From a virus: DNA of 64,000 bases. The position numbers and the translations under genes are program-made. Below are positions 1 through 64,000 of this stretch, piece by piece; positions within the stretch are counted from its first letter, which is position 1, and every line of letters starts with the position of its first letter. The DNA lies in the IMG/VR virus record IMGVR_UViG_3300020438_003185, positions 1 to 64,000 of that record, one strand, 5' to 3'. Under the pieces are notes generated by a model that worked only from the letters and a program-made list of their open reading frames with translations, had not been told where the DNA came from and ran no database searches.

Positions 1-968
1 TGTTCACAAGCCCAAAGCGCAATGCTTTTACACTAATCGAGCTACTTGTTGTGATTGCCATTATTGGCGTTCTCGTTGGTCTTTTGTTACCTGCCGTACA
101 GCAAGCTAGAGAAGCTGCACGAAGAATGTCATGTGCGAATAATTTAAAGCAGCAAGGTCTTGCTATGCACACACACATGGACGCACAAAGATACTTTCCT
201 GCTGCTGCATGGACTGTAGATTCTGCTGGATTATCTCCTACTGGCAATCGTTCTGGTACAGAACATAGTTGGAGAGCGTTTGTTCTTTCTAGTCTAGAAC
301 AAGGTAACACTGGCTATGACTTCAATAAAAACTGGTGGGAAAATACTCAAGCTATTTCTTTAAATGCTTCTGTATTTACATGTCCAACGGCAGTTCCTCC
401 TGCTGGTGGTTATGCTAATATTGATGGGCCTACTAGAGATGATGATAGTGCTGCTATTAGTATGAATCCTAATAATCTTGGATATACAGACTATGAAACT
501 TTTACAGGGGTTAAGAGCAAGATATTTCCTGCTGCTAGTGATCCTTATGCAGCGAAGGATCGTAACGAAGGATGTTTAATTAAAGATGCTGTTACTAGAG
601 ATGCTCATATTAGAGATGGGTTTTCTAATACTTTTTTAATTATAGAGTGTGCAAGTAGACCTGATGTTTATAAAGCAAGTAATGGTAGATCGGCAACAGG
701 TGATACTAACCAGTGCATTGGTTGGGCTGATAGTGTTGGGCCATTTAAGTTAGATGGTATGGATAGTAATGGAGATAAGTGTAAAAATTGTGCTGGTAAT
801 ATTCCTTTTAATGTTACTAATAATGGTGAAGCATACAGTATGCACCCCGGAGTAATGAATACAGTATATGCAGACGGTTCTACTAGAACCGTTAATGATA
901 ATGTAGACTTGAGAGTTTTCGCTAGTGCTATTACCCGTGCTGGTGGAGAAGTAGGAACCATTGACTAA
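1..968 (+). CDS. DUF1559 pseudopilin-like protein (5' end at window edge)
   Basis: The frame is open from base 3 and reads [17 protein letters not shown], a class III (type IV pilin/pseudopilin) signal followed by the hydrophobic N-terminal helix. Bases 1-2 are 'tg', so a start codon one base before the window would give a 322-aa protein with a 9-residue leader cleaved between Ala and Phe. After the helix come the [12 protein letters not shown] and SCANNLKQ stretches typical of DUF1559. Near residues 282-293 is the H-x9-DG motif ([12 protein letters not shown]), and the end has the usual TRAGGEV tail. DUF1559 proteins are very numerous in Planctomycetota and are thought to be exported pseudopilin-like proteins; the exact function is unknown. 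The gene looks intact, not a decaying fragment. A later GTG at 51 would delete the cleavage site and is unlikely to be the start. Its place ahead of phage replication genes suggests capture from the host; the role in the phage is unknown. Confidence 0.9.
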
Positions 969-1080
969 ACCTCTAAGCAAAGAGTATTTATTGAGCAGAG
1001 GTGTTTGTTGTGGTAGTGGATGCAAAAACTGCCCCTACGTGCCTAAAAACACTAGGGGCAGCAAGGAAGTTAAAAAATGA
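961..1080 (+). CDS. 39-aa Cys-rich DUF5522-like miniprotein
   Basis: A short gene reads [14 protein letters not shown], then [17 protein letters not shown], then a Lys-rich end. The core Y-x-L-x-R-G-x-C-C-G-x-G-C-x-x-C-P-Y matches the conserved motif I associate with DUF5522, a family of short bacterial proteins with four invariant cysteines, probably metal-binding; function unknown. The start is TTG at 961, preceded by GTAGGA five to six bases upstream, and it overlaps the end of the DUF1559 gene by 8 bases. The stop TGA overlaps the ATG of the next gene (ATGA at 1077). The tight packing and motif support a real gene despite its size. Confidence 0.7.
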
Positions 1081-1280
1081 ATATAATTGGTATATTTGAA
1101 ATTGCTGCTGGAGTTATTCTGGCTAAACTTGTGATAGGAATATTGAATGAAAGTTATTGGTATAAATGGGAGAGAGTACGCTTGGAATTTAACAAGCTAT
1201 TCAGTAGACGCAAACGACAAGCGAAAGAGATCAAAGTTCCACGTTCGCGCAAGAAAACTCTTGAAGACTATTTACCATAG
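1077..1280 (+). CDS. Small membrane-anchored protein
   Basis: A 67-aa protein with one predicted N-terminal membrane helix (about residues 3-24, IIGIFEIAAGVILAKLVIGI) and a very basic cytoplasmic tail (LFSRRKRQAK, RSRKK). An AAGGAAG ribosome-binding site lies just upstream, and the start overlaps the preceding stop as ATGA. I do not recognise a family. The last 134 bases also encode the beginning of the next gene in another frame, so either this is a true overlapping pair or one start is misplaced. Confidence 0.55.
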   Translation: MNIIGIFEIAAGVILAKLVIGILNESYWYKWERVRLEFNKLFSRRKRQAKEIKVPRSRKKTLEDYLP

Positions 1281-1572
1281 TTATAGAATACTTGAAGAGG
1301 TGAAGCTACCGGGAAGCACACCATCTCACAGAAAGGGCGTACTGTATTTAGACTTTTATATACCACAGATTATGCTAGCTGTAGAGGTGCATGGTCAGCA
1401 ACATTATAAGTACACGCCATTCTTTCACAAAAATAAAGCAGACTTTGCTATTGCAAAAGCTAAGGATGAAGATAAAATAGAATGGTGTGAATTGAACAAG
1501 ATTGATATAATAGTATTGAAGCACTCTGATACAGACGAACAATGGAGAGATCAAATTGAAAACGGCGAGTGA
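1147..1572 (+). CDS. Vsr/DUF559-like PD-(D/E)XK endonuclease
   Basis: A 141-aa protein. From about residue 30 it matches the pattern of small phage nucleases with a Vsr-like fold: RSKFHVRARKLL, then RILEEVKLPGS, then the catalytic core LYLDFYIPQ...AVEVHGQQHY, with D and E-x-H/Q as likely metal ligands. WCELNKIDIIVL follows near the end. Such proteins nick or cut DNA; here it could serve DNA repair, recombination or host DNA degradation. The conserved HVRARKLL helix lies upstream of the alternative TTG at 1261, so the ATG at 1147 (or a start near it) is preferred, which forces a long overlap with the membrane-protein gene. The 3' end overlaps the next gene by 17 bases. Confidence 0.6.
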   Translation: MKVIGINGREYAWNLTSYSVDANDKRKRSKFHVRARKLLKTIYHSYRILEEVKLPGSTPSHRKGVLYLDFYIPQIMLAVEVHGQQHYKYTPFFHKNKADFAIAKAKDEDKIEWCELNKIDIIVLKHSDTDEQWRDQIENGE

Positions 1573-2020
1573 GCAGTTAGCCGACTTGAAGGCTATGGTT
1601 GACGACTTTTTAAATGCTAGTAACGCTAGGTTTAACAAGAAGTTTAGGGAGGATTGGCACAGATGCGCTAATGCTAGCAGGGAAACCATTTCGTCTCTTA
1701 CTAAAGACGAGTTATTCGCTTGGGCTTATGAACTGTATAGCTTCTCTACACATCTGCAAGATGAATTAAATATGCAGAAAATTGCACTGAACTGGTGCAA
1801 CGATAAGTTAGATAAAATGGTAGCAAAAAACCACGATCAATTCAGCACATACACTAAGTTTGAGCAACGTAGACCATTGATCATTGTAAACGATGAATAC
1901 GCAGCAACAGTAGATCATTACCGCGAGATTGCAGAATCAAGAGTACAGGCGCTTGATGGTAAAATATATGAACTAAAACGTAAAGCAGACATTCTAATGG
2001 AAAAGGGGAAAAGATCATGA
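1556..2020 (+). CDS. Unknown 154-aa helical phage protein
   Basis: I recognise no family. The protein is mostly charged and alpha-helical, with a likely coiled coil at the C-terminus (about residues 120-152, YREIAESRVQALDGKIYELK). The start is TTG at 1556, preceded by GGAGAGATCAAA, overlapping the previous gene. The stop overlaps the next gene's ATG (ATGA at 2017). Lying between a nuclease gene and the helicase block, it is probably an early DNA-metabolism accessory factor; this is inference from position only. Confidence 0.65.
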   Translation: MKTASEQLADLKAMVDDFLNASNARFNKKFREDWHRCANASRETISSLTKDELFAWAYELYSFSTHLQDELNMQKIALNWCNDKLDKMVAKNHDQFSTYTKFEQRRPLIIVNDEYAATVDHYREIAESRVQALDGKIYELKRKADILMEKGKRS

Positions 2021-2397
2021 GTATGGATGAATTTGTACAAACATTATCGGAAGAACAAAAGGCTGCATTAATAAAAGCATTGGGTGGTAACACAGAAGTT
2101 GAAACTAGGTGGCAACATGAAGAACCAGTTTCAGAGGCTGTTGATGGTAATTTTCAAATGAAAAAACCAACGGAACGTCCTCCCAGAAGAAGCACGGTTA
2201 GAGCAGGAAAAAACACTTGGGTAGATGAAGGAGAATTAAAAGATGTCAAGACTCCAGACATTAAACCTACCCCAAGGAATAGAAAAGCTCCTAAAAAAAA
2301 GGACGTAACATGCAAGGCGTGTGGTAAAACATTTAAAATAAATGCAAGCTTAGTATTTGGTGAATTTTATCGTTGCGAAAGATGTATTGGCGGTTAA
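2017..2397 (+). CDS. Small zinc-ribbon protein
   Basis: A 126-aa protein with an acidic helical N-terminus (FVQTLSEEQKAALIKALGG), a Pro/Arg/Lys-rich disordered middle, and a C-terminal zinc ribbon (C-K-A-C-G-K-T-F, then C-E-R-C-I-G-G at the end). Four Cys in two C-x2-C pairs would bind one zinc. It ends 3 bases before the helicase start and shares the operon. It may be a DNA-binding or replisome-associated adaptor, but the sequence gives no specific function. Confidence 0.7.
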   Translation: MSMDEFVQTLSEEQKAALIKALGGNTEVETRWQHEEPVSEAVDGNFQMKKPTERPPRRSTVRAGKNTWVDEGELKDVKTPDIKPTPRNRKAPKKKDVTCKACGKTFKINASLVFGEFYRCERCIGG

Positions 2398-2400
2398 TAA

Positions 2401-3867
2401 ATGGAAGAAAAACTTTTAGATATAGGTGCAGAACGTGCTGTTCTGGCTGGACTTTTACAAAACGGTGTTGATACATACGTAAACATATCAGATCTACTAT
2501 GTAGTGAGAGCTTTGTTAATCCTAATAATAAAATTATTTACAAATGCATAGAACATATTATAAGTAATGATCAAAAGCCAGATGTCGCCACGCTTTTAGC
2601 TGCTGCTGAACAGTTGAATTTCATAGAACAAATAAGTACTAAACAGGAGCTTAACTATATCAACTCTTTATATGAGTTTCCTGTTTCACAGGATAATATA
2701 TTTAGCTTTGCCGTACAGATGAAGAAATTTGAGTTTGCACGTAAGATAAAAAACCTTACAGTAAAAGTTCATAAAGACATGGACGATGTTAATGGATCAG
2801 AAAGCATTAACGAAATCATACAAAAGCTAGAAGATCCAGTAACAGATTTTTTGAGAGAAGACGATGGCGGTGAAAACCCAGAAAAAATAGGAGAAGGTAT
2901 AGAAGATTATGTCACATTCCTCGAAGAAAATAAATGCGATATCATTGGTATACCCACGGGATTCTCTAGATATGACCAAGCCATTGGGGGTGGTCTTAGA
3001 AGAAAATGCGTTGACCTTGTATCTGCAAGACCCAAAGTTGGTAAATCAGTGTTCGCTGATAATGTTGCCCTTAACGTATCTTCCACGGGAGTACCCGTAT
3101 TAGTATTAGATACCGAGATGTCTAAAGAAGACCATCTTAATAGACTAATTGCTAACATAAGCGGTGTGCCTATCAACGAAGTCGCCACGGGACAGTTTAT
3201 TGATGATCCTGTAAAGCACGATAAAGTAAAAGAAGCTGTTGCTAAAATAGAATCAATCCCTTACAGCTATATAAGTGTGGCTGGCAAGCCATTTGAAAAT
3301 ATTGTGAATCTTATAAGAAGATGGATAGTTCAGGAAGTTAAATCTGACGAGTCGGGTAAAACCAATGATTGTTTAATTATATATGATTATCTGAAGCTTA
3401 TGTCTTCTTCATCTATAACAAACAATATACAAGAGTATCAAGCTTTAGGGTTTCAAATCACTTCTTTGCATAACCTTTGTGTAAAGCTAGACATACCCTG
3501 TCTATCCTTTGTTCAATTAAATCGTGACGGTATAACAAAAGAAAGCACTGACGCAGTTAGCGGGTCTGATAGACTTGTTTGGCTATGCACATCTTTTAGT
3601 ATATTCAAATCTAAATCTACAGAAGAACTTGCTGAAGACGGTCCAAATGCTGGTAATAGAAAATTAGTACCTATTGTTTCTAGACACGGCGCTGGATTAG
3701 ATGATGGAGATTATATTAATATGCAAATGCAGGGCGCACACGCTAAACTTTTAGAACTGAAGACAAGAAATGAATTTAAAAATGCTCCTGTTGGCGACAC
3801 TGGATTAATTTCAGACATAGATAAGATTAAAGATGAACTTAAAGAAACTAAAGAAGACTCTGAATAA
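2401..3867 (+). CDS. dnaB: DnaB-like replicative helicase
   Basis: A 488-aa hexameric 5'-3' DNA helicase that unwinds the phage replication fork. The N-terminal DnaB domain (about 1-115, ERAVLAGLLQNG...) is complete, followed by a linker and a RecA-like ATPase. Walker A is SARPKVGKS near residues 208-216, LDTEMS follows, Walker B is DCLIIYDYLKLM, and CLSFVQLNRDG and GSDRLVWLCTS match later helicase motifs. The first Gly of the usual GRPxxGK loop is Ala, a mild deviation. Length is close to bacterial DnaB. The 3' end overlaps the primase gene by 35 bases, consistent with coordinated helicase and primase synthesis. No separate DnaC-type loader was recognised nearby. Confidence 0.95.
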   Translation: MEEKLLDIGAERAVLAGLLQNGVDTYVNISDLLCSESFVNPNNKIIYKCIEHIISNDQKPDVATLLAAAEQLNFIEQISTKQELNYINSLYEFPVSQDNIFSFAVQMKKFEFARKIKNLTVKVHKDMDDVNGSESINEIIQKLEDPVTDFLREDDGGENPEKIGEGIEDYVTFLEENKCDIIGIPTGFSRYDQAIGGGLRRKCVDLVSARPKVGKSVFADNVALNVSSTGVPVLVLDTEMSKEDHLNRLIANISGVPINEVATGQFIDDPVKHDKVKEAVAKIESIPYSYISVAGKPFENIVNLIRRWIVQEVKSDESGKTNDCLIIYDYLKLMSSSSITNNIQEYQALGFQITSLHNLCVKLDIPCLSFVQLNRDGITKESTDAVSGSDRLVWLCTSFSIFKSKSTEELAEDGPNAGNRKLVPIVSRHGAGLDDGDYINMQMQGAHAKLLELKTRNEFKNAPVGDTGLISDIDKIKDELKETKEDSE

Positions 3868-4855
3868 AAATATTGAAACTGTATTGCAGAAGCTTGGAAT
3901 AGAATACGAAGCTTTTAGTGATAATATATATTCAGTATGCCCATGTCACGAACATAGTGATAACCCAAGAGCTTTTTCTTATTCTATTGATAAAGGAATA
4001 TGGAAATGTTGGACTAGAGATTGTCAAAATGAATTTAACAATGACATATTTGGTTTAATAAAAGGTGCGTTATCGCAAAAAACTGGAACAGACCTTGAGT
4101 TTAAAGATGTATTAAAATGGGTATGTGAAGAATTTAAGATAGACAAAGGTAGTTACGAAGGATCTTCAACCCCTATAGAGCAAGAAGATGATTTTACAAA
4201 TTTAATTAAATCAATATCTATAAAGTCTAATACTAATTTTAATGACAAGGAAATAAATAATCCTTACTCAGTAGAATATCCCTCGGATTATTTCTTATCA
4301 AGAGGATTTAAAAAAACTACTTTAAAATATTTTAACGTGGGAGATTGTCATGATACAGGTATAATGAAAGAAAGGTCTATCATACCTATCCATGATGACT
4401 CTGGATATAAGCTAGTGGGAATGATTGGTAGAACAATGAAGGCGTATAGAATGCCAAAATTTTTGATATATCCATCTGGCTTTAATAAGCGTCACTATTT
4501 TTATAATTATCATAGGGCAATAGACAAAATCAAAGAAACTAATTGTTTATATATAGTAGAGGGTCAAGGAGACGTTTGGAAACTTCATGAGGCTGGAGTA
4601 AAGAATGCTGTTAGTATTTTTGGCAAAAGTATTTCCAAAGATCAAGAAAATAAGATAAAGAAATTACCCATAACAAGACTCGTAATACTCATGGACAATG
4701 ATCAAGCCGGGAGAGAGGCTAGAGTCCAAATACAAAGACAGTTTGGAAGAATGTATAGGCTTACATTTCCACATTTAAGCGATAAAGATGTTGGAGACAT
4801 GTCAGTATATAAGATTAAAAAAGATATTTTAAGCAATTTAAAAGGAACTTATTAA
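3833..4855 (+). CDS. dnaG: DnaG-like DNA primase (zinc finger + TOPRIM)
   Basis: A 340-aa primase that lays RNA primers at the fork. The N-terminal zinc-binding domain has CPCHEHSDNP and KCWTRDC (about residues 36-67). The central and C-terminal part holds a TOPRIM fold: YIVEGQGDVWKL (catalytic Glu near 243) and LVILMDNDQAGRE (D-x-D near 287). There is no C-terminal helicase domain, so it works with the separate DnaB gene just upstream. It is shorter than bacterial DnaG (about 580 aa), which is normal for phage primases. The start ATG lies inside the helicase gene, and the last base of the stop is the first base of the dNMP kinase start (TAATG). Confidence 0.92.
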   Translation: MNLKKLKKTLNKNIETVLQKLGIEYEAFSDNIYSVCPCHEHSDNPRAFSYSIDKGIWKCWTRDCQNEFNNDIFGLIKGALSQKTGTDLEFKDVLKWVCEEFKIDKGSYEGSSTPIEQEDDFTNLIKSISIKSNTNFNDKEINNPYSVEYPSDYFLSRGFKKTTLKYFNVGDCHDTGIMKERSIIPIHDDSGYKLVGMIGRTMKAYRMPKFLIYPSGFNKRHYFYNYHRAIDKIKETNCLYIVEGQGDVWKLHEAGVKNAVSIFGKSISKDQENKIKKLPITRLVILMDNDQAGREARVQIQRQFGRMYRLTFPHLSDKDVGDMSVYKIKKDILSNLKGTY

Positions 4856-5580
4856 TGAAAATTATAGGTATAGCTGGCAGAAAACAATCTGGTAAAAACA
4901 CTGTAGCTAATTACATTAACGGATCTATCTTACAGAGTTTAGATATGATATCTGATTTTGAGATTGGAAATAATGGAGAGCTTGAAATAAAAACTAAAGA
5001 TAGCTCTGGCACTGATGGGTGGGGTGTTTTTGATGTGACTAGGAAAGATGAAGAATTTATAAGCTATGCGGAGAACTCTTTGTTTCCTTATGTAAAGGTA
5101 TACCATTTTGCAGACCCTCTTAAGTTAATGGCTATAGATTTTTTTGATTTAGAACCACAGCAAGTTTATGGAACTGATAAAGATAAGAACACCTCAACGC
5201 CATACACTCAGAATGGTTGGAAGCATAAGATGACATCTAGAGAATTCTTACAGTACTTTGGCACAGAAGTTATGAGAAAGATAAAAGATACAGTGTGGGT
5301 GGACTACACTATAAAAAAGATACAACAAGAACAATCGTCTGTAGCAATCATACCTGACGTTAGATTTCCAAACGAGGTAGATGCAATTAAGAAAGCGGGA
5401 GGCGTAGTTATTAGATTAGACAGGAATATCTATGACGACCAGCATGTTTGCGAAACCGCTTTAGATAAAGATAAATATGATTGGGATAATTTTGATTATA
5501 TTATTAACAACAATGACTCTTCTCTGTCTGATTTATGTAAATCTTTAGGAAAGTTAAAACACTTTTGGAGTAACTTATGA
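4855..5580 (+). CDS. Deoxynucleoside monophosphate kinase
   Basis: A 241-aa P-loop kinase resembling T4 gp1-type dNMP kinases, which phosphorylate dNMPs (from host DNA breakdown) to dNDPs. The P-loop is GRKQSGKNT at residues 8-16. HFADPLK, the TSREFLQYFGTEVMR segment and IIPDVRFPNEVDAI are hallmark blocks of the family. It sits between primase and a RecB-like nuclease, overlapping both neighbours by a few bases, so it belongs to the nucleotide and replication supply module. Confidence 0.9.
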   Translation: MKIIGIAGRKQSGKNTVANYINGSILQSLDMISDFEIGNNGELEIKTKDSSGTDGWGVFDVTRKDEEFISYAENSLFPYVKVYHFADPLKLMAIDFFDLEPQQVYGTDKDKNTSTPYTQNGWKHKMTSREFLQYFGTEVMRKIKDTVWVDYTIKKIQQEQSSVAIIPDVRFPNEVDAIKKAGGVVIRLDRNIYDDQHVCETALDKDKYDWDNFDYIINNNDSSLSDLCKSLGKLKHFWSNL

Positions 5581-6614
5581 TAATAACTTATGTCAGATCT
5601 TCTAGTTATAATAATTACTCCTATTGTGAGATGCAATATTTTATGACATATGTACTGGGCCACCAATCTAAAAGTGGCAAAAAGGCAGACATGGGTACAA
5701 TGGTTCATAAAGTCATGGAAGTTTTAGCTGGATTAAAAAAGTATGAGCAAGACAAACCTAAAGTTAAATTCTTAAAAGTCGATGACGATGCTATTGGTAA
5801 GTTTAAATGTAGAAAAGAAGAACTGCATACCGAGGAGTTAGTAAATCAATTAATTACTCTTAGTATAGATTCTTATGAAAAAAACTCTCCTCACAGCTTT
5901 AACGGTAAAGACAGAGGAGAAATAGCTACAACGGCATGGTGCTTCCTAAAGCATAGCGACGGTCAATTCGACCCAAGGCTTAGAGACATACACTTTCCAG
6001 AGCCTCATTTTGATATACCGATTGAAGAAGATTGGGCTAAGTTTGAGTATGAGATAGATGGAAAAATGATTCAAGGACAATTAGCAATCAAAGGCACGAT
6101 AGACCTTGTTACCAAAATTAATGATGACACAATCGAGGTAATTGATTGGAAAACTGGAAGAAGAATGGATTGGGCTACGGGAGAAGTAAAAGATTATAAA
6201 AAATTAGAAAATGACCCACAGTTATTGCTATATTATTATGCTATTTCTAAATTATATCCAGAGTTTCCTAACAGGATTATGAGTATATTCTTCTACAAGA
6301 ACAAAGATGGAGATCCTGACCCATCACCCTTTAGTCTATGCTTTTCTCCAGAAGACGAAGAAAGGTTTTTAGAAATGTTAAAAAATAGGGTTGCAGAAAT
6401 AAGGCAAAATATTACCCCTAAACCACTAGATCCTAACAGAAAACACTGGAAATGTAAGAATTTGTGTCATTTTTGCAAGACTAAATGGGGTGATACAGAC
6501 GACAATATGTGTATTTATATAGAGAAGCACTTAAAAGAACATGGAATGGACAAAACTATTGCAGATTGCAGTAGAGAAGGGTTTGACATAGGATATTATG
6601 AGGCTCCCGGCTAA
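5577..6614 (+). CDS. Cas4/RecB-like PD-(D/E)XK nuclease with Fe-S cysteines
   Basis: A 345-aa nuclease of the PDDEXK_1 (Cas4/AddB/RecB) type. It shows YNNYSYCEMQYF near the N-terminus (first Cys), GTMVHK (motif I His), GTIDLV (Asp near 175), VIDWKTGR (motif III near 189) and QLLLYYYA (motif IV Gln/Tyr). A C-terminal set KCKNLCHFC...MC with the N-terminal Cys could hold a 4Fe-4S cluster, as in Cas4 and AddB. Likely a 5'-3' or end-processing exonuclease in phage recombination or replication. No CRISPR array or other cas gene is nearby, so a CRISPR role is not supported. It overlaps both neighbours. Confidence 0.85.
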   Translation: MIITYVRSSSYNNYSYCEMQYFMTYVLGHQSKSGKKADMGTMVHKVMEVLAGLKKYEQDKPKVKFLKVDDDAIGKFKCRKEELHTEELVNQLITLSIDSYEKNSPHSFNGKDRGEIATTAWCFLKHSDGQFDPRLRDIHFPEPHFDIPIEEDWAKFEYEIDGKMIQGQLAIKGTIDLVTKINDDTIEVIDWKTGRRMDWATGEVKDYKKLENDPQLLLYYYAISKLYPEFPNRIMSIFFYKNKDGDPDPSPFSLCFSPEDEERFLEMLKNRVAEIRQNITPKPLDPNRKHWKCKNLCHFCKTKWGDTDDNMCIYIEKHLKEHGMDKTIADCSREGFDIGYYEAPG

Positions 6615-7468
6615 TGAAAAAAACTTTATCAATAGGAATGTGTACTCACGATGATATACATGGAGTGTATTTTTCTTTACAGGCTCTTAGATTATATCAT
6701 CCAATAGTACAAACAGACGCTGTAGAATTAATAGTAGTAGATAATAATCCAGAATCTGTACATGGACAGGCTCTACAAAAATGGATTAAAGGCTGGTGTC
6801 AGGCAAAGGTTAAATACATACCTTATACAGAAAAAAAATCTACATCATCAAGAAATCTAATATTTGAGAACGCAGAAGGAAAATACTGCATAAGCATGGA
6901 TTGCCATGTAATGTTTCCTACAGGATCTTTGGAATATCTTTTAGCCTATTATAAAGATAAACCAAACTGCAAAGATTTAGTTCAAGGACCATTAATGTAT
7001 GATAATATACATGGATATTCCACACATTTTAAACCAATGTGGGGAGGCGATATGTATGGTCAATGGGGAAAAAATACAGAGGAATGTGAAAAGGGTGTTC
7101 CTTTTGACATACCAATGCAAGGACTAGGAGTTTTTTCTTGTGAAACTAAAAACTGGCTAGGGTTCAACCCTCTTTTTAAAGGTTTTGGTGGAGAAGAAGG
7201 ATACATACACGAAAAATTTAGGCAACATGGAGGAAGAGCAGTTTGTATACCTCAATTCAAATGGTTGCACAGATTTTTGAGACCAGACGGCGTTACCTAT
7301 CCGTTGGTTTTAGAGGATAGAGTTTGGAATTATTTTGTTGGATGGTTAGAATTAAAAAAAGATCCTAGCCATCCAATGATTAAAGAAATATATGATAATT
7401 TTAGCAAGCGTATGAAAAAAGAAAAAATAGACGAGATATTGAGACTAGCAATTCAAACTATTACATAA
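6614..7468 (+). CDS. GT2-type (GT-A fold) glycosyltransferase
   Basis: A 284-aa protein starting SIGMCTHDDIHGVYFSLQALR, the classic GT2 opening, followed by VELIVVDNNPES (nucleotide-binding Asp residues) and KSTSSRNLIFENAEGKYCISMDCHV. The usual DxD metal motif is DCH here, a conservative variant. The acceptor region has GFGGEEGYIHEKFR, similar to the E-D/E general-base region of GT2 enzymes. It likely transfers a sugar from a nucleotide-sugar to an unknown acceptor (virion protein, DNA or host glycan). It lies alone among replication genes, about 5.8 kb before the main glycosyltransferase block. Confidence 0.8.
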   Translation: MKKTLSIGMCTHDDIHGVYFSLQALRLYHPIVQTDAVELIVVDNNPESVHGQALQKWIKGWCQAKVKYIPYTEKKSTSSRNLIFENAEGKYCISMDCHVMFPTGSLEYLLAYYKDKPNCKDLVQGPLMYDNIHGYSTHFKPMWGGDMYGQWGKNTEECEKGVPFDIPMQGLGVFSCETKNWLGFNPLFKGFGGEEGYIHEKFRQHGGRAVCIPQFKWLHRFLRPDGVTYPLVLEDRVWNYFVGWLELKKDPSHPMIKEIYDNFSKRMKKEKIDEILRLAIQTIT

Positions 7469-7484
7469 ATAACAGGAGTGTAAA

Positions 7485-8078
7485 ATGTCAGATATAAATG
7501 AAGTTGATATTCAATATACAACAGACACATATGGTTTTACTGAAGAGCTGACAGAAGAAAACTTCTATCTTCCAGCAGAAGCAGAATATGAGGATTTTGG
7601 CGAAGCTGAAGAAGAGCATGACGCTGCTTCCTTGTGGGAAAATATTCGTAAGAAGAAGGAGCGCGAAGGCAAAAACTATAAACCCGCCAAGAAGGGTGAT
7701 AAAGACAGGCCAGATCCAGAAGCTTGGAAAAAGGCACAGTCAGAACCTTCTGAAAAACAAAAGAAATCGCTTGATAAAAACAAAGATGGTAAAGTTACCA
7801 AAGAAGATTTTGAATTGCTACGTAAGGGTAAAGGCGCTGAATACCAAGGTAAAAAAGTTAAACTTGGAAAGCCGTTTCTAACCCCGGACGGTCCTAAGAA
7901 AAGAAGCGTCTACGTAAAAAATGGTTCTGGCAATGTTGTTAAAGTAAATTTTGGCGACCCCAACATGTCTATCAAAAAGGATAATCCAGCAAGAAGAAAG
8001 TCTTTTCGTGCTAGACACAATTGCGAGAATCCGGGTCCAAAGTGGAAGGCTAGATACTGGTCATGCAAAGCTTGGTAA
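7485..8078 (+). CDS. EF-hand protein with conserved phage C-terminal domain
   Basis: A 197-aa protein preceded by ACAGGAGTGTAAA. The N-terminus is acidic (EEFGEAEEEH-like composition), the middle is Lys-rich, and about residues 98-109 form a near-canonical EF-hand loop DKNKDGKVTKED (positions 1, 3, 5, 12 acidic/Asn). The C-terminal 70 residues (KRSVYVKN, KVNFGDPNM, KKDNPARRKSFRARHNC, KARYWSCKAW) form a compact Cys/Arg/Trp-rich domain. I recall it from many phage proteins, sometimes joined to head or protease proteins, but I cannot name its function. It could be calcium-responsive or a virion protein. It overlaps the next gene by 16 bases. Confidence 0.75.
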   Translation: MSDINEVDIQYTTDTYGFTEELTEENFYLPAEAEYEDFGEAEEEHDAASLWENIRKKKEREGKNYKPAKKGDKDRPDPEAWKKAQSEPSEKQKKSLDKNKDGKVTKEDFELLRKGKGAEYQGKKVKLGKPFLTPDGPKKRSVYVKNGSGNVVKVNFGDPNMSIKKDNPARRKSFRARHNCENPGPKWKARYWSCKAW

Positions 8079-8290
8079 AAAAGTGGAAAGATCATCTAGG
8101 CCACAACAACATGACTTACTGGCAACATTTAAAGTTTGCCGTAGGTCATGGTGTATGTTGTATCAAGGCCGGTGTATATTTATGTATACATGGTTTACTA
8201 CCATGTTTTAGACGCAGGGCTGGTGAAAGATTAGTTCATAGGCTAGATAAAGACTTCACAGAGCATAAGAAAAATGTCAATAATAAGTAA
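8063..8290 (+). CDS. DUF6356-like small membrane protein
   Basis: A 75-aa protein with the pattern MTYWQHLKFAVGHGVCCIKAG, then VYLCIHGLLPCF, RRAGERLVHRLD. This order (TYxxH-x-x-FA, a hydrophobic helix ending in HGLxPxxF, then an aromatic/Arg region) matches the DUF6356 family of short bacterial membrane proteins of unknown function. One membrane helix is predicted at about residues 27-47, rich in Cys. It overlaps the EF-hand gene and the PAP2 gene. The start at 8063 has a weak ribosome site; translation may be coupled to the preceding gene. Confidence 0.65.
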   Translation: MQSLVKKWKDHLGHNNMTYWQHLKFAVGHGVCCIKAGVYLCIHGLLPCFRRRAGERLVHRLDKDFTEHKKNVNNK

Positions 8291-8969
8291 CATAGACAAA
8301 CTGATTAAATCAGAGCCAAACATAGATGATGTTGGTTATCTAAAAAACAAGATGACATATCAAGATGATATTAATAATAATATTGTTAAGATAGATTGGT
8401 TGAAAATTCTTGATGCTCCCCCTAAAAATAGTAATCCAAAGACTACTAGAGAACTACACGCTATTAGTAAGGCTACTGTGAACAGAACTTCCAAAGAAGT
8501 AGATTTAGTCATAAGGGTAGACAGAGATCCAGTGGCTTTATTTGTTGATTTTTTGGAAAAGAAAAATTTGAAATTCCCAAAGAGTAAATTTTATACATTT
8601 TATGATTTCCTTGAGCCTTATATATATGGATTGAAATATCACTTTAATAGGGCTAGGCCAGAACAACTTGCCCACTATCATAATATAAACTTAAAAATTC
8701 TTTATACAGACAGTCATCACACGCCGTCTTATCCTAGCGGTCACGCTATGTACGCTGAACTGGCAGCTAATATATTATCTGACGAATATCCAGAATACAA
8801 ATCTAATTTTTTTGAAATAGCAAAATTTTGTGGATTGGCTAGAGTTCTACAGGGAGTACACTTTCCATCAGATAACGAAGCTAGCGTTAAAGCGGTTAGT
8901 GTATTATATCCTTTAATAAAGAAAGGTATAGAAAATGTCAAAACCAGTAAAGAGTTTCCCTTTAAGTAA
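8274..8969 (+). CDS. Soluble PAP2/acid phosphatase-like protein
   Basis: A 231-aa protein with all three PAP2 motifs: KYHFNRARP (K-x6-RP, about 121-130), YPSGHA (PSGH near 153-157, with the catalytic His) and ARVLQGVHFPSD (R-x5-GVH-x3-D near 188-199). No membrane helices are apparent, so it resembles soluble class A acid phosphatases. Phages often carry such genes; roles proposed elsewhere include phosphate scavenging and nucleotide or sugar-phosphate dephosphorylation. Here it could also serve the glycan genes. Upstream and downstream genes overlap it. Confidence 0.85.
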   Translation: MSIISNIDKLIKSEPNIDDVGYLKNKMTYQDDINNNIVKIDWLKILDAPPKNSNPKTTRELHAISKATVNRTSKEVDLVIRVDRDPVALFVDFLEKKNLKFPKSKFYTFYDFLEPYIYGLKYHFNRARPEQLAHYHNINLKILYTDSHHTPSYPSGHAMYAELAANILSDEYPEYKSNFFEIAKFCGLARVLQGVHFPSDNEASVKAVSVLYPLIKKGIENVKTSKEFPFK

Positions 8970-9033
8970 TGTTCCTTCACCAAAAGAGCCAGTAAAAAGA
9001 CCATTACCACCATTGCAAAAACCTAAAAATTAA
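8935..9033 (+). CDS. 32-aa proline/lysine-rich peptide
   Basis: A short open frame reads MSKPVKSFPLSNVPSPKEPV, then KRPLPPLQKPKN. GAAAGG lies 8 bases before the ATG, a good ribosome site, and the gene overlaps the end of the PAP2 gene by 35 bases before a short non-coding gap. Proline- and lysine-rich peptides of this kind are usually unstructured. I recognise no homologue. Support is the Shine-Dalgarno sequence and the packed context only. Confidence 0.35.
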   Translation: MSKPVKSFPLSNVPSPKEPVKRPLPPLQKPKN

Positions 9034-9035
9034 CT

Positions 9036-9083
9036 TTGTGAAATATTGAACAGGATGGTACAATCCTATAGGATAGATTGTAC
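9036..9083 (+). promoter_or_regulatory. Possible promoter with overlapping palindromic operator
   Basis: In the 71-base gap before the polymerase operon, TTGTGA (9036-9041) and TACAAT (9059-9064) are spaced by 17 bases, like a sigma-70 promoter. A perfect inverted repeat, GTACAATC / GATTGTAC with a 10-base loop, spans 9058-9083 and overlaps the -10 element. Inside it ATCCTATAGGAT (9063-9074) is itself palindromic. This could be an operator for a dimeric repressor or an RNA stem-loop. No candidate regulator is seen in the window. Confidence 0.4.
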
Positions 9084-9104
9084 ATTGACTTAGGAGATAG
9101 CTAA

Positions 9105-10670
9105 TTGAATTGGTTTCCATTGAAGAACTTTACGCATTATAGTTTATTAAAAGGCTTTTCCAAGCCACATGAATTAGCGAAGATGTGTGCTGATAAAGAC
9201 TACCCAGCTTGTGGTATTACAGATTACAAGTCTATATCTGGAGCGGTGTCTTTTCATCAAGCCTGTAAAAAAGTTGGAATCAAACCTATCATTGGCTGTT
9301 CATTTGATAGCACAACTGTATATGCCAAAAACAAAGATGGTTGGCACGATCTAATTCAGATGGTATCTATGACAGACGAAAATGGTAATATGCCTAAAGA
9401 CATAGCCAAGGATATAATTAGTAGAAATAACTTGGTTGCATTACAGAAGTCGAAAGATAATATCAAGCCTGCGTATTACGTAAAGAAAGAGCAGTCTGTT
9501 TTACATAGGGTATTATTATGCTCTGCCCTAAAAACTACTTTGCCTAAAATCAATACTAAAATTAGAAACAATAAGTTAGAGCCAGAAATTTTAGAATATT
9601 TTCAGAAAGATGACAAGTGTGTGATAGAAGGTAAAGTTACTAAAGAATTAGAGTATATATATAATTCGTGTGAAGAGTACGACATACTTAACCCTCCTAT
9701 GCTTCCAAACTTTGTATGTCCCAACGGAATGTCTCAAGAAGATTATTTAACACATATGGCAAGAACTGGTTATACAGAATTACTTAAGCCAAAAGTAGGA
9801 AAAGATAAAGACAAGCAGAAAATATACGGAGACAGGTTTCACAAAGAATTAGAAGTTATTAGAAATGCAGATCTATTTGGATACTTTTTAATTGTACAGG
9901 ATATAATTAGACACATAGAAAAGGATATGGGATGTTTAGCTGGTCCGGGCAGAGGTTCTGCTGCTGGATGTTTAATATCATATCTAGTAGGTATTACCAA
10001 GATAGATCCAGTAGAACACGATTTATTGTTTGAAAGATTTTATAATGCAGGACGCAATACTGGAGGTAATGTTTCTCTGCCAGATATAGACATGGATGTT
10101 CCGGGCAAGAGACGGGATGATGTTATAGATTATTTAAAAGACACATATGGACATGAGCATGTCAGTCAAATGATTACATTTGGAAGACTACAGGGGCGTA
10201 GCGCAATAAAAGAAGTTCTTAGAATAAATGAGGCTTGTTCTTTTAGTGAGATGAATGCTATAACAAAGAGTATACCTAACGAGGCAGACGTTTCCGATCA
10301 GCTTGCAGAAATGGACGATGAAGACAGGTCTATCATAAGATGGTCTTTGATTAATAGGGCAGATGATTTAAGAGATTTCTGCTATATAACAGATGATGGA
10401 AAACTTGAAGGTGATTATGCAGAATATTTTCAGCAAGCTATTGACATGGAGGGTACATTTAAGACTCAAGGTAAACATGCTGCTGGCGTAGTCATATCTA
10501 AAGACAAGTTAAAAGATGTCTGCCCCATGATACAACAGAAAGGTTCTACAGAAAAAATAGCAGGATTAGAAATGTCTGATCTAGAAGCACTAGGTCATGT
10601 AAAATTTGACGTTCTAGGAATTAATCTTCTAGATAAACTTATGAAAATAAAGGAACTAAAAAATGGCTAA
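9105..10670 (+). CDS. dnaE: DNA polymerase III alpha, N-terminal half (PHP + palm)
   Basis: A 521-aa protein corresponding to the first half of bacterial DnaE. Start is TTG at 9105 with AGGAGA 8 bases upstream. Residues about 10-70 form a PHP domain (YSLLKGFSKPHELAKM, GITDYKSISGAVSF, KPIIGC), but the HxH metal motif is missing and TDH is TDY, so it is likely inactive. The palm follows: GPGRGSAAGCL near 280, SLPDIDMDVP with catalytic Asp 327 and 329, TQGKHAAGVV, and VKFDVLG with the third catalytic Asp near 502. The gene stops just after this motif, where bacterial DnaE would continue into the fingers. It overlaps the exonuclease gene by 8 bases, and the missing half is encoded at 11333-12898. 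Confidence 0.93.
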   Translation: MNWFPLKNFTHYSLLKGFSKPHELAKMCADKDYPACGITDYKSISGAVSFHQACKKVGIKPIIGCSFDSTTVYAKNKDGWHDLIQMVSMTDENGNMPKDIAKDIISRNNLVALQKSKDNIKPAYYVKKEQSVLHRVLLCSALKTTLPKINTKIRNNKLEPEILEYFQKDDKCVIEGKVTKELEYIYNSCEEYDILNPPMLPNFVCPNGMSQEDYLTHMARTGYTELLKPKVGKDKDKQKIYGDRFHKELEVIRNADLFGYFLIVQDIIRHIEKDMGCLAGPGRGSAAGCLISYLVGITKIDPVEHDLLFERFYNAGRNTGGNVSLPDIDMDVPGKRRDDVIDYLKDTYGHEHVSQMITFGRLQGRSAIKEVLRINEACSFSEMNAITKSIPNEADVSDQLAEMDDEDRSIIRWSLINRADDLRDFCYITDDGKLEGDYAEYFQQAIDMEGTFKTQGKHAAGVVISKDKLKDVCPMIQQKGSTEKIAGLEMSDLEALGHVKFDVLGINLLDKLMKIKELKNG

Positions 10671-11343
10671 TAGAGACTATATTGTATTTGACTTTGAAAC
10701 TGGGAGTAGAAATCCTAATAAAACCCAACCTACACAAATTGCAGCAATTGCGCTAGACGGTCGTAACCTAGCTATGAAGGGGTCTTTCAACAGCGAGATT
10801 AAACCTATACTAGATGACGACAAAGCTATAGCCGCTGGACTAGATCCAATTGAAGATGGAGCTTTAAAAGTAACTGGTAAAAATAGAAAAGACTTAGCCA
10901 AAGCTCCAGCTCTAAAATCTGTATGGAAAAAGTTTTGTTCTTTTGTAGATCAATATAATTGGAAAAAAGATCCATTCTTTAATCCTATACCAGTAGGGTT
11001 TAACATCATTGGTTTTGACATGATTATTATTAATCGTTTGTGTAAAGAATATGGACCTTTTGACGATGGTAGGCAACAGCAAAAGATCTTTAGTAAGATT
11101 CATAAATGTGATGTCATGGACAATATGCACATGTGGACAGAGGGTGATCCTAGCATTAGATCAATTAGTATGGACACTCTACGTGAACGTATGGGATTGT
11201 CTACAGAAAATGCACATGATGCGCTGCAAGATGTTAAGGATACAGCTAATATATTCATAAAGCTATTGAAGACTCATAGAGCAGTATATCAAAACATTGA
11301 ACTGGACAAGGCGTTTGCAAACGGAAATTTGTATGTCAAATGA
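10663..11343 (+). CDS. dnaQ: DnaQ-like DEDDh 3'-5' exonuclease
   Basis: A 226-aa exonuclease. ExoI is VFDFETGS (Asp10, Glu12), ExoII is GFNIIGFDM (Asp near 119), and ExoIII is HDALQDV (His 185, Asp 190), which makes it the DEDDh type used for polymerase proofreading. ITMDTL-like (SISMDTLRERMG) and ENAHDALQD blocks match the epsilon family. The gene is wedged between the two polymerase halves, overlapping the first by 8 and the second by 11 bases. The three products are thus probably made together and assemble into one proofreading polymerase. There is no fusion to either half. Confidence 0.9.
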   Translation: MANRDYIVFDFETGSRNPNKTQPTQIAAIALDGRNLAMKGSFNSEIKPILDDDKAIAAGLDPIEDGALKVTGKNRKDLAKAPALKSVWKKFCSFVDQYNWKKDPFFNPIPVGFNIIGFDMIIINRLCKEYGPFDDGRQQQKIFSKIHKCDVMDNMHMWTEGDPSIRSISMDTLRERMGLSTENAHDALQDVKDTANIFIKLLKTHRAVYQNIELDKAFANGNLYVK

Positions 11344-12898
11344 ATATGACGATAAAGAAACTTGGAAGCTATTTGAAGAAGGTAAAACCAAGGGTGTCTT
11401 CCAGCTAGAAAGCAACCTTGGTAAGTCTTGGTCAAAAAAACTTTCTCCTCATAATATTGAAGAGTTGTCTGCACTCATCGCTATTATTAGACCGGGATGC
11501 TTAAAAGCTTTGGTAGATGGTAAATCTATGACCCAGCACTTTATTGACAGAAAGCACGGAAGAGAAGAGGTTACATACCTGCATGAATCTTTAGAAGAGA
11601 TTTTACTGCCCACATACGGAGTACTCGTATACCAAGAACAGTCTATGCGTATTGCACAAAAGGTGGCAGGATTTAACCTACAGGAAGCAGATGAGCTACG
11701 TAAAGCAATTGGCAAGAAAAAAGCGGACTTGATGGCTAAGGTTAAGACTAATTTTATCAAAGGTGTTAAAAAGGTAGGAATGGTTGATAAAGAAACAGGA
11801 GAAGAAATATTTAGTTGGATTGAAAAATCTTCTAGATATGCATTTAATAAGTCACATAGTATATCATATGCTGTATGTTCTTATTGGAGCGCTTACCAAA
11901 AGGCTCATAATACTAAAGAATTTTTCTTATCTTATCTATATTATGCTAACGAAAAACAAGATCCCCACCAAGAAATATACGAATTAATTTCTGAAGCCAA
12001 GCTATTCGATATAGAACCAAGAACACCAAGCGTTGCAAACTTTGACGTAAAGTTTAATATAAAGAAAAACAAGGTGTACTTTGGTATTAAAGATATCAAA
12101 TCTCTCACTGGTAAAACAGGGGACAAAGTGATAGATGCTATATCAGAAGCGGAAACTGAACTAAAGAAAAAGATAAATAAGTTTAATTGGATTGAAATAT
12201 TATTATTTTTCGCACCAAAGATGAGTTCTACCGCCTTCAAAGCTTTAGCATCTATAGGATTCTTTAGAGATTTTAACGGTAAGGTTTCTAGGAATAAAGC
12301 AATATATGATTATGATATATATAGGACGCTGACTAAGGCAGAGCAAAGCTGGATACAAAAAAAATATGAATCTAAAAAGTGGACAGACTTTATTGACTGC
12401 CTAAAAGATCTCTCGCCTACAAAAAAGAATGGCGGCGGTACAAGCAGGGTAGAAAGGCAGCAAATTGTTGAAAATGAAATACAACTCTTGGCAAACCCAC
12501 CGTATGATTTAAATGATGATCCATCTTGGATTATAGATCAAGAGACTAGGTATTTGGGATGTCCTATAACAATGTCCAAGATAGATACAGCTGATAAGTC
12601 CTCTGCCAATACTACATGTAAAGATATAGTCAATGGCAAGAACGGTAAAGGCATATGCGTGGTAGCAAATATACAACGCATGGCAGATTACACAATCAAA
12701 AAGGGCGACTCAAAGGGACAGGCCATGTCTTTTCTGACAATAGAAGATGACACATGTGTGCTAGACAGTGTGGTTATATTCCCCAAGGTTAAGCAAAAAT
12801 ACAAGTATGTATTATACGAAGGAAATAATCTTATGTTTTGCGGATCTGTAGGTAAAAAAGACTCTTCTTTGATTGTAGATAAAGTTCATGAAATTTAA
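11333..12898 (+). CDS. dnaE: DNA polymerase III alpha, C-terminal half (fingers to OB)
   Basis: A 521-aa protein beginning at ATG 11333 (MSNEYDDKETW), with GGAAA upstream and overlapping the exonuclease gene; an in-frame TTG at 11297 is less likely. It matches DnaE from the fingers on: WKLFEEGKTKGVFQLES (residues 11-27), LSALIAIIRPG, LPTYGVLVYQEQSMRIAQ, FNLQEADELRKAIGKKK, and SYRYAFNKSHS-like (SSRYAFNKSHSISYAVCSYW). A helix-hairpin-helix/beta-binding region and a C-terminal OB fold (AMSFLTIEDDTCVLDSVVIF) follow. All three catalytic aspartates are on the other gene, so this half cannot polymerise alone. Together the halves make 1042 aa, close to a full DnaE (about 1160). Confidence 0.92.
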   Translation: MSNEYDDKETWKLFEEGKTKGVFQLESNLGKSWSKKLSPHNIEELSALIAIIRPGCLKALVDGKSMTQHFIDRKHGREEVTYLHESLEEILLPTYGVLVYQEQSMRIAQKVAGFNLQEADELRKAIGKKKADLMAKVKTNFIKGVKKVGMVDKETGEEIFSWIEKSSRYAFNKSHSISYAVCSYWSAYQKAHNTKEFFLSYLYYANEKQDPHQEIYELISEAKLFDIEPRTPSVANFDVKFNIKKNKVYFGIKDIKSLTGKTGDKVIDAISEAETELKKKINKFNWIEILLFFAPKMSSTAFKALASIGFFRDFNGKVSRNKAIYDYDIYRTLTKAEQSWIQKKYESKKWTDFIDCLKDLSPTKKNGGGTSRVERQQIVENEIQLLANPPYDLNDDPSWIIDQETRYLGCPITMSKIDTADKSSANTTCKDIVNGKNGKGICVVANIQRMADYTIKKGDSKGQAMSFLTIEDDTCVLDSVVIFPKVKQKYKYVLYEGNNLMFCGSVGKKDSSLIVDKVHEI

Positions 12899-12899
12899 G

Positions 12900-12928
12900 T
12901 TGTTGTTTATAGTTGTACAAGCTAATAT
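12900..12928 (+). promoter_or_regulatory. Weak candidate promoter before ssb
   Basis: TTGTTG (12900-12905) and TAATAT (12923-12928) are separated by 17 bases in the 48-base gap upstream of ssb, and a TTGTACAA palindrome (12913-12920) lies between them. The same TTGTAC core occurs in the inverted repeat before the polymerase operon. Matches to consensus are only 3/6 and 4/6, so this is a tentative call. The ssb ribosome site is GATAGGAG. Confidence 0.25.
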
Positions 12929-12946
12929 ACTAAGATAGGAGAAAAT

Positions 12947-13252
12947 ATGAATAATTGTTGTTTTACAGGATACTTTACAGAAAACCCACAGACCTCTGTG
13001 GTAGACAATGTAGTATTAGCAGAGTTCGTTATAGTTACTTATAGCTATAGAAAAACAAAAAGTACTGGGGAAAAAAGTAAAATGCCAACGTACTTACACT
13101 GTGAAGCATGGCACACGGGTGCAGAAACGCTAGAAAGATTTGCTACAAAAGGCACGAAGATAACATTTAATGCTACTGCTAAAAATATATCAAGAGACGA
13201 CGAGAGTATAGTATTTAGAATAAACGAATTCGATTTGTGCATGGAGGAATAG
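12947..13252 (+). CDS. ssb: Single-stranded DNA-binding protein
   Basis: A 101-aa minimal OB-fold SSB. It starts with NNCCFTGYFTENP, has FVIVTYSYRKTKS, and the LHCEAWHTGAETLERFATKG segment that matches the conserved F.C.AWG..AE...... KG core of the SSB family. It lacks the acidic C-terminal tail used by bacterial SSB to recruit partners, ending right after FRINEFDLCMEE. It would coat single-stranded DNA at the phage fork. Ribosome site GATAGGAG lies upstream, and the gene ends 1 base before the first glycosyltransferase. Confidence 0.85.
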   Translation: MNNCCFTGYFTENPQTSVVDNVVLAEFVIVTYSYRKTKSTGEKSKMPTYLHCEAWHTGAETLERFATKGTKITFNATAKNISRDDESIVFRINEFDLCMEE

Positions 13253-13253
13253 G

Positions 13254-14909
13254 ATGAGAAAAAAAAGAATATTGTTTTGTAGTGAAGCAACTTTTTTAAA
13301 TACAGGTTACGCCACGTATACAAGAGAAATACTAAACTATTTAAGTAGCACAAACAAGTATGAAATAGCAGAACTGGCAGCTTATGGTCAACCAGATGAC
13401 CCTAGAATATCAACAATACCTTGGAAATTTTATCCAGCAGCACTGCCAAAAAATTCTAGTCAGGAGCAACAACGAGCATTTGCTTCTAAAGCTACAAATC
13501 AATTTGGAGAATATGTATTTGAAAGCGTTTGCTTAGACTTTATGCCAGATATAGTTTGTGACATTAGAGATTTCTGGATGATGGATTTTATTGATAGATC
13601 TCCCTATAGAAAATTCTTTAATTGGTGCATCATGCCAACCGTTGACGCAGAGCCTCAAGCTAGGCAGTGGATAGCTACTTATGAAACAGCGGATGCTTGT
13701 CTTAGTTATTCTAATTGGTCTGGAGATTTACTTCAGAAACAGTCTGGTAACAAAATTAATTACATCGGCTCTGCTCCTCCCTCTGCACATCCAGCGTATC
13801 GACCTGCTGATAATATTGATGAAATTAAAAATAGCATTGGCATAGATAAAAATTGGAAGATTGTTGGAACGGTTATGAGAAATCAACGTAGAAAATTATA
13901 TCCAGATTTGTTTGAAGCATTTAAATTACTTTTAGAAAAAACTAAAGATCCTGACCTTAAATTATATTGTCACACCAGTTATCCAGACATGGGTTGGGAT
14001 GTACCTGAATTGTTACAACAATATAAGTTGTCTTCTAAAGTATTATTTACATACGTCTGCACTGAAACCAACATGCCCTTTGCTTCTTTGTTTAAGGGGG
14101 CAAAAGCAGAATCTCCATACACTAAAAAACTTACAGGAGTTATGGCAAATGTAAAACAAGGTTTAACTTACGAGCAGTTGTCTGATATAATTAATACTTT
14201 TGATGTATACGTTCAATATGCAAACTCAGAGGGGTTTGGTCTGCCACAGGTAGAAGCTGCTGCCTGTGCAGTTCCAGTGATGAGCGTGGATTATTCTGCA
14301 ATGTCAAGCGTTATAAGACAACTGGGAGGCACTCCACTTCCTGTCAAAACGTTCTATAAAGAATTAGAAACTGGATGTCTTAGAGCAGTTCCAGACAATG
14401 ATGCTACAGCAAGTTTGCTTCAAGAATTTTTTAAGATACCTAAAACAATGAGAAATAAAAAAGGTTTTGAATGTAGAAATAATTTTTTAAAACATTTTCA
14501 GTGGGATAAAAGTGGCGCTGAATGGGAAAAATATTTTGATAGCGTAGAGTTAAGGGATGTGTCAGAAACTTGGAAGTCTCCACCCGACATACAGCAATCA
14601 GCACCTAAACCCGATAAGACTCCTGAAGTATCTTATCAAGAGATAGCATATTTTTTAATAAATCAAGTGTTAAAACTACCAGAAAAATGCAATGAATATA
14701 TGTTTTCTAGAACAATAAGAGATCTCATGTATGGTAATGTTACAAATATGACAGGGGGTATGTATATGAACGAGTGCGCTACAGCGTTTGAAAACACGCC
14801 TCATAGATATCCTTTTAATTTTGATATAGCTTATCAAAAGATGAAAGACATAAGAGACAATATAAATCAATGGGAACAACGTAGAATGGAGGTTATGAGT
14901 AACAGATGA
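13254..14909 (+). CDS. GT4-type (GT-B fold) glycosyltransferase
   Basis: A 551-aa protein. The N-terminal Rossmann domain begins RKKRILFCSEATFLNTGYATYTREI, matching GT4 enzymes with a G-x-x-x-Y acceptor loop. The C-terminal donor domain has GTVMRNQRRKLYPDLFEAF and the E-x7-E motif NSEGFGLPQVEAAACAVP (Glu near 326 and 334), which binds the sugar-nucleotide. Residues from about 435 on are an extra tail (SPPDIQQSAPKPDKTPEV linker plus a helical domain) not needed for catalysis. First gene of a roughly 7-kb run of sugar-related genes. The stop overlaps the next start (ATGA). Confidence 0.85.
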   Translation: MRKKRILFCSEATFLNTGYATYTREILNYLSSTNKYEIAELAAYGQPDDPRISTIPWKFYPAALPKNSSQEQQRAFASKATNQFGEYVFESVCLDFMPDIVCDIRDFWMMDFIDRSPYRKFFNWCIMPTVDAEPQARQWIATYETADACLSYSNWSGDLLQKQSGNKINYIGSAPPSAHPAYRPADNIDEIKNSIGIDKNWKIVGTVMRNQRRKLYPDLFEAFKLLLEKTKDPDLKLYCHTSYPDMGWDVPELLQQYKLSSKVLFTYVCTETNMPFASLFKGAKAESPYTKKLTGVMANVKQGLTYEQLSDIINTFDVYVQYANSEGFGLPQVEAAACAVPVMSVDYSAMSSVIRQLGGTPLPVKTFYKELETGCLRAVPDNDATASLLQEFFKIPKTMRNKKGFECRNNFLKHFQWDKSGAEWEKYFDSVELRDVSETWKSPPDIQQSAPKPDKTPEVSYQEIAYFLINQVLKLPEKCNEYMFSRTIRDLMYGNVTNMTGGMYMNECATAFENTPHRYPFNFDIAYQKMKDIRDNINQWEQRRMEVMSNR

Positions 14910-16015
14910 AAATTCTTTATATAGCTCATTTTAGTGAAAATTCTAACTGGTCGGTATCTGCAATTCACAAAGTTCTTGCTTTGGTAAATAACGGTTTTGA
15001 AGTAGTGTGTAGAAACGCAAGATTAAATGATGTATCACAAGTAGAATTGCCACCTCAAATACAAGATTGCTTAAAAAAAGATTTAAATAATATTGATGTG
15101 TGCATACAGCATGTGTTACCAACAATGATAGTAGGAAGCAAAAAATTCAAGAAAAATATTGCATGTGTACATTTAGACACAGAGATTAACCAAGATCACT
15201 GTTGGATACACAACCTAAGCATGGTCGATGAAGTGTGGGTTAACAACAAGGATAGCCTATCCAATCTGTTAGACCTGAATATAAATGCTAAGTATATTCC
15301 TAATTGTTTCCACATTGATACTTATAAAAATCAATATAAACTCCTAGACTTTGGAGATATGAATAATAAGTTTAAATTTTATACAGTGTCTTCCGTAGGC
15401 GAAAAAAACAATTTAAATTCTGTTATTAGGTCATATTTTAGCACTTTTGATGTATCGGATAACGTATGTTTTATTTTTAACATCTATGACCATTCTAATA
15501 ATGAGGACTCAATTAAAAATTATTTTTCAGACTACATAAAGAAAAATAAAGAAATTATGAGAATTGGTAACGATGCTTATTTTCCTCCAGTGTTTCTTAT
15601 TACGAGACCTTTGAATCCTATGGAATTACAGAGTTTGCACACGACTTGTGATTGTTACGTAGAGTTAAGTAAGAGTGTTGATTTCTCTACTCCAGCTTTC
15701 GAGGCGATGTGTTATGGAAAAACTCCTGTATGTAGCAATAATGGTAGCTACAAAGATTACATATCAGAAGATAAAAACTCTGGAACACTAATAAACGGTG
15801 TTAAGAATATATGTTTTGATCATAGTCCTCCTTCTCCGCATTTGTTTACTGGAAAAGAATTATGGTTTTCATCAGACGAGAAAGAATCTAAACAAGCAAT
15901 GGCTTGGTATTATGAAAATAGTAAGTCTATAGACAGGAACGTTGGAATACAAAACGCACAGAACTTTGACTACAAAGTAGTCGCTGAAAAGATGAAGGAA
16001 AGCTTTAATGAATAA
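14906..16015 (+). CDS. GT4-like glycosyltransferase, divergent
   Basis: A 369-aa protein opening MKILYIAHFSENSNWSVSAI, a GT-B N-terminal strand-loop. VDEVWVNNKDSLSNLLD and AKYIPNCFHIDTYK are typical of GT4 proteins, and the donor domain shows DFSTPAFEAMCYGKTPVCSN (a degenerate E-x7-E region with Glu near 268). The ending NAQNFDYKVVAEKMKESF matches the GT4 C-terminal helix. Donor and acceptor are unknown. It overlaps the upstream gene by 4 and the downstream gene by 8 bases. Confidence 0.78.
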   Translation: MKILYIAHFSENSNWSVSAIHKVLALVNNGFEVVCRNARLNDVSQVELPPQIQDCLKKDLNNIDVCIQHVLPTMIVGSKKFKKNIACVHLDTEINQDHCWIHNLSMVDEVWVNNKDSLSNLLDLNINAKYIPNCFHIDTYKNQYKLLDFGDMNNKFKFYTVSSVGEKNNLNSVIRSYFSTFDVSDNVCFIFNIYDHSNNEDSIKNYFSDYIKKNKEIMRIGNDAYFPPVFLITRPLNPMELQSLHTTCDCYVELSKSVDFSTPAFEAMCYGKTPVCSNNGSYKDYISEDKNSGTLINGVKNICFDHSPPSPHLFTGKELWFSSDEKESKQAMAWYYENSKSIDRNVGIQNAQNFDYKVVAEKMKESFNE

Positions 16016-16532
16016 AATAAAAAGTTGGATCGAAAAAAGCAACAGAAAAAAAAGCAAGTGCAACTGTATAATTTTTACAACAAACGAAGACTATGAAGTT
16101 AAGCTTGCTAAAACTGGACATAATTTCTACGCCTTTAGTTCAGAAGAGTTGAAATCTTGGGACGATGAAGAACACAAAAGGCCAGATAACTATTTTGTAT
16201 TGCCAAAAAACGAGATACCTATATGGTTAAATTTTGATGTTATTATAGTTCAACACAAGATAGGTCAATATAGTAAGGGTAAGCAAATATCAGACTTGTT
16301 AAAGATACCCATGATTGTTGTAGAACATTCAATGCCTAGAGTGATTAGCAAAATGGAGCAACAGATAGACCAGCTAAAATCTATGCGAGGACATTTAAAT
16401 ATATTTACTAGCTCAGAATCCGCAGATGCTTGGGGGATAGAAGATAGCTATGTAATTAACAGCGATCCCGAAGAAGACTTTATCACACAATGGACAGTAT
16501 TATTGGAACAATTTTATGAAAGGTTAACATGA
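16008..16532 (+). CDS. GT-B-like N-terminal domain protein
   Basis: A 174-aa protein with a basic start and a single Rossmann-like domain: CNCIIFTTNEDYEVKLAKTG, FDVIIVQHKIGQYSKGKQIS, LKIPMIVVEHSMPR. The IPMIVVEHSMP segment resembles the acceptor domain of GT-B glycosyltransferases, but there is no donor domain. It may be a subunit that pairs with a neighbouring GT, or a truncated gene maintained for another role. Assignment rests on fold-like patterns only. Confidence 0.55.
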   Translation: MNKIKSWIEKSNRKKSKCNCIIFTTNEDYEVKLAKTGHNFYAFSSEELKSWDDEEHKRPDNYFVLPKNEIPIWLNFDVIIVQHKIGQYSKGKQISDLLKIPMIVVEHSMPRVISKMEQQIDQLKSMRGHLNIFTSSESADAWGIEDSYVINSDPEEDFITQWTVLLEQFYERLT

Positions 16533-16951
16533 ATCTACAAATTTTAGCAGACACAAAAGATTCCATAGAAGGATTCAATGTAGCACAGGTAGTTAACGGT
16601 GAGTGCAAAGATATCTTTAATGTTATAGATAGTTCTTGTGAATCAGTAATTTTAGATGGCGCTATGGATCATTTAGAATACGATAAAGCGATTGAGTTGC
16701 TACATCAATCAATTAAAAAGGTAAGACTGCAAGGTAGTTTTGTTATACGAGGCGTTTGTCTCGAAAAAATGTATAGAGATTATGAATCTGAACAAACAAA
16801 TATTGGGGTTATAAATTCAGTAATTAAAGATATAAAATCAATACAAAGTTATAAAGATATTGTAGCTTTATTATCTTCTTCTAAATTCACAATCGACACA
16901 ATTTCTTTTTCTAATTTTTTCTATGAAGTTAAATGTTCAAGGATGGACTAA
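16529..16951 (+). CDS. Methyltransferase-like fragment, function unknown
   Basis: A 140-aa protein. Residues about 35-80 (SCESVILDGAMDHLEYDKAIELLHQ, then KKVRLQGSFVIRG) resemble the middle of class I SAM-dependent methyltransferases (strand 4, helix, strand 5 with 'L+GxxVI'). The SAM-binding G-x-G-x-G strand 1 is absent, so an active enzyme is doubtful. It sits in the glycan cluster with 4-base and 1-base overlaps to neighbours. Alternatives include a scaffold or partner for a glycosyltransferase. Confidence 0.45.
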   Translation: MNLQILADTKDSIEGFNVAQVVNGECKDIFNVIDSSCESVILDGAMDHLEYDKAIELLHQSIKKVRLQGSFVIRGVCLEKMYRDYESEQTNIGVINSVIKDIKSIQSYKDIVALLSSSKFTIDTISFSNFFYEVKCSRMD

Positions 16952-17688
16952 TGGCAAAAAGATTAAATCAAAGAGTAAAAATAGAAAAAAGACTTGTGAG
17001 CTTTGCTATACTCTATGATCAACAATCAAGTAAAAGTAAAAACCAGCAGCTACAAATAGCTATGGTGGATCATCAATTAAAACTGTTGGACAAACAAATA
17101 AATTCTATAAATAAAAAGTATGCAAAAAATGAGATTGTCATATGCGTAGGTTATCAATCTCACATAGTAATTAATCATTTGCATAAAAATCATAACGGTA
17201 AAAATATTAGAATTGTAGAAAACCCAAATTATCTTGATAGTAATAGCTGCGAAAGTCTTCGCATAATAATGAACAATATACATAATAATAGGATTATAAT
17301 TATAGATGGATCTATGTCAGTACCAGAAAGAGTTTATAACAAGTTAACATTAGAGGGATGTCACGTTGTAGTGTCTAAAGAAAAAAATGATAATGCCAAC
17401 ATAGGAGCTAATATATCTAGCGAAGATAGGATAGAGTATCTGTCTTATGGGGGATGTCAAGAATGTAAAAATATATTGGTTTTATGCAACCCAAGAGCTA
17501 TACATTATATAAAAAAAGTTATGGCTACAGGAGAATATAAAAACAAATTTATATTTGAAATACTAAATGAATTAATAAGTTTAAAATATATAATCAAAGC
17601 AATACAGGTTAAGGACAAGATTAGCCAGATATCAAACATGAAATTTATGAAAAGCAGAGGAAAGAAATATGAGATTTATAATAGATAA
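16951..17688 (+). CDS. Nucleotidyltransferase-like protein
   Basis: A 245-aa protein starting at ATG 16951 (MAKRLNQRVK), which overlaps the preceding stop as TAATG and has AAGG upstream; the in-frame ATG at 16933 is less favoured. After a basic helical N-terminus, IVICVGYQSHIVINHLHK, VENPNYLDSNSCESLRIIM and RIIIIDGSMSVP follow the order seen in MobA/LicC-type sugar-nucleotidyltransferases (ENPxYxxTNxxxSL, then a metal Asp). The signature G-x-G-x-R loop is missing at the N-terminus, so activity is uncertain. It could supply activated sugars or alditols for the cluster. Confidence 0.5.
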   Translation: MAKRLNQRVKIEKRLVSFAILYDQQSSKSKNQQLQIAMVDHQLKLLDKQINSINKKYAKNEIVICVGYQSHIVINHLHKNHNGKNIRIVENPNYLDSNSCESLRIIMNNIHNNRIIIIDGSMSVPERVYNKLTLEGCHVVVSKEKNDNANIGANISSEDRIEYLSYGGCQECKNILVLCNPRAIHYIKKVMATGEYKNKFIFEILNELISLKYIIKAIQVKDKISQISNMKFMKSRGKKYEIYNR

Positions 17689-18523
17689 CTACACAACAGC
17701 ATCAAGCTCTCAAGCTTTATACTTTGCTGAACACTTAAATGAGATGGAAGAACATGAAGTACGCATGTTAAAGCAAGGACAGGAAAGTATATTTGACGCT
17801 TTTGATAGATTCAAACCAGACTTTTATATAACTTCTACAGGCTTATTGTCTAAAGACGCTGTAGTTTATATTAGTCAAAGTAAAAATATTAAACTTATTA
17901 TTTCTACTAACGATGCTAACAATAGCGATGTAGTCGAAATAGAATCCGCTCTTTTAGATAGTAAGATTAATTGTCCCTTTTTTATCAGTAATTTGCGTGA
18001 CGAAAAAAAGCCTATGACTAAAAAGACAAAGGTTATAAGGTTTATGGAATGTGTTGATCTCAATTTTGACGCAGATGTAGGGGTAGATTATTCTATTGAT
18101 AAACTAGTTATGGTTGGTTCTAATACTGATAGCGTGAGAAACTATAACGGAACGTTTCATGTGGCAAGCCACAACCAAGACATGGCTAAAGTAGTCGATG
18201 TGTGCTTGCCTATAAATCTTATGGTTTCCATAATTAGTAAATACAAAGAAGTAATCTTTCAAGAAATAGGTGATTACCTACCTCAATTATTTTTTCACTC
18301 TATAGCATCTGGCATACCAACGTATTATGACTTAGAGGATAAAGAGAGATCAGATATAGTAGACACCATGTGTGACAAGGTTTTTGGAGTCGGAAATAAA
18401 CTTAACTATACATCTTCAGATAAAATAACAGATTTCGACAGTCTTAAAGAATTAGTGTTAGAAAAACACACTTCTACAAGAAGAGTCAAGTCTTTACTGT
18501 CTCAACTACCTACTAAAAAATGA
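17669..18523 (+). CDS. Divergent GT-B-like protein of the glycan cluster
   Basis: A 284-aa protein. It begins RFIIDNYTTASSSQALYFAE and has FKPDFYITSTGLLSKDAVVYI and NIKLIISTNDANN, alternating strands and helices like a GT-B acceptor domain. The C-terminal portion QLFFHSIASGIPTYYDLED resembles the E/A-xxxGxP donor-site loop of glycosyltransferases with the catalytic Glu absent. Family not recognised with certainty. It overlaps the upstream gene by 20 bases and the downstream DUF5672 gene by 4. Confidence 0.5.
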   Translation: MRFIIDNYTTASSSQALYFAEHLNEMEEHEVRMLKQGQESIFDAFDRFKPDFYITSTGLLSKDAVVYISQSKNIKLIISTNDANNSDVVEIESALLDSKINCPFFISNLRDEKKPMTKKTKVIRFMECVDLNFDADVGVDYSIDKLVMVGSNTDSVRNYNGTFHVASHNQDMAKVVDVCLPINLMVSIISKYKEVIFQEIGDYLPQLFFHSIASGIPTYYDLEDKERSDIVDTMCDKVFGVGNKLNYTSSDKITDFDSLKELVLEKHTSTRRVKSLLSQLPTKK

Positions 18524-19248
18524 ATCAATTAAATAACATAACAATCGTTTCAATTTGTCACAACGATAAATTTAAATCAACCATACAAGCTATGGATTAT
18601 TCTATGTCACAAATAGGCTTTGTAAAAAGTCTAATAATTACAGAAGATAAACTAGAACCAGCTTACCGCAGGATGTTAAGCCATAAATTATATCCAGATA
18701 TTAATGTAAAAACAATCAATAAGACCATTGACTTAAGAGAATACAATAGAATGTGCATAGAAGATTTACACTCTTATATTGATACAGAATATTGCTTACT
18801 AATACAATGGGATGGGTTTGTAATAGATGCAAATAGATGGCAGGATAAATTTTTAGAATATGACTATGTAGGCGCACCTTGGAATGTTCCAAAAGGAGCA
18901 AGAAACAATATAGGGAATGGTGGGTTTTCACTGAGAAGTAAAAAGTTTTTAGAAGTAAGCTCACAATTACGATACGATCCAGACAACTGTGAATGGCTAC
19001 ACCCAAGTCAAAAATTAGCGCTACCTATAGCTCCAGAAGATTGGTATATGTGTTACAGTAATTACTCACACTTCGATAAAAATGAAATAAAATTTCCAGA
19101 TACAAAAACAGCATACAGTTTTTCTGTAGAACACTCATCATCAATAAAACCTTACAATCCCTTTGATATAAAGACATATAAATCTTTTGGCTTTCACGGA
19201 GATTTTAACGAAGCAGGAATGGAGAAATTAATTGTTAGACAAGAATAA
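18520..19248 (+). CDS. DUF5672 protein (putative glycosyltransferase)
   Basis: A 242-aa protein carrying the DUF5672 signature: REYNRMCIEDLHSYIDTEYC, LLIQWDGFVIDANRWQDKFL, EYDYVGAPWNVP, NIGNGGFSLRSKKFLE, and an ending with FGFHG. The QWDGF segment occupies the place of a DxD metal motif, and the family is generally regarded as a GT-A-type glycosyltransferase. Commonly found in polysaccharide gene clusters of bacteria and in phages. It probably adds one sugar of the glycan made by this cluster. The next gene starts inside its 3' end (17-base overlap). Confidence 0.85.
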   Translation: MNQLNNITIVSICHNDKFKSTIQAMDYSMSQIGFVKSLIITEDKLEPAYRRMLSHKLYPDINVKTINKTIDLREYNRMCIEDLHSYIDTEYCLLIQWDGFVIDANRWQDKFLEYDYVGAPWNVPKGARNNIGNGGFSLRSKKFLEVSSQLRYDPDNCEWLHPSQKLALPIAPEDWYMCYSNYSHFDKNEIKFPDTKTAYSFSVEHSSSIKPYNPFDIKTYKSFGFHGDFNEAGMEKLIVRQE

Positions 19249-20014
19249 AATATCTTTTCATGCGCATCTGTTTTATCTAGAACCATCTATATATTTATTA
19301 GATAAAATAAAAAATAAATTTGATGGAAATATCTATTTATCTATGAATAGTAACGGAAAAAATAATGCAAAAATATTAGAACACGCCCAATCAATATTCA
19401 CCAATGTGAAACATGTAATTGTAGAAAATGTTGGTAATGACCAGTATGGGTTTTTCCACAGCTTTCCTTTAAATACAGACGAAACAGATTGGGTATTTTA
19501 CTGTCACGACAAAACCATAAAAAGAATAGATTGGCTAGATGAAATCATTGATCCAGTTATAGAATGCGAAAAGTTAGACAATTTACTAGACAATGATAAC
19601 ATAGGATTAGTAACGGTTGGAAACACTAAGCATCACATGCAAATGCATACTGAAGATTGTCTCACAAAGCTATCTAAATCTAAAAATTATTCGCATAGGT
19701 TAAAGATTGTACAGGCAAGACATACTTTAACTTGGTATAGAGAACTCCAGTATATCCTTCTGACTGATACTGGATTGATAAATACTGATAACTTAAATCC
19801 AGACTTTACTGCGGGCAATATGTTCTTGGCTAGAAAACAAGTTGTCAAACTAACTCACGATTGTATTCACGAAAGTTTTTTTGAAAACTATTACAGAGAA
19901 GATGGTAACGTGGAACATGCTCTAGAAAGATTTTATTTTTACGTAACTACGTGTTTAAAATATAATAATTTTTTTATAGGACTAAAGGAAGAAGAAGAGG
20001 AAGAAAATGATTAA
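19232..20014 (+). CDS. Rhamnan synthesis F (RgpF)-like protein
   Basis: A 260-aa protein starting at TTG 19232 behind GGAGAAATTAA. HAHLFYLEPSIYLLDKI, VENVGNDQYGFFHSF and DWVFYCHDKTIKRIDWLDEI follow the order H-x-(Y/F), N-x-G-x-D, and K-(L/D)-H-x-K found in RgpF proteins. Near the end TAGNMFLARKQVV and DGNVEHALERFYFY match their AGxMFWxR and HALER blocks. RgpF proteins take part in rhamnose-glucose polysaccharide assembly. The protein is shorter than bacterial RgpF (about 580 aa). The C-terminal EEEEEEND stretch is acidic and overlaps the next gene by 8 bases. Confidence 0.7.
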   Translation: MLDKNKISFHAHLFYLEPSIYLLDKIKNKFDGNIYLSMNSNGKNNAKILEHAQSIFTNVKHVIVENVGNDQYGFFHSFPLNTDETDWVFYCHDKTIKRIDWLDEIIDPVIECEKLDNLLDNDNIGLVTVGNTKHHMQMHTEDCLTKLSKSKNYSHRLKIVQARHTLTWYRELQYILLTDTGLINTDNLNPDFTAGNMFLARKQVVKLTHDCIHESFFENYYREDGNVEHALERFYFYVTTCLKYNNFFIGLKEEEEEEND

Positions 20015-20465
20015 CTTTGGTGTTTATATGAATTCTCTTGGCGACCCTACTTTGTCTAAAGATATATTTACAGAAATCAGTAGAGGTCTTGATGAAAATC
20101 TAATAGAGGATGCTAGTATTTTTTATGATCAAATTGGACATCTAGAAGATCCTGCTCCTTGTGGGCTGTTTCATTCTTCTGATTTATGGAATTTTGAAGG
20201 ACATCTATTAGTTTTGTCCATTAGTTCTGCGTTAAGAATAGTTAATATAGCTAATCATATACAGATTATACTGGGTTATGGTTGGGGGCAAAAAAACACG
20301 CTGGCTACACTAAAAATATTAGAAGATAAAAAAGTAAATACAATATGTCTTTCAGAAGATTTAGCTAATGATTTCTACAGAATAAGCGGAAGGCGGGCTA
20401 TAGGTTATTCGTCAAACTTTAAAAACACAATTAACATGATTACGGACCAATACAATGATAAATGA
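20007..20465 (+). CDS. Conserved phage protein of glycan clusters, function unknown
   Basis: A 152-aa protein with MINFGVYMNSLGD, EDASIFYDQIGHLEDPAPCG, LFHSSDLWNFEGHLLVLSI and ILGYGWGQKN. I recall closely similar proteins next to glycosyltransferase genes in marine T4-like phages, where the CGLFHSSDLW segment is invariant, but no function is known to me. The position at the end of the sugar block supports a role in the same pathway. It overlaps the homing-endonuclease gene by 11 bases. Confidence 0.65.
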   Translation: MINFGVYMNSLGDPTLSKDIFTEISRGLDENLIEDASIFYDQIGHLEDPAPCGLFHSSDLWNFEGHLLVLSISSALRIVNIANHIQIILGYGWGQKNTLATLKILEDKKVNTICLSEDLANDFYRISGRRAIGYSSNFKNTINMITDQYNDK

Positions 20466-21225
20466 AAAAGAAATAGTTAAATTATATACAGATAAAAATA
20501 AAAGCACTTACGATCTTGCAAAAATGTATAGTACATATCCTAATAAAATTAGACGCATACTTGTTAAGCATGGCGTACAATTAAAAACAAAAAGCGAAGC
20601 ACAAAAAAACGCCCTTGTTAGTGGTAAATCTAAGCTACCAACAGAGGGTAAGCATAGGACTAAAGAAGAAAGACTAAAGATTAGTTCTGGCCTTCAAAAA
20701 AGATGGCAAAACATAGATAAAGAAACATATGAAGCACATGTTAATAGGGCTAAATTAAGATGGGTTAATATGTCTCAAGAAGAAAAAAATAACATGACTC
20801 AAGCTGCGATCAAAGCTATACAAATAGCTGGTAAAGAGGGGTCTAAGTTAGAAAAGTTTCTAAGAAATGAGTTTATGAAAAATGGTTTCAATGTACAGGT
20901 TCACACTAAAAATATTATACCAAATGAAAACTTGGAGATAGACCTGTACTTTCCCAATTTAAAGACTATAATAGAAATAGATGGGCCGTCACACTTTCTT
21001 CCAATCTGGGGCGAAGAGAAGTTGCAGAAACAAATAAAATCAGATTCTCATAAAACAGGGTTGATATTAGGAAAGGGATTTGCTATAATAAGAGTAAAAC
21101 ACCTGTCAGATTCTTTGTCACTAAGTAATAGAGAAAAATTGAAAGATAGGCTTATTCAGATGTTGCGTGACATCCAAACCAAGTTTCCAAAAAAATCTCA
21201 AAGGTATATTGAAATTGAGGCATGA
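20455..21225 (+). CDS. Putative free-standing homing endonuclease (HTH + PD-(D/E)XK)
   Basis: A 256-aa protein in three parts. Residues 1-40 form a helix-turn-helix (EKEIVKLYTDKNKSTYDLAKMY...NKIRRILVKHG). Residues about 55-80 carry a NUMOD3-like DNA-binding motif (GKHRTKEERLKISSGLQKRW), partly repeated at about 97-125. Residues about 150-220 form a Vsr-like nuclease (NLEIDLYFPNLKTIIEIDGPSHF...KGFAIIRVKH). This architecture is typical of mobile endonuclease genes in phages, which cut cognate alleles and spread by repair. It lies at the junction between the glycan block and the recombination genes. The gene overlaps the upstream gene and ends 10 bases before the next start. Confidence 0.72.
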   Translation: MINEKEIVKLYTDKNKSTYDLAKMYSTYPNKIRRILVKHGVQLKTKSEAQKNALVSGKSKLPTEGKHRTKEERLKISSGLQKRWQNIDKETYEAHVNRAKLRWVNMSQEEKNNMTQAAIKAIQIAGKEGSKLEKFLRNEFMKNGFNVQVHTKNIIPNENLEIDLYFPNLKTIIEIDGPSHFLPIWGEEKLQKQIKSDSHKTGLILGKGFAIIRVKHLSDSLSLSNREKLKDRLIQMLRDIQTKFPKKSQRYIEIEA

Positions 21226-21235
21226 AAGGACTAAT

Positions 21236-22006
21236 ATGATTGAAACAGAAGAAAACCTTTTCGCGGGAGTAGAAGAATTGCAAACACCATCAAATACAGA
21301 TACATCAGTTAAAAATGTGTTACTAGAAGATGCTCCATCTATGCTCTCACCAGAGTGGCATGAGTACGCTATGACGCTTTTTCAGGAAGATGAGCTGGTC
21401 AATGGTCATCCCCTCGTAACAGGGCTTAGAAGGGTTTCTGAGCTTGTTCTGGGACCAATGGCTTTTAGTGGTCCAACATGGGTAAAACCAACAGATCGCG
21501 ACGATCATCACGGTAGGGCTACGGTCATATTTACTATAGAATTTGCTAGCGGTCTGAGGTGTTCAGAAGTAGCAGATTCATGGGAGGGTAATACGGACGA
21601 TATGTTTTGCGCATTTGCTGTGGCTATTGCCAGTACTAGAGCAGAAGCTAGAGCTTTACGCAAAGTATTAAAGATTAAGGGCGTAGCAGCAGAAGAGCTA
21701 ACAAAGAAAGATACTGCTAAGATTGTACGTGATATATCAAAGCAGAATAATAGTAGTGCGGGCGATTATGATGATACTGGTAGAATGAGCGATGCTCAGT
21801 ATAATTTTATCGACATAAAATGCAAGCAACTCAATGTAGATGGAGGGAAGTTATTTAAGGATATATTTAAAGTAGATCAGAATCGTAAAATTTCTAAAAA
21901 AGTCGCAAGTGAAATCATTGATGTTCTTAATGATTATCAAAAAGACAAAAGCACAATACCACATGAAATTGTGGGATATAACCAAGAATGGAGAGAGATT
22001 AAATGA
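21236..22006 (+). CDS. Possible Rad52-type ssDNA-annealing protein
   Basis: A 256-aa protein starting at ATG 21236 (MIETEENLFAG) with GAAAGGA upstream; an in-frame GTG at 21167 lies inside the previous gene and is unlikely. The core HPLVTGLRRVSELVLGP, ATVIFTIEFASGLRCSEVAD, DMFCAFAVAIASTRAEARAL, RKVLKIKGVAAEEL resembles Rad52/Erf-like annealing proteins (beta sheet followed by an 'A.T.AEARALRKAL' helix). A C-terminal SDAQYNFIDIKCKQLNVDGG region looks like their accessory domain. It would pair single strands during phage recombination. The match is by eye and moderate. It overlaps the zinc-ribbon gene by 4 bases (ATGA). Confidence 0.5.
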   Translation: MIETEENLFAGVEELQTPSNTDTSVKNVLLEDAPSMLSPEWHEYAMTLFQEDELVNGHPLVTGLRRVSELVLGPMAFSGPTWVKPTDRDDHHGRATVIFTIEFASGLRCSEVADSWEGNTDDMFCAFAVAIASTRAEARALRKVLKIKGVAAEELTKKDTAKIVRDISKQNNSSAGDYDDTGRMSDAQYNFIDIKCKQLNVDGGKLFKDIFKVDQNRKISKKVASEIIDVLNDYQKDKSTIPHEIVGYNQEWREIK

Positions 22007-22338
22007 AGTTAAATTATACAACAGCAAATAAAAGAATCACAGCAGAGTTTGACGCAGACACTCACAGAGAGTTGTTTACTCAAATATCAAAATTTCAAGA
22101 AATATTTGAAGAGACCAAGTGTGGTAAATGTGGTTCTGAAAATCTTAGATTTGTAGTTAGAACTGTAGACGAAAATGAATACTACGAATTACGATGCGTG
22201 GACTGTGGAGCCAAGCTTGCGTTTGGTTCTATGAAGAAGGGTGGAGGCTTGTTCCCTAAACGCAAGGATGCTGATAATAATTGGCTACCAGACGGAGGTT
22301 GGCAGAAGTGGAATCCAAAGACTAAGACTGTAGAATAA
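22003..22338 (+). CDS. Zinc-ribbon protein, partner of upstream gene
   Basis: A 111-aa protein. After an N-terminal segment (AEFDADTHRELFTQISKFQEIFE) comes a four-Cys zinc ribbon: KCGKCGSENLRF and ELRCVDCGAKL, then FGSMKKGGGLFPKRKD and GGWQKWNP. I recall similar small proteins next to recombination genes in other phages; function unknown. Translational coupling to the annealing-like gene suggests they act together. It is the last gene of the + strand operon and is followed by the terminator hairpin. Confidence 0.7.
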   Translation: MKLNYTTANKRITAEFDADTHRELFTQISKFQEIFEETKCGKCGSENLRFVVRTVDENEYYELRCVDCGAKLAFGSMKKGGGLFPKRKDADNNWLPDGGWQKWNPKTKTVE

Positions 22339-22370
22339 AGATATAGGAAACTCTTTTATTCTTTCAGCAG

Positions 22371-22396
22371 GAGAGGGGTGAGAAATCACCCCTCTC
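22371..22396. terminator. Bidirectional hairpin terminator between convergent operons
   Basis: A perfect 11-bp stem, GAGAGGGGTGA / TCACCCCTCTC, closed by a GAAA tetraloop, lies 32 bases after the last + strand stop and 3 bases before the last - strand stop (22400). On the + strand it is followed by TTCTTAT, a modest U-rich run. It is the only gap between the two convergent operons, so it probably ends transcription from both sides; the - strand side lacks a clear U tract. Confidence 0.8.
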
Positions 22397-22399
22397 TTC

Positions 22400-23161
22400 T
22401 TATAGATACTCTACGCTAAAGTATAATGCATAATCTTCAGCGCTACCAATAGCAGTAGGCTTTGCGCTTATAGCAAGATACCAATCGTGTCGTAACGATC
22501 TATGCGTACTACCCTCTTGATTGAAACCAGCGATTGCATTTAGCGATGCGTCATTTGAATTTGTGTTTAGACCGCTAACGCCCGGAGACTCAGTAAGATA
22601 AAAATCTTCAAGAGGTTTAACATCTAGCGCTTGATTTTCTGAATTGTTTGCATAACCCTTTTCAAAAACAAACCACTTGTCTTCACTCCACACGGTACTT
22701 CGATGAAGCATTTTGTTGCTATTGCCAAAACTACCAGTTCTATTTCTCACATCGTATACATAAGTTGTAACACCTGATGCATGATTGTTAATATTATTTC
22801 TATCAAAAATTCTTAATTTTGGATTTTTAGTCATCACTTGTGTGTCGTGAGTAAATCTAATATTTAAAGGAGCTGCATATGAAGGCAAATCAGTGAGATC
22901 ATAAGTTGCGCCGGGAGCTAGATTAGATTGAACAGACCCCGGAGTAGCCACCTGAGAACCAGTAAATTTAGTATTATTAACAGCAGTGCCTTCAGCTGTT
23001 CCATTTTGATTTGTGACAAATGTTGTATCTTGAGTGTTAGTAAGAGCAACAGAAATGCCATGAGCTGATCCATAAAATCCTAGACCACTACCAGTAGTGT
23101 GATTAATTAATGTAGATGTTTCTGCGGCATCAACATTAGCATAAAATTTTATCTCTGCCAT
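22400..23161 (-). CDS. Virion/tail protein, unknown (253 aa)
   Basis: Start ATG at 23161 (MAEIKFYANVDAAETSTL) with AGGAGATTCTTATA upstream; an upstream in-frame GTG at 23269 would overlap the previous gene and lacks support. The protein is rich in beta-structure residues (Gly, Thr, Asn, Ser) with HTTGSGLGFYGSAHG, IRFTHDTQVM, PKLRIFDRNNI and LRHDWYLAISAKP. It resembles a small virion surface or tail-tip protein but matches no family I know. Last gene of the morphogenesis operon. Confidence 0.6.
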   Translation of the reverse strand: MAEIKFYANVDAAETSTLINHTTGSGLGFYGSAHGISVALTNTQDTTFVTNQNGTAEGTAVNNTKFTGSQVATPGSVQSNLAPGATYDLTDLPSYAAPLNIRFTHDTQVMTKNPKLRIFDRNNINNHASGVTTYVYDVRNRTGSFGNSNKMLHRSTVWSEDKWFVFEKGYANNSENQALDVKPLEDFYLTESPGVSGLNTNSNDASLNAIAGFNQEGSTHRSLRHDWYLAISAKPTAIGSAEDYALYFSVEYL

Positions 23162-23210
23162 TATAAGAATCTCCTGTTTTTGGGGGCTGTCTGTAATATA
23201 TACACGAAAA

Positions 23211-24719
23211 TCAGTTAATCTCAATCGTAATATGTCGAATTGCCTGCGTAACAGCTGTTTGCTGACCAAAACCTTGTTGTCGAGGATTTATGCCAGCGTC
23301 ACTATGAAAGAAGAAAAATATGTCATAAGCTCCCGGCAATGGAGCGTCCTCATTGGGAATAACTGCTAGATTAGAAGTTTTTGTACCCTCTCTAACGCCG
23401 GTTGTACCGTCTGCTCTAATACTTAATCTCTTGATATACGCTCTTTGTATCGGACCTTCTAGAGTAACATTTTGATAAATCAAGCCTTCGTCCCAAGTTA
23501 TTTTACAAGCTTTGCTTGCAGAGGGTGATCTGAAGTTAAGAGAAAATCCACCCTCTCCAGAAAAAACCAATGGGTCAAGTTTGCCTCTTTTTTCATCTAT
23601 TATTTTAATATGACTGACTTCGCCCTCTCCTGACACACTGGTAACTTCTAGTTCTATGCCATACTCAGCGCTTGTTAGTTTATCTCCAACAACAAATCCT
23701 TTACCTCCTCTTGCTACATCATAACCGTCGTTAATTCCGCAAGACTTAACTGCATTTGAATAACCACCAGTAACTAATTGTCCCCTTAATCCAGTATTTG
23801 TTGTTACTGAATCGGAGGTTTCTTTAGCATTTGAACTATTAACAACAAAACCTAGTTCTTTATTAACTTCTTCTACATCTAAATTTGTATTATCGAAATC
23901 TGGCGTAACATGCAATGGACAAAAATATTGCCCAAGCATAAGCGTACATGATTCGGGCCAAGCGTCCCAAACTTGAGAATGAAGACAGGCAGTTCCAAAG
24001 CTATGCAATCCGTTTTCTGAAGATCCCCAAGCAGGATAATATCTTGTTTGTGGTTGTACATAATTACTTGTGCCAATATTGAGGCCACCTATTGTACTGA
24101 CAACAGATTGAGAAAAACCAAAACTAGTTATCGTACCAACCATTCCTATGCTTTCATCGGTTGTTACATTGATTGTTCCACCAGCAGGAACATAAACTCT
24201 TAGACGAGAAACAATAATTCCTACACAATTAGATCCATCACCAGCTGGTGATCCAGTGTTTTCAAAAGCAGACCAAACACCCATAGGGCTAGAAATAGCA
24301 TCTTTAGTGCAGTACAAATCATATTTATGCCCCGCTCCACCTTCGCCAGCCGTAGTGTATACGTTTCCCGCAGTGGGCGTTCCTAGTGTAGCCTCACTGC
24401 CATTTCTTGAACTAAAACCAGAAGATTTTGTGAAAGTACCTGTAGGCGTTCCGTAAGATTTGCCATCTACGGCTAACACTTGAGAGTGATCCTGAAAAAA
24501 TCTACAAGTTAATACTCTATTAAAATAATTACCAGCTGCTGGCATATTTCCAGCAGTAGCATTGTTATCATGTATTCCAACAAACTCTGGACCAATTGGT
24601 ATAAAACTCACCCTATTAGGATTAGAAGGTCTATATCCAAATGTTGATGAAGATCGTCTATACGTTCCAGATATTAGTTCGCTGCCATCAGCCCATCTGG
24701 GATAAATTTTACTTGACAA
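23211..24719 (-). CDS. Virion/tail-tip protein, unknown (502 aa)
   Basis: Start TTG at 24719 (MSSKIYPRWADGSEL) behind AAAGGAGATAAAAA. The composition is Gly/Ser/Thr/Asn-rich with repeated short beta segments (GFVVGDKLTSAEYGIELEVT, EVSHIKIIDEKRGKLDPLV). The GKGFVVGDKLT...GIELEVTSV stretch looks like the 'GxGYxxGDxxTI' repeats found in some phage structural proteins. Position just after the Pro-rich tail protein suggests a tip or fibre component. Not assigned to a family. Confidence 0.6.
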   Translation of the reverse strand: MSSKIYPRWADGSELISGTYRRSSSTFGYRPSNPNRVSFIPIGPEFVGIHDNNATAGNMPAAGNYFNRVLTCRFFQDHSQVLAVDGKSYGTPTGTFTKSSGFSSRNGSEATLGTPTAGNVYTTAGEGGAGHKYDLYCTKDAISSPMGVWSAFENTGSPAGDGSNCVGIIVSRLRVYVPAGGTINVTTDESIGMVGTITSFGFSQSVVSTIGGLNIGTSNYVQPQTRYYPAWGSSENGLHSFGTACLHSQVWDAWPESCTLMLGQYFCPLHVTPDFDNTNLDVEEVNKELGFVVNSSNAKETSDSVTTNTGLRGQLVTGGYSNAVKSCGINDGYDVARGGKGFVVGDKLTSAEYGIELEVTSVSGEGEVSHIKIIDEKRGKLDPLVFSGEGGFSLNFRSPSASKACKITWDEGLIYQNVTLEGPIQRAYIKRLSIRADGTTGVREGTKTSNLAVIPNEDAPLPGAYDIFFFFHSDAGINPRQQGFGQQTAVTQAIRHITIEIN

Positions 24720-24744
24720 TTTTTATCTCCTTTAATAATAATCT

Positions 24745-26847
24745 TTATGAACTTGGTGGGTGTGGTGTAGCTTGAGTTGGAGCTGGGGATGGACCAGACG
24801 TTGTTCCCACAACAGGCGTGACGCTTGGTGGTCGCGGACCAACTGTTGGCAGAGTGGTAGGAGCCACGGTAGGTACAGTAGGAGCAGGCGATGGTGATGG
24901 TGATGGAGTTGGTGATACTGATGGGGTTGGTGATGGTGATAGACTTGGAGTTGGTGATGGTGATGCACTTGGAGTTTGTGATGGTGATACACTTGGAGTT
25001 GGTGATGCTGATGGGGTTGGTGATGGTGATACACTTGGAGTTTGTGATGGTGATACACTTGGAGTTGGTGATGGTGATGCACTTGGAGTTGGTGGCGCTG
25101 AAGACGAAGTACCGGACTCGTAAGGAGCTTGCATACCCTGTATAAAAGAACCAGCACCACCATTAATGGAATCAGTCCAAAAAGAATATCCAAAAGCACT
25201 GCCTTCTGCTTCATCACCTCCATCACCTGCGTTTCCCCCAAGATCTGACTTTTTCTTAATCCTACTTTCGACAATCTTAAGAAGTTTATTAGACATGGTA
25301 GAACCAGTATCATTACAAGCTTTAGCAATTGCTAATGTATTTTCTAGAGGTGATGTCCAAGAAGTAGTAGGGTCAGGATAGTCACCAGATATACCAATGT
25401 CTGCCGGTACGTTAAAACTTCCCGTCATAGTATTATAACCTTCAGGAAAAGATGGACCCCACCAAATTCCAAACTCATCAAAATCATCAAACCTGCTACC
25501 TCCTCCGGTATCATTAACTTCAATATTACATCTATGTATAAAGCCTTCGCTGCCTCCAAAACCTCCCCAACTAGATTTAGCCAAGTCAAAGCTAGAAAGT
25601 TGTACATAAGGATGAAATTTTACATTCGCGCCAGATTCACTGTTCCATCTCTTTTTTATGTTAGCTAAAGCCATTGCAGGTGTCACTCTGCCATAGGGGG
25701 ATTCTTTGTCTCGAAAAAATTCATCAGAACTTGCTGTATACATCCAAAATGTCCAAGATCCTAAACCTATAGCTCTTGTAGCCTGCACTGGTAGCTCTTC
25801 TTTTTCTAAGAACTTTTGTATTATCCACTCTCCATCAATGTGTGTACATAAAACTAAAAGTCCGCTTTTAAAATCAATGTCACTTCTATTAACAACTCTT
25901 ATAGCTTCTAGTTTCTTTTTTTGACTACTCTCAGTAACAGCTTCACCATCAGTCTCGTCAGTATTATTCTGTTGGGTTCCATCTATTTGAATTAAATTAG
26001 GACCAAAGGCATGTGGATTACCAGACTTTACGCTAAACGGGACTGCCAACCCAGTTGTAAAAGAAGAGTTATAATAATCACCACTAGTTGCATAAAAATC
26101 GTTGTCATTGTAACCTGCTTCCAGTTCCGTTTCGCTAATATTAAAATCGTCAACAGCTGCTGCCTGAACGTCTGTTATTAGTCTAGCTAATATTGGAGCG
26201 TTACTTTCAAAGCAACCAATAGATTCATTATAATGTATTTTCAAGGGGGCTGTGACCGCATGTTTTTCATCAATGTGTCTATGCTGTATATCAATATAAG
26301 TTCCAACATTATTGCTACGATGTTCGGATTCAGTATAACCATAAGAATACATACCACCAGTGCTTCTTCTAGGATTATCTGTTATTATAGGCGCTCCTTT
26401 TTCAGTTAAAATTCTAGAGTTACTATGAGTTCCAATGTCAAAGACGTAGCACTTAACAGCTCCAAAGTCAACGCAACCTCCAACGCTTTTCATTATGTCG
26501 AGCAATTGTCCAAATTCTTGTTCGTTATCAAAAGTTTTACTATATGACTCAAAGTTTTTTAACATAGAAACTAAAGCAGAAGCACCGACAGTCCCATATA
26601 CATATTCATCTCCATTCCAATAGCTGTAAGACCCAGTAGAATTTCCACCAGCATAAGTGACAGGATTATTAGAACTAGAATTAGGCGCACCACACTGTTT
26701 AGAAAATGAAGTTGTTTTAAATTCTGCAAAACCATCAACTGAAAAAGCACCAACTCCTTGACGAACAAGGCTTGCGTTTGAAAAAACAAACACATGATTA
26801 TCGCCACTTTTTGAAAAAATATTTCCTGAATTCACGACACCCTCCAA
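24745..26847 (-). CDS. Tail-tip protein with Pro-Ser-Pro-Thr mucin-like C-terminus
   Basis: A 700-aa protein. Residues 1-580 are folded-looking ([54 protein letters not shown]). The last roughly 115 residues are a low-complexity tract of P-S/T-P-S repeats ([16 protein letters not shown] and variants), ending in [12 protein letters not shown]. Such tracts form stiff, extended linkers and are heavily O-glycosylated in other systems. The start overlaps the upstream gene by 16 bases. No family recognised for the N-terminal part; it probably sits at the tail tip. Confidence 0.6.
24888..25095 (-). repeat. Tandem degenerate repeat encoding P-S-P-T-P-S
   Basis: About 200 bases of imperfect tandem repeats on the + strand sense, built from GGTGATGGTGATACACTTGG-type units separated by AGTT/AGTTT. 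Units of 18, 24 and 30 bases are mixed. It is in frame with the 700-aa tail protein on the - strand and encodes its Pro/Ser/Thr tract. Open frames seen here on other strands and frames are low-complexity shadows. Confidence 0.85.
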
Positions 26848-29800
26848 TATGTAATTTGTTCCGTTGTGTAATCATCCTCAAACTCATAAAAATGTAAATT
26901 AGTTTTAAAGTTTGTAGGATTTTTACTAGCCATGTTTTTATGTGGCTCTAATGATGCTGGCTGTTTAAAATCTTCTAAAGAACACTGCACACTATTATAG
27001 TATTGACGAGATAAATTTTCAGTAGAATTTGCTAATTTTGGCAATCCAGCTTCTAAATCTTCACCACTTAAAACAGATGAGCTAAACTGAGTTCCATTAA
27101 CAACGCTACCATCATCTGTAAGAACCCGAGTACTTGGATTAGCAGTAACCGTAAATTTATTAGGAGGCACAGCGCTAGCTTGACTTTCTGCATTAGAAAA
27201 GTCTTTACCCATAGACATATAAGTATCTCTAATAGTTTGTTGCATCTGGTGGTAATTCTGATTAGTTGAATTTTTGCCCATATCTTTTCTTTCTAAGGCA
27301 TTCCTTTCATCTTCTAGTTTTTGCGTAAGTCTTCCTATTCTAGATATTTTTTCTTGTTTAGATTTTAACATCTTACCAAAAGATGCTGTAAACAAATCCA
27401 TTTTGTAAATAGTCTGTATGCCACCCGTGCTAACATCTACATTTATGGAAGTAATTAAAGGACCGCCCTCACCCTCCAAGGGTTGTCCTAACATATATCC
27501 ACCCAATGGACCACTAGCAAAAGTAACAGAGCCTCTTTCAGATGTAATTTGGTAAGAAGAGCCAAGGGTTGCTATAGTAGACCCAGCACTATTCATATTT
27601 TTATATCCACCATAATTCCAAGGCACTAGGCTTTCATCTTTTACAAATTCAACATTCCCACCAACATCACCATCTGGATTTGCGTTGGCATCGTTTGTTA
27701 ACCAAGGACCATAAGAATGATTGTGAGCCAAGGGTATAGATGTTCTATCTGGATAAACTGGAGATGGGGAAAATGTTCTTATTTTATTAGGGAGACTATA
27801 TGTTAAATTTGACATACTTTTATTTAAAGCTCCATCAAAATTATCATTATTTAAAACTTCTTCTGGAGCATCAGCAGAAACTCCAAAGTTTAACTTCTTT
27901 GTTGGCCCTGCTTGGGCGACACCCGGATTTGCAAAAAGTGGAACAACATCTGCTTGTAAAGCATGTTTTAATCCTAAGTTGCTATGCTCTTCACAATTTT
28001 TATACGCACTACTTCTAGTTGCGGCAACTCTAGAAGGAAGCGTTATCAAAGCATATACGTAGTTAATATCATATTTAAAATTTGGCTGAACAGTCTCACC
28101 GGCATGTAAATAATCTAGGTCCATCGAGCTACAAAATATTGAACCTACGTTTTCTGTGGTAACAGAGTACACAGTTTCATTTGACGGTTGATAACTTTTT
28201 GTTTCACCCGTTTTCTTATCTATATATTTTATCGGTCTTCTTTCGTAACTATTAGCAGAATAACCACCGTAATAATTTTTAATTACTTGCCCTGTAAACT
28301 TTGGGGGCATATAAAGTTTATTGTCTAAAGTACATTTAACAAAGGCTGTACTGCTTGTACCGGATTTAGGGTTGGCAAATTTATTGGCCTTAGAACCACT
28401 AATAGTATTATTAATATCACTTGTATTATCAAATCCAACAAAATCAGATTCATATTCACCATTAGCATTATCAAAGATTTCTTGTGTAAAAGTATCTTTT
28501 GAAAAACCACTAAAATCTAATTCTTGACTGTTATCAAATCTAGCATAACAAAGAATTCTACCACTACTACCCGATATAGCTTTAATGTCATTAGGCAACA
28601 TGTGTGATTTACCTAAATTTACCATCGAGTCCTGTGCAGGATAACCACCAAGGGGTTCTGGAGTATAATTATATTTAAATTGATTTGTTATAGGGTCTTT
28701 ATTTACTTTTAACTTCTGATCTTCTCGGAAAGTAAAGTTTTTTGAAGACGCAATACCAAAAGATACAAAATCATTCTCTCTATCTTGAGCTTCAGTTTGC
28801 GGAAGGCGTATTAAAAACTTTTTACCTAAACAATCTCTGGCTATACTGTTAACAAAATTATAAACACGTTGAGCATTAGCTACTCCTCTCTTGCCTACTG
28901 CTTGAGCTTCAGCGTTATATGCTATTGCGGTTTCATTTGCGTGTTCTATAAAAGAAAAATTACCATTTTTTAGAGCTGCCTTTATCTTATCATAAAACGT
29001 TTTTTCTTCGTCGGTTAAAAAACTAGTGTTCATATCTTCTAACCTGTCTAACGCAGCGTCTACTATTACAGAGGTTTCGCCAGTTTCTCCATCAGCGAAG
29101 CCTCCAGTTATACTTATAATTTTAGTGTTAAAAGCTTGAGACGACACAACGCTACCAGCAGCAAAACCTATAGAAGAAGCTCTTCTATAATATAGTGGAA
29201 ATCCATAAGGTGGGTGGCAAGGGTTTTTCCCTATACCAGTATTAAATGCATTTTCTTTATTAATTGGTGGAATTGCACACCTTGGAACTGTTACTTTATA
29301 CTCAGAGTCCCCTTCAGCATAAGACTTAACGTCGCCATCAGCTATTGGTTCCATCCATAGTTGTTCGTAATATACTAAAAAACTTCTCCAAGTTTGATAA
29401 TCTTTTAAAGCGGCTCTCATTTCCATCTCTGTAGCAACGTAATAGTTACCAACACCTTCAGCATAAAAACCAGTTGCATCTAACATTATCTGTTGATAAT
29501 CGCCATCACCTACTGGAACGGTAACACCTCTATTATTTATTAATCCATAATAAGGTATTATGTTGCTATGTAAAAGGTTGTTAGGCTTCCAAGTGGCTGT
29601 ATTATCAATAGCGTTTCTTTCTTGAGATCCATGTTTAACGGGGTGATTTTCTACCACATTACCACCAACAACAAATTTATCGGTTGTGCTATTATTAACT
29701 TCATACCCTAAGTCGCTAGATTTAACGGCTACACTTTTTGATTCTAAATATGTTATAAATCTTCTTATAGAACTTAAATTGTAAGGGGTGCTTCTGTCTT

Positions 29801-30938
29801 GTGTTATTACTTTTATTACTCCTGCTGGATCTCCATCAGTACCCATTTTACTAGTACCCGGATGATCTAAACACGGCAAAAGAACAACTAACATTTCATG
29901 ATTTAATTCATCACATATTTCTTGAACAAAGTCTAATAATGATATACTATCGTAGTCTATATATTTAAGAGGAGGCAACAAAGGAACGTCACTAAGATCA
30001 ACAGCATAATTCAAATTTCTAAATTTTACAGTTCCTCCGAAACCTTGTAGATTTTCAGGAATTGTTCCATAGTGTCCAAACAAAGCATTAATTCCTTGCG
30101 CTACTCTGTAAAAAGGTATACCTCTTTCGTTTCTTCTGGAAAAACCAGTTCCCGTATAAGGTCTAGGACTAAGTGCGCCATTGCCATATTTGCTTGGTTT
30201 GCTAGAGTTGATTGAATTAAATCTAAAACCAAAAATTTGTTCAAAAGAACCAGACTCAAACCCCGGTATTCCTTGCATATCGCAACCTTGTAAGTCACCA
30301 ATTTCCACATCTGTTCCATCCGTATATATACTGTCGTTAGACTTTCGTAATCTATTTTCTCCCTTAAGATCATTATCAGTGTAATCATTAGTATTATGTT
30401 CAAGAAAGCCAAACACATTTAAAATATTTGATTGACCTTGACTAACGCCTGAGAAATTATTCAAGACCAACTTTACATTTGCAAGTATTTCTCTAGGATC
30501 TGTTAGTGCTACAGAAAATAAGGGCAGTCCGTCTGGGGATTTAGTTCTTACATAAGATTGTAATATACCGCCAAAAAGAAAATGATTTTTATCTACACTA
30601 CTCGCCGTACTCCTTTTGTAATAAACATCTAGCATATGTTTATAAACAGAAGTGATTGGTCTAAACTTACTACCCATAGAGAAAAATACAGGACTACCAG
30701 CAGGAGGTGGAGCAAAATCATCCGCTGTGCCATTATGATAAACATCTTGACCACTTCCTTTTCCAGTGCCATCCCCTAAGTTATCTTTATCTACAACAAG
30801 CTCTACATTTAAAGTAGAAGAAGTATCGCCAAAACCAGCATTAGCAGAAAAAGATCTAACAGAAGCCCCTAGAAAGGTCTGTTGATCTATATGCATAGAG
30901 GGATAACTAGCAAATGATTCAAATTCATTAGTAGGCAT
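26832..30938 (-). CDS. Large tail hub/baseplate-like protein (1368 aa)
   Basis: The N-terminal roughly 400 residues look like a tail hub: [20 protein letters not shown] with LNVELVVD (first barrel), [33 protein letters not shown], and [20 protein letters not shown], the latter resembling the 'SLLDLLNEICE' helix of hub proteins (gp27/tail-protein type). The central and C-terminal parts are unassigned, with a likely coiled coil near residues 1195-1225 ([20 protein letters not shown]). Adjacent to distal-tail-like and tip genes, it probably forms the cap of the tail tube. Start MPTNEF lies 14 bases after the preceding stop. Confidence 0.6.
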
Positions 30939-30952
30939 AATATTTTCCTATT

Positions 30953-31423
30953 TTAATATGAATAAGGAGAGTATGGATCAACGTCTCTCTTGTTTCTAGT
31001 CCACGGAACTTTTTTAGTTGCAAGTGTAGGATCATCATTTAGGGAAGTGGTTGTAGAACCAGTTACTGGGAGCAACGAACTTCCAGCCTCCGACGAGCCA
31101 GAATAATGTATATAATTACTGTGATTAAGATCTACTTTTGTTTCTTGATGCGCTGTAGATATTGTAGGATAATAACTTCTTATAAATCTACCACCATCGC
31201 CAAACTTTGTCACATCAAATATAGTACCTCCAGCATGAGAACTGTCTTGCCTTCCACGTACATCTGGATTATATAATAAAGAATAATAAGGTGCTGATGA
31301 TCTAGTAATCCCTATATTATACTTATTTGAATCATTAATAACATTGAGATATTGCGAAGTATATGCAATTCCACCTAAAATATTATTAAGACTACCAAAA
31401 GTATTAGAAGTATATTCTGACAT
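30953..31423 (-). CDS. Small tail protein, unknown (156 aa)
   Basis: A 156-aa Ser/Tyr/Asn-rich protein beginning MSEYTSNTFGSLNNILGG and ending RNKRDVDPYSPYSY. The start ATG overlaps the upstream stop (TAATG at 31423), so it is translationally coupled to the 511-aa distal-tail-like gene. No membrane or catalytic motif is visible. Likely an accessory structural subunit between distal tail and hub. Confidence 0.55.
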   Translation of the reverse strand: MSEYTSNTFGSLNNILGGIAYTSQYLNVINDSNKYNIGITRSSAPYYSLLYNPDVRGRQDSSHAGGTIFDVTKFGDGGRFIRSYYPTISTAHQETKVDLNHSNYIHYSGSSEAGSSLLPVTGSTTTSLNDDPTLATKKVPWTRNKRDVDPYSPYSY

Positions 31424-32958
31424 TATTTATATACCCACTCTAAACTTAAAGAATATCTGCCTTCTAATGGAGACCAGCTTTCTGAGGGAGGGCTTAGATA
31501 CCAAGTTGAAGCACCATTGGTAGAAGGTTCATATGATTCTATTAGACCTCTTAAAGTAGATTTATAAGGCTCTGTTCTACTTGGAGATCCAACTAAACTA
31601 TTTCCAGAATACCCAATGTTTTTAAAATCGAATTGAATATCTATACTTAAACTTCTTCTATATTCAGTTCTACCAAAAGTGAACTGCAAGATAGGGCCGG
31701 TGCTGCCGCCTATAACTGGTATCACAGCGTATTGATCTCCGGGCGATGTGTCAGAAACTGTTACATTTTCTGAAATAGAATTTATGAAATATTTTGTAGG
31801 TCTATTGTCATAGCTAGCACTGTAAGTAACTTCGCCTGTAATTTCATTTGCTGATACACTAACTGATAAAGGTCTTGCATTTAAAGTTATACCAACAGCA
31901 CTATTAGCTCTTCTATACATTTCACTAGCTATACCACAAGCACCGCCATTAGATATAGTATTCCACTTAGACTGAGCGTTTGATATGGGAGAGTCGCCCA
32001 CGCTAGCGTCTGATGTATCCCACTCGTTATCTTGTTCCCAATATGAAATTCCTTTTATAGTACCATTTACGGATGCTCCAACAAAGGGATTGCTTGCGTC
32101 ATCGCTTGATGAAATTTCAAAAGTTTCTATAGCTTGCGTAAATCCTTTAAGTAATACAAACGTATCTGTATAAGTAGCAGATCCAGAAGCTTTATCTATT
32201 GATATTACTCTAGAGTGATCAGCTGCAAATTGATTTGTTGTTCCGACAGACGCAGACCCTAAGAAAGAACTAATCCCCTTATAAACATTTGCACCAGTAC
32301 CTAAAAACTGATATATATAATTATTAGCTTGTTCCCAAGCAGCTAAACCACTATTACGCTGGGCTGTATTAGAGGTGTCTACCATAGACCCAGTAGCCGT
32401 CACAGTTCTAACAAGTCTTTGTATTCTTGGAAAAGTGGCACTCCCCGCAGCATTTGTATAACCAAAACTTTCATCTGGAGTTATTTCAAAAGTTTCGTTA
32501 AAATCTTCTAGATTATAATTTGCGAGTGATGGAGATTGAGCTGATGTATCACCATCAAAATGCACCCCTCTCTCATCAGAATTTTCTTTAGTAGCATTTA
32601 TTGTGATAGTATACGCACACGTATTTACATATACACCTTCTTGAAAATCTATAGACTGAACAGTTAGCCCACTATACACCATAGCGCCTACTGTTAATTG
32701 ATTAGATTTATGAACTAATTTTGTAATTGCTTTTTGAATACTTATTATTTTAGATGCGCCTGCTCCACTTACATTTCCACCGCCAGCAATTATTGTGTCT
32801 TTGCTGCCCGCACCAACTAGTATAGTTCCAACTAAAGTTATAGTGTGACTTTTTCCAAAGTGAATAAGTTTGTTTTCTAAAGGTGAACTAGATATAGAAA
32901 CCAAAGGAACTGGATTATATATTTGCCCTCCATCAAAAACTATTGCTGGTGTTGACAT
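31423..32958 (-). CDS. Distal-tail-like protein (511 aa)
   Basis: A 511-aa protein starting MSTPAIVFDGGQIYNPVPLV. The order FDGG...P.P.VSIS...HFGKSHTITLVGTILVG, then a long beta-rich body with YSGLTVQSIDFQEGVYVN and ACAYTITINA-type strands, resembles phage tail proteins that attach to the end of the tube. The C-terminal region has TSWYL-like (ASTWYLSPPSESWSPLEGRYSLSLEWVYK-type) closing strands. Family assignment is by pattern and gene order (after the giant protein, before the hub). Ribosome site AAGGAAA lies upstream. Confidence 0.55.
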   Translation of the reverse strand: MSTPAIVFDGGQIYNPVPLVSISSSPLENKLIHFGKSHTITLVGTILVGAGSKDTIIAGGGNVSGAGASKIISIQKAITKLVHKSNQLTVGAMVYSGLTVQSIDFQEGVYVNTCAYTITINATKENSDERGVHFDGDTSAQSPSLANYNLEDFNETFEITPDESFGYTNAAGSATFPRIQRLVRTVTATGSMVDTSNTAQRNSGLAAWEQANNYIYQFLGTGANVYKGISSFLGSASVGTTNQFAADHSRVISIDKASGSATYTDTFVLLKGFTQAIETFEISSSDDASNPFVGASVNGTIKGISYWEQDNEWDTSDASVGDSPISNAQSKWNTISNGGACGIASEMYRRANSAVGITLNARPLSVSVSANEITGEVTYSASYDNRPTKYFINSISENVTVSDTSPGDQYAVIPVIGGSTGPILQFTFGRTEYRRSLSIDIQFDFKNIGYSGNSLVGSPSRTEPYKSTLRGLIESYEPSTNGASTWYLSPPSESWSPLEGRYSLSLEWVYK

Positions 32959-32992
32959 TTTTTTATTTTCCTTATGTATTTTATTAAAAGGG

Positions 32993-35900
32993 TTATACTT
33001 GGAAGTGACCCTTAGTATGTAAAATCATTTCATCTACGCCGGATGCTGAAGTTTCAACGTGCATATTTAATGGATCGCCAGAATTATTGATACTCTCCAT
33101 TACACTTCCTGATATAGAAAGATTAAAAATATCATCTCCAGAATTATCGGCTATTCCTAAAACGCCAAAGGTATTCAACCTTAGTTCTATATCATTATAC
33201 ACATTTCCTATACCGGAAGGCTTAATGAGATTCATACTAGAAGACGTAGAAGGAGGCTTTCCGCTTATGAATAATCTATTATATCCTGCCAAAAATGTTC
33301 CAAAGTAATAAGCTCCATGAATTTGTTCGATAAATGGCCTGTGGGACACATATCCCTTTGGATTAGAATCTTGTCCTGAAGCTTCTACAAATATTTCACC
33401 CTTTTCGTTAGCATATACTATACCACCTTGATATAGATTGTTGTTTGTTTTTGTGCCGTTTTTGAAATCAAACAGAAGGTATTTTTCATGATCTTGTACG
33501 TTCATGCTTCCGAATATTCTGCCAGCTAAATTTGTGTCTGGATGAGAAAAGGAAGGAGCTTGTCTTCTAAGCATTGCGTCATAGTTGTAAACAGCTCCAC
33601 CAGAAGATAGTATTTGAGACGAGATTCCAGAACCATAAGAATGAGAAGGACTACCTACTACCAATGTATAATCTTGATCGGATCTAGCGTTTCTGTCTAG
33701 AGCAATAGATCTTCCAAAGAAATCATTTTCATTTACAGAGTTGTAACCTTGAGGTATAAGCTTCTGTATGTATACCCAATCTTGTCTCTTTGATCCCCAA
33801 TCAGAAATTTTATTTTCATAAGTGTAAACTGCTCCTTGATTGCCTGAGCCACCAATAGCAAAATCGTTTTTATCTATTTGTGTTATATCAAATTGATCAT
33901 TGAATTCTTTTCTAACAAATTCCCCAGAAGCTCCGACATCAGCCGTCTTTACTATGTTAGCAGTTCCATCATGAGATGGTGCTGAGATAACTAGAACATC
34001 ACCATCAACATCAAAAGACATGCCAAATTGATCGCCAGCATTTAATGTGTCTGGTCTAAATTTCCTAGTACACGACCAAGCCGTTTGAACTGACAAGTTG
34101 GTAACATTTGTTTGATTATAATCTCTAGTAAATTTATAAACAGATCCAGCGCCACCATTAGATCCTAAATCAGCATTTAATAAAGGTGTGTTTGGAGAGT
34201 TATTTACAACTTCATCCCAAGACGTAATGTTCTGTCCAGAGAAAGCAGCAAAAGGTGCAGAAACATAAACTTCACCTTTATGTATTTTTACCTTATATCC
34301 GAATAAGTCGCCCGGATAACCAGACATGTGAGGTTGCATTTCGTGGAAATCTAAAAAGTCATATCCAAATGTTTTCATTAAGGAGTTGCGACCTTCTCCA
34401 TAGCCATTGTCTTCATATGTTACGCCGTCAATATCAACCTTAAATCTACACCAAGTTCCCATAGAAACCATATCTCCAGAGAATGCAGATATTCTTCCAA
34501 GTCTGGCATTTTCTATGGCAACATCATCAATTGGTGGCATTGGACTTTTAAATGTCTGGTAGCTTGGCGCATTAGCCCTTGCTGGTTCAAGTGGAGCAAG
34601 CCAAGGTCTGCCCGGATAAGTCAGGGAAGCTTCATCATTACCAAACCGGCTCGGATCTTTAATAGAATTCTGAGTATAACCTCCAAAGAGATTATTAAAT
34701 CCACTATTAATTTCAGAACTCATTAATTTAGCAGGACTAGTTTTTTCTGGAGAAACAATTTTCAACATACTTTCATATCTTAAAGTTCCTCCATATTCAT
34801 CCTCGTAATAAACATCACTTTCTTCACTCCTATAATCCGCTGGATATAGACTTCTTAAGAACGATATAACATCTCCATTAATCCAATTCTCTCTGTCAGG
34901 AAGTCTAACATTACTTCCTTGAATTAGGCTGGCATCACTAATGACTGTAATTCTAGATTTTTCAGCACCAGTTAGGAAAGGTCTCTGATAATAAATTTCT
35001 TGTGCAGCTGTAACTGGTCCGTCTGCAAGCTCTGGGCCGGGAGTTCCAAAACCCTCTTCGCTACGACAAAAATCAGTTGGGCAATATTTACTGCTATCAG
35101 AACTAATTTCTTGTATTACTTCTCTAGTACTAATAGAAGCAGGAGTGCCTTCAGAAACTAACTCTGTTCTTGTGCTATAAATTGGTCGCTGTTGAGTTTT
35201 AGTGATAGTTCCTATCTTGACTCCAGATATACCTATCAATCTTTGAGTGAATATTGATTCTGGGTCAATTGTTTCTACGCCATAATTATCACCTTGTATG
35301 TATACAGATATACCAGAAGCGCCAGATGGAACAGTAAAGTCGAAATGATGCGTATAGTTTATTCCTCCATAATTTCCTATAGGCCAAACATCTATAGTAG
35401 ATGCTTCCTCTTGTGGCCCTTGTCGATACTGAGACTCACCTATGCTATATTTGGAGTCAATTGTGATATAACTATCTCCCCCGTAAACTAATGGATCTCT
35501 TAATTCTGACATTTCATTATTTAGCGGTGTTGTGATAATATTCGCAGCACCGTTGACATTGCTAACATAAACACCAAGAACTCGCTCTTCAGATCTACGT
35601 TCAGATGAAAAAGTTGTAAACATTCTATAAGTTTGTTCAGGTTCTACTGGGAAATCAATCCTCGCAGTACCTGTTCTCATAAAGGGGGTTCCAGTGTCAG
35701 CAGTTCTTTTATCAACAATTTTTGCATCGTAATATAGAAGAGTATTAACAGCGAAATTATTTTCAAAACAAACTGCCAAATATTTTTGAACAAACACATC
35801 GCTTACACTATTTAACTTAGAAAGTTCTCCTCTTTTACCTTCTATAAAGTTAGTATTAAAACGATTTATAACAAGGCCATCTATACGGCTACCTGTGCCA

Positions 35901-38900
35901 CGAGGTATACTCTGTAGAGGCAAGCTTGGAAGTCCTGTATCCTCCAATGTTGCATACTTATGTTTACTGTCTAAATACAAAGGTCTAATATTTGATCCTA
36001 GTTTAGACAAGGTGGTTTGTAACTTAGCTACTCTGCTGAAAATCTCTTCCCCCAAACTGTTATCCCAATTTTCATTGATGTCTCGACTCATACGTGGCCC
36101 AACAGTAATTACGATCTTTCTATTCTCTGCGCCATTAAGCCACAGTTTTAACTGTGCTGCTTCTTGGTCACTAGGAATATTGTCAGTATTTGCTATCCAT
36201 AAAACATCAAACTGAGAAGCTACTTGATTTATCTGTGACATCTGTACATTTTCAAATACTTCATAGTTTAATACCCACTGGAACGTGCTGGCAAGTCTAG
36301 ACTCATCATAACCATCAACAAAAGATGTTCGTTCCGTCCAACCACCCAGTTGTGCAACTCTAGTGTTTCCATTAGATGTTTTATCTAAAAGGTTCATATA
36401 GAAGATAACATTTGTGTCACCACCAGAAGATAGAGACCGTGAAGATTCAAACTCAGTTGTGGTCATAACAACTATCTTGGCAGTAGTATTTAGCAATTGT
36501 TCTTCCACGCAAATTGGAAATGTATCTTGAACTTCTACATTATAGTCTTCTGTTTCTTCCAATATTTCAGATCTTGCCATGAACAAGGCATTTTTATTAT
36601 TTTGTTCTAAAATTGGATTATCTTTATCAAAGAATAGACTATTAGATTCTGTTCCAAATTCATTATAATTCAAGTATGTATAGTTACCACTGTCATGCGT
36701 AATACCAAATTCTATTTCTGTATGCACATTGTTATCATCAAACTCAGGAAAATCAACAACAGTCTCATATCCAGATATATATTTTACTTGTCTATAACGG
36801 GGTCCAGTAGCTGGTATAACCTTTGTAATAATTTTCTTTTCTGCTGCTGCTAAAATAGGAATAGGTTCATAATTTTTCTTTGGATATTCTGGGCAAGGTA
36901 TAGCATCATCACAGCACCCACAGTTATAAGTCTCTGGAAGATTATGAGTACCATAAACTAAAGCAAGGTTAACTTTGAAATTAACTTTATTATTACGACA
37001 ATCAAAGCACTGATCTGACCACTCTGCTCTAAGGTCTCCTTCGTGTTTAATGACATGATTACATCTGTTATTAAGTTCAAAATAACCTTGCTGCTTACCG
37101 GCAGCTATAAGAGAAGCAAGTTCATCTAACCCTTGAAGTATATTGTCTACTTTAGGTTTGCTACAGCTATAACTTCTATAGATGTTTTCATCATACAATC
37201 TGATATCAGCAACCCCAGAGCCTCGCATATTTCCACCCGACACATACGTATAAGTAGTATTTGATGGTACAAAGGATGGTATATTGTTATAATATATACC
37301 CGTGTCTTGATCTACCATAGACTCATATCTACTAGCAGCTGGATATAACCTCATTCTAGAATCCAAGTTAGTCAAGAGCCTGTTAATAATAGAATTAGAA
37401 TTAAAGTATGCTCCACTTCTTCCGTATTGATCAGTTTCAAATACGGGATCATCACCCACTAATACAAGGTGTCTATCACCTAGCCCCAACCAATTTTGAA
37501 TGTTATCTATGTATTCTTTACTAAGCCTATCTATCTCTGGAGTGATTATAAATAGTAACCCAACTTCTGGTGGAATTTCTGGATCTTCAAATCCACTTTC
37601 TACATATCGTTCACTGCCATAAGTAGCTTTAAATAATTCATCATAGTATCTATCCAAGTGATTGTCAGCATCTTCAATAGTTAAATCTTTATCTGTCAAT
37701 AGATATTTACTTTTTTCTATAGATCTATGCAAGTTACCCCACGCTCCGAATTGCATAACTTTGTCATGCTCGAAATATTTTCTAGCCTGCAAAACTCTTA
37801 CAGCACCAGCATTAACGTTAGAAAACCATTGTTGTGGATCACTAGCCATTCGTCCCGGCTTATACCATAAAAGCCCTGCGTCAGTAGCGCCAATACTATC
37901 AGTTGGAGACCCTATAGCAAGTAAGGTTCCATCCTCATTTAAGTCCACGCTATAACCTAGTCTTGGATTAGGCATATACTTAGAAGTTAGCCAATTCCAA
38001 GAGTGATTAGGATTTATTTGAGAATCATTTATTTCTGTGGACAAGGAGTACCCTGTATACACATCATTGTAAGCAAGTCTGTAAGTGTATTGACCGCTAG
38101 GAGATAGGTTGTCATATACTTCCACGGCGGCTTGTCTTCGACCCGTAGCATTAATGGCAGTGCGTTTTTTGAACAAGTAAGAAGTTTTAGCTTCTCTTAA
38201 TTCTAAAACATCGCTGATTCCAACTCGTTGTACCCAATTTCCAAAATAATCGTAAAAATAATTGAAAGAACCATAACCATAAGATTGTTCATAAACTCTA
38301 ACTTGAGAGGACATGTATGGAGAACCTATTACTAAAGCACTACCGTCTTCGCTAATCGCTACATCATGACCAAATCTATCCACAGCAACAGCGCTGCTAG
38401 TAGTAGGGGAATCAATTCTCTGTATAGTTTTCCAACCATCGTCAAATTTTTCAAATACAAACACAGCTCCACCACTAGGAGGAGCTATATTAAATCCGGG
38501 TGTTGAAGGATTAAATGTACCAAAGTTAGATCCAGCAAATAATTTAAAATCTAGTGTTTCTATCAACCTGTTTATATTTAAAGTAGAATCTAATAAACTT
38601 ATAGCTTGACTAAACCAAACTTCTTTATTTTCAAAACGTCCTCCATCATCATCACTATCGGTTGTATCATCCCTGCCATCGTTACCGCCGATACTTGTAA
38701 CTATAGAAGGTCTAGCGGGTTGATTTAAATGATTTACCAACCCATTATCATAAGCTTCTTGAGAAACCCAACTCATAAATCTTTCTAATCCACCATCGCC
38801 TTCAATGGAAGTGTTGTTAGTAGAACCAACAGCCCTTGTGCCGTAAGATAACGATGTGTCTACAAAGAATCCAACTATAGCGGGCTGATTACTATTTTGT

Positions 38901-41900
38901 TTAGATGAGTCTTGGTAATAACGTTCATTATATATTTCCTTCAAGTCTGTAAATAATTGTTCATTTGTTCTTTCGATTTCAGAAGGAGTTGAGCCATATA
39001 CTCTATGAACTTGTTTTTTAAATATAAAATCTGGATCTTCAAGTTGAGCCTCTGACCAATCAGGACCAGCTGGTATATTAGTACCAAGTACTCCTTCGCA
39101 TATTATAATTTCTACATTAAAACGTATAGGAGGGTCGGAAAAGTATCTAAACATAAGATCTTTTTTCTCTATAACTGGCAATAAGTCATCAGGTATTGTA
39201 CTTCTGTTACGCCCCGAAAAGCTTCTAGGAAACGGAGAGCAAGGAATAAACTCATCAGTAAATACAAACAAAACTATATTAACTGGTTCTGGTTCAGCTG
39301 TTTCAAACGTTCTATTCCATTTAGCTCCCGGCGCTCCAGCAACTACAATCTCCTTACCATTATGTTTTGATATTGAAACTGAATGCCCTAACTCTCTACC
39401 CTTTTGTCCGACAGACCAAAATCTTTGGTATCCCGTTCCAAGAACTGTGTCAAACCTTCCTCCCGGCTCTCTATATTTTATTTCAATTGGTTCTTCTCTA
39501 TATGAATCCACCAAATAACCACTTGGTAAGGATAAATGTGACTCAAAGGACCAGCTAGATTGATCAGGCTGATCAGTCCAATCATTTCCGGTAGGAGCAG
39601 GATTTCTTCTGTATATGAAAACACTACCAGCATTAGGAACAAGAGAACCGTCATGTTCTACTAAATCATAATTAGGAACACCAACAGCCATTAAGTCGTC
39701 TACTACATCTACAGAATATCCAAACTTATCATTCAATGCTCTATCTGGATCTGGAGGAACAATTTTAATACCAGAATAATCTACTTCATCATTAGTCCCA
39801 TATCCCCATTCTGATATTTCTCTAGGTACATCTAATACTCCATCATCTCCAGTTTTAGCAGTTATAAATAAGCTGTAAGGACCGCCGGGGATAAGGTTTG
39901 TGTATTTTCTAACACCGTAATAATTATTATCATAACCACTACTAATAGTGTTAAATGCTGTTACATTAGGGTTGTTGTATACACGCTTAGGTCTAATCAC
40001 TCCACCGTTTACACAGTCTTGAGAGTACCACAGCGTATCGTGAGTAATAATGTCTGGTTCATCACAACCTTTATTGTTATCACATGATGAGTGACACATT
40101 GTGATAACGCCTCTAATTTCATCATCAGCTTCTAACGAAAGCAAATCATTATCTGCTAATACAATCTCACTTCCAGTATTTTGATCGTTCCAATTAAATG
40201 TCTGTAAATAATTTTCCCAGCCAAGTTGACCCACATTTAACGTGTGCAAAGACATCTGCCCACTAGATGTTACTATGCTAGGATCATACGCATTAACATA
40301 TAAATTAAATGTAGCATCAACAATTTCACCACCATACTCTGTTTCAATTCTGTCAATTTCTACATATAGATTGAATTTTTCTTTTTTACTTTTCGTCCTT
40401 CTTTGTGATGGACCAATACTTCCAGTACTTGCGTAACGACTGCCACCTCCAAACAAGTAAAGGTTACAATCTTGATTAAGTTGATTAGATTCATTTCCAG
40501 TAGAATCTATTCCACGTAAGAAAAAGTCTAGTTCTGATTCTGAATGATCATGATAAAATCTATCTTTGTTTAATAAAAATAGTGTACATCCCGTATCTTT
40601 ATAAAACGTAGGCGGCGGCGGCGGCGGTATAGTGGTAGATGTGGTTGCGTTTACCGATGGATCTGGTAAGCTGTATTCAATTGGGAACACTCCCTCTGGT
40701 GGAGTTGGCACAACTGTTTGCAAAATACCATCAACAAACGAAGATCTAGAAGCACCGAGTGTAACTCTTATATCATCTAGGTATATAGAATAATCTGGAT
40801 CTGATGGGTCGTCGTTATTATACGAACCTGTTCTCATGTCTGGGCAAATTTTAAACTCAGGATATATTGTGCTATAATTTCTTTCAAGAGCTTGTGACAA
40901 CAAGTAGTCTGGTTCTACAAGACTCTCTATGTCGGGCCACCCAAAATATGTTCCTTCACCAACGATAGCTCCATCTAATATAATATATACTTTATCTTCA
41001 GTAGCTGAAATTGCTACATGATGCCACTTATCATAATCAACAACTATGGGGGATACTATACGATGAGCGCGACATGTTTCCTCTAAATAATTATTAGAAA
41101 AATCATCATCTGTTCTTAAAGGAGCTTCTGGAAAAGTGCTAAAATAATCGAATGTAAACGAGTGCGTGTGCGATGGTACATAAGGTCCAGTAAATTCGAT
41201 AGCATTAAGATTAGAAGAGTCTGTAGCATTGTAATTAATTGAAAAACTCATGCCAGTTTCTATGGTATTAAAACCAATATTGTCTGCTCTATATCCAGTA
41301 CTATAGGACTGTTGATCTCTCAGTGTATACCAACGCTCTCGGGAGGATGATTTTTGATCACTTGAGTACAGGGCAGCACCAGCTGCACCAAACGTGTTGT
41401 AATTTCTACCAAAAATAGCTGAAGTAAACCAGTTTGTATTAGGTGCTGGTTTTGAAACTAATGATGATGGGTCTGGTATACGTAGGAAAAATTCTATAGT
41501 CCATTTAGAAGTCCAAAGTTTTGGATCTAAAGCTAAGGTCTTAAAGTTTGCTCCATAACGTGTTTGCGCTTCCCCTATGGTGGCGGCTGTTTGATCAAAC
41601 ACCCTAAGAGACCGTGTACCAAAATTACGATACAGATCACTAGTTGGTAATTTCTTTAAATAAGTTAATCCAGCAGCAGCAGCAAACCCTCCTCTAGTCA
41701 TGTTGCTACTACCATTATTTTTGCCACTAAGATCTCTTGATCCGGCATTAGCGTCTTCAAAATCAAGTAGCAAATTTACATAACTGCCAAGGTCATCTGT
41801 CTCTACTTCAGACGAGCCAAACAAAACAGGGTCGCTATTAAAAATAGCATTATCTTGTTGCTGCGGCGCACCAAAGAAACCTCCATTATTAGAACTAGAA

Positions 41901-44900
41901 TTTCCAAACCAAGACATAATTCCAATAGTATGTAAATTAAATTGTTCTGGGGGTTCTACTTTAATTCCAGTGACTGAATGAAAATACAAACCAAGGTGTG
42001 GATCTGGTAGATCATAATCATGGAAATCAGTTGAGTAAGTAGCTGAAGTATAAAGTGGTGGCCCGAAATAACCTACTCCACTTGAATCTATTTTTGTCCA
42101 AGGAAGACCAGCAGTATGTAAAGAAAGACCACTGGAAGGGGTATCAATTATTCCTTTCTCAGAGACAGAAAGATTCATCTGTCCAAAAGATATAGCTTCG
42201 CTAGTAACGTGAAGGTTAAAGTCGTCTATATAAGTAACGTCTTTTAGATGAAGAGCGTTTTCTAATCTTACGTGAGATGAGTGAATTCTAATTTTAGAGT
42301 CGTAAGACCCAGAAGGATATGCTAAGTCATATTGAACAAACATATCATTCATATCTTTAGAAGATAAATAGTGACCTCTTTGTTTTAAAATTTGTTGTCT
42401 ATCAAAATTAGCCCAAGGTTCTGTCTCAGTGTCTCTATAGCTATCTATAGTAAACTCACTAATTATTTTTTGCCAACAATCTCTTGGTCCAATATAATGT
42501 ATGTCCCTATTAAGCAGACCCCAATTCTCGCTGTCAAACAAGTCTGTTTCTTTTGTCTTGGTATACAAACTAACAATAAGTCTTGGTCCCACTTTTCCAT
42601 CGGGCCACGTAATGTCATTAGTTGTTTCATGCTCAACAACCGTGTCTACCGCAATGGCATCTTTTGCAAAATTGTAGCCATTTGGCAAGGCTTTAGAAAT
42701 TCTTGGAGCTACTGACAACATCTTGTCTGAAGTGTCTGAGAGATGCATTCTGAACATATCGTTTTCAAGCTGGGTATGATATGCTAGTCCAGACGTAACA
42801 ATATCGTTTGGAAGGGCGAGCTGAGTATTATCCTCGTAGCTGCCACCGTCAGTCTTGAAATTGTGAACAATATAATCGTTTCCTATTTTCCTTGTAAGCG
42901 TGTCATAATCTGGGCCAAATTCACAATATTTAAATGCTCCTATGTGCCACTTGTTAGAATCTTCATCTACAAAATCCCACAATTTATATCTATCATTTTT
43001 ATATGATTCGCCATCATTCCAGAACTTAGATCTAAAAGAATCAAAGAATCTTTCAGCTGTGGTTTGTTGTTTAGACGCATCTGCAACATCTCCATTTACT
43101 AATATAGATCCGTAAGTAATATCTTCAGAAACACCTACGTCTGTAACAAACGCATTCATACCAATGCCAGATCCGTATGAATGACCAAGTATTAAATCAC
43201 TGTCTCCACTAGCCATTGTAAATGGTTGTGAAGAACTTCTAAGTATATCAAAACTTCCACTGTTTATAATTTCATTATCTGTGTATAACCTTAAACGTTT
43301 AGAATCATTGTCATTATAAGTAAGCAATACTGGTACTGGGTATTGATAGTCTGTATAAGTTAATGTATCTTTAACTTCTATATTATTACCATTAATATCT
43401 CTAGCGTAACCAACAATATGACCATCTTTATAACCAATTGCTAGTTCTAAATCTTTTCCAGAATCCCACTTAGATAAAATAACACCATTATTAAACAAGT
43501 TATAATCAGCGCCGCTAACGTCAACGTCTGGGGAAAATCTTGTGAATAAAGAAAAACCGCCAGAGCATTCTATGTTACCAAAATTAACATTGGCATTAGA
43601 CTGTTTGACTCTTAAAGCGTTTTCAAAAGAGTCAGTTATCTTTCCATGTAATTCGTGACCAGAAGATGTCCAATCAATAGTAGTGTACGATCTTTCTTGA
43701 GAAGAGAACAGGTGGTCTGTTCTGAATCTAAAACCTACACTGTTAATAATATTATTAGAAAGCAGGCCATTAAATATTCCACTATTTGTTGTAGAACTAT
43801 CATCAGGATATATAGTATTATCTTCTGTATTTCTAAAGGTATAGTAACCATTAATGAAAGGTTTTTCCAACTGCGGATTATAAAAGCTTTCATCAAAAGC
43901 GGGAGGATCAAACGGTCCTGATCTAGACACGCCATCTACACCTCTCCACCTCTTGGAATAATTAGTTTTGATTGTGTCAGGTGTTTTAAATCCATGAGGT
44001 ATATTCTCAATTAAAGACAAAGGCTTTGAGCCTACAACAGCGTTTAACTTATGATCATACTCTCCCATAGCAGCTGCAAATAATCCATTGGACCTTCTAG
44101 AGATTTCTATACCTCCGTGTCCAAAGGTGTGTAACTGCATAGCTGCGGAAGGTCTATACTTTATTATCAGTTCTGCTTTTGCTATAACAGCGCCAACAGG
44201 AAGGGGATAAATATCAAGATGTAAAGCCTCGAAGAATGGAGATATATTATATGTATCTGGAGTTCCTAGCTCATTAAGCTTAGGACTAATTTGCAAAGGA
44301 ACGATGTATTGACTGTACTCTGTACTGTCTACCATAGAAGGTGTTCTAACTTCATCTCCATTTTCGTCTTCACCAATTTTGAGTACTGAAGCTGTAATTA
44401 AATGATGATCACCTCCGGGGTTGTTAGCAACTAATCTGTTTTCAAAATATTCATCTCTAGAAGATATAGCTTCAGAAGATCTAGCTAGATAATTTGAATT
44501 ATCAAAACCAGAAGAAACTGGTATAGTACCAACGCCAGTGGTAGAATTTTGCAAGAAACCATCAACAGCAGACGTAACGTTGAAAAGACCGTCATCGCAA
44601 TATCCTACAACGTCCAAAGTAAAATCTCTTGTAGAAGTAGAAGATTTTTTAGCTAGAACTTTTAACTCTATAGATTCTATTGTATAGAATTCTTGTTCTA
44701 CCTTTTCAACACTAGACTTAGCAAGATCTAAATTACTATCTAGTCTGAGCTTCCCAATACTGAATGCGCCACCTGATTTTTGCACAACTCTTGTAGATGG
44801 TTGATGAGAATATACAATTTGTAACTTACCAGAATCTGCAATTGGAGATGTCGAAATAAGCTCTATGGACCTAAAGCTAACAAAATCATTAAGCGATTTA

Positions 44901-46564
44901 CTCAGTTGTTCTAAATCTTCTTTTACATTATTGTAATAAACTTTGCCATTATGAGCTGAAGATTTCCAAACACTATTAACTTCTGGAAGTATACCATTGC
45001 TAAATTCGTTAGGAAGAATTTTAGAAGGATACAACTTTCTTTCAAGAGATAAGCCTTCTTTAATAGACTCGGCGTGTAGATTAAAATAATTTTCTGAGAG
45101 ACGACCATTAATTGAACCGCTTGCTGCAATCTCTATATTTGAAATTCTAATAGAAGCGTTGGGCGTAAACTCAAACCCTTGACTCTGAGCAGATATTGGA
45201 GCGCCATCCAGAGCTAAGTAATCATTGTTTCCTCCAATCAACTCGTTAATTTCACATTGATTTTCATATGCCTTTTTGTCAAATTCTACACTAAATGGGT
45301 CATGACTACAAGTAGCTTTGAAATCCATATTCAAAGTGTATCCACTATTTTCTTCAAATATAGGACATAGTTCATCCCAGTTATGCCTGTTCGCATTGTT
45401 GTATTCTGGCTCTGTTACATATGTTGCAAAATTATATTTTTCGTTTTGTTGATCAAAGTCTCCATCGCCTGTCAATGTGATGTCTTTGTATTTTGCAATT
45501 AAATTACCGGAGGGATCTTCCCATCTAATGTTATGTATTTTAAATTCTGGAGCATCTTCTGATTCAAAAACCGCCATAGGAGCTGACGCTCTAATGAACA
45601 AAAAGTTTTCTATAGGTTTAATTGCTGGCGGTGTTAATTCACACTTATATGTAAAGTCGCCATCAGAATAAATAGATGATGGTTGGATAAAAGTATTTTG
45701 TTCGTCGTTTATCCTAATGCTTGTTTTATTATTTTTAGTATAATTGCCTGTAAATAATCCCTCATCAACACTCTTGTATAGACCACTAGGAGACAAATTT
45801 TTATCAACAAAGCCAACATTATTTTTAAACGTCACTATGTCTCGTATAGGATAGAATTTTTGAGTAGCTGTAAAATTTTCTAACTTATTAATCTGATCAG
45901 TATGTCCACCTATTTTATCTGTATATGTATTATTTACTTTAGTTTTTATCTTTATATTTGCAAACAAAGATATTGGCACAGGCATACAATAATTTTCTGT
46001 ACATAATTTCCAGAATCTTATACCGCCATTTTTAATCCTTACTGTGGACTTACTGCTTTCTACAATACCACCTGTTTCTACAGCGCCAAAGTTAGCAACA
46101 ACGGTTGGCTGTGAAGCTATGTATCCTTGACCTTCCCAAGATATGAATGCAGGCACAGCAGTGCTATTACTAAGATTCGAGCCGCCAAGACCTGCTAATA
46201 AACCACCAATTATGCTGCTGCCAATAATTCTTGAAGTTGTAGCTTCTGTATCATTTATACTAAGCTTACCTTTGGATTTAAAACTAATACCATTTACAGC
46301 GTTGACAGGCTCTAAATGTGAAGATCCAAAATTATTGTTTGACTGTTGGTTATTAACAGAATTGGAAAACCCAACATTAACAAGAACAGACATCAAAGAT
46401 CTTATCTTTGATTTAGATTTTAAGTCAGACTTATGCCTGAACTCAAGAGTGGCATTGGAGGCGGTCGCTTCTTTAGTGTTTCTAACGTGACCTATGTTTA
46501 ACCCAACTTGCAGTTTGCTAGAACCTCTGCTAACACTTCGTTGAGTACTTACGAAACATTCCAT
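32993..46564 (-). CDS. Giant 4523-aa tail/adhesin protein (LamG- and FG-GAP-like)
   Basis: A single uninterrupted 13.6-kb frame. Visible parts: a beta-rich N-terminus; a ConA-like segment near 1000-1150 (GGFSLFTRFSPD, VILSKWDSGKDLELAIGY); a clear LamG domain near 1590-1940 (LLLDFEDANAGS, WTIEFFLRIPD, KWHHVAISATEDKVYIILDG, YLDDIRVTLG); a PPPPPP linker near 1980. Seven FG-GAP-type blades follow, at about 2275, 2391, 2715, 2865, 4078, 4171 and 4275 (for example DRFGHDVAISEDGSALVIGS). A VFVDTSLS-like MIDAS sequence (FFVDTSLS, near 2550) and a Cys-rich patch near 3170-3220 lie between. Short 'FNLHTxG' motifs recur. Encoded directly after the tape measure, it is probably the central tip or side fibre for host binding. 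No enzyme active site was recognised. Confidence 0.8.
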   Translation of the reverse strand: MECFVSTQRSVSRGSSKLQVGLNIGHVRNTKEATASNATLEFRHKSDLKSKSKIRSLMSVLVNVGFSNSVNNQQSNNNFGSSHLEPVNAVNGISFKSKGKLSINDTEATTSRIIGSSIIGGLLAGLGGSNLSNSTAVPAFISWEGQGYIASQPTVVANFGAVETGGIVESSKSTVRIKNGGIRFWKLCTENYCMPVPISLFANIKIKTKVNNTYTDKIGGHTDQINKLENFTATQKFYPIRDIVTFKNNVGFVDKNLSPSGLYKSVDEGLFTGNYTKNNKTSIRINDEQNTFIQPSSIYSDGDFTYKCELTPPAIKPIENFLFIRASAPMAVFESEDAPEFKIHNIRWEDPSGNLIAKYKDITLTGDGDFDQQNEKYNFATYVTEPEYNNANRHNWDELCPIFEENSGYTLNMDFKATCSHDPFSVEFDKKAYENQCEINELIGGNNDYLALDGAPISAQSQGFEFTPNASIRISNIEIAASGSINGRLSENYFNLHAESIKEGLSLERKLYPSKILPNEFSNGILPEVNSVWKSSAHNGKVYYNNVKEDLEQLSKSLNDFVSFRSIELISTSPIADSGKLQIVYSHQPSTRVVQKSGGAFSIGKLRLDSNLDLAKSSVEKVEQEFYTIESIELKVLAKKSSTSTRDFTLDVVGYCDDGLFNVTSAVDGFLQNSTTGVGTIPVSSGFDNSNYLARSSEAISSRDEYFENRLVANNPGGDHHLITASVLKIGEDENGDEVRTPSMVDSTEYSQYIVPLQISPKLNELGTPDTYNISPFFEALHLDIYPLPVGAVIAKAELIIKYRPSAAMQLHTFGHGGIEISRRSNGLFAAAMGEYDHKLNAVVGSKPLSLIENIPHGFKTPDTIKTNYSKRWRGVDGVSRSGPFDPPAFDESFYNPQLEKPFINGYYTFRNTEDNTIYPDDSSTTNSGIFNGLLSNNIINSVGFRFRTDHLFSSQERSYTTIDWTSSGHELHGKITDSFENALRVKQSNANVNFGNIECSGGFSLFTRFSPDVDVSGADYNLFNNGVILSKWDSGKDLELAIGYKDGHIVGYARDINGNNIEVKDTLTYTDYQYPVPVLLTYNDNDSKRLRLYTDNEIINSGSFDILRSSSQPFTMASGDSDLILGHSYGSGIGMNAFVTDVGVSEDITYGSILVNGDVADASKQQTTAERFFDSFRSKFWNDGESYKNDRYKLWDFVDEDSNKWHIGAFKYCEFGPDYDTLTRKIGNDYIVHNFKTDGGSYEDNTQLALPNDIVTSGLAYHTQLENDMFRMHLSDTSDKMLSVAPRISKALPNGYNFAKDAIAVDTVVEHETTNDITWPDGKVGPRLIVSLYTKTKETDLFDSENWGLLNRDIHYIGPRDCWQKIISEFTIDSYRDTETEPWANFDRQQILKQRGHYLSSKDMNDMFVQYDLAYPSGSYDSKIRIHSSHVRLENALHLKDVTYIDDFNLHVTSEAISFGQMNLSVSEKGIIDTPSSGLSLHTAGLPWTKIDSSGVGYFGPPLYTSATYSTDFHDYDLPDPHLGLYFHSVTGIKVEPPEQFNLHTIGIMSWFGNSSSNNGGFFGAPQQQDNAIFNSDPVLFGSSEVETDDLGSYVNLLLDFEDANAGSRDLSGKNNGSSNMTRGGFAAAAGLTYLKKLPTSDLYRNFGTRSLRVFDQTAATIGEAQTRYGANFKTLALDPKLWTSKWTIEFFLRIPDPSSLVSKPAPNTNWFTSAIFGRNYNTFGAAGAALYSSDQKSSSRERWYTLRDQQSYSTGYRADNIGFNTIETGMSFSINYNATDSSNLNAIEFTGPYVPSHTHSFTFDYFSTFPEAPLRTDDDFSNNYLEETCRAHRIVSPIVVDYDKWHHVAISATEDKVYIILDGAIVGEGTYFGWPDIESLVEPDYLLSQALERNYSTIYPEFKICPDMRTGSYNNDDPSDPDYSIYLDDIRVTLGASRSSFVDGILQTVVPTPPEGVFPIEYSLPDPSVNATTSTTIPPPPPPTFYKDTGCTLFLLNKDRFYHDHSESELDFFLRGIDSTGNESNQLNQDCNLYLFGGGSRYASTGSIGPSQRRTKSKKEKFNLYVEIDRIETEYGGEIVDATFNLYVNAYDPSIVTSSGQMSLHTLNVGQLGWENYLQTFNWNDQNTGSEIVLADNDLLSLEADDEIRGVITMCHSSCDNNKGCDEPDIITHDTLWYSQDCVNGGVIRPKRVYNNPNVTAFNTISSGYDNNYYGVRKYTNLIPGGPYSLFITAKTGDDGVLDVPREISEWGYGTNDEVDYSGIKIVPPDPDRALNDKFGYSVDVVDDLMAVGVPNYDLVEHDGSLVPNAGSVFIYRRNPAPTGNDWTDQPDQSSWSFESHLSLPSGYLVDSYREEPIEIKYREPGGRFDTVLGTGYQRFWSVGQKGRELGHSVSISKHNGKEIVVAGAPGAKWNRTFETAEPEPVNIVLFVFTDEFIPCSPFPRSFSGRNRSTIPDDLLPVIEKKDLMFRYFSDPPIRFNVEIIICEGVLGTNIPAGPDWSEAQLEDPDFIFKKQVHRVYGSTPSEIERTNEQLFTDLKEIYNERYYQDSSKQNSNQPAIVGFFVDTSLSYGTRAVGSTNNTSIEGDGGLERFMSWVSQEAYDNGLVNHLNQPARPSIVTSIGGNDGRDDTTDSDDDGGRFENKEVWFSQAISLLDSTLNINRLIETLDFKLFAGSNFGTFNPSTPGFNIAPPSGGAVFVFEKFDDGWKTIQRIDSPTTSSAVAVDRFGHDVAISEDGSALVIGSPYMSSQVRVYEQSYGYGSFNYFYDYFGNWVQRVGISDVLELREAKTSYLFKKRTAINATGRRQAAVEVYDNLSPSGQYTYRLAYNDVYTGYSLSTEINDSQINPNHSWNWLTSKYMPNPRLGYSVDLNEDGTLLAIGSPTDSIGATDAGLLWYKPGRMASDPQQWFSNVNAGAVRVLQARKYFEHDKVMQFGAWGNLHRSIEKSKYLLTDKDLTIEDADNHLDRYYDELFKATYGSERYVESGFEDPEIPPEVGLLFIITPEIDRLSKEYIDNIQNWLGLGDRHLVLVGDDPVFETDQYGRSGAYFNSNSIINRLLTNLDSRMRLYPAASRYESMVDQDTGIYYNNIPSFVPSNTTYTYVSGGNMRGSGVADIRLYDENIYRSYSCSKPKVDNILQGLDELASLIAAGKQQGYFELNNRCNHVIKHEGDLRAEWSDQCFDCRNNKVNFKVNLALVYGTHNLPETYNCGCCDDAIPCPEYPKKNYEPIPILAAAEKKIITKVIPATGPRYRQVKYISGYETVVDFPEFDDNNVHTEIEFGITHDSGNYTYLNYNEFGTESNSLFFDKDNPILEQNNKNALFMARSEILEETEDYNVEVQDTFPICVEEQLLNTTAKIVVMTTTEFESSRSLSSGGDTNVIFYMNLLDKTSNGNTRVAQLGGWTERTSFVDGYDESRLASTFQWVLNYEVFENVQMSQINQVASQFDVLWIANTDNIPSDQEAAQLKLWLNGAENRKIVITVGPRMSRDINENWDNSLGEEIFSRVAKLQTTLSKLGSNIRPLYLDSKHKYATLEDTGLPSLPLQSIPRGTGSRIDGLVINRFNTNFIEGKRGELSKLNSVSDVFVQKYLAVCFENNFAVNTLLYYDAKIVDKRTADTGTPFMRTGTARIDFPVEPEQTYRMFTTFSSERRSEERVLGVYVSNVNGAANIITTPLNNEMSELRDPLVYGGDSYITIDSKYSIGESQYRQGPQEEASTIDVWPIGNYGGINYTHHFDFTVPSGASGISVYIQGDNYGVETIDPESIFTQRLIGISGVKIGTITKTQQRPIYSTRTELVSEGTPASISTREVIQEISSDSSKYCPTDFCRSEEGFGTPGPELADGPVTAAQEIYYQRPFLTGAEKSRITVISDASLIQGSNVRLPDRENWINGDVISFLRSLYPADYRSEESDVYYEDEYGGTLRYESMLKIVSPEKTSPAKLMSSEINSGFNNLFGGYTQNSIKDPSRFGNDEASLTYPGRPWLAPLEPARANAPSYQTFKSPMPPIDDVAIENARLGRISAFSGDMVSMGTWCRFKVDIDGVTYEDNGYGEGRNSLMKTFGYDFLDFHEMQPHMSGYPGDLFGYKVKIHKGEVYVSAPFAAFSGQNITSWDEVVNNSPNTPLLNADLGSNGGAGSVYKFTRDYNQTNVTNLSVQTAWSCTRKFRPDTLNAGDQFGMSFDVDGDVLVISAPSHDGTANIVKTADVGASGEFVRKEFNDQFDITQIDKNDFAIGGSGNQGAVYTYENKISDWGSKRQDWVYIQKLIPQGYNSVNENDFFGRSIALDRNARSDQDYTLVVGSPSHSYGSGISSQILSSGGAVYNYDAMLRRQAPSFSHPDTNLAGRIFGSMNVQDHEKYLLFDFKNGTKTNNNLYQGGIVYANEKGEIFVEASGQDSNPKGYVSHRPFIEQIHGAYYFGTFLAGYNRLFISGKPPSTSSSMNLIKPSGIGNVYNDIELRLNTFGVLGIADNSGDDIFNLSISGSVMESINNSGDPLNMHVETSASGVDEMILHTKGHFQV

Positions 46565-46569
46565 ATTTA

Positions 46570-49500
46570 TTATCCCATCTTACTATCAGTTTGTCTTGGA
46601 CTTCCATCAGGATTACGAGATGTCTTGCTTAATTCTTCGACAACCTTCTGTTTGACGACATTTCCCATAAGGTTTTCTAAACGAGCTAGTATGCCACCGT
46701 CATTTATATTTACACTTACATTAGTATTATCTAAAGTAATTTTTATTGAAGTATTTTCTAGTCTATCTATATTGGCAGATAAATCAGTGTTAAACTTACT
46801 AAGAGCAGAACTAAACCTTTCCATAACTTCTGGGTCTAATCCAGCTCCAGAAGCTACACCAGCTTGAGCTTCTGCTGCTCGTTGAGTTGGAGCAGCTACA
46901 GATGTACTAGTTGATGGACTTTTAGATTGTTGTTCTTTAACTTCTTTGGTTTCTTTAGCAACTTCCTTAGTAGCTTCAGCAGCTTGTTTTTGAGACTCAG
47001 CTTGGCTTTCTGTTGCACTGGTAGCTTCTGGCGTAGACGCTGCTTGATCTTTCTCGGCCTGTCTGATTGCTAATTGTTCTTTAACGCCCTTGTCAAAGTC
47101 ACTTGATTCACCACTACCATAGAAGTAGCTCTCTCTATTTCTTGTGTCTTGTCTACCCTTAATGTCTGTATCAATCATTTGCTGTTCTTGCTCTTTAACA
47201 TCTTTCATGCTAGCATCTTTGCCATAAGTATTGGTAAAGTCTTCTTCTGACATGCCAGTACTACTTAAGAATTTAGAACGATCTCCTCCAGCTGCATTCG
47301 CCTCATTCCTTCTGAAAAGCATATTAGCTCTTTGGTTAGCTGCTGACTTATCTAATGCTCCTAACTTCTCAAAACTTTCTGTTCCACCCTCTAATCCAAC
47401 AGCCGCTGCACGTTTATTAGATGTTTCGCTCATGCTTGCAGAAGTTCTCTCTTCTGCTGCTGCAACGTCTAGCGAAGATTTTACAAGAGTTACCAAATCC
47501 CCAGCACCACCAACTATATTATAGAAACCTTCTACAATTTTTCCTACAGGATTTAAGAATCCTTCTAGACCACCAAGAACTGTGGCAAGAGCAGCATCAA
47601 ACTGAGTGCCAGTTTTTAAGAATCCTACTCCCCAACTGTCCATCATACCGCCAAAGTCTCTTCCGGTCTTTTCCTTTTTATCTTCATGGTAAGCTTTAGG
47701 ATCAGATATAAAGGAACCCGCTTCCATAATTCCATCAAGAGCAGTTCCAAGTCCCGGTATACCCTTGGCTCCACTAGAAGCCATCTTTCCAAGCATCGGA
47801 AGTTTTGACAGACTCTTCATAATTGATGGACCAATTTTATCTAATCCGGGGATCTTCATCTTACTAAGATTACCCATTTTTGATCCCACGAATTCTGTTC
47901 CTTGTTGGAGCATTTTCTTTCCACTTTGTAGCATACCCGGAGCATTCTTTTGTAAATACTGTGATGAAGCATTCATCATTTGCGGAGCAGTATTTTGGAA
48001 GAAATTTTTACCCGCGCCAATGGCATTGCGACCCTTTTGCATCAAGCCGGGAGCATTCTTTTCTGCCATTTCCATCAAGCCGCCACCCATATTGCCTGCC
48101 ATATTTCTTGCACCACCTAAGAAATTAGATCCTTTCTGATAAAGATTAGAACCAAATTGAGCTGCTTTTTGTCCGAATTGACTTTGACCAACTTTTCTCA
48201 TAGTTTGACCAGCAAAATTACTGGCTCTATTCACAACCCCCGGTTTTCCACTACGAGACATACCTTCAAGACCATAGCCATGTTTACCAACTCCAAATGA
48301 AGTCGCCATGTCACCAAAGAAACTACCAGCTTTATTCTTGCCAGCATTCAATAAATTTTGACCCCTTTTCATCATGCTAGGAGCAAAGTCATCTCCGTAA
48401 GAAGCTTGATTTAATCTTTCAAACATTCCTCCAGCTTTCTGCATAATACCAGCTGGTCTAGGAACATTGTCCACACCTCCCATAACACTTCTAGTTAAAG
48501 ATCTACCAGCAGTAAAGTTTTTGCCTATTCCTGTTTGACCAATTCTTGAGCCAACTCTAGAAAGTATCTCTCCACCTTCTGTTCCTATCCTTGAAGCAAG
48601 GTTTCCAGCACCTCCACTTTGCACAAAGTTTTTGCCCATACCAATAGCATTCTTAGCCATGTTGCCAGCGTTTGCTACAGCGCCACCGCCCATGCCAAAT
48701 ATGCCCTTGATTGCACCTATGATGCCACCACCGCCTGCACCACCCGCACCACCCGCACCGTCTTTAGCACCTGTACTAGCTGCGTCACCACTTTCAGAAA
48801 CTTTATCAGTATTAATATTAGCAACTTTAGTATTAACTTCAGCAGTATTTTTAGCTTCTTCTCCTGCATTCATAGCTTCCTTAGTACGTAGTACCGCAGC
48901 GTCATATTGCTTTTGAGCTGCATCTTCTTGTTTCTGAGCTATCTCAAGGTCTCTTGCCGCAGCATCAACCATAGCCTTGCCTAAGTCTGGTAGTACTCCC
49001 GCCAACTCTCTAATCTCAGATTCTTTAGCAGCTTCTTCATTTGTTGATCCCGCAGCAATCTTAGCTAGATCAGGAGCATCGACTCCCATAGCTCCAAAAG
49101 ATGCACCAAAGGATCTTTCAGTTAAGCCATCGGGACCGCTAAGTTTTTGACCATACAAACTATCTACGCCAGATTCTTGAAGCCTTCTGTTTTCTTGAGC
49201 CGCCATACCTAAAGCTTGAGGGCCGAACTGGTTCATTAAGCTCTTATCACCAGTAGCAATAGCGGCTTGAGCGCCAGCAGTACCCATCTTATCAAAGAAC
49301 GCCTCATCATCTCCAGCAATCAAAGCGTCAGCAGCGGCCTTTTCGTTAGCATTCTTCTCTTTAATAATTGAAAGTTCTTGTTTTCTAATATCAATAGCGG
49401 CTTTAATACTGTTGTATTCTTCTTTTAGGGCCGAATCTATTCTGCCCAGCTCGTCACTCATCTCTACGCCAGATTTACCCCGTGCCTGTTCATTGCTCTT

Positions 49501-52500
49501 ACCTTCAGCAAGATCAGTTCTAACGCTAGAAATTTCTGCCCTACGATTAGATAGTTGATCAATTCTACTCTTGAAGTCACCCGCCCCAATACCACTTTGA
49601 GAGCCGACACCCTTAATGCCTTCAACTCCCACATTAGATCTCTTTAACAATTGTTGTTGTTGAACTTCTGGTGTAAATGACGCACCACCAAACTCAGATT
49701 GTATTTTTAAAGCTTCTGTTTCTAAATCAATAGATCTTTGTTTTGTTTCAATTAATTTCTTCTCTAAATCAAGTCTTGCTTTAGTAAAGGTTAGTAATTT
49801 CTTTTGTGCTTCAGCCTGAGCCTTAAGTGCTGGCAACACTTGTTTCATAGCATTGTCGCCCACCTTTTGGATAACTTCTTCAAAAGCAGAGAAGTCGCCT
49901 TCAGACACACGTTTCATTTGGTCGTCACTTATATCGCTACCTTCAATTTGTTTCTTCAGACGTTCTACAGATTTCTCGTCAACCCCTTGCTTTGTAAGTG
50001 CATCACCTGTCGCGTTTGCAAATGCCGATCTACGCTCGCCCATCGTTCCAGCGGCTTGTCTTCCTGACTTAAACGCTTCCTTCATAGATTTTTTAGTAGC
50101 CTCAAATATAGCAGGCATATTTGCCTGTGCAGCATTTACAGCTGTTAAATTTCCTCTAAATTTATCTATCTGTTCACTATTAGCTCCTAAGTTTTCAAGA
50201 GTTTTACTGGCATTGTCTAGAGAAGAATTGAATTGATCTGGTGATATACCTTGAGCAGCAGAAGTAATACTAGCTTCTAGTGTTGGAATAGTACTATCTA
50301 AAGTATTACTACCAAGCTCTTGGCTTCTGGTATAATTGTCAATAGCAAGAACACCAGCATTAGCAGCAGCTGTAGCAGATTGCATCGCAAGGTTCATAGC
50401 AGCAAATGATTCTCGTACTCTGTCTGCTTCTTTTTTAAGATTTTCAAAAGCCTCCATTTGTATAGAGTCTTTAGTCATCTCGCCGGTTTCAGGGTCTTCT
50501 CGTTTATCAAACTGTCCTTGACGCTCCATAGCCTCTCGTGTATCTTTAGACAAGCTATTTTTATACTGCTCAAAAGAACCATTAGTATTAGCAGTTTGCC
50601 TCATCACGTTGTCAGTAAGAGGCTGTGAGCTTCTAAGGAAATCTTTGTCCACCTTGTCTTGATCTGCTTTAATTGCTTCCTGATCTTTTGACAGTCTTTC
50701 GTTTCTTTGCCCGCCGGACTCCATACCCATCATACCAGCAACGCCAAATGTAGCAACGCGAGCAAAGCCTCTTCCAAATCCACTTACAGGTCCAGACTTA
50801 TCATTCTCTTCTATACTTTTTACTCTGGCTGAAGACCTATCTGCACTTGCTTGCACTGTTGCTGCGTCTGGGTCAAGTCTTTTCATTGCATCTATAGCTG
50901 AAAGATTACCCTCTTTAAATTGTCGCATAGCTGCGGTAGCTTCTTTATTTGCATTAGTCAAAGCTTCTTGTGTTTTTACAGCCTGCGCCCTAGCTCCAGC
51001 TTCTAGTTTAATCGTAGTAATACTCTTACCACCCATCCAGTAACCTAGACTCATAGCGGTGGTTTTAATCATAGGTCCAAGAATAGGAAGCTCACTTCCC
51101 AATTTAATTGCAGCTGCCGTTAACCCAGCGAATATAGGGCCAATGCCGGGAATGAATGAGCCTATAGCAGCAAAACCAATAGCTAGCTTATTAACAGCAG
51201 AAGCACCTTCTTTTTCAAAGGCTATAGATTCTGCCGCAGCAGCATTACCGTCTTTAATTGCGTTGTCAAGCTTTGTAGCCCTATCAGTTAAACTGTCTAT
51301 AACAGCGGTCAAGGCAAAAATTGAACCAGTAGCTACAATAGCAGGACCAGCCATGCTAGCAACAGCTCTAGTTGCAACAACTACACCCTCTGCATTTGCT
51401 GCGCCCAGACCAGCTTTTGTACCAACAGCGCGAGCAGCAGTTCCAGCGCGATTAACAAGTTTACCACCACCGCCAAGAAACTTACCCATATCTTTAAGAT
51501 TTAATCCCTTAAACATATCAGCAATAATATTGCCCTTCATCTGGGTTTGTAGCAAGGAGAATGTGCCTGATAGTGCTAGAGATACGTTTGCTAATTGAGA
51601 GAAAGAGCTAATCATGTTAGCGCCAAATCGTTCAAGCGAAGAACTGTTCTCATCAATAACGGGAGTCATGAAGCTCAGAGCCATACTTGTGGCAATCAAG
51701 CCTTCGTTCATAGCACCAAAACCAACAAGACCTTTCTTCCTAACATCAGTATTGTCTTTAACGGTCTTGGTTCCCTCATTAACCGCCTCATTCCAAGATT
51801 CAATACTTGTTGTTATCTGAGTAGAAGCCCCGCTAGGACCACTACTGACAGCTCCAGAGAAAGTAGCGGGTTTGCTAGCAGTTTTAGGTCCGTAAGTATT
51901 TCTGCGAGAAGTAACAATACCACCAGCAGCATACTTGCCAACCTTATTCATTTGATTAAGATTGTCATAGCCAATACTTTGTGAAGTTTTCTTGTTTACT
52001 ACAAACTCGCCGGGAGTCAGCATTGCGGGAACTGTATCTGTTCCAGTGGCAGCACCTCCAGAAGCAAACTTTTGGAAAGTATATCCCGATTGATCGTTGG
52101 CATTAATATCATTTACTATTTTTTTAACAATACTTGCTATAGACTTTGGTGTATTACTTCTTTTTGCATCTGCTTTTAACATTCCACTAAAAGCAGAAGA
52201 ATCAGACGCAAACATCTTGGATAAACCTTCTTTCTTAGCCATCAAGTCGCCCTTGAAATCCCATCTGGATTTATCCCCTTGGAGTTTAGCTCCAGTAATT
52301 GCGTCAATAATACCTTCAAATACAAAACCACTAGTAGTAGCTAATGCGTTAGCGTCTTGAGAAATTCGATCAGCAGCAGCTTTAAGCATACCATCATTCA
52401 AATCAAATTCTGGTCTAACGTTATCAAGAGTTTTATTAACATCTATGGCGGCAGCATTAGTGGCTGATTTTAACGCTACGCTAGTTTGTTCATTCACCAT

Positions 52501-54480
52501 ACTAGCAACGCTTGAATTAATACTTCCAGAAGCTCCGGGGAAGAAACCTGCAATGGAGCCACTGATAGGTATAGTTCTTGCCATTCCTGTATTTTTAATT
52601 TTGCTAACCTTGTCTTTACTGTTTGCATAGTCTCTGTCAAAATTTTGAACAGCTGTTTGATCATTTTTATTAGTAGACTTTCTTTTCTCAGCAAGAAATC
52701 TCTTTTGATCTGCAACAGTCCCTTTTTGAGACATGTTATGTAAGAAAGTATTAGATTTTGTTCTTCCTAGCATATTAGCTTTTTGTGCTGGACTACTAGC
52801 AAAAAAGAAATCCTCGTCAGTTCCGCGATCAGGAGTTTGATATCCTAATTTTTTCAAAACATTAAGATTAGTTATTTCTCCTTTGCCTGATATTCCAATT
52901 GTCCTGTCTATACCTTGTGATGGTTGTAGGAAAAATCCACCAACTTGATTTGGGTCAACAACAATACCACCTTTAGCGTATTTATTGCTATTCATCGCCG
53001 CCAAATTAGAAGCGCCCAATTTTCCAACACTACTCTTTTTAATAACAAACTCACCGGGAGTTAACATGGCTGGAACTGTGTCTGTATTACCAGAGCCGGG
53101 AACTATACCTCCACTGTTAAAACCACGAATAGCACCACCGCCTCCACCACCTCCACCGCCCATTACTCCACCTAAAAATCCACTAAGACCTTTAGCTAGT
53201 CTAATTGTAGCAAGTGTAGCAAGTATGGGAAGAAGTGGCTTGACAGCTTCTGCTATCTTAATCATAGCACTAGCTAGGTTTAAAGCAGAGTTAGCCATAG
53301 TTTGGAATGTGCTGGTTTCGCTAATACCTCTGATAAGCGCTAAGAACTCTTCTTTAACTTTTACAATTCTAACTGCTAACGAAGCTTGAGCTTTCGCAGC
53401 ATCACCAGCTAAAGAATTAGACCCTTCTTGTGCAACCTTAAGAGCTTCTTGTGCAACGGCGTATTCTTTGATCAAAGGCAGGACTTTACCAATCTGCCTA
53501 AATCCACCCAACTGTTCAGCAATTTCAACAAACGTAATATCACCTTCTTGAAGCCCAGCTAAAGCTCTATTAAGTTCTCCAACAGCTCTATATGGGCCAA
53601 TAAATTTACCTTCTAAATCAACAAGTTCAACGCCAAACTTTTTTAAGTATTCTATTGTTTGAGGTCTTTGAATACGAGTAAATATAGTACGTAAACCAGT
53701 AGCAATACTTTCAGCAGATTCTCTAGTAGTTGATCTAACACTTGTGAACAGCGCGATAAGTTCATTGAGATCACCGCCAGCCTGTTTAAACACACCACCA
53801 GTTCTACGAATAGTAGCGATCAAGTCACCAGACTCAACAGCAAACTGACCAGCGACAGCATTCAAAGAACCAAGCTGGCCTTCTAATGCTCCAGCTCCTT
53901 TTTTAAACTGATTGAAGATAGCAACAGCGCCTTCAGCAGTTTGTGTAATGTTGTCAAAGGTAGGAGCAAGTTCTGATTTTGCAAGAGCATCTAGTGCGAT
54001 TTTAGTTTCTCTAGCGCTTAAACCAGCCTGAGAGAGTATTCTACTGACACCCAAGATAGACTCAGACGCAACGCCAAAGCTTGTAGAAAGCCTAGTAATC
54101 TCTTGCGTAAGACCTTTTAGATCTTGCATAGACTTTCCAGTAACCTGAGAAATTTTAATAAGTTCTCGTTCAAAGTCTATAGCAGACCTAACCGCATTAC
54201 CAAGAGTGTTAGTGAATAAGCTAACAGCCCTAGTAGCCACAGCTAAAGCTGTAAATCTTCTTAAAGAAACATTAAAACTATTACCTAGTTTTTGAGCTGA
54301 CTTATCAGCATCAGTTAATGCGCTAGAAAGATTGTTGACTTGTTGCTGTGCCTTTGCCGCAGTCTGTGCCTGTATATTTACATTAACTCCCTTTAGTTGG
54401 CTTTGTATTTGATTTACAACTTGACCAACGTTATTTGGAGCTTGTAATTGCAGTTGTGCAGTTAGTACGAATTTTGACAT
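46570..54480 (-). CDS. Tail tape measure protein (2636 aa)
   Basis: Sets tail length and probably helps DNA delivery. Residues 1-95 are helical with VNNLSSALTDADKSAQKLG; about 95-400 match the TP901 tape-measure core (FERELIKISQVTGKSMQDLK, SRILSQAGLSARETKIALDA, FKQAGGDLNELIALF). Hydrophobic segments lie near 400-440, 1040 and 1110. A G9 tract follows near 445. A motif DTVPAMLTPGEFVIKK with GGIV flanks appears at about 464-485 and again, slightly changed, at 814-835. Coiled coils cover about 1300-1900, and the last part has repeats around KNAPG(L/M)(M/L)Q. At about 0.15 nm per residue the tail would be near 0.4 micrometre. Confidence 0.93.
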   Translation of the reverse strand: MSKFVLTAQLQLQAPNNVGQVVNQIQSQLKGVNVNIQAQTAAKAQQQVNNLSSALTDADKSAQKLGNSFNVSLRRFTALAVATRAVSLFTNTLGNAVRSAIDFERELIKISQVTGKSMQDLKGLTQEITRLSTSFGVASESILGVSRILSQAGLSARETKIALDALAKSELAPTFDNITQTAEGAVAIFNQFKKGAGALEGQLGSLNAVAGQFAVESGDLIATIRRTGGVFKQAGGDLNELIALFTSVRSTTRESAESIATGLRTIFTRIQRPQTIEYLKKFGVELVDLEGKFIGPYRAVGELNRALAGLQEGDITFVEIAEQLGGFRQIGKVLPLIKEYAVAQEALKVAQEGSNSLAGDAAKAQASLAVRIVKVKEEFLALIRGISETSTFQTMANSALNLASAMIKIAEAVKPLLPILATLATIRLAKGLSGFLGGVMGGGGGGGGGAIRGFNSGGIVPGSGNTDTVPAMLTPGEFVIKKSSVGKLGASNLAAMNSNKYAKGGIVVDPNQVGGFFLQPSQGIDRTIGISGKGEITNLNVLKKLGYQTPDRGTDEDFFFASSPAQKANMLGRTKSNTFLHNMSQKGTVADQKRFLAEKRKSTNKNDQTAVQNFDRDYANSKDKVSKIKNTGMARTIPISGSIAGFFPGASGSINSSVASMVNEQTSVALKSATNAAAIDVNKTLDNVRPEFDLNDGMLKAAADRISQDANALATTSGFVFEGIIDAITGAKLQGDKSRWDFKGDLMAKKEGLSKMFASDSSAFSGMLKADAKRSNTPKSIASIVKKIVNDINANDQSGYTFQKFASGGAATGTDTVPAMLTPGEFVVNKKTSQSIGYDNLNQMNKVGKYAAGGIVTSRRNTYGPKTASKPATFSGAVSSGPSGASTQITTSIESWNEAVNEGTKTVKDNTDVRKKGLVGFGAMNEGLIATSMALSFMTPVIDENSSSLERFGANMISSFSQLANVSLALSGTFSLLQTQMKGNIIADMFKGLNLKDMGKFLGGGGKLVNRAGTAARAVGTKAGLGAANAEGVVVATRAVASMAGPAIVATGSIFALTAVIDSLTDRATKLDNAIKDGNAAAAESIAFEKEGASAVNKLAIGFAAIGSFIPGIGPIFAGLTAAAIKLGSELPILGPMIKTTAMSLGYWMGGKSITTIKLEAGARAQAVKTQEALTNANKEATAAMRQFKEGNLSAIDAMKRLDPDAATVQASADRSSARVKSIEENDKSGPVSGFGRGFARVATFGVAGMMGMESGGQRNERLSKDQEAIKADQDKVDKDFLRSSQPLTDNVMRQTANTNGSFEQYKNSLSKDTREAMERQGQFDKREDPETGEMTKDSIQMEAFENLKKEADRVRESFAAMNLAMQSATAAANAGVLAIDNYTRSQELGSNTLDSTIPTLEASITSAAQGISPDQFNSSLDNASKTLENLGANSEQIDKFRGNLTAVNAAQANMPAIFEATKKSMKEAFKSGRQAAGTMGERRSAFANATGDALTKQGVDEKSVERLKKQIEGSDISDDQMKRVSEGDFSAFEEVIQKVGDNAMKQVLPALKAQAEAQKKLLTFTKARLDLEKKLIETKQRSIDLETEALKIQSEFGGASFTPEVQQQQLLKRSNVGVEGIKGVGSQSGIGAGDFKSRIDQLSNRRAEISSVRTDLAEGKSNEQARGKSGVEMSDELGRIDSALKEEYNSIKAAIDIRKQELSIIKEKNANEKAAADALIAGDDEAFFDKMGTAGAQAAIATGDKSLMNQFGPQALGMAAQENRRLQESGVDSLYGQKLSGPDGLTERSFGASFGAMGVDAPDLAKIAAGSTNEEAAKESEIRELAGVLPDLGKAMVDAAARDLEIAQKQEDAAQKQYDAAVLRTKEAMNAGEEAKNTAEVNTKVANINTDKVSESGDAASTGAKDGAGGAGGAGGGGIIGAIKGIFGMGGGAVANAGNMAKNAIGMGKNFVQSGGAGNLASRIGTEGGEILSRVGSRIGQTGIGKNFTAGRSLTRSVMGGVDNVPRPAGIMQKAGGMFERLNQASYGDDFAPSMMKRGQNLLNAGKNKAGSFFGDMATSFGVGKHGYGLEGMSRSGKPGVVNRASNFAGQTMRKVGQSQFGQKAAQFGSNLYQKGSNFLGGARNMAGNMGGGLMEMAEKNAPGLMQKGRNAIGAGKNFFQNTAPQMMNASSQYLQKNAPGMLQSGKKMLQQGTEFVGSKMGNLSKMKIPGLDKIGPSIMKSLSKLPMLGKMASSGAKGIPGLGTALDGIMEAGSFISDPKAYHEDKKEKTGRDFGGMMDSWGVGFLKTGTQFDAALATVLGGLEGFLNPVGKIVEGFYNIVGGAGDLVTLVKSSLDVAAAEERTSASMSETSNKRAAAVGLEGGTESFEKLGALDKSAANQRANMLFRRNEANAAGGDRSKFLSSTGMSEEDFTNTYGKDASMKDVKEQEQQMIDTDIKGRQDTRNRESYFYGSGESSDFDKGVKEQLAIRQAEKDQAASTPEATSATESQAESQKQAAEATKEVAKETKEVKEQQSKSPSTSTSVAAPTQRAAEAQAGVASGAGLDPEVMERFSSALSKFNTDLSANIDRLENTSIKITLDNTNVSVNINDGGILARLENLMGNVVKQKVVEELSKTSRNPDGSPRQTDSKMG

Positions 54481-54510
54481 ATGTTAAACTCACTAGCCAC
54501 ACTCTATCCG

Positions 54511-55404
54511 TTAGCTGTCCGCGCTTGCTTCTTTTTTCTTGGCTTTTGTTTTTCTTTTGGGCGTAACCTTCTCTTCTGTCTTTTTAACTTGCTTTCCAGT
54601 GTCGTCAACATACTTAAGGGGTGAAACATAATTTCCATCCTCATCAAGTTTATTTCCGTCTTTGTCTACCCTACCGCCATCGTTATCAACATACTGTCCC
54701 AAGCTGTTAATTCTGTTACCGTCTAAATCAACGGTCTCTCCCTTGTCATTAACAAGTGATAATTCATCATTAACAAAATTAAACTCCTTTAAGAATTTAT
54801 TTTCTGGAAGATTAGCTTCAAAATCTTTATCTATAGAATACATCATTTGAGCTAAAGCGTTAGCAGCAGCAAAAGCGATCTCACTATCAGACTGTGAAGT
54901 ATAATCATCTAATGTTTTATACACCAATTCCCCATCAGCGTCATACGTGGAGTTAGCAACCAAAAAGTCAAAACGAGAGTTGTCTGAAAGCGAATCAGCA
55001 GTATTAGACTCTAGCGCCATTCTTTCAGAAATAAGCTCTCTTAGCTCTGATCTTTTCTGCCTCATCTCTATGGCTATGTCCTTAGCGTCAGAAGCTTTCA
55101 TGGTTTTTTGAGAGTTCTTTCCAAGGTACAATTTTTTCTCTAGAGCTACAATGTCTTTAGTAATTTGATCTTGCTCTGAGTCTTTCTGCTTATCCCAGAT
55201 ACCTTGCTGTCGCATAAACTTGGCAAGTTCTTTCTTAGTCATAATGCCGTCCCTGACACAATCAGTCCAAGCCTTAGCTGCGACTCTTTGAGCTTTTGAC
55301 ATGAGATCACTAGGCGGTCTCTTAACAACAATCTTAACCGTCCTTTCTTCTCCTCCGTCTTCCTCAATTTTAACGTCTAGGTTTTTAGTTTTTTCCTTAA
55401 TCAT
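54511..55404 (-). CDS. Tail assembly chaperone-like protein with DG-rich tail
   Basis: A 297-aa protein immediately upstream of the tape measure, the usual place of tail chaperones. The N-terminal half has SKAQRVAAKAWTDCVRDGIM, TKKELAKFMRQQGIWDKQ and RSELRELISERMALESNTAD. This series recurs in the 341-aa protein at 55766-56791, so the two are paralogues. Residues about 225-275 are Asp/Gly/Asn-rich repeats (VDLDGNRINSLGQY, VDKDGNKLDEDGNYV), like calcium-binding DxDGN loops, and the end is Lys-rich. No slippery sequence linking it to the upstream gene was found; it has its own GAGGAGTAGG ribosome site. Confidence 0.6.
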   Translation of the reverse strand: MIKEKTKNLDVKIEEDGGEERTVKIVVKRPPSDLMSKAQRVAAKAWTDCVRDGIMTKKELAKFMRQQGIWDKQKDSEQDQITKDIVALEKKLYLGKNSQKTMKASDAKDIAIEMRQKRSELRELISERMALESNTADSLSDNSRFDFLVANSTYDADGELVYKTLDDYTSQSDSEIAFAAANALAQMMYSIDKDFEANLPENKFLKEFNFVNDELSLVNDKGETVDLDGNRINSLGQYVDNDGGRVDKDGNKLDEDGNYVSPLKYVDDTGKQVKKTEEKVTPKRKTKAKKKEASADS

Positions 55405-55407
55405 ATC

Positions 55408-55761
55408 CTACTCCTCTTTTTGTGTAACGGGCATTGTTATTTGATACTTTAACCACTTCACATCATATTGAGACAACTCAGCATCAATATTTCTAGCTTG
55501 GTGATTACCTTTGTCTAAAATCTGTGATCTTACTTTATCATAAAGATCTTTCATCAACTGTTTTTGTTCTGCGGATTGATCGTCAGACTCCCAGAGGAAA
55601 CCAAAGCTTTCCTCTATAGTACTCAAAGCCCCAATCATAGTCGTCTGTATTTTCTTTTTAAGAATTTTAGAAAGTCTATCTTTAGAACCTTGGGCATATT
55701 TATCGTCCCTGTTCTTTTTATAGCTTTCTCTGTTTCTTCTCATTTCCTCGAAATTTTCCAT
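55408..55761 (-). CDS. Small helical protein of the chaperone block (117 aa)
   Basis: A charged, helical 117-aa protein (MENFEEMRRNRESYKKNRDD, LKKKIQTTMIGALSTIEESF, EQKQLMKDLYDKVRSQILDK). It lies between the two paralogous chaperone-like genes, 4 and 3 bases from them. I recall similar short proteins in this position in other phages, but know no function. A tail-assembly or virion role is inferred from context. Confidence 0.6.
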   Translation of the reverse strand: MENFEEMRRNRESYKKNRDDKYAQGSKDRLSKILKKKIQTTMIGALSTIEESFGFLWESDDQSAEQKQLMKDLYDKVRSQILDKGNHQARNIDAELSQYDVKWLKYQITMPVTQKEE

Positions 55762-55765
55762 AATA

Positions 55766-56791
55766 CTATTTCCTTTTCTTCATTTCTTCATACATCTGTT
55801 TAGTGAGATTTCTCTGCACATCTGGAAGTTTTATTCTATCTACAGCTCCTTCTTTTCCTACATAAGACAATCTTTCGTCTCGTATGTAAACGCTTTGTTC
55901 ATCATTCATATTAGTGATAGCTTTAACCTTTTCTTTATCTGTGGGGTTTGCCATTACAAACACTTCATCTTTTCCAGCATTAGAGCCAAGCGTTGAATCT
56001 ACATCCTTTTCTTTTTTATCTTTTTCTCGTTTTTTAGTTTGTACTATAAACCAACCGTCTAACATGTCATCGTCTTTTATAACTTCTTCAGATGGAGCTT
56101 CCATATGTTCTTGTATGTTATCGTAAAGCTTAGACCATATAACCAAATTCTTTTGGCTAAAGGTTAATTCTTTAAAGCCGTCTTGTATAAATAATGGGCA
56201 ACTTGAAACATCTCTATTTGACCAAATGGTTTTCCAAGGCTCATTTCTCGCCAAGTCTCTTATTTCAGATTCTTGTAAATTAAGATCTGACCAATAACCA
56301 ATAGCATCGTTAAGAGAGTATTCTTCAAAATTGTAAAGATGATTATCTTTATACGTGGTCTGACTAATTAGATAGGATGTCTTTTCTAGTCCTGATAATC
56401 CTTCACAAGTATTTGTAAAATAACTAGTTTTAGTTGCGTTTTTACTGCCTAAAAGTTGTTTAGTAACTTGTAATATTTTTTTAAGACGACGTACTTCTTT
56501 TTTATCATAACGATTATTATAGATGTCTACTTTTGACTGATCTATTGCTTCTCTGAGTTTCTTTACCTCATCGTCGTCTGTTTTATGCCATAAGCCCTCC
56601 GATTTCATCCATCCTATCATATCCCTTTCAGTCATAACGCCTTGTGATTTTAATTCATCAAAGCTTTCTTTATATACTGTAGCCGCTTCTAAACATTGTT
56701 CTATAGTTGGTGGTATTATCTTTAAACCATTTTTAACAATTATACCAGAACGTATAGTATAAATTAAAAGCTCCCGCATATGTTGTTCCAT
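55766..56791 (-). CDS. Tail assembly chaperone-like protein, paralogue (341 aa)
   Basis: A 341-aa protein with EQCLEAATVYKESFDELKSQ, GVMTERDMIGWMKSEGLWHK, and KKILQVTKQLLGSKNATKTS followed by LSGLEKTSYLISQTTYKDN. This matches, in order, the N-terminal half of the 297-aa protein at 54511-55404 (GIM/VMT-K/E, GIW/GLW, AST/NST-TY). The C-terminal part differs and ends in a basic coiled coil (NLTKQMYEEMKKRK). Start ATG at 56791 follows TGAGG by 7 bases; both lie in the loop of a 9-bp hairpin (56768-56816), suggesting control of translation initiation. Confidence 0.6.
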   Translation of the reverse strand: MEQHMRELLIYTIRSGIIVKNGLKIIPPTIEQCLEAATVYKESFDELKSQGVMTERDMIGWMKSEGLWHKTDDDEVKKLREAIDQSKVDIYNNRYDKKEVRRLKKILQVTKQLLGSKNATKTSYFTNTCEGLSGLEKTSYLISQTTYKDNHLYNFEEYSLNDAIGYWSDLNLQESEIRDLARNEPWKTIWSNRDVSSCPLFIQDGFKELTFSQKNLVIWSKLYDNIQEHMEAPSEEVIKDDDMLDGWFIVQTKKREKDKKEKDVDSTLGSNAGKDEVFVMANPTDKEKVKAITNMNDEQSVYIRDERLSYVGKEGAVDRIKLPDVQRNLTKQMYEEMKKRK

Positions 56792-56816
56792 AACAAAACC
56801 TCATTTACGGGAGCTT
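56768..56816 (-). promoter_or_regulatory. mRNA hairpin enclosing a ribosome site and start codon
   Basis: AAGCTCCCG (56768-56776) and CGGGAGCTT (56808-56816) are perfect inverted copies. In the - strand transcript they form a 9-bp stem with a 31-base loop that holds the GAGG ribosome site and the ATG of the 341-aa chaperone-like gene. It may modulate translation or reinitiation; it is not a typical terminator because no U tract follows. Confidence 0.5.
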
Positions 56817-56840
56817 CATAGAGTTGTTTCCTTTATCGTC

Positions 56841-56859
56841 CTGAATATTACTTATTCAG
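56841..56859 (-). promoter_or_regulatory. Stem-loop after the 103-aa virion gene
   Basis: CTGAATA / TATTCAG form a perfect 7-bp stem with a 5-base loop, 3 bases after the stop codon of the 103-aa gene in the - strand transcript. No T run follows it, so it could be a weak attenuator, an RNA-processing site or a stabilising 3' structure separating abundant tube transcripts from the chaperone genes. Confidence 0.4.
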
Positions 56860-56862
56860 AAA

Positions 56863-57174
56863 CTATTCATCTTGTACATCAAGATTGTTAGCAACAAAGT
56901 CCAGATCAAAAGAGAACGTGTAGGTTCTTTTTAGGACATTGTTTGAAAGTGTTTGAGTTTGCGCGCTGCTTACTTTAGCAGAATCGCCGCTACCAATAAC
57001 CTTATTGAAGTGATCACAAAGATTAAAAATAATCTCCGAGCCGTCACCTGCCGTTACATCGGCTGATACCAAACCCGTATTATCTACAAGTACAGCACTA
57101 AGAGTGCTGCCCGCAGTAGATTGATTAAAAACGCCGCTGCCACCAGATGCGTTAAATGCTTCGATTACTGACAT
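56863..57174 (-). CDS. Small virion protein, unknown (103 aa)
   Basis: A 103-aa beta-rich protein (GVFNQSTAGSTLSAVLVD, GDGSEIIFNLCDHFNKVIGS, LKRTYTFSFDLDFVANNLD). It directly follows the putative tail tube and precedes the chaperone block, with a stem-loop after its stop. Possible tube decoration or second tube component; no family recognised. Confidence 0.55.
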   Translation of the reverse strand: MSVIEAFNASGGSGVFNQSTAGSTLSAVLVDNTGLVSADVTAGDGSEIIFNLCDHFNKVIGSGDSAKVSSAQTQTLSNNVLKRTYTFSFDLDFVANNLDVQDE

Positions 57175-57205
57175 GTTTAATTCTCCTTATTTATTTTTGA
57201 GCTTA

Positions 57206-58117
57206 TTAAGCGTAGACAAAATTATTGTATCCTGTGTATGAATAGGAAACTGTAGCGTTTCCACCAGAAGCGTCACCGCCACTGTAATTCATGCCAGTAC
57301 ATCGACCAGAAATACCAACGTTACCAGTGCTACCACCAGCGGTATATGAGATTTTAATGGCTGAATCAGCAGACTGAACATCAGTAGTCTGACCATCACT
57401 GAAATTCAAAAGACCGTGATTAAGATTAGCTGCAACAGCGTTATAACTAACTTCTGCGCTACACTCAACTGGAAAGCTAGCTGCTCTAAAGTAAGGAGTC
57501 TTACTGCCAAACTCTAGCAAATCTTCTCTACCAAAGTCGATGCTAACTGTAGCACTTTGTACTTTACCTGATTGATTTGCAATACCAGCAGCAGAAAGAG
57601 ATAAATTTTGCCTCTTAGCTACAGTAGCAGTCCCTGCTGCTTTAGTCAGGGTGAGAGTCTCTGCTCCCCAAGCCTGATGATTACCAACAACAGTGATTGT
57701 ATCACTAGATGTACCATCTGTAGAGAAGTTAGCACTGTAATTAGACATATAAACACCAGTGCATTCTACACCAATGGTCCCTGCGCCTGTTTCGTGAACA
57801 CTTTTCGTGTCGTCTACAACACAAAGAGTGACTGATTTTCTCAGTGTTGCTACCTCTGTAATGGACTTATTCGCACCAGCGTATAGGCCATAAAGGTTGC
57901 TCGCACTATCAAAAACCCTCTCAATAGTAAGCTCAACCTCTGGCGTACCTTCGATATTCTCATAAATTTCAATCTGACCAAGCTGGAAAACCTGTTCTAG
58001 ACCAAACGTGGAATTCACGCCAACGGACTGAACGCCGGTTAGGGCTGCTGTTGCATTACCGTCTTTTGCACCAAAACCTACTGCTTGGCAAGCGTAAAAT
58101 ATTCTATTTGTTGCCAT
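57206..58117 (-). CDS. Putative major tail tube protein (303 aa)
   Basis: A 303-aa beta-rich protein with RIFYACQAVGFG, LTGVQSVGVNSTFGLEQVF, QLGQIEIYENIEGTPEVELT, IERVFD near the start and TVVGNHQAWG and VSIDFGREDLLEFG in the middle. The 'GVQSxGxxTxF...ELGQ...YEN...PEVEVTxxR' order resembles tail tube proteins of marine phages, and the gene lies upstream of chaperones and tape measure as expected. The ribosome site AACAGGAGAAAAAATA is strong, fitting high expression. Length is usual for a tube subunit. Confidence 0.7.
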   Translation of the reverse strand: MATNRIFYACQAVGFGAKDGNATAALTGVQSVGVNSTFGLEQVFQLGQIEIYENIEGTPEVELTIERVFDSASNLYGLYAGANKSITEVATLRKSVTLCVVDDTKSVHETGAGTIGVECTGVYMSNYSANFSTDGTSSDTITVVGNHQAWGAETLTLTKAAGTATVAKRQNLSLSAAGIANQSGKVQSATVSIDFGREDLLEFGSKTPYFRAASFPVECSAEVSYNAVAANLNHGLLNFSDGQTTDVQSADSAIKISYTAGGSTGNVGISGRCTGMNYSGGDASGGNATVSYSYTGYNNFVYA

Positions 58118-58171
58118 TATTTTTTCTCCTGTTATGATAAAGGAAACTCTAAATACATATACACAAAAACG

Positions 58172-59128
58172 CTAAATGTTTGTATTGATCGTCTCTAGCG
58201 TTGATCTGACGATTCCAGCGTAAAAATTAGTGTTTATCAGCTCCATGCCCTGCACGTTTGAGTTCTTAAACATAGCAGTTTTTGAAGTCCCATAATCTTC
58301 TAATATATCAGGATATCTCAATGCTCCAGACACTGGAACGCCTCGATAATCCATTGGAAAAGCGCCACTTTCCGCTAACGTGTCGTTATCAAACAGTTGA
58401 AAAACTTTATCATTTTGGAAAGAAACTATGTCTACAAGGGTATTCCTCATAGTATCAGTCTCTGCCAAACAGTGAAATAACACATCAGTCATAATCCATT
58501 GACCACCACCAAACTGGTAGGGGGCCATAGTTCGTCTAGGAACCACTTCTATAGCAATAGCGGGTAGCTGCACCTTCATTTCGGAAGGAAGGGTAAAATC
58601 CGTATTATCTATAGCATTGAGGTCTAAACTCCTATATTGTATCTCTCTTAGCCAAGGTAAAGAATTAGCATATATAACATTTATATATTTATAACTATGT
58701 TCTGCCTGTACCTTACTATCCGTTGGTAAAGCGTTATCAAATACCACTCTACCATTAAAGTAATCTACATGATGAGCGTATGTACCAGTTGTATCTGAGG
58801 GGTAAAATGTATCATTTACATAAACTCCAGAGACTCCCGGTATAGCATTGTCAGAGCCAACAAGTGGAGCTGGAGAATGATTTATCCCAGACTGCCAAAC
58901 CCAGTTCTTCCTAAACCCCTCCCAAGCCCTGCCGCTGGCGTAGCTTTGAGTGTTGGATAAAGTAAGCTTACTGTAATCTTGACCGTTAGAAGAAGTCTCT
59001 CCCAACTCAGCGTTGAAGTAATTGCCCTTTTCTAACAAACCCCAATCAAAGAACTCTACTAAATTATCTTGTAGTTCATTGTTTAGCGTCGTTTCAAAGA
59101 CATCGTTAAATCCTTTTAAATAACTCAC
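58172..59128 (-). CDS. Tail completion/terminator-like protein (318 aa)
   Basis: A 318-aa protein starting MSYLKGFNDVFETTLNNELQ with NLVEFFDWGLLEKGNYFNA, a beta core with VYVNDTFYPSDTTGTYAHHV, DYFNGRVVFD and EHSYKYINVIYA, and a C-terminal VRSTLETINTN. Between neck and tail tube genes, it is likely a tail terminator or connector component. The start overlaps the previous stop by 4 bases. No catalytic residues. Confidence 0.55.
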   Translation of the reverse strand: MSYLKGFNDVFETTLNNELQDNLVEFFDWGLLEKGNYFNAELGETSSNGQDYSKLTLSNTQSYASGRAWEGFRKNWVWQSGINHSPAPLVGSDNAIPGVSGVYVNDTFYPSDTTGTYAHHVDYFNGRVVFDNALPTDSKVQAEHSYKYINVIYANSLPWLREIQYRSLDLNAIDNTDFTLPSEMKVQLPAIAIEVVPRRTMAPYQFGGGQWIMTDVLFHCLAETDTMRNTLVDIVSFQNDKVFQLFDNDTLAESGAFPMDYRGVPVSGALRYPDILEDYGTSKTAMFKNSNVQGMELINTNFYAGIVRSTLETINTNI

Positions 59129-59742
59129 TGGAACACCTGCTGAAATATATTGGTAATAAACTGCTCAGACTCTTTACTAATTAAAGCTCTTGTAATAAAG
59201 TTATTATCTATTGTACCAGCAAATTCTGGTGGTACTCTAAAAGAAGCTCCCTTTTCCATTGTCCCCAAACCAGAACGACCTACGCCAGCTCCCGGTACAT
59301 ATTCATAGTTTATTACTATGGTTGTATCTCCTAAAGTAAGAAGCCACTTAAGCCAATGTAAATCTCCTTTTTCGTAAACCACATGGCCTTCTGGTAAAGA
59401 TAAAATATCTGCCAGTTCATAAGGCTGAACATTTATATCTATACCACCACCTTTTAATTTATCATCATAAGTTTTAACACTAACTCTTACAGAATTAATT
59501 ACGGATTGTCTAATAGCATCTACGCTGTTGTTGGGGTCTACTAATCCAAAGGCTCCTCTAAGATAACCACCTACTAAAGATTGAACTTCAGGTTGATTCA
59601 TAATAGCAGAAGACACAAAAGGAACTATTTGACTTTGAATCTTTGGGCCATAATTTCTGATTTTTTTGTTAACCTCTTCTGCCAATGCTTTGTTAATCTT
59701 TGATTCTATTTGGGCCGTACTATCTAATAATTTAATATACAT
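59125..59742 (-). CDS. Neck/connector-like protein (205 aa)
   Basis: Start ATG at 59742 (MYIKLLDSTAQIESKINK), overlapping the previous stop as TAATG; an in-frame ATG five codons upstream (59757) is an alternative. It has helical NKKIRNYGPKIQSQIVPFV, GYLRGAFGLVDPN, and a conserved-looking end with SFRVPPEFAGTIDNNFITRA. I have seen similar ends in marine-phage structural proteins near the neck. Likely a head-tail joining protein. Confidence 0.55.
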   Translation of the reverse strand: MYIKLLDSTAQIESKINKALAEEVNKKIRNYGPKIQSQIVPFVSSAIMNQPEVQSLVGGYLRGAFGLVDPNNSVDAIRQSVINSVRVSVKTYDDKLKGGGIDINVQPYELADILSLPEGHVVYEKGDLHWLKWLLTLGDTTIVINYEYVPGAGVGRSGLGTMEKGASFRVPPEFAGTIDNNFITRALISKESEQFITNIFQQVFQ

Positions 59743-60224
59743 TATGACCGTTTCCAAATCATTCCAAAATATCTATCTTGTTTTAATCCTAGTGGAATGA
59801 ATTCGCCATCTGGAACAAACCTAAGTTCTTTTTTATCCTTAATATCTTTGTGAACAATAAGTTCTTTAGCTCTTAGAACAGATGCTAAATCGGACATTTT
59901 GCCAACGATTTGTACAGCAGAGTCTGGAACCTGCATAGAATCTGTTACTCCAACCCATTGTTTCTGATCCCAATAAACTTTGAGTTTAATGTCTGTTAAG
60001 ACTTCTACTTCTTTAATAGTCTTAGTGCCAACATTTCTGTCTCCACCGCCCCTTCTGTGATCATTAATTGTATTTACATCTGGTAGATTATTGTCAGGAT
60101 TGTAAACGATTTCTTCTCTTTTTTCTATAGACACCAACTGACATGTGACACCAAAAATGTCAAAAGTAGAGTCGAGAACATCGTAGTATTTATCAAATAC
60201 ATCTTGGTTTATTGAAAGAGCCAT
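59742..60224 (-). CDS. Head-tail connector/neck-like protein (160 aa)
   Basis: A 160-aa protein (FDKYYDVLDSTFDIFGVTCQ, LVSIEKREEIVYNPDNN, RRGGGDRNVG, KLKVYWDQKQWVG, VGKMSDLASVLRAKEL, LKQDRYFGMIWKRS). The order DS-x-IFG, VYWxxKxW, GxMSDLxxxxxA, and RYFxMxWKR is one I associate with phage neck or tail completion proteins. It shares TAATG with the next gene and starts 1 base after the coiled-coil fibre gene stop. Confidence 0.6.
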   Translation of the reverse strand: MALSINQDVFDKYYDVLDSTFDIFGVTCQLVSIEKREEIVYNPDNNLPDVNTINDHRRGGGDRNVGTKTIKEVEVLTDIKLKVYWDQKQWVGVTDSMQVPDSAVQIVGKMSDLASVLRAKELIVHKDIKDKKELRFVPDGEFIPLGLKQDRYFGMIWKRS

Positions 60225-60225
60225 G

Positions 60226-61929
60226 TTATATCCTGTGTATACTAATTGTACTTGAGTCGAGAAAATTACCTGAAGCTTCTATATAAGCTTTGTCGCCAGA
60301 GGCCAGAGGAACGTGCCATACTTTTCCAGCACTAGTAGGAAAATCAGTAGCACCAATATACTGCATATTACCAGTTGTCAAGACTTGATTGCCACTGGTA
60401 ACTAATCTAAATTCAGCTAGTGGTGATAAAAGTTCTCCACCACTAGCAACTATGTTTGTACTAATAGTATATACTCCAGATTTAGGAGCTGAGTAGATAT
60501 AAGTATTCGTATTAAAACTAGCAGGGTGAGAATTGGATTCTACAATATCAAAATTAAATGTAGAAAAAGAACTGTATTGTCTTGAAGAATTCATCGCCAA
60601 ACTATTACCACTACCAACAGCGCTAAAATAAACAGGAGTATGATCTTCAACAAAATTGTCAAATTGATTATTAAGAACTTGAACTTTGTTGTCAAACACT
60701 CCACTAAAAGTGTCAACTTTATTATCCGTCACCTCAAACTTATTATCGAACACGCCACTAAAGGTGTCAAATTGATTTTCCAGAGCTTGAAAATTATTAT
60801 CCAAAACATTAAATTTGCTGTCTAGTGTATTGAATTTGTTATCAAATATACCGCTAAATGTATTAAACTGAGTGTCTAACCTTCCACTATGGTTAATAAA
60901 GAATTGGTCTGCTCTTCCAGATTCAGCTATAAAGTGAGATACAATTCTTTCATTGTTATCACGATTCCAATCTATAAGATATCCAGAAAGAGCCACATAC
61001 TTAGTATCCAATTCATCAGCCACAACAGCATCTTTGGCATCCATAATCCCAATTAGATCTCCAGACGCTACTGCGAGTTTCGTAAGTGTAGCGTACTGAT
61101 GGCTAAGATCAGGAATATCCGTAGCATACAACTGTCTGAATGAAGGGTAGTCTTCAGGACAAGCTCCATCACACACTCCAGTTGGAGCTGCAAAAACATA
61201 ATTAACAGTTTGTTTTTTTAGCAGTGTGTATTCGTTGACAACACCGCTGTGTTCTATTACAAGTGAAGATTTAGAATTATTATCTGTCTGGTTGGGTAAG
61301 AAGTGTTTATACTGAATGCCGCCCACGTAGGAACTGTCATCTCCATTCGTAGCTCTGAATGTTACGCCACTTATACCTACGTAATAACCACTAGCTCTAA
61401 CGGCAGATTGTTGAGAACCATCACCACCAATGTCAATACCATAAACGGGGGTATTATTTTGTAATCCTAAAGATTTAAAATCTTGATTCCATATAAAATC
61501 AGAATCAGAATTAATCATATTGGCAGAGTTCCAGAAAGCAACAGAGTGTTGAGATGGAACAGAGAAATCAGCCAAACCAGAACCGCTATACACAGCATGA
61601 GTAGCTGGATAAGTAGCAAATATTTCTTTTGTACCAGTAGTAAAATTAACTAAGCCGTTTAAATTACTGCTGGAAAAAGGACTTCTAGTTATATAACTAT
61701 ATGAAACTGTTCCACCATTAGGTAAATCTCCTCCAGCTTTATAAAGGATACCGGAACCAATCTCATAATTTGTTCGATCAGCGATTGCGTAAAATACTGT
61801 ATCTAAATGGTCAAAAGCATCTCCAAAAGAAGTGAAGCCAGCAACAGCACCAAGCAATCCAAAATTACCCTGACCAGTACTAGTGCTAGTTTCTTTTACT
61901 CTATCATGTATTTTAACTGTGTTTGACAC
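60226..61929 (-). CDS. Coiled-coil fibre protein with C1q-like C-terminus (567 aa)
   Basis: Start GTG at 61929 behind TAGGAGTAAACA. Residues 1-315 are beta-rich with GISGVTFRATNGDD and TGVCDGACPEDYPSFRQLYA. Residues about 320-440 are a coiled coil with heptad-like repeats FDNKFxxxDNxFxxFSGV (TFSGVFDNKFEVTDNK and similar). The last 130 residues resemble a C1q/TNF-like trimeric fold (VYFSAVGSGNSL, STFNFDIVESN, SFNTNTYIYSAPKSGVYTIS). Likely a trimeric head or tail fibre that contacts the host surface or glycans. Confidence 0.65.
   Translation of the reverse strand: MSNTVKIHDRVKETSTSTGQGNFGLLGAVAGFTSFGDAFDHLDTVFYAIADRTNYEIGSGILYKAGGDLPNGGTVSYSYITRSPFSSSNLNGLVNFTTGTKEIFATYPATHAVYSGSGLADFSVPSQHSVAFWNSANMINSDSDFIWNQDFKSLGLQNNTPVYGIDIGGDGSQQSAVRASGYYVGISGVTFRATNGDDSSYVGGIQYKHFLPNQTDNNSKSSLVIEHSGVVNEYTLLKKQTVNYVFAAPTGVCDGACPEDYPSFRQLYATDIPDLSHQYATLTKLAVASGDLIGIMDAKDAVVADELDTKYVALSGYLIDWNRDNNERIVSHFIAESGRADQFFINHSGRLDTQFNTFSGIFDNKFNTLDSKFNVLDNNFQALENQFDTFSGVFDNKFEVTDNKVDTFSGVFDNKVQVLNNQFDNFVEDHTPVYFSAVGSGNSLAMNSSRQYSSFSTFNFDIVESNSHPASFNTNTYIYSAPKSGVYTISTNIVASGGELLSPLAEFRLVTSGNQVLTTGNMQYIGATDFPTSAGKVWHVPLASGDKAYIEASGNFLDSSTISIHRI
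60640..60880 (-). repeat. Internal repeats in the fibre gene
   Basis: About 240 bases on the - strand with a recurring unit near TTTGTTGTCAAACAC on the + strand sense, encoding F-D-N-K-F/V-x-x-x-D-N-x-F. Copies vary at synonymous sites, so this is an old protein-level repeat. It forms the coiled-coil shaft of the 567-aa fibre. Confidence 0.7.
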
Positions 61930-61938
61930 TGTTTACTC

Positions 61939-62757
61939 CTATCTGATGCTTAGTATTACTAAATCATTATGTTTGGTGTTAGTATATTGGTTTTTTTTGT
62001 CTTGTACTACAAAAGTGCAATGATCAGACTCTCTTATGCAGCAAGCGGCATTTATCATATTTACTTCTGAATCCGTTTCGTGACCATTGCTTGTGGTTAT
62101 GGCGATGTAATCACCTTCTAAATTTTCATTAAAAACTATTTTAAATTTTCCCTTACTTATTTTTTCTATTGAACTTACATTAAAGGATGTGTTAACTGTT
62201 ATTGGGTTTGTAGTTGAATCAAAACTAATCCAAGCGTTTGCAGATCCAGCTACTGATGTTAATTTAGATTGATCTGAATCAAAAACTAAACTAGTATTAC
62301 TAGCAAATAAAACATTTTCTTTTTGACTAGTATATCTTTTAAATGATATTCCATAATTATTTACACCTTGAGAGTTAACCCAAGCATCATTTAATCCTAA
62401 ATTCCCCGTCATAAAATCGCCAGAGTTACTCAATAAATTATCATGAGCGTTTGGCGAGTCTAAATTTGTAAGATTATCATGCTCTACTGTGTTACTGCCC
62501 AAATAAGGAACTGTTTGAATAACTTCTGGTGTAGAAGAATTAGGAAACTTTACTCCTGTGTCTAATTGTAAGTTAACGTTTTCTGATAAATATATGTTTT
62601 CTTTAAATTGAATGTTGGCATTTTGTACTATTGGCATTACAGAATCTACTATATTCAAAGCCTGTAACAAAAAATCTACTTCTGTTAAGAAGTCTTCATT
62701 TACAAGCTTTGTTGATATTTCATTTCTTAATATTGCAGGGTCTGTAAAAATTGTCAT
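61939..62757 (-). CDS. Fibre-like virion protein, paralogue A (272 aa)
   Basis: A 272-aa protein with NLQLDTGVKFPNSSTPEV, IQTVPYLG, HDNLTNLDSPNAHDNLL, SGDFMTGNLGLND, then a beta domain (YGISFKRYTSQKENVLFAS, SIEKISKGKFKIVFNEN, GDYIAITTSNGH). Every block recurs in the next gene upstream (62757-63746). SGDxMTGxLGL is a common phage fibre motif. The start overlaps the previous stop as TAATG. Probably part of a host-contact fibre. Confidence 0.65.
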   Translation of the reverse strand: MTIFTDPAILRNEISTKLVNEDFLTEVDFLLQALNIVDSVMPIVQNANIQFKENIYLSENVNLQLDTGVKFPNSSTPEVIQTVPYLGSNTVEHDNLTNLDSPNAHDNLLSNSGDFMTGNLGLNDAWVNSQGVNNYGISFKRYTSQKENVLFASNTSLVFDSDQSKLTSVAGSANAWISFDSTTNPITVNTSFNVSSIEKISKGKFKIVFNENLEGDYIAITTSNGHETDSEVNMINAACCIRESDHCTFVVQDKKNQYTNTKHNDLVILSIR

Positions 62758-63746
62758 TACGTTACTACGGTTGCGAGGGTTGGCTTCTTTACTCCAGAAG
62801 GAACTCCATAAACTACTACATCATTAATTTTAGCATCTACATATTGACTACCATCATTTTGCACTGCTAAAGTAAACACATCTCCACTACGAACAACAGC
62901 AGCCGCATTAACTAAGTCCATATCTCCAGCACTACCAGCGGCACTAGTACCATTGCAGTGAGCTACAACCACATAATTACCACTATCTAGCGGATCAAAT
63001 ACATGGCTAGCATCAAACCTAATTGTATATTTACCTGAATCAATTCTCTCGATTGTATCAATACCCATAGAACTCTGTACTTCTACTCCAGTAGTTGGAG
63101 AAGAAGAAAACCTAATATATGCATGAGCTTGACCAATTGCTGAAGTCATGACAGAATGATCTCTATCAAATTCTAGATTACTGCCTGATCCGAGATGCAC
63201 ATGTTCTAGATTTGATTCTTTCCATTCAAAGTAAATACCTAGAGGTTCAGTTTCAAACGGCCCTCTAGAACTAATGCTATTAGCTGCAATATCAACTCCA
63301 CCTATAGTTCTATAACCGCCCATTCCGAGAGCGCCCGTCATGCTATCCCCAGATATTTGAACATACTGAGGGTGAGGATTTCCTACAGCTCTATTGGTTA
63401 AATCATTATGATTTATACTTTCTGGACCGGGATAAGGAACGGTTTGTAATTCGCTGCTACCGAACTGTATTCCAGAGTCTACAACGAGAATACCACCTCT
63501 AACCGCATCAGTCAGTGGGTCTAGGTTTTTTTGCAATCGCAAGCTTTCTTGAAAAGGATTGCCAGCAGTACTAAAGTCTCCACTAGCTACATTTTCTAAA
63601 ATAGAATCAACAATATCTTCAAGATTAACTCTAATATCAGCAGCGCTAATACGACCGGAGTTATTGTCTGGTAAAAGCTGATTAATTCTACTTTTTATGC
63701 TGTCTTGCTGTCCAGCTGAATCTTCTGTTAAATGTCTAATCGCCAT
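62757..63746 (-). CDS. Fibre-like virion protein, paralogue B (329 aa)
   Basis: A 329-aa protein starting MAIRHLTEDSAGQQDSIKSR. It carries SGIQFGSSELQTVPYPG, HNDLTNRAVGNPHPQYV, SGDSMTGALGMGGYRT (classic fibre motifs), then LGIYFEWKESNLEHVHLGS, SIERI-like (GIDTIERIDSGKYTIRFD) and SGNYVVVAHCNG. The same order is present in the 272-aa paralogue. The longer N-terminus may anchor it to the virion. It overlaps the paralogue's start. Its position upstream of neck genes suggests head or neck fibres as likely as tail fibres. Confidence 0.68.
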   Translation of the reverse strand: MAIRHLTEDSAGQQDSIKSRINQLLPDNNSGRISAADIRVNLEDIVDSILENVASGDFSTAGNPFQESLRLQKNLDPLTDAVRGGILVVDSGIQFGSSELQTVPYPGPESINHNDLTNRAVGNPHPQYVQISGDSMTGALGMGGYRTIGGVDIAANSISSRGPFETEPLGIYFEWKESNLEHVHLGSGSNLEFDRDHSVMTSAIGQAHAYIRFSSSPTTGVEVQSSMGIDTIERIDSGKYTIRFDASHVFDPLDSGNYVVVAHCNGTSAAGSAGDMDLVNAAAVVRSGDVFTLAVQNDGSQYVDAKINDVVVYGVPSGVKKPTLATVVT

Positions 63747-63758
63747 ATTTTTCTCCTT

Positions 63759-64000
63759 TTAATATCTAAAATATCCACCTCTAAGGTCAAGATCTGAATT
63801 AGACCTTTGAACAAAGTCACTACCGGGACTATAAGGACCAAGGATGGCTTTGCCAGCAATGCTATTGCCAGCTTTGTAATCTAATAATAATTGATCGTAT
63901 TTAGCACATATATCTTTATACAGGCCCATTAAAGTGCCAGTAACATTTCGTAAATCTATTGAGCTTGGACCATCCTTGATAGCAATAGCATTTCCTGACT
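63759..64000 (-). CDS. Virion protein, C-terminal 79 residues (runs off the window)
   Basis: The - strand is open from the window edge to a TAA at 63759-63761 and reads SGNAIAIKDGPSSIDLRN, VTGTLMGLYKDICAKYDQLL, LDYKAGNSIAGKAILGPYSP, and ends LRGGYFRY. It is too short to assign; the GPSSIDLRN..L..LYKDICAKYD segment is one I have seen in phage neck-region proteins. 12 bases separate it from the next gene. Confidence 0.55.
   Translation of the reverse strand, partial: SGNAIAIKDGPSSIDLRNVTGTLMGLYKDICAKYDQLLLDYKAGNSIAGKAILGPYSPGSDFVQRSNSDLDLRGGYFRY

Follow-up and report, generated by a model that had tools for sequence, protein, structure and literature searches.

Split phage polymerases are already known. 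The group 2.2 jumbo phages encode a Pol III alpha subunit as two proteins, made without splicing, that are proposed to reconstitute the enzyme (Iyer et al., 2021; PMC7824862); this alpha is minimal, its two genes are distant from each other, and a PolB replicase is encoded alongside (PMC7824862). In Aeromonas phages 44RR and 25 the T4-like polymerase is split into gp43A and gp43B, which co-purify and polymerise, and phage Aeh1 has a split NrdA with full activity (PMC2988022). Like the locus considered here, these are essential phage enzymes in two genes, and they are precedents for non-covalent reassembly; however, gp43A/gp43B is a family B polymerase and NrdA a reductase, and a homing endonuclease or an untranslated spacer lies between the parts, not the enzyme's own partner.

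Related arrangements are found in other phages and in cyanobacteria. Cellulophaga phage phiST (Cbastvirus) likewise has alpha in two adjacent genes (gp044/gp045), but the break is just before the catalytic PDID motif with nothing between the genes, and a DEDDh exonuclease (gp035) is encoded 4.6 kb upstream. In Pbunavirus (Pseudomonas phage steven) the epsilon and alpha genes touch, but epsilon comes upstream of an alpha gene that is not split. Cyanobacterial DnaE is also encoded by two genes, but its parts are joined by protein trans-splicing at the split-intein site, the fingers motif FNKSHS.

The locus described here was found in the window, which is the whole 64-kb stretch of viral DNA that was analysed. 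In contrast to the jumbo phage enzyme, its alpha is near full-length, with PHP, HhH, and OB regions, and its genes are adjacent around an exonuclease gene; no PolB was found in 12 records of the family. No description of this exact order (N-terminal half, exonuclease, C-terminal half; N-exo-C below) was found in the literature searched, nor of a break at the palm/fingers border with the gene for the proofreader fixed in the gap. Two reports of a "split DNA polymerase", from MIJ3 (PMC6892783) and from OM43 phages (PMC10580990), were set aside as other cases; that of MIJ3 is a PolB with an intein.

Organization of the locus and position of the break

In the window, the alpha subunit of DNA polymerase III is encoded by two ORFs with an exonuclease ORF between them, all on one strand (Table 1). 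A sequence-only reading of the window had proposed two polymerase genes around a DnaQ-like gene with short overlaps on both sides, and the ORF calls, domain content, and overlaps bear this out. The polymerase block shares a replication cassette with the helicase and primase genes upstream, where a dNMP kinase gene also lies.

Table 1. Features of the polymerase locus and neighbouring replication genes in the window.
Feature	Position	Strand	Details or basis
DnaB-like replicative helicase, common replication cassette	2401..3867	+	phrog_19, E 4e-57
DNA primase, common replication cassette	3833..4855	+	phrog_47, E 5e-46
Putative Shine-Dalgarno AGGAG of N-half	9093..9097	+	sequence
N-half of DNA polymerase III alpha	9105..10670	+	521 aa; PHP (trimmed, without metal ligands), palm, thumb
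8-nt overlap, N-half stop with exonuclease start	10663..10670	+	sequence
DnaQ/epsilon-like DEDDh 3'-5' exonuclease	10663..11343	+	226 aa; Pfam RNase_T, phrog_192
11-nt overlap, exonuclease stop with C-half ATG, letters ATGTCAAATGA	11333..11343	+	sequence
C-half of DNA polymerase III alpha	11333..12898	+	521 aa; fingers, HhH region, OB fold
Single-strand DNA-binding protein, directly downstream of C-half	12947..13252	+	phrog_44, E 7e-6

The N-half starts with TTG at 9105, about 8 nt downstream of AGGAG, and the exonuclease start is preceded by an AAGGA box. The C-half most likely starts at the ATG at 11333 and not at the mechanically called TTG at 11297, because the methionine encoded by this ATG is nearly invariant in 20 relatives. 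These two putative ribosome-binding boxes, and the overlap of the C-half start with the exonuclease stop, make it likely that the three genes of the window are translated in order and in a coupled manner. Elsewhere in the window, two very long ORFs on the - strand (32993-46564 and 46570-54480; 4523 and 2636 aa) probably encode structural proteins.

Together the halves contain what defines a C-family, DnaE-type alpha, distributed over two ORFs in the window and in at least 245 distinct relatives. The N-half matches the Pfam families PHP (7.7e-17) and DNA_pol3_alpha (2.7e-68) and holds the whole catalytic Asp triad (PDIDMD, VKFDVLG), and the C-half matches DNA_pol3_finger (8.2e-49). Each is predicted to fold confidently alone (AlphaFold pLDDT 88.3 for the N-half and 90.9 for the C-half); by Foldseek, the N-half model matches the solved Pol III alpha structure 2hnh (E 3e-31, TM 0.71 of query) and the C-half model matches 4iqj and 2hpi (E about 1e-20). 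In the C-half, no motif could be clearly recognised as clamp-binding.

The two halves align to complementary parts of unsplit enzymes. In phrog_405, a family of single full-length phage polymerases, the alignment to the N-half stops at position 613 and that to the C-half starts at 627; on E. coli alpha, to which the sequence-only reading had suggested aligning them, the N-half ends near residue 574 and the C-half begins near 587. That reading had placed the end of the N-terminal gene just after the third catalytic Asp and the resumption near GVFQLES, and the measured distances agree: 19 residues separate the Asp of VKFDVLG from the N-half stop, and 22 lie between the C-half start and FQLES. 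Since the interval from the third Asp to FQLES is 51-53 residues in three unsplit enzymes, the loss is confined to a loop of about 10-12 residues; apart from this loop, both halves are complete as judged by alignment. The motif FNKSHS is intact within the C-half, so, as the sequence-only reading had claimed, the break is not at the cyanobacterial site; nor do the termini carry IntN and IntC sequences of the cyanobacterial type. The palm of M. tuberculosis DnaE1 extends to residue 591 and the fingers follow from 592, with D587 as the third catalytic Asp (PMC5636811), which places the break just past the palm/fingers border.

Conservation of the arrangement

The search for the same gene order elsewhere was made in IMG/VR; each scan returned its best 80 loci, so the totals are lower bounds. 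At least about 390 loci had halves complete enough to judge, and all have N-half, exonuclease, and C-half in this order as separate ORFs; the exonuclease is present in every complete locus, always between the halves. No fused member was seen among the roughly 390 loci listed in these scans. After removal of duplicates, at least 245 distinct N-exo-C blocks from independent metagenomes remain. Outside the family, both halves are in one ORF in 91 of the 92 phage and bacterial records examined.

In a quick tree of the joined N and C columns, which has two long outside branches (phiST and Pbunavirus), the split family forms a single clade, its 34 representatives being separated from all 14 outside enzymes, phiST included, by a branch with SH-aLRT 100. 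The order has persisted through divergence of the family to about 40-50% protein identity, with a maximum divergence of 63% for the N-half and 69% for the C-half. The three Asp residues of the palm triad are found in 234, 234, and 235 of 235 distinct members, the missing cells being gaps. Against the close relative L001, dN/dS is 0.036 for the N-half, 0.017 for the exonuclease, and 0.059 for the C-half, which indicates strong purifying selection on all three genes. Distance matrices for the three proteins correlate with r of 0.86-0.89 (permutation maximum about 0.10), values that plain linkage alone could give. Two observations that had been named as contrary to a split enzyme, a close relative with one uninterrupted gene and expression of one half only, were thus not encountered: no locus listed is fused, and both halves evolve under constraint.

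Searches among cultured phages and other genomes returned distant matches. A DNA search of 50,697 phage records for a close cultured relative gave at best 70% identity over 196 bases (Cellulophaga phages). Protein searches found fused enzymes at about 28-34% identity, and also nine remote exonucleases; three of the latter were inspected, none of them beside alpha halves. In a genome scan, identity was about 30% for the best-scoring matches, rising to 38% over shorter segments, and these records are fused. The loci of Bacteroides phage SJC03 and Chryseobacterium MA9V-3 were considered as relatives and rejected, as they contain a relative of the exonuclease only. The N-exo-C order is a marker for this large uncultured phage family.

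Each of 12 long records (64-174 kb) encodes a single Pol III alpha N-half, and neither PolA, PolB, nor a bacterial-type beta clamp was found in these records, which may be incomplete. The split alpha would appear to be the only recognisable DNA polymerase of the phage family, and the clamp is presumably supplied by the host.

The exonuclease of the window matches Pfam RNase_T (PF00929, 7.9e-13) and phrog_192, "DNA polymerase exonuclease subunit", and has the fold and the DEDDh residues (D10, E12, D119, H185, and D190) of a DnaQ/epsilon-type enzyme; all five residues are invariant in 235 of 235 distinct members. A conserved C-terminal tail (about residues 206-226) extends beyond the nuclease domain. 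The metal ligands of the PHP domain (N-half residues 1-190), scored at eight positions, have a bimodal distribution: all are kept in 110 of the 235 members and all are lost in 87, the latter group including the window, in which the PHP domain is also trimmed. Because DEDDh never varies while the PHP ligands are kept or lost, the middle gene is likely to encode the proofreader. A PHP site that is either fully kept or fully lost beside an unvarying DEDDh site makes the respective shares of PHP and epsilon in proofreading testable.

Probable assembly of the two chains and proposed role of the exonuclease

Very probably, alpha works here as two chains that assemble without protein splicing, together with an epsilon-like proofreader that is translated alongside them. 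The sequence-only reading had also favoured a two-chain enzyme, and the conserved order, intact catalytic residues, purifying selection, and lack of PolA or PolB in the 12 records support it. The phage's own Pol III core would consist of three translationally coupled genes, with ribosomes translating N-half, exonuclease, and C-half successively on a single message; the alpha chains would dock through the native palm/fingers interface, with no peptide ligation, to form one active polymerase, and the exonuclease would join it as an epsilon-like proofreader, in place of a PHP domain whose metal ligands have been lost. We infer physical assembly, activity, and co-translation from the conservation of the genes; binding of the exonuclease to alpha and its proofreading role are suggested by its fixed position and co-inheritance. 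The split would have arisen once, early in the phage family, and then been kept; the exonuclease may have entered at an existing break, or the break may have arisen with the gene insertion. A bacterial-type replicative polymerase, one chain in 91 of the 92 records examined outside the family, would then be able to serve an entire phage lineage as a pair of chains divided at a domain boundary. For C-family polymerases the locus offers a natural place to split the enzyme, and it permits a clean test of how proofreader and polymerase assemble.

A decayed or mis-assembled polymerase, whether from sequencing or assembly error or from a gene being lost, is conceivable for a 64-kb metagenomic fragment, but its probability is negligible and it is already refuted at the sequence level by the distinct blocks with open frames in independent metagenomes, by the invariant catalytic residues, and by the low dN/dS in all three genes. 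It is very improbable that the halves are rejoined, whether through protein trans-splicing, through translational bypass, or through a self-splicing intron that carries the exonuclease gene. Split inteins do occur in the same gene of four relatives (L072, L073, L074, and L245), though at GPGRG^SAAG inside the N-half, and their presence there underlines their absence at the palm/fingers break: the chain termini read in the window and in relatives have no intein sequence at this break, as the earlier reading had noted for the junction in the window. No Rfam intron was found at the junction, the overlapping genes of the window leave no non-coding room for one, and stops and starts are conserved on both sides in hundreds of relatives.

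The remaining alternatives accept a functional two-chain polymerase and concern the exonuclease. As a mere resident of an insertion-prone junction, it would serve other processes, such as recombination or the turnover of host DNA; unrelated genes do come and go at both of its junctions, but the exonuclease is the sole gene found in every complete locus, its family is annotated as a polymerase exonuclease subunit, Pbunavirus has epsilon directly upstream of an unsplit alpha, and the PHP ligands are lost in the window's branch, so this reading is improbable. Somewhat less improbable, though still unlikely, is that the exonuclease has an obligate structural role, bridging the two alpha chains or acting as their chaperone; if so, the core would have three chains, assembly would need the proofreader, and a polymerase without a proofreader could not form. 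The presumed proofreader is retained in the gap while unrelated genes enter and leave around it.

Inserted genes and further breaks in relatives

The junctions are looser in many relatives than in the window. N-half and exonuclease overlap in 59 of the 245 blocks and have more than 150 nt between them in 173, and exonuclease and C-half overlap in 109 of 245; many relatives carry other genes between the three, and tight translational coupling is therefore not universal but helpful at most, not a defining feature. Both junctions gain and lose ORFs (e.g., L041, L009, L097, and L016), which are endonuclease VII-like, methyltransferase-like, glycosyltransferase-like, or uracil-DNA glycosylase-like; the endonuclease VII assignment rests on a Pfam test, the other types on a reading of the sequence. 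The endonuclease VII-like ORFs are located between exonuclease and C-half in a subset of relatives. A homing endonuclease as the cause of the split was considered and rejected, there being no such gene in the window's break, where the exonuclease is the sole insert.

A conserved ORF of 70-90 aa is located between N-half and exonuclease in 115 of the 391 loci with complete N-half, exonuclease, and C-half (e.g., L103:7083-7301); it has no Pfam match, never occurs elsewhere in the loci searched, and is absent from the window. It is possible that it encodes an extra small subunit.

Fractured genes with split inteins were reportedly described by Dassa and colleagues in 2009 (cited in PMC10448857), and the same arrangement is seen in the N-half of the four relatives with split inteins, whose alpha is encoded by three genes; this is a second, separate break that is absent from the window. 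The split inteins (L072:8830-9250; L073/L074:6800-8000; L245:5900-6380) have an IntN beginning CFLPDTRV or CFVPETNI and an IntC ending VHN^S. When joined, the two intein halves of L072 match the NrdJ-1 and Npu DnaE inteins, and L073 and L074 have a TnsA/restriction-endonuclease-like ORF between IntN and IntC.

Other disruptions are found in single loci. The N-half is broken or disrupted close to the PDID motif, where phiST (L159) is split, in L075 (9047-9349) and L246 (4436-4467), the latter seemingly without the PDID motif and possibly an assembly error. In L205 (10515-14106) the C-half gene is interrupted twice, possibly by inserted genes or introns. The break closest to one caused by a homing endonuclease is in Alicyclobacillus phage MMB025 (L160), where an endonuclease-annotated ORF breaks alpha inside the fingers. 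In three distant members (L143, L250, and L263) the C-half carries an N-terminal extension rich in Cys (CGC...C), which may form a small metal site at this new terminus.
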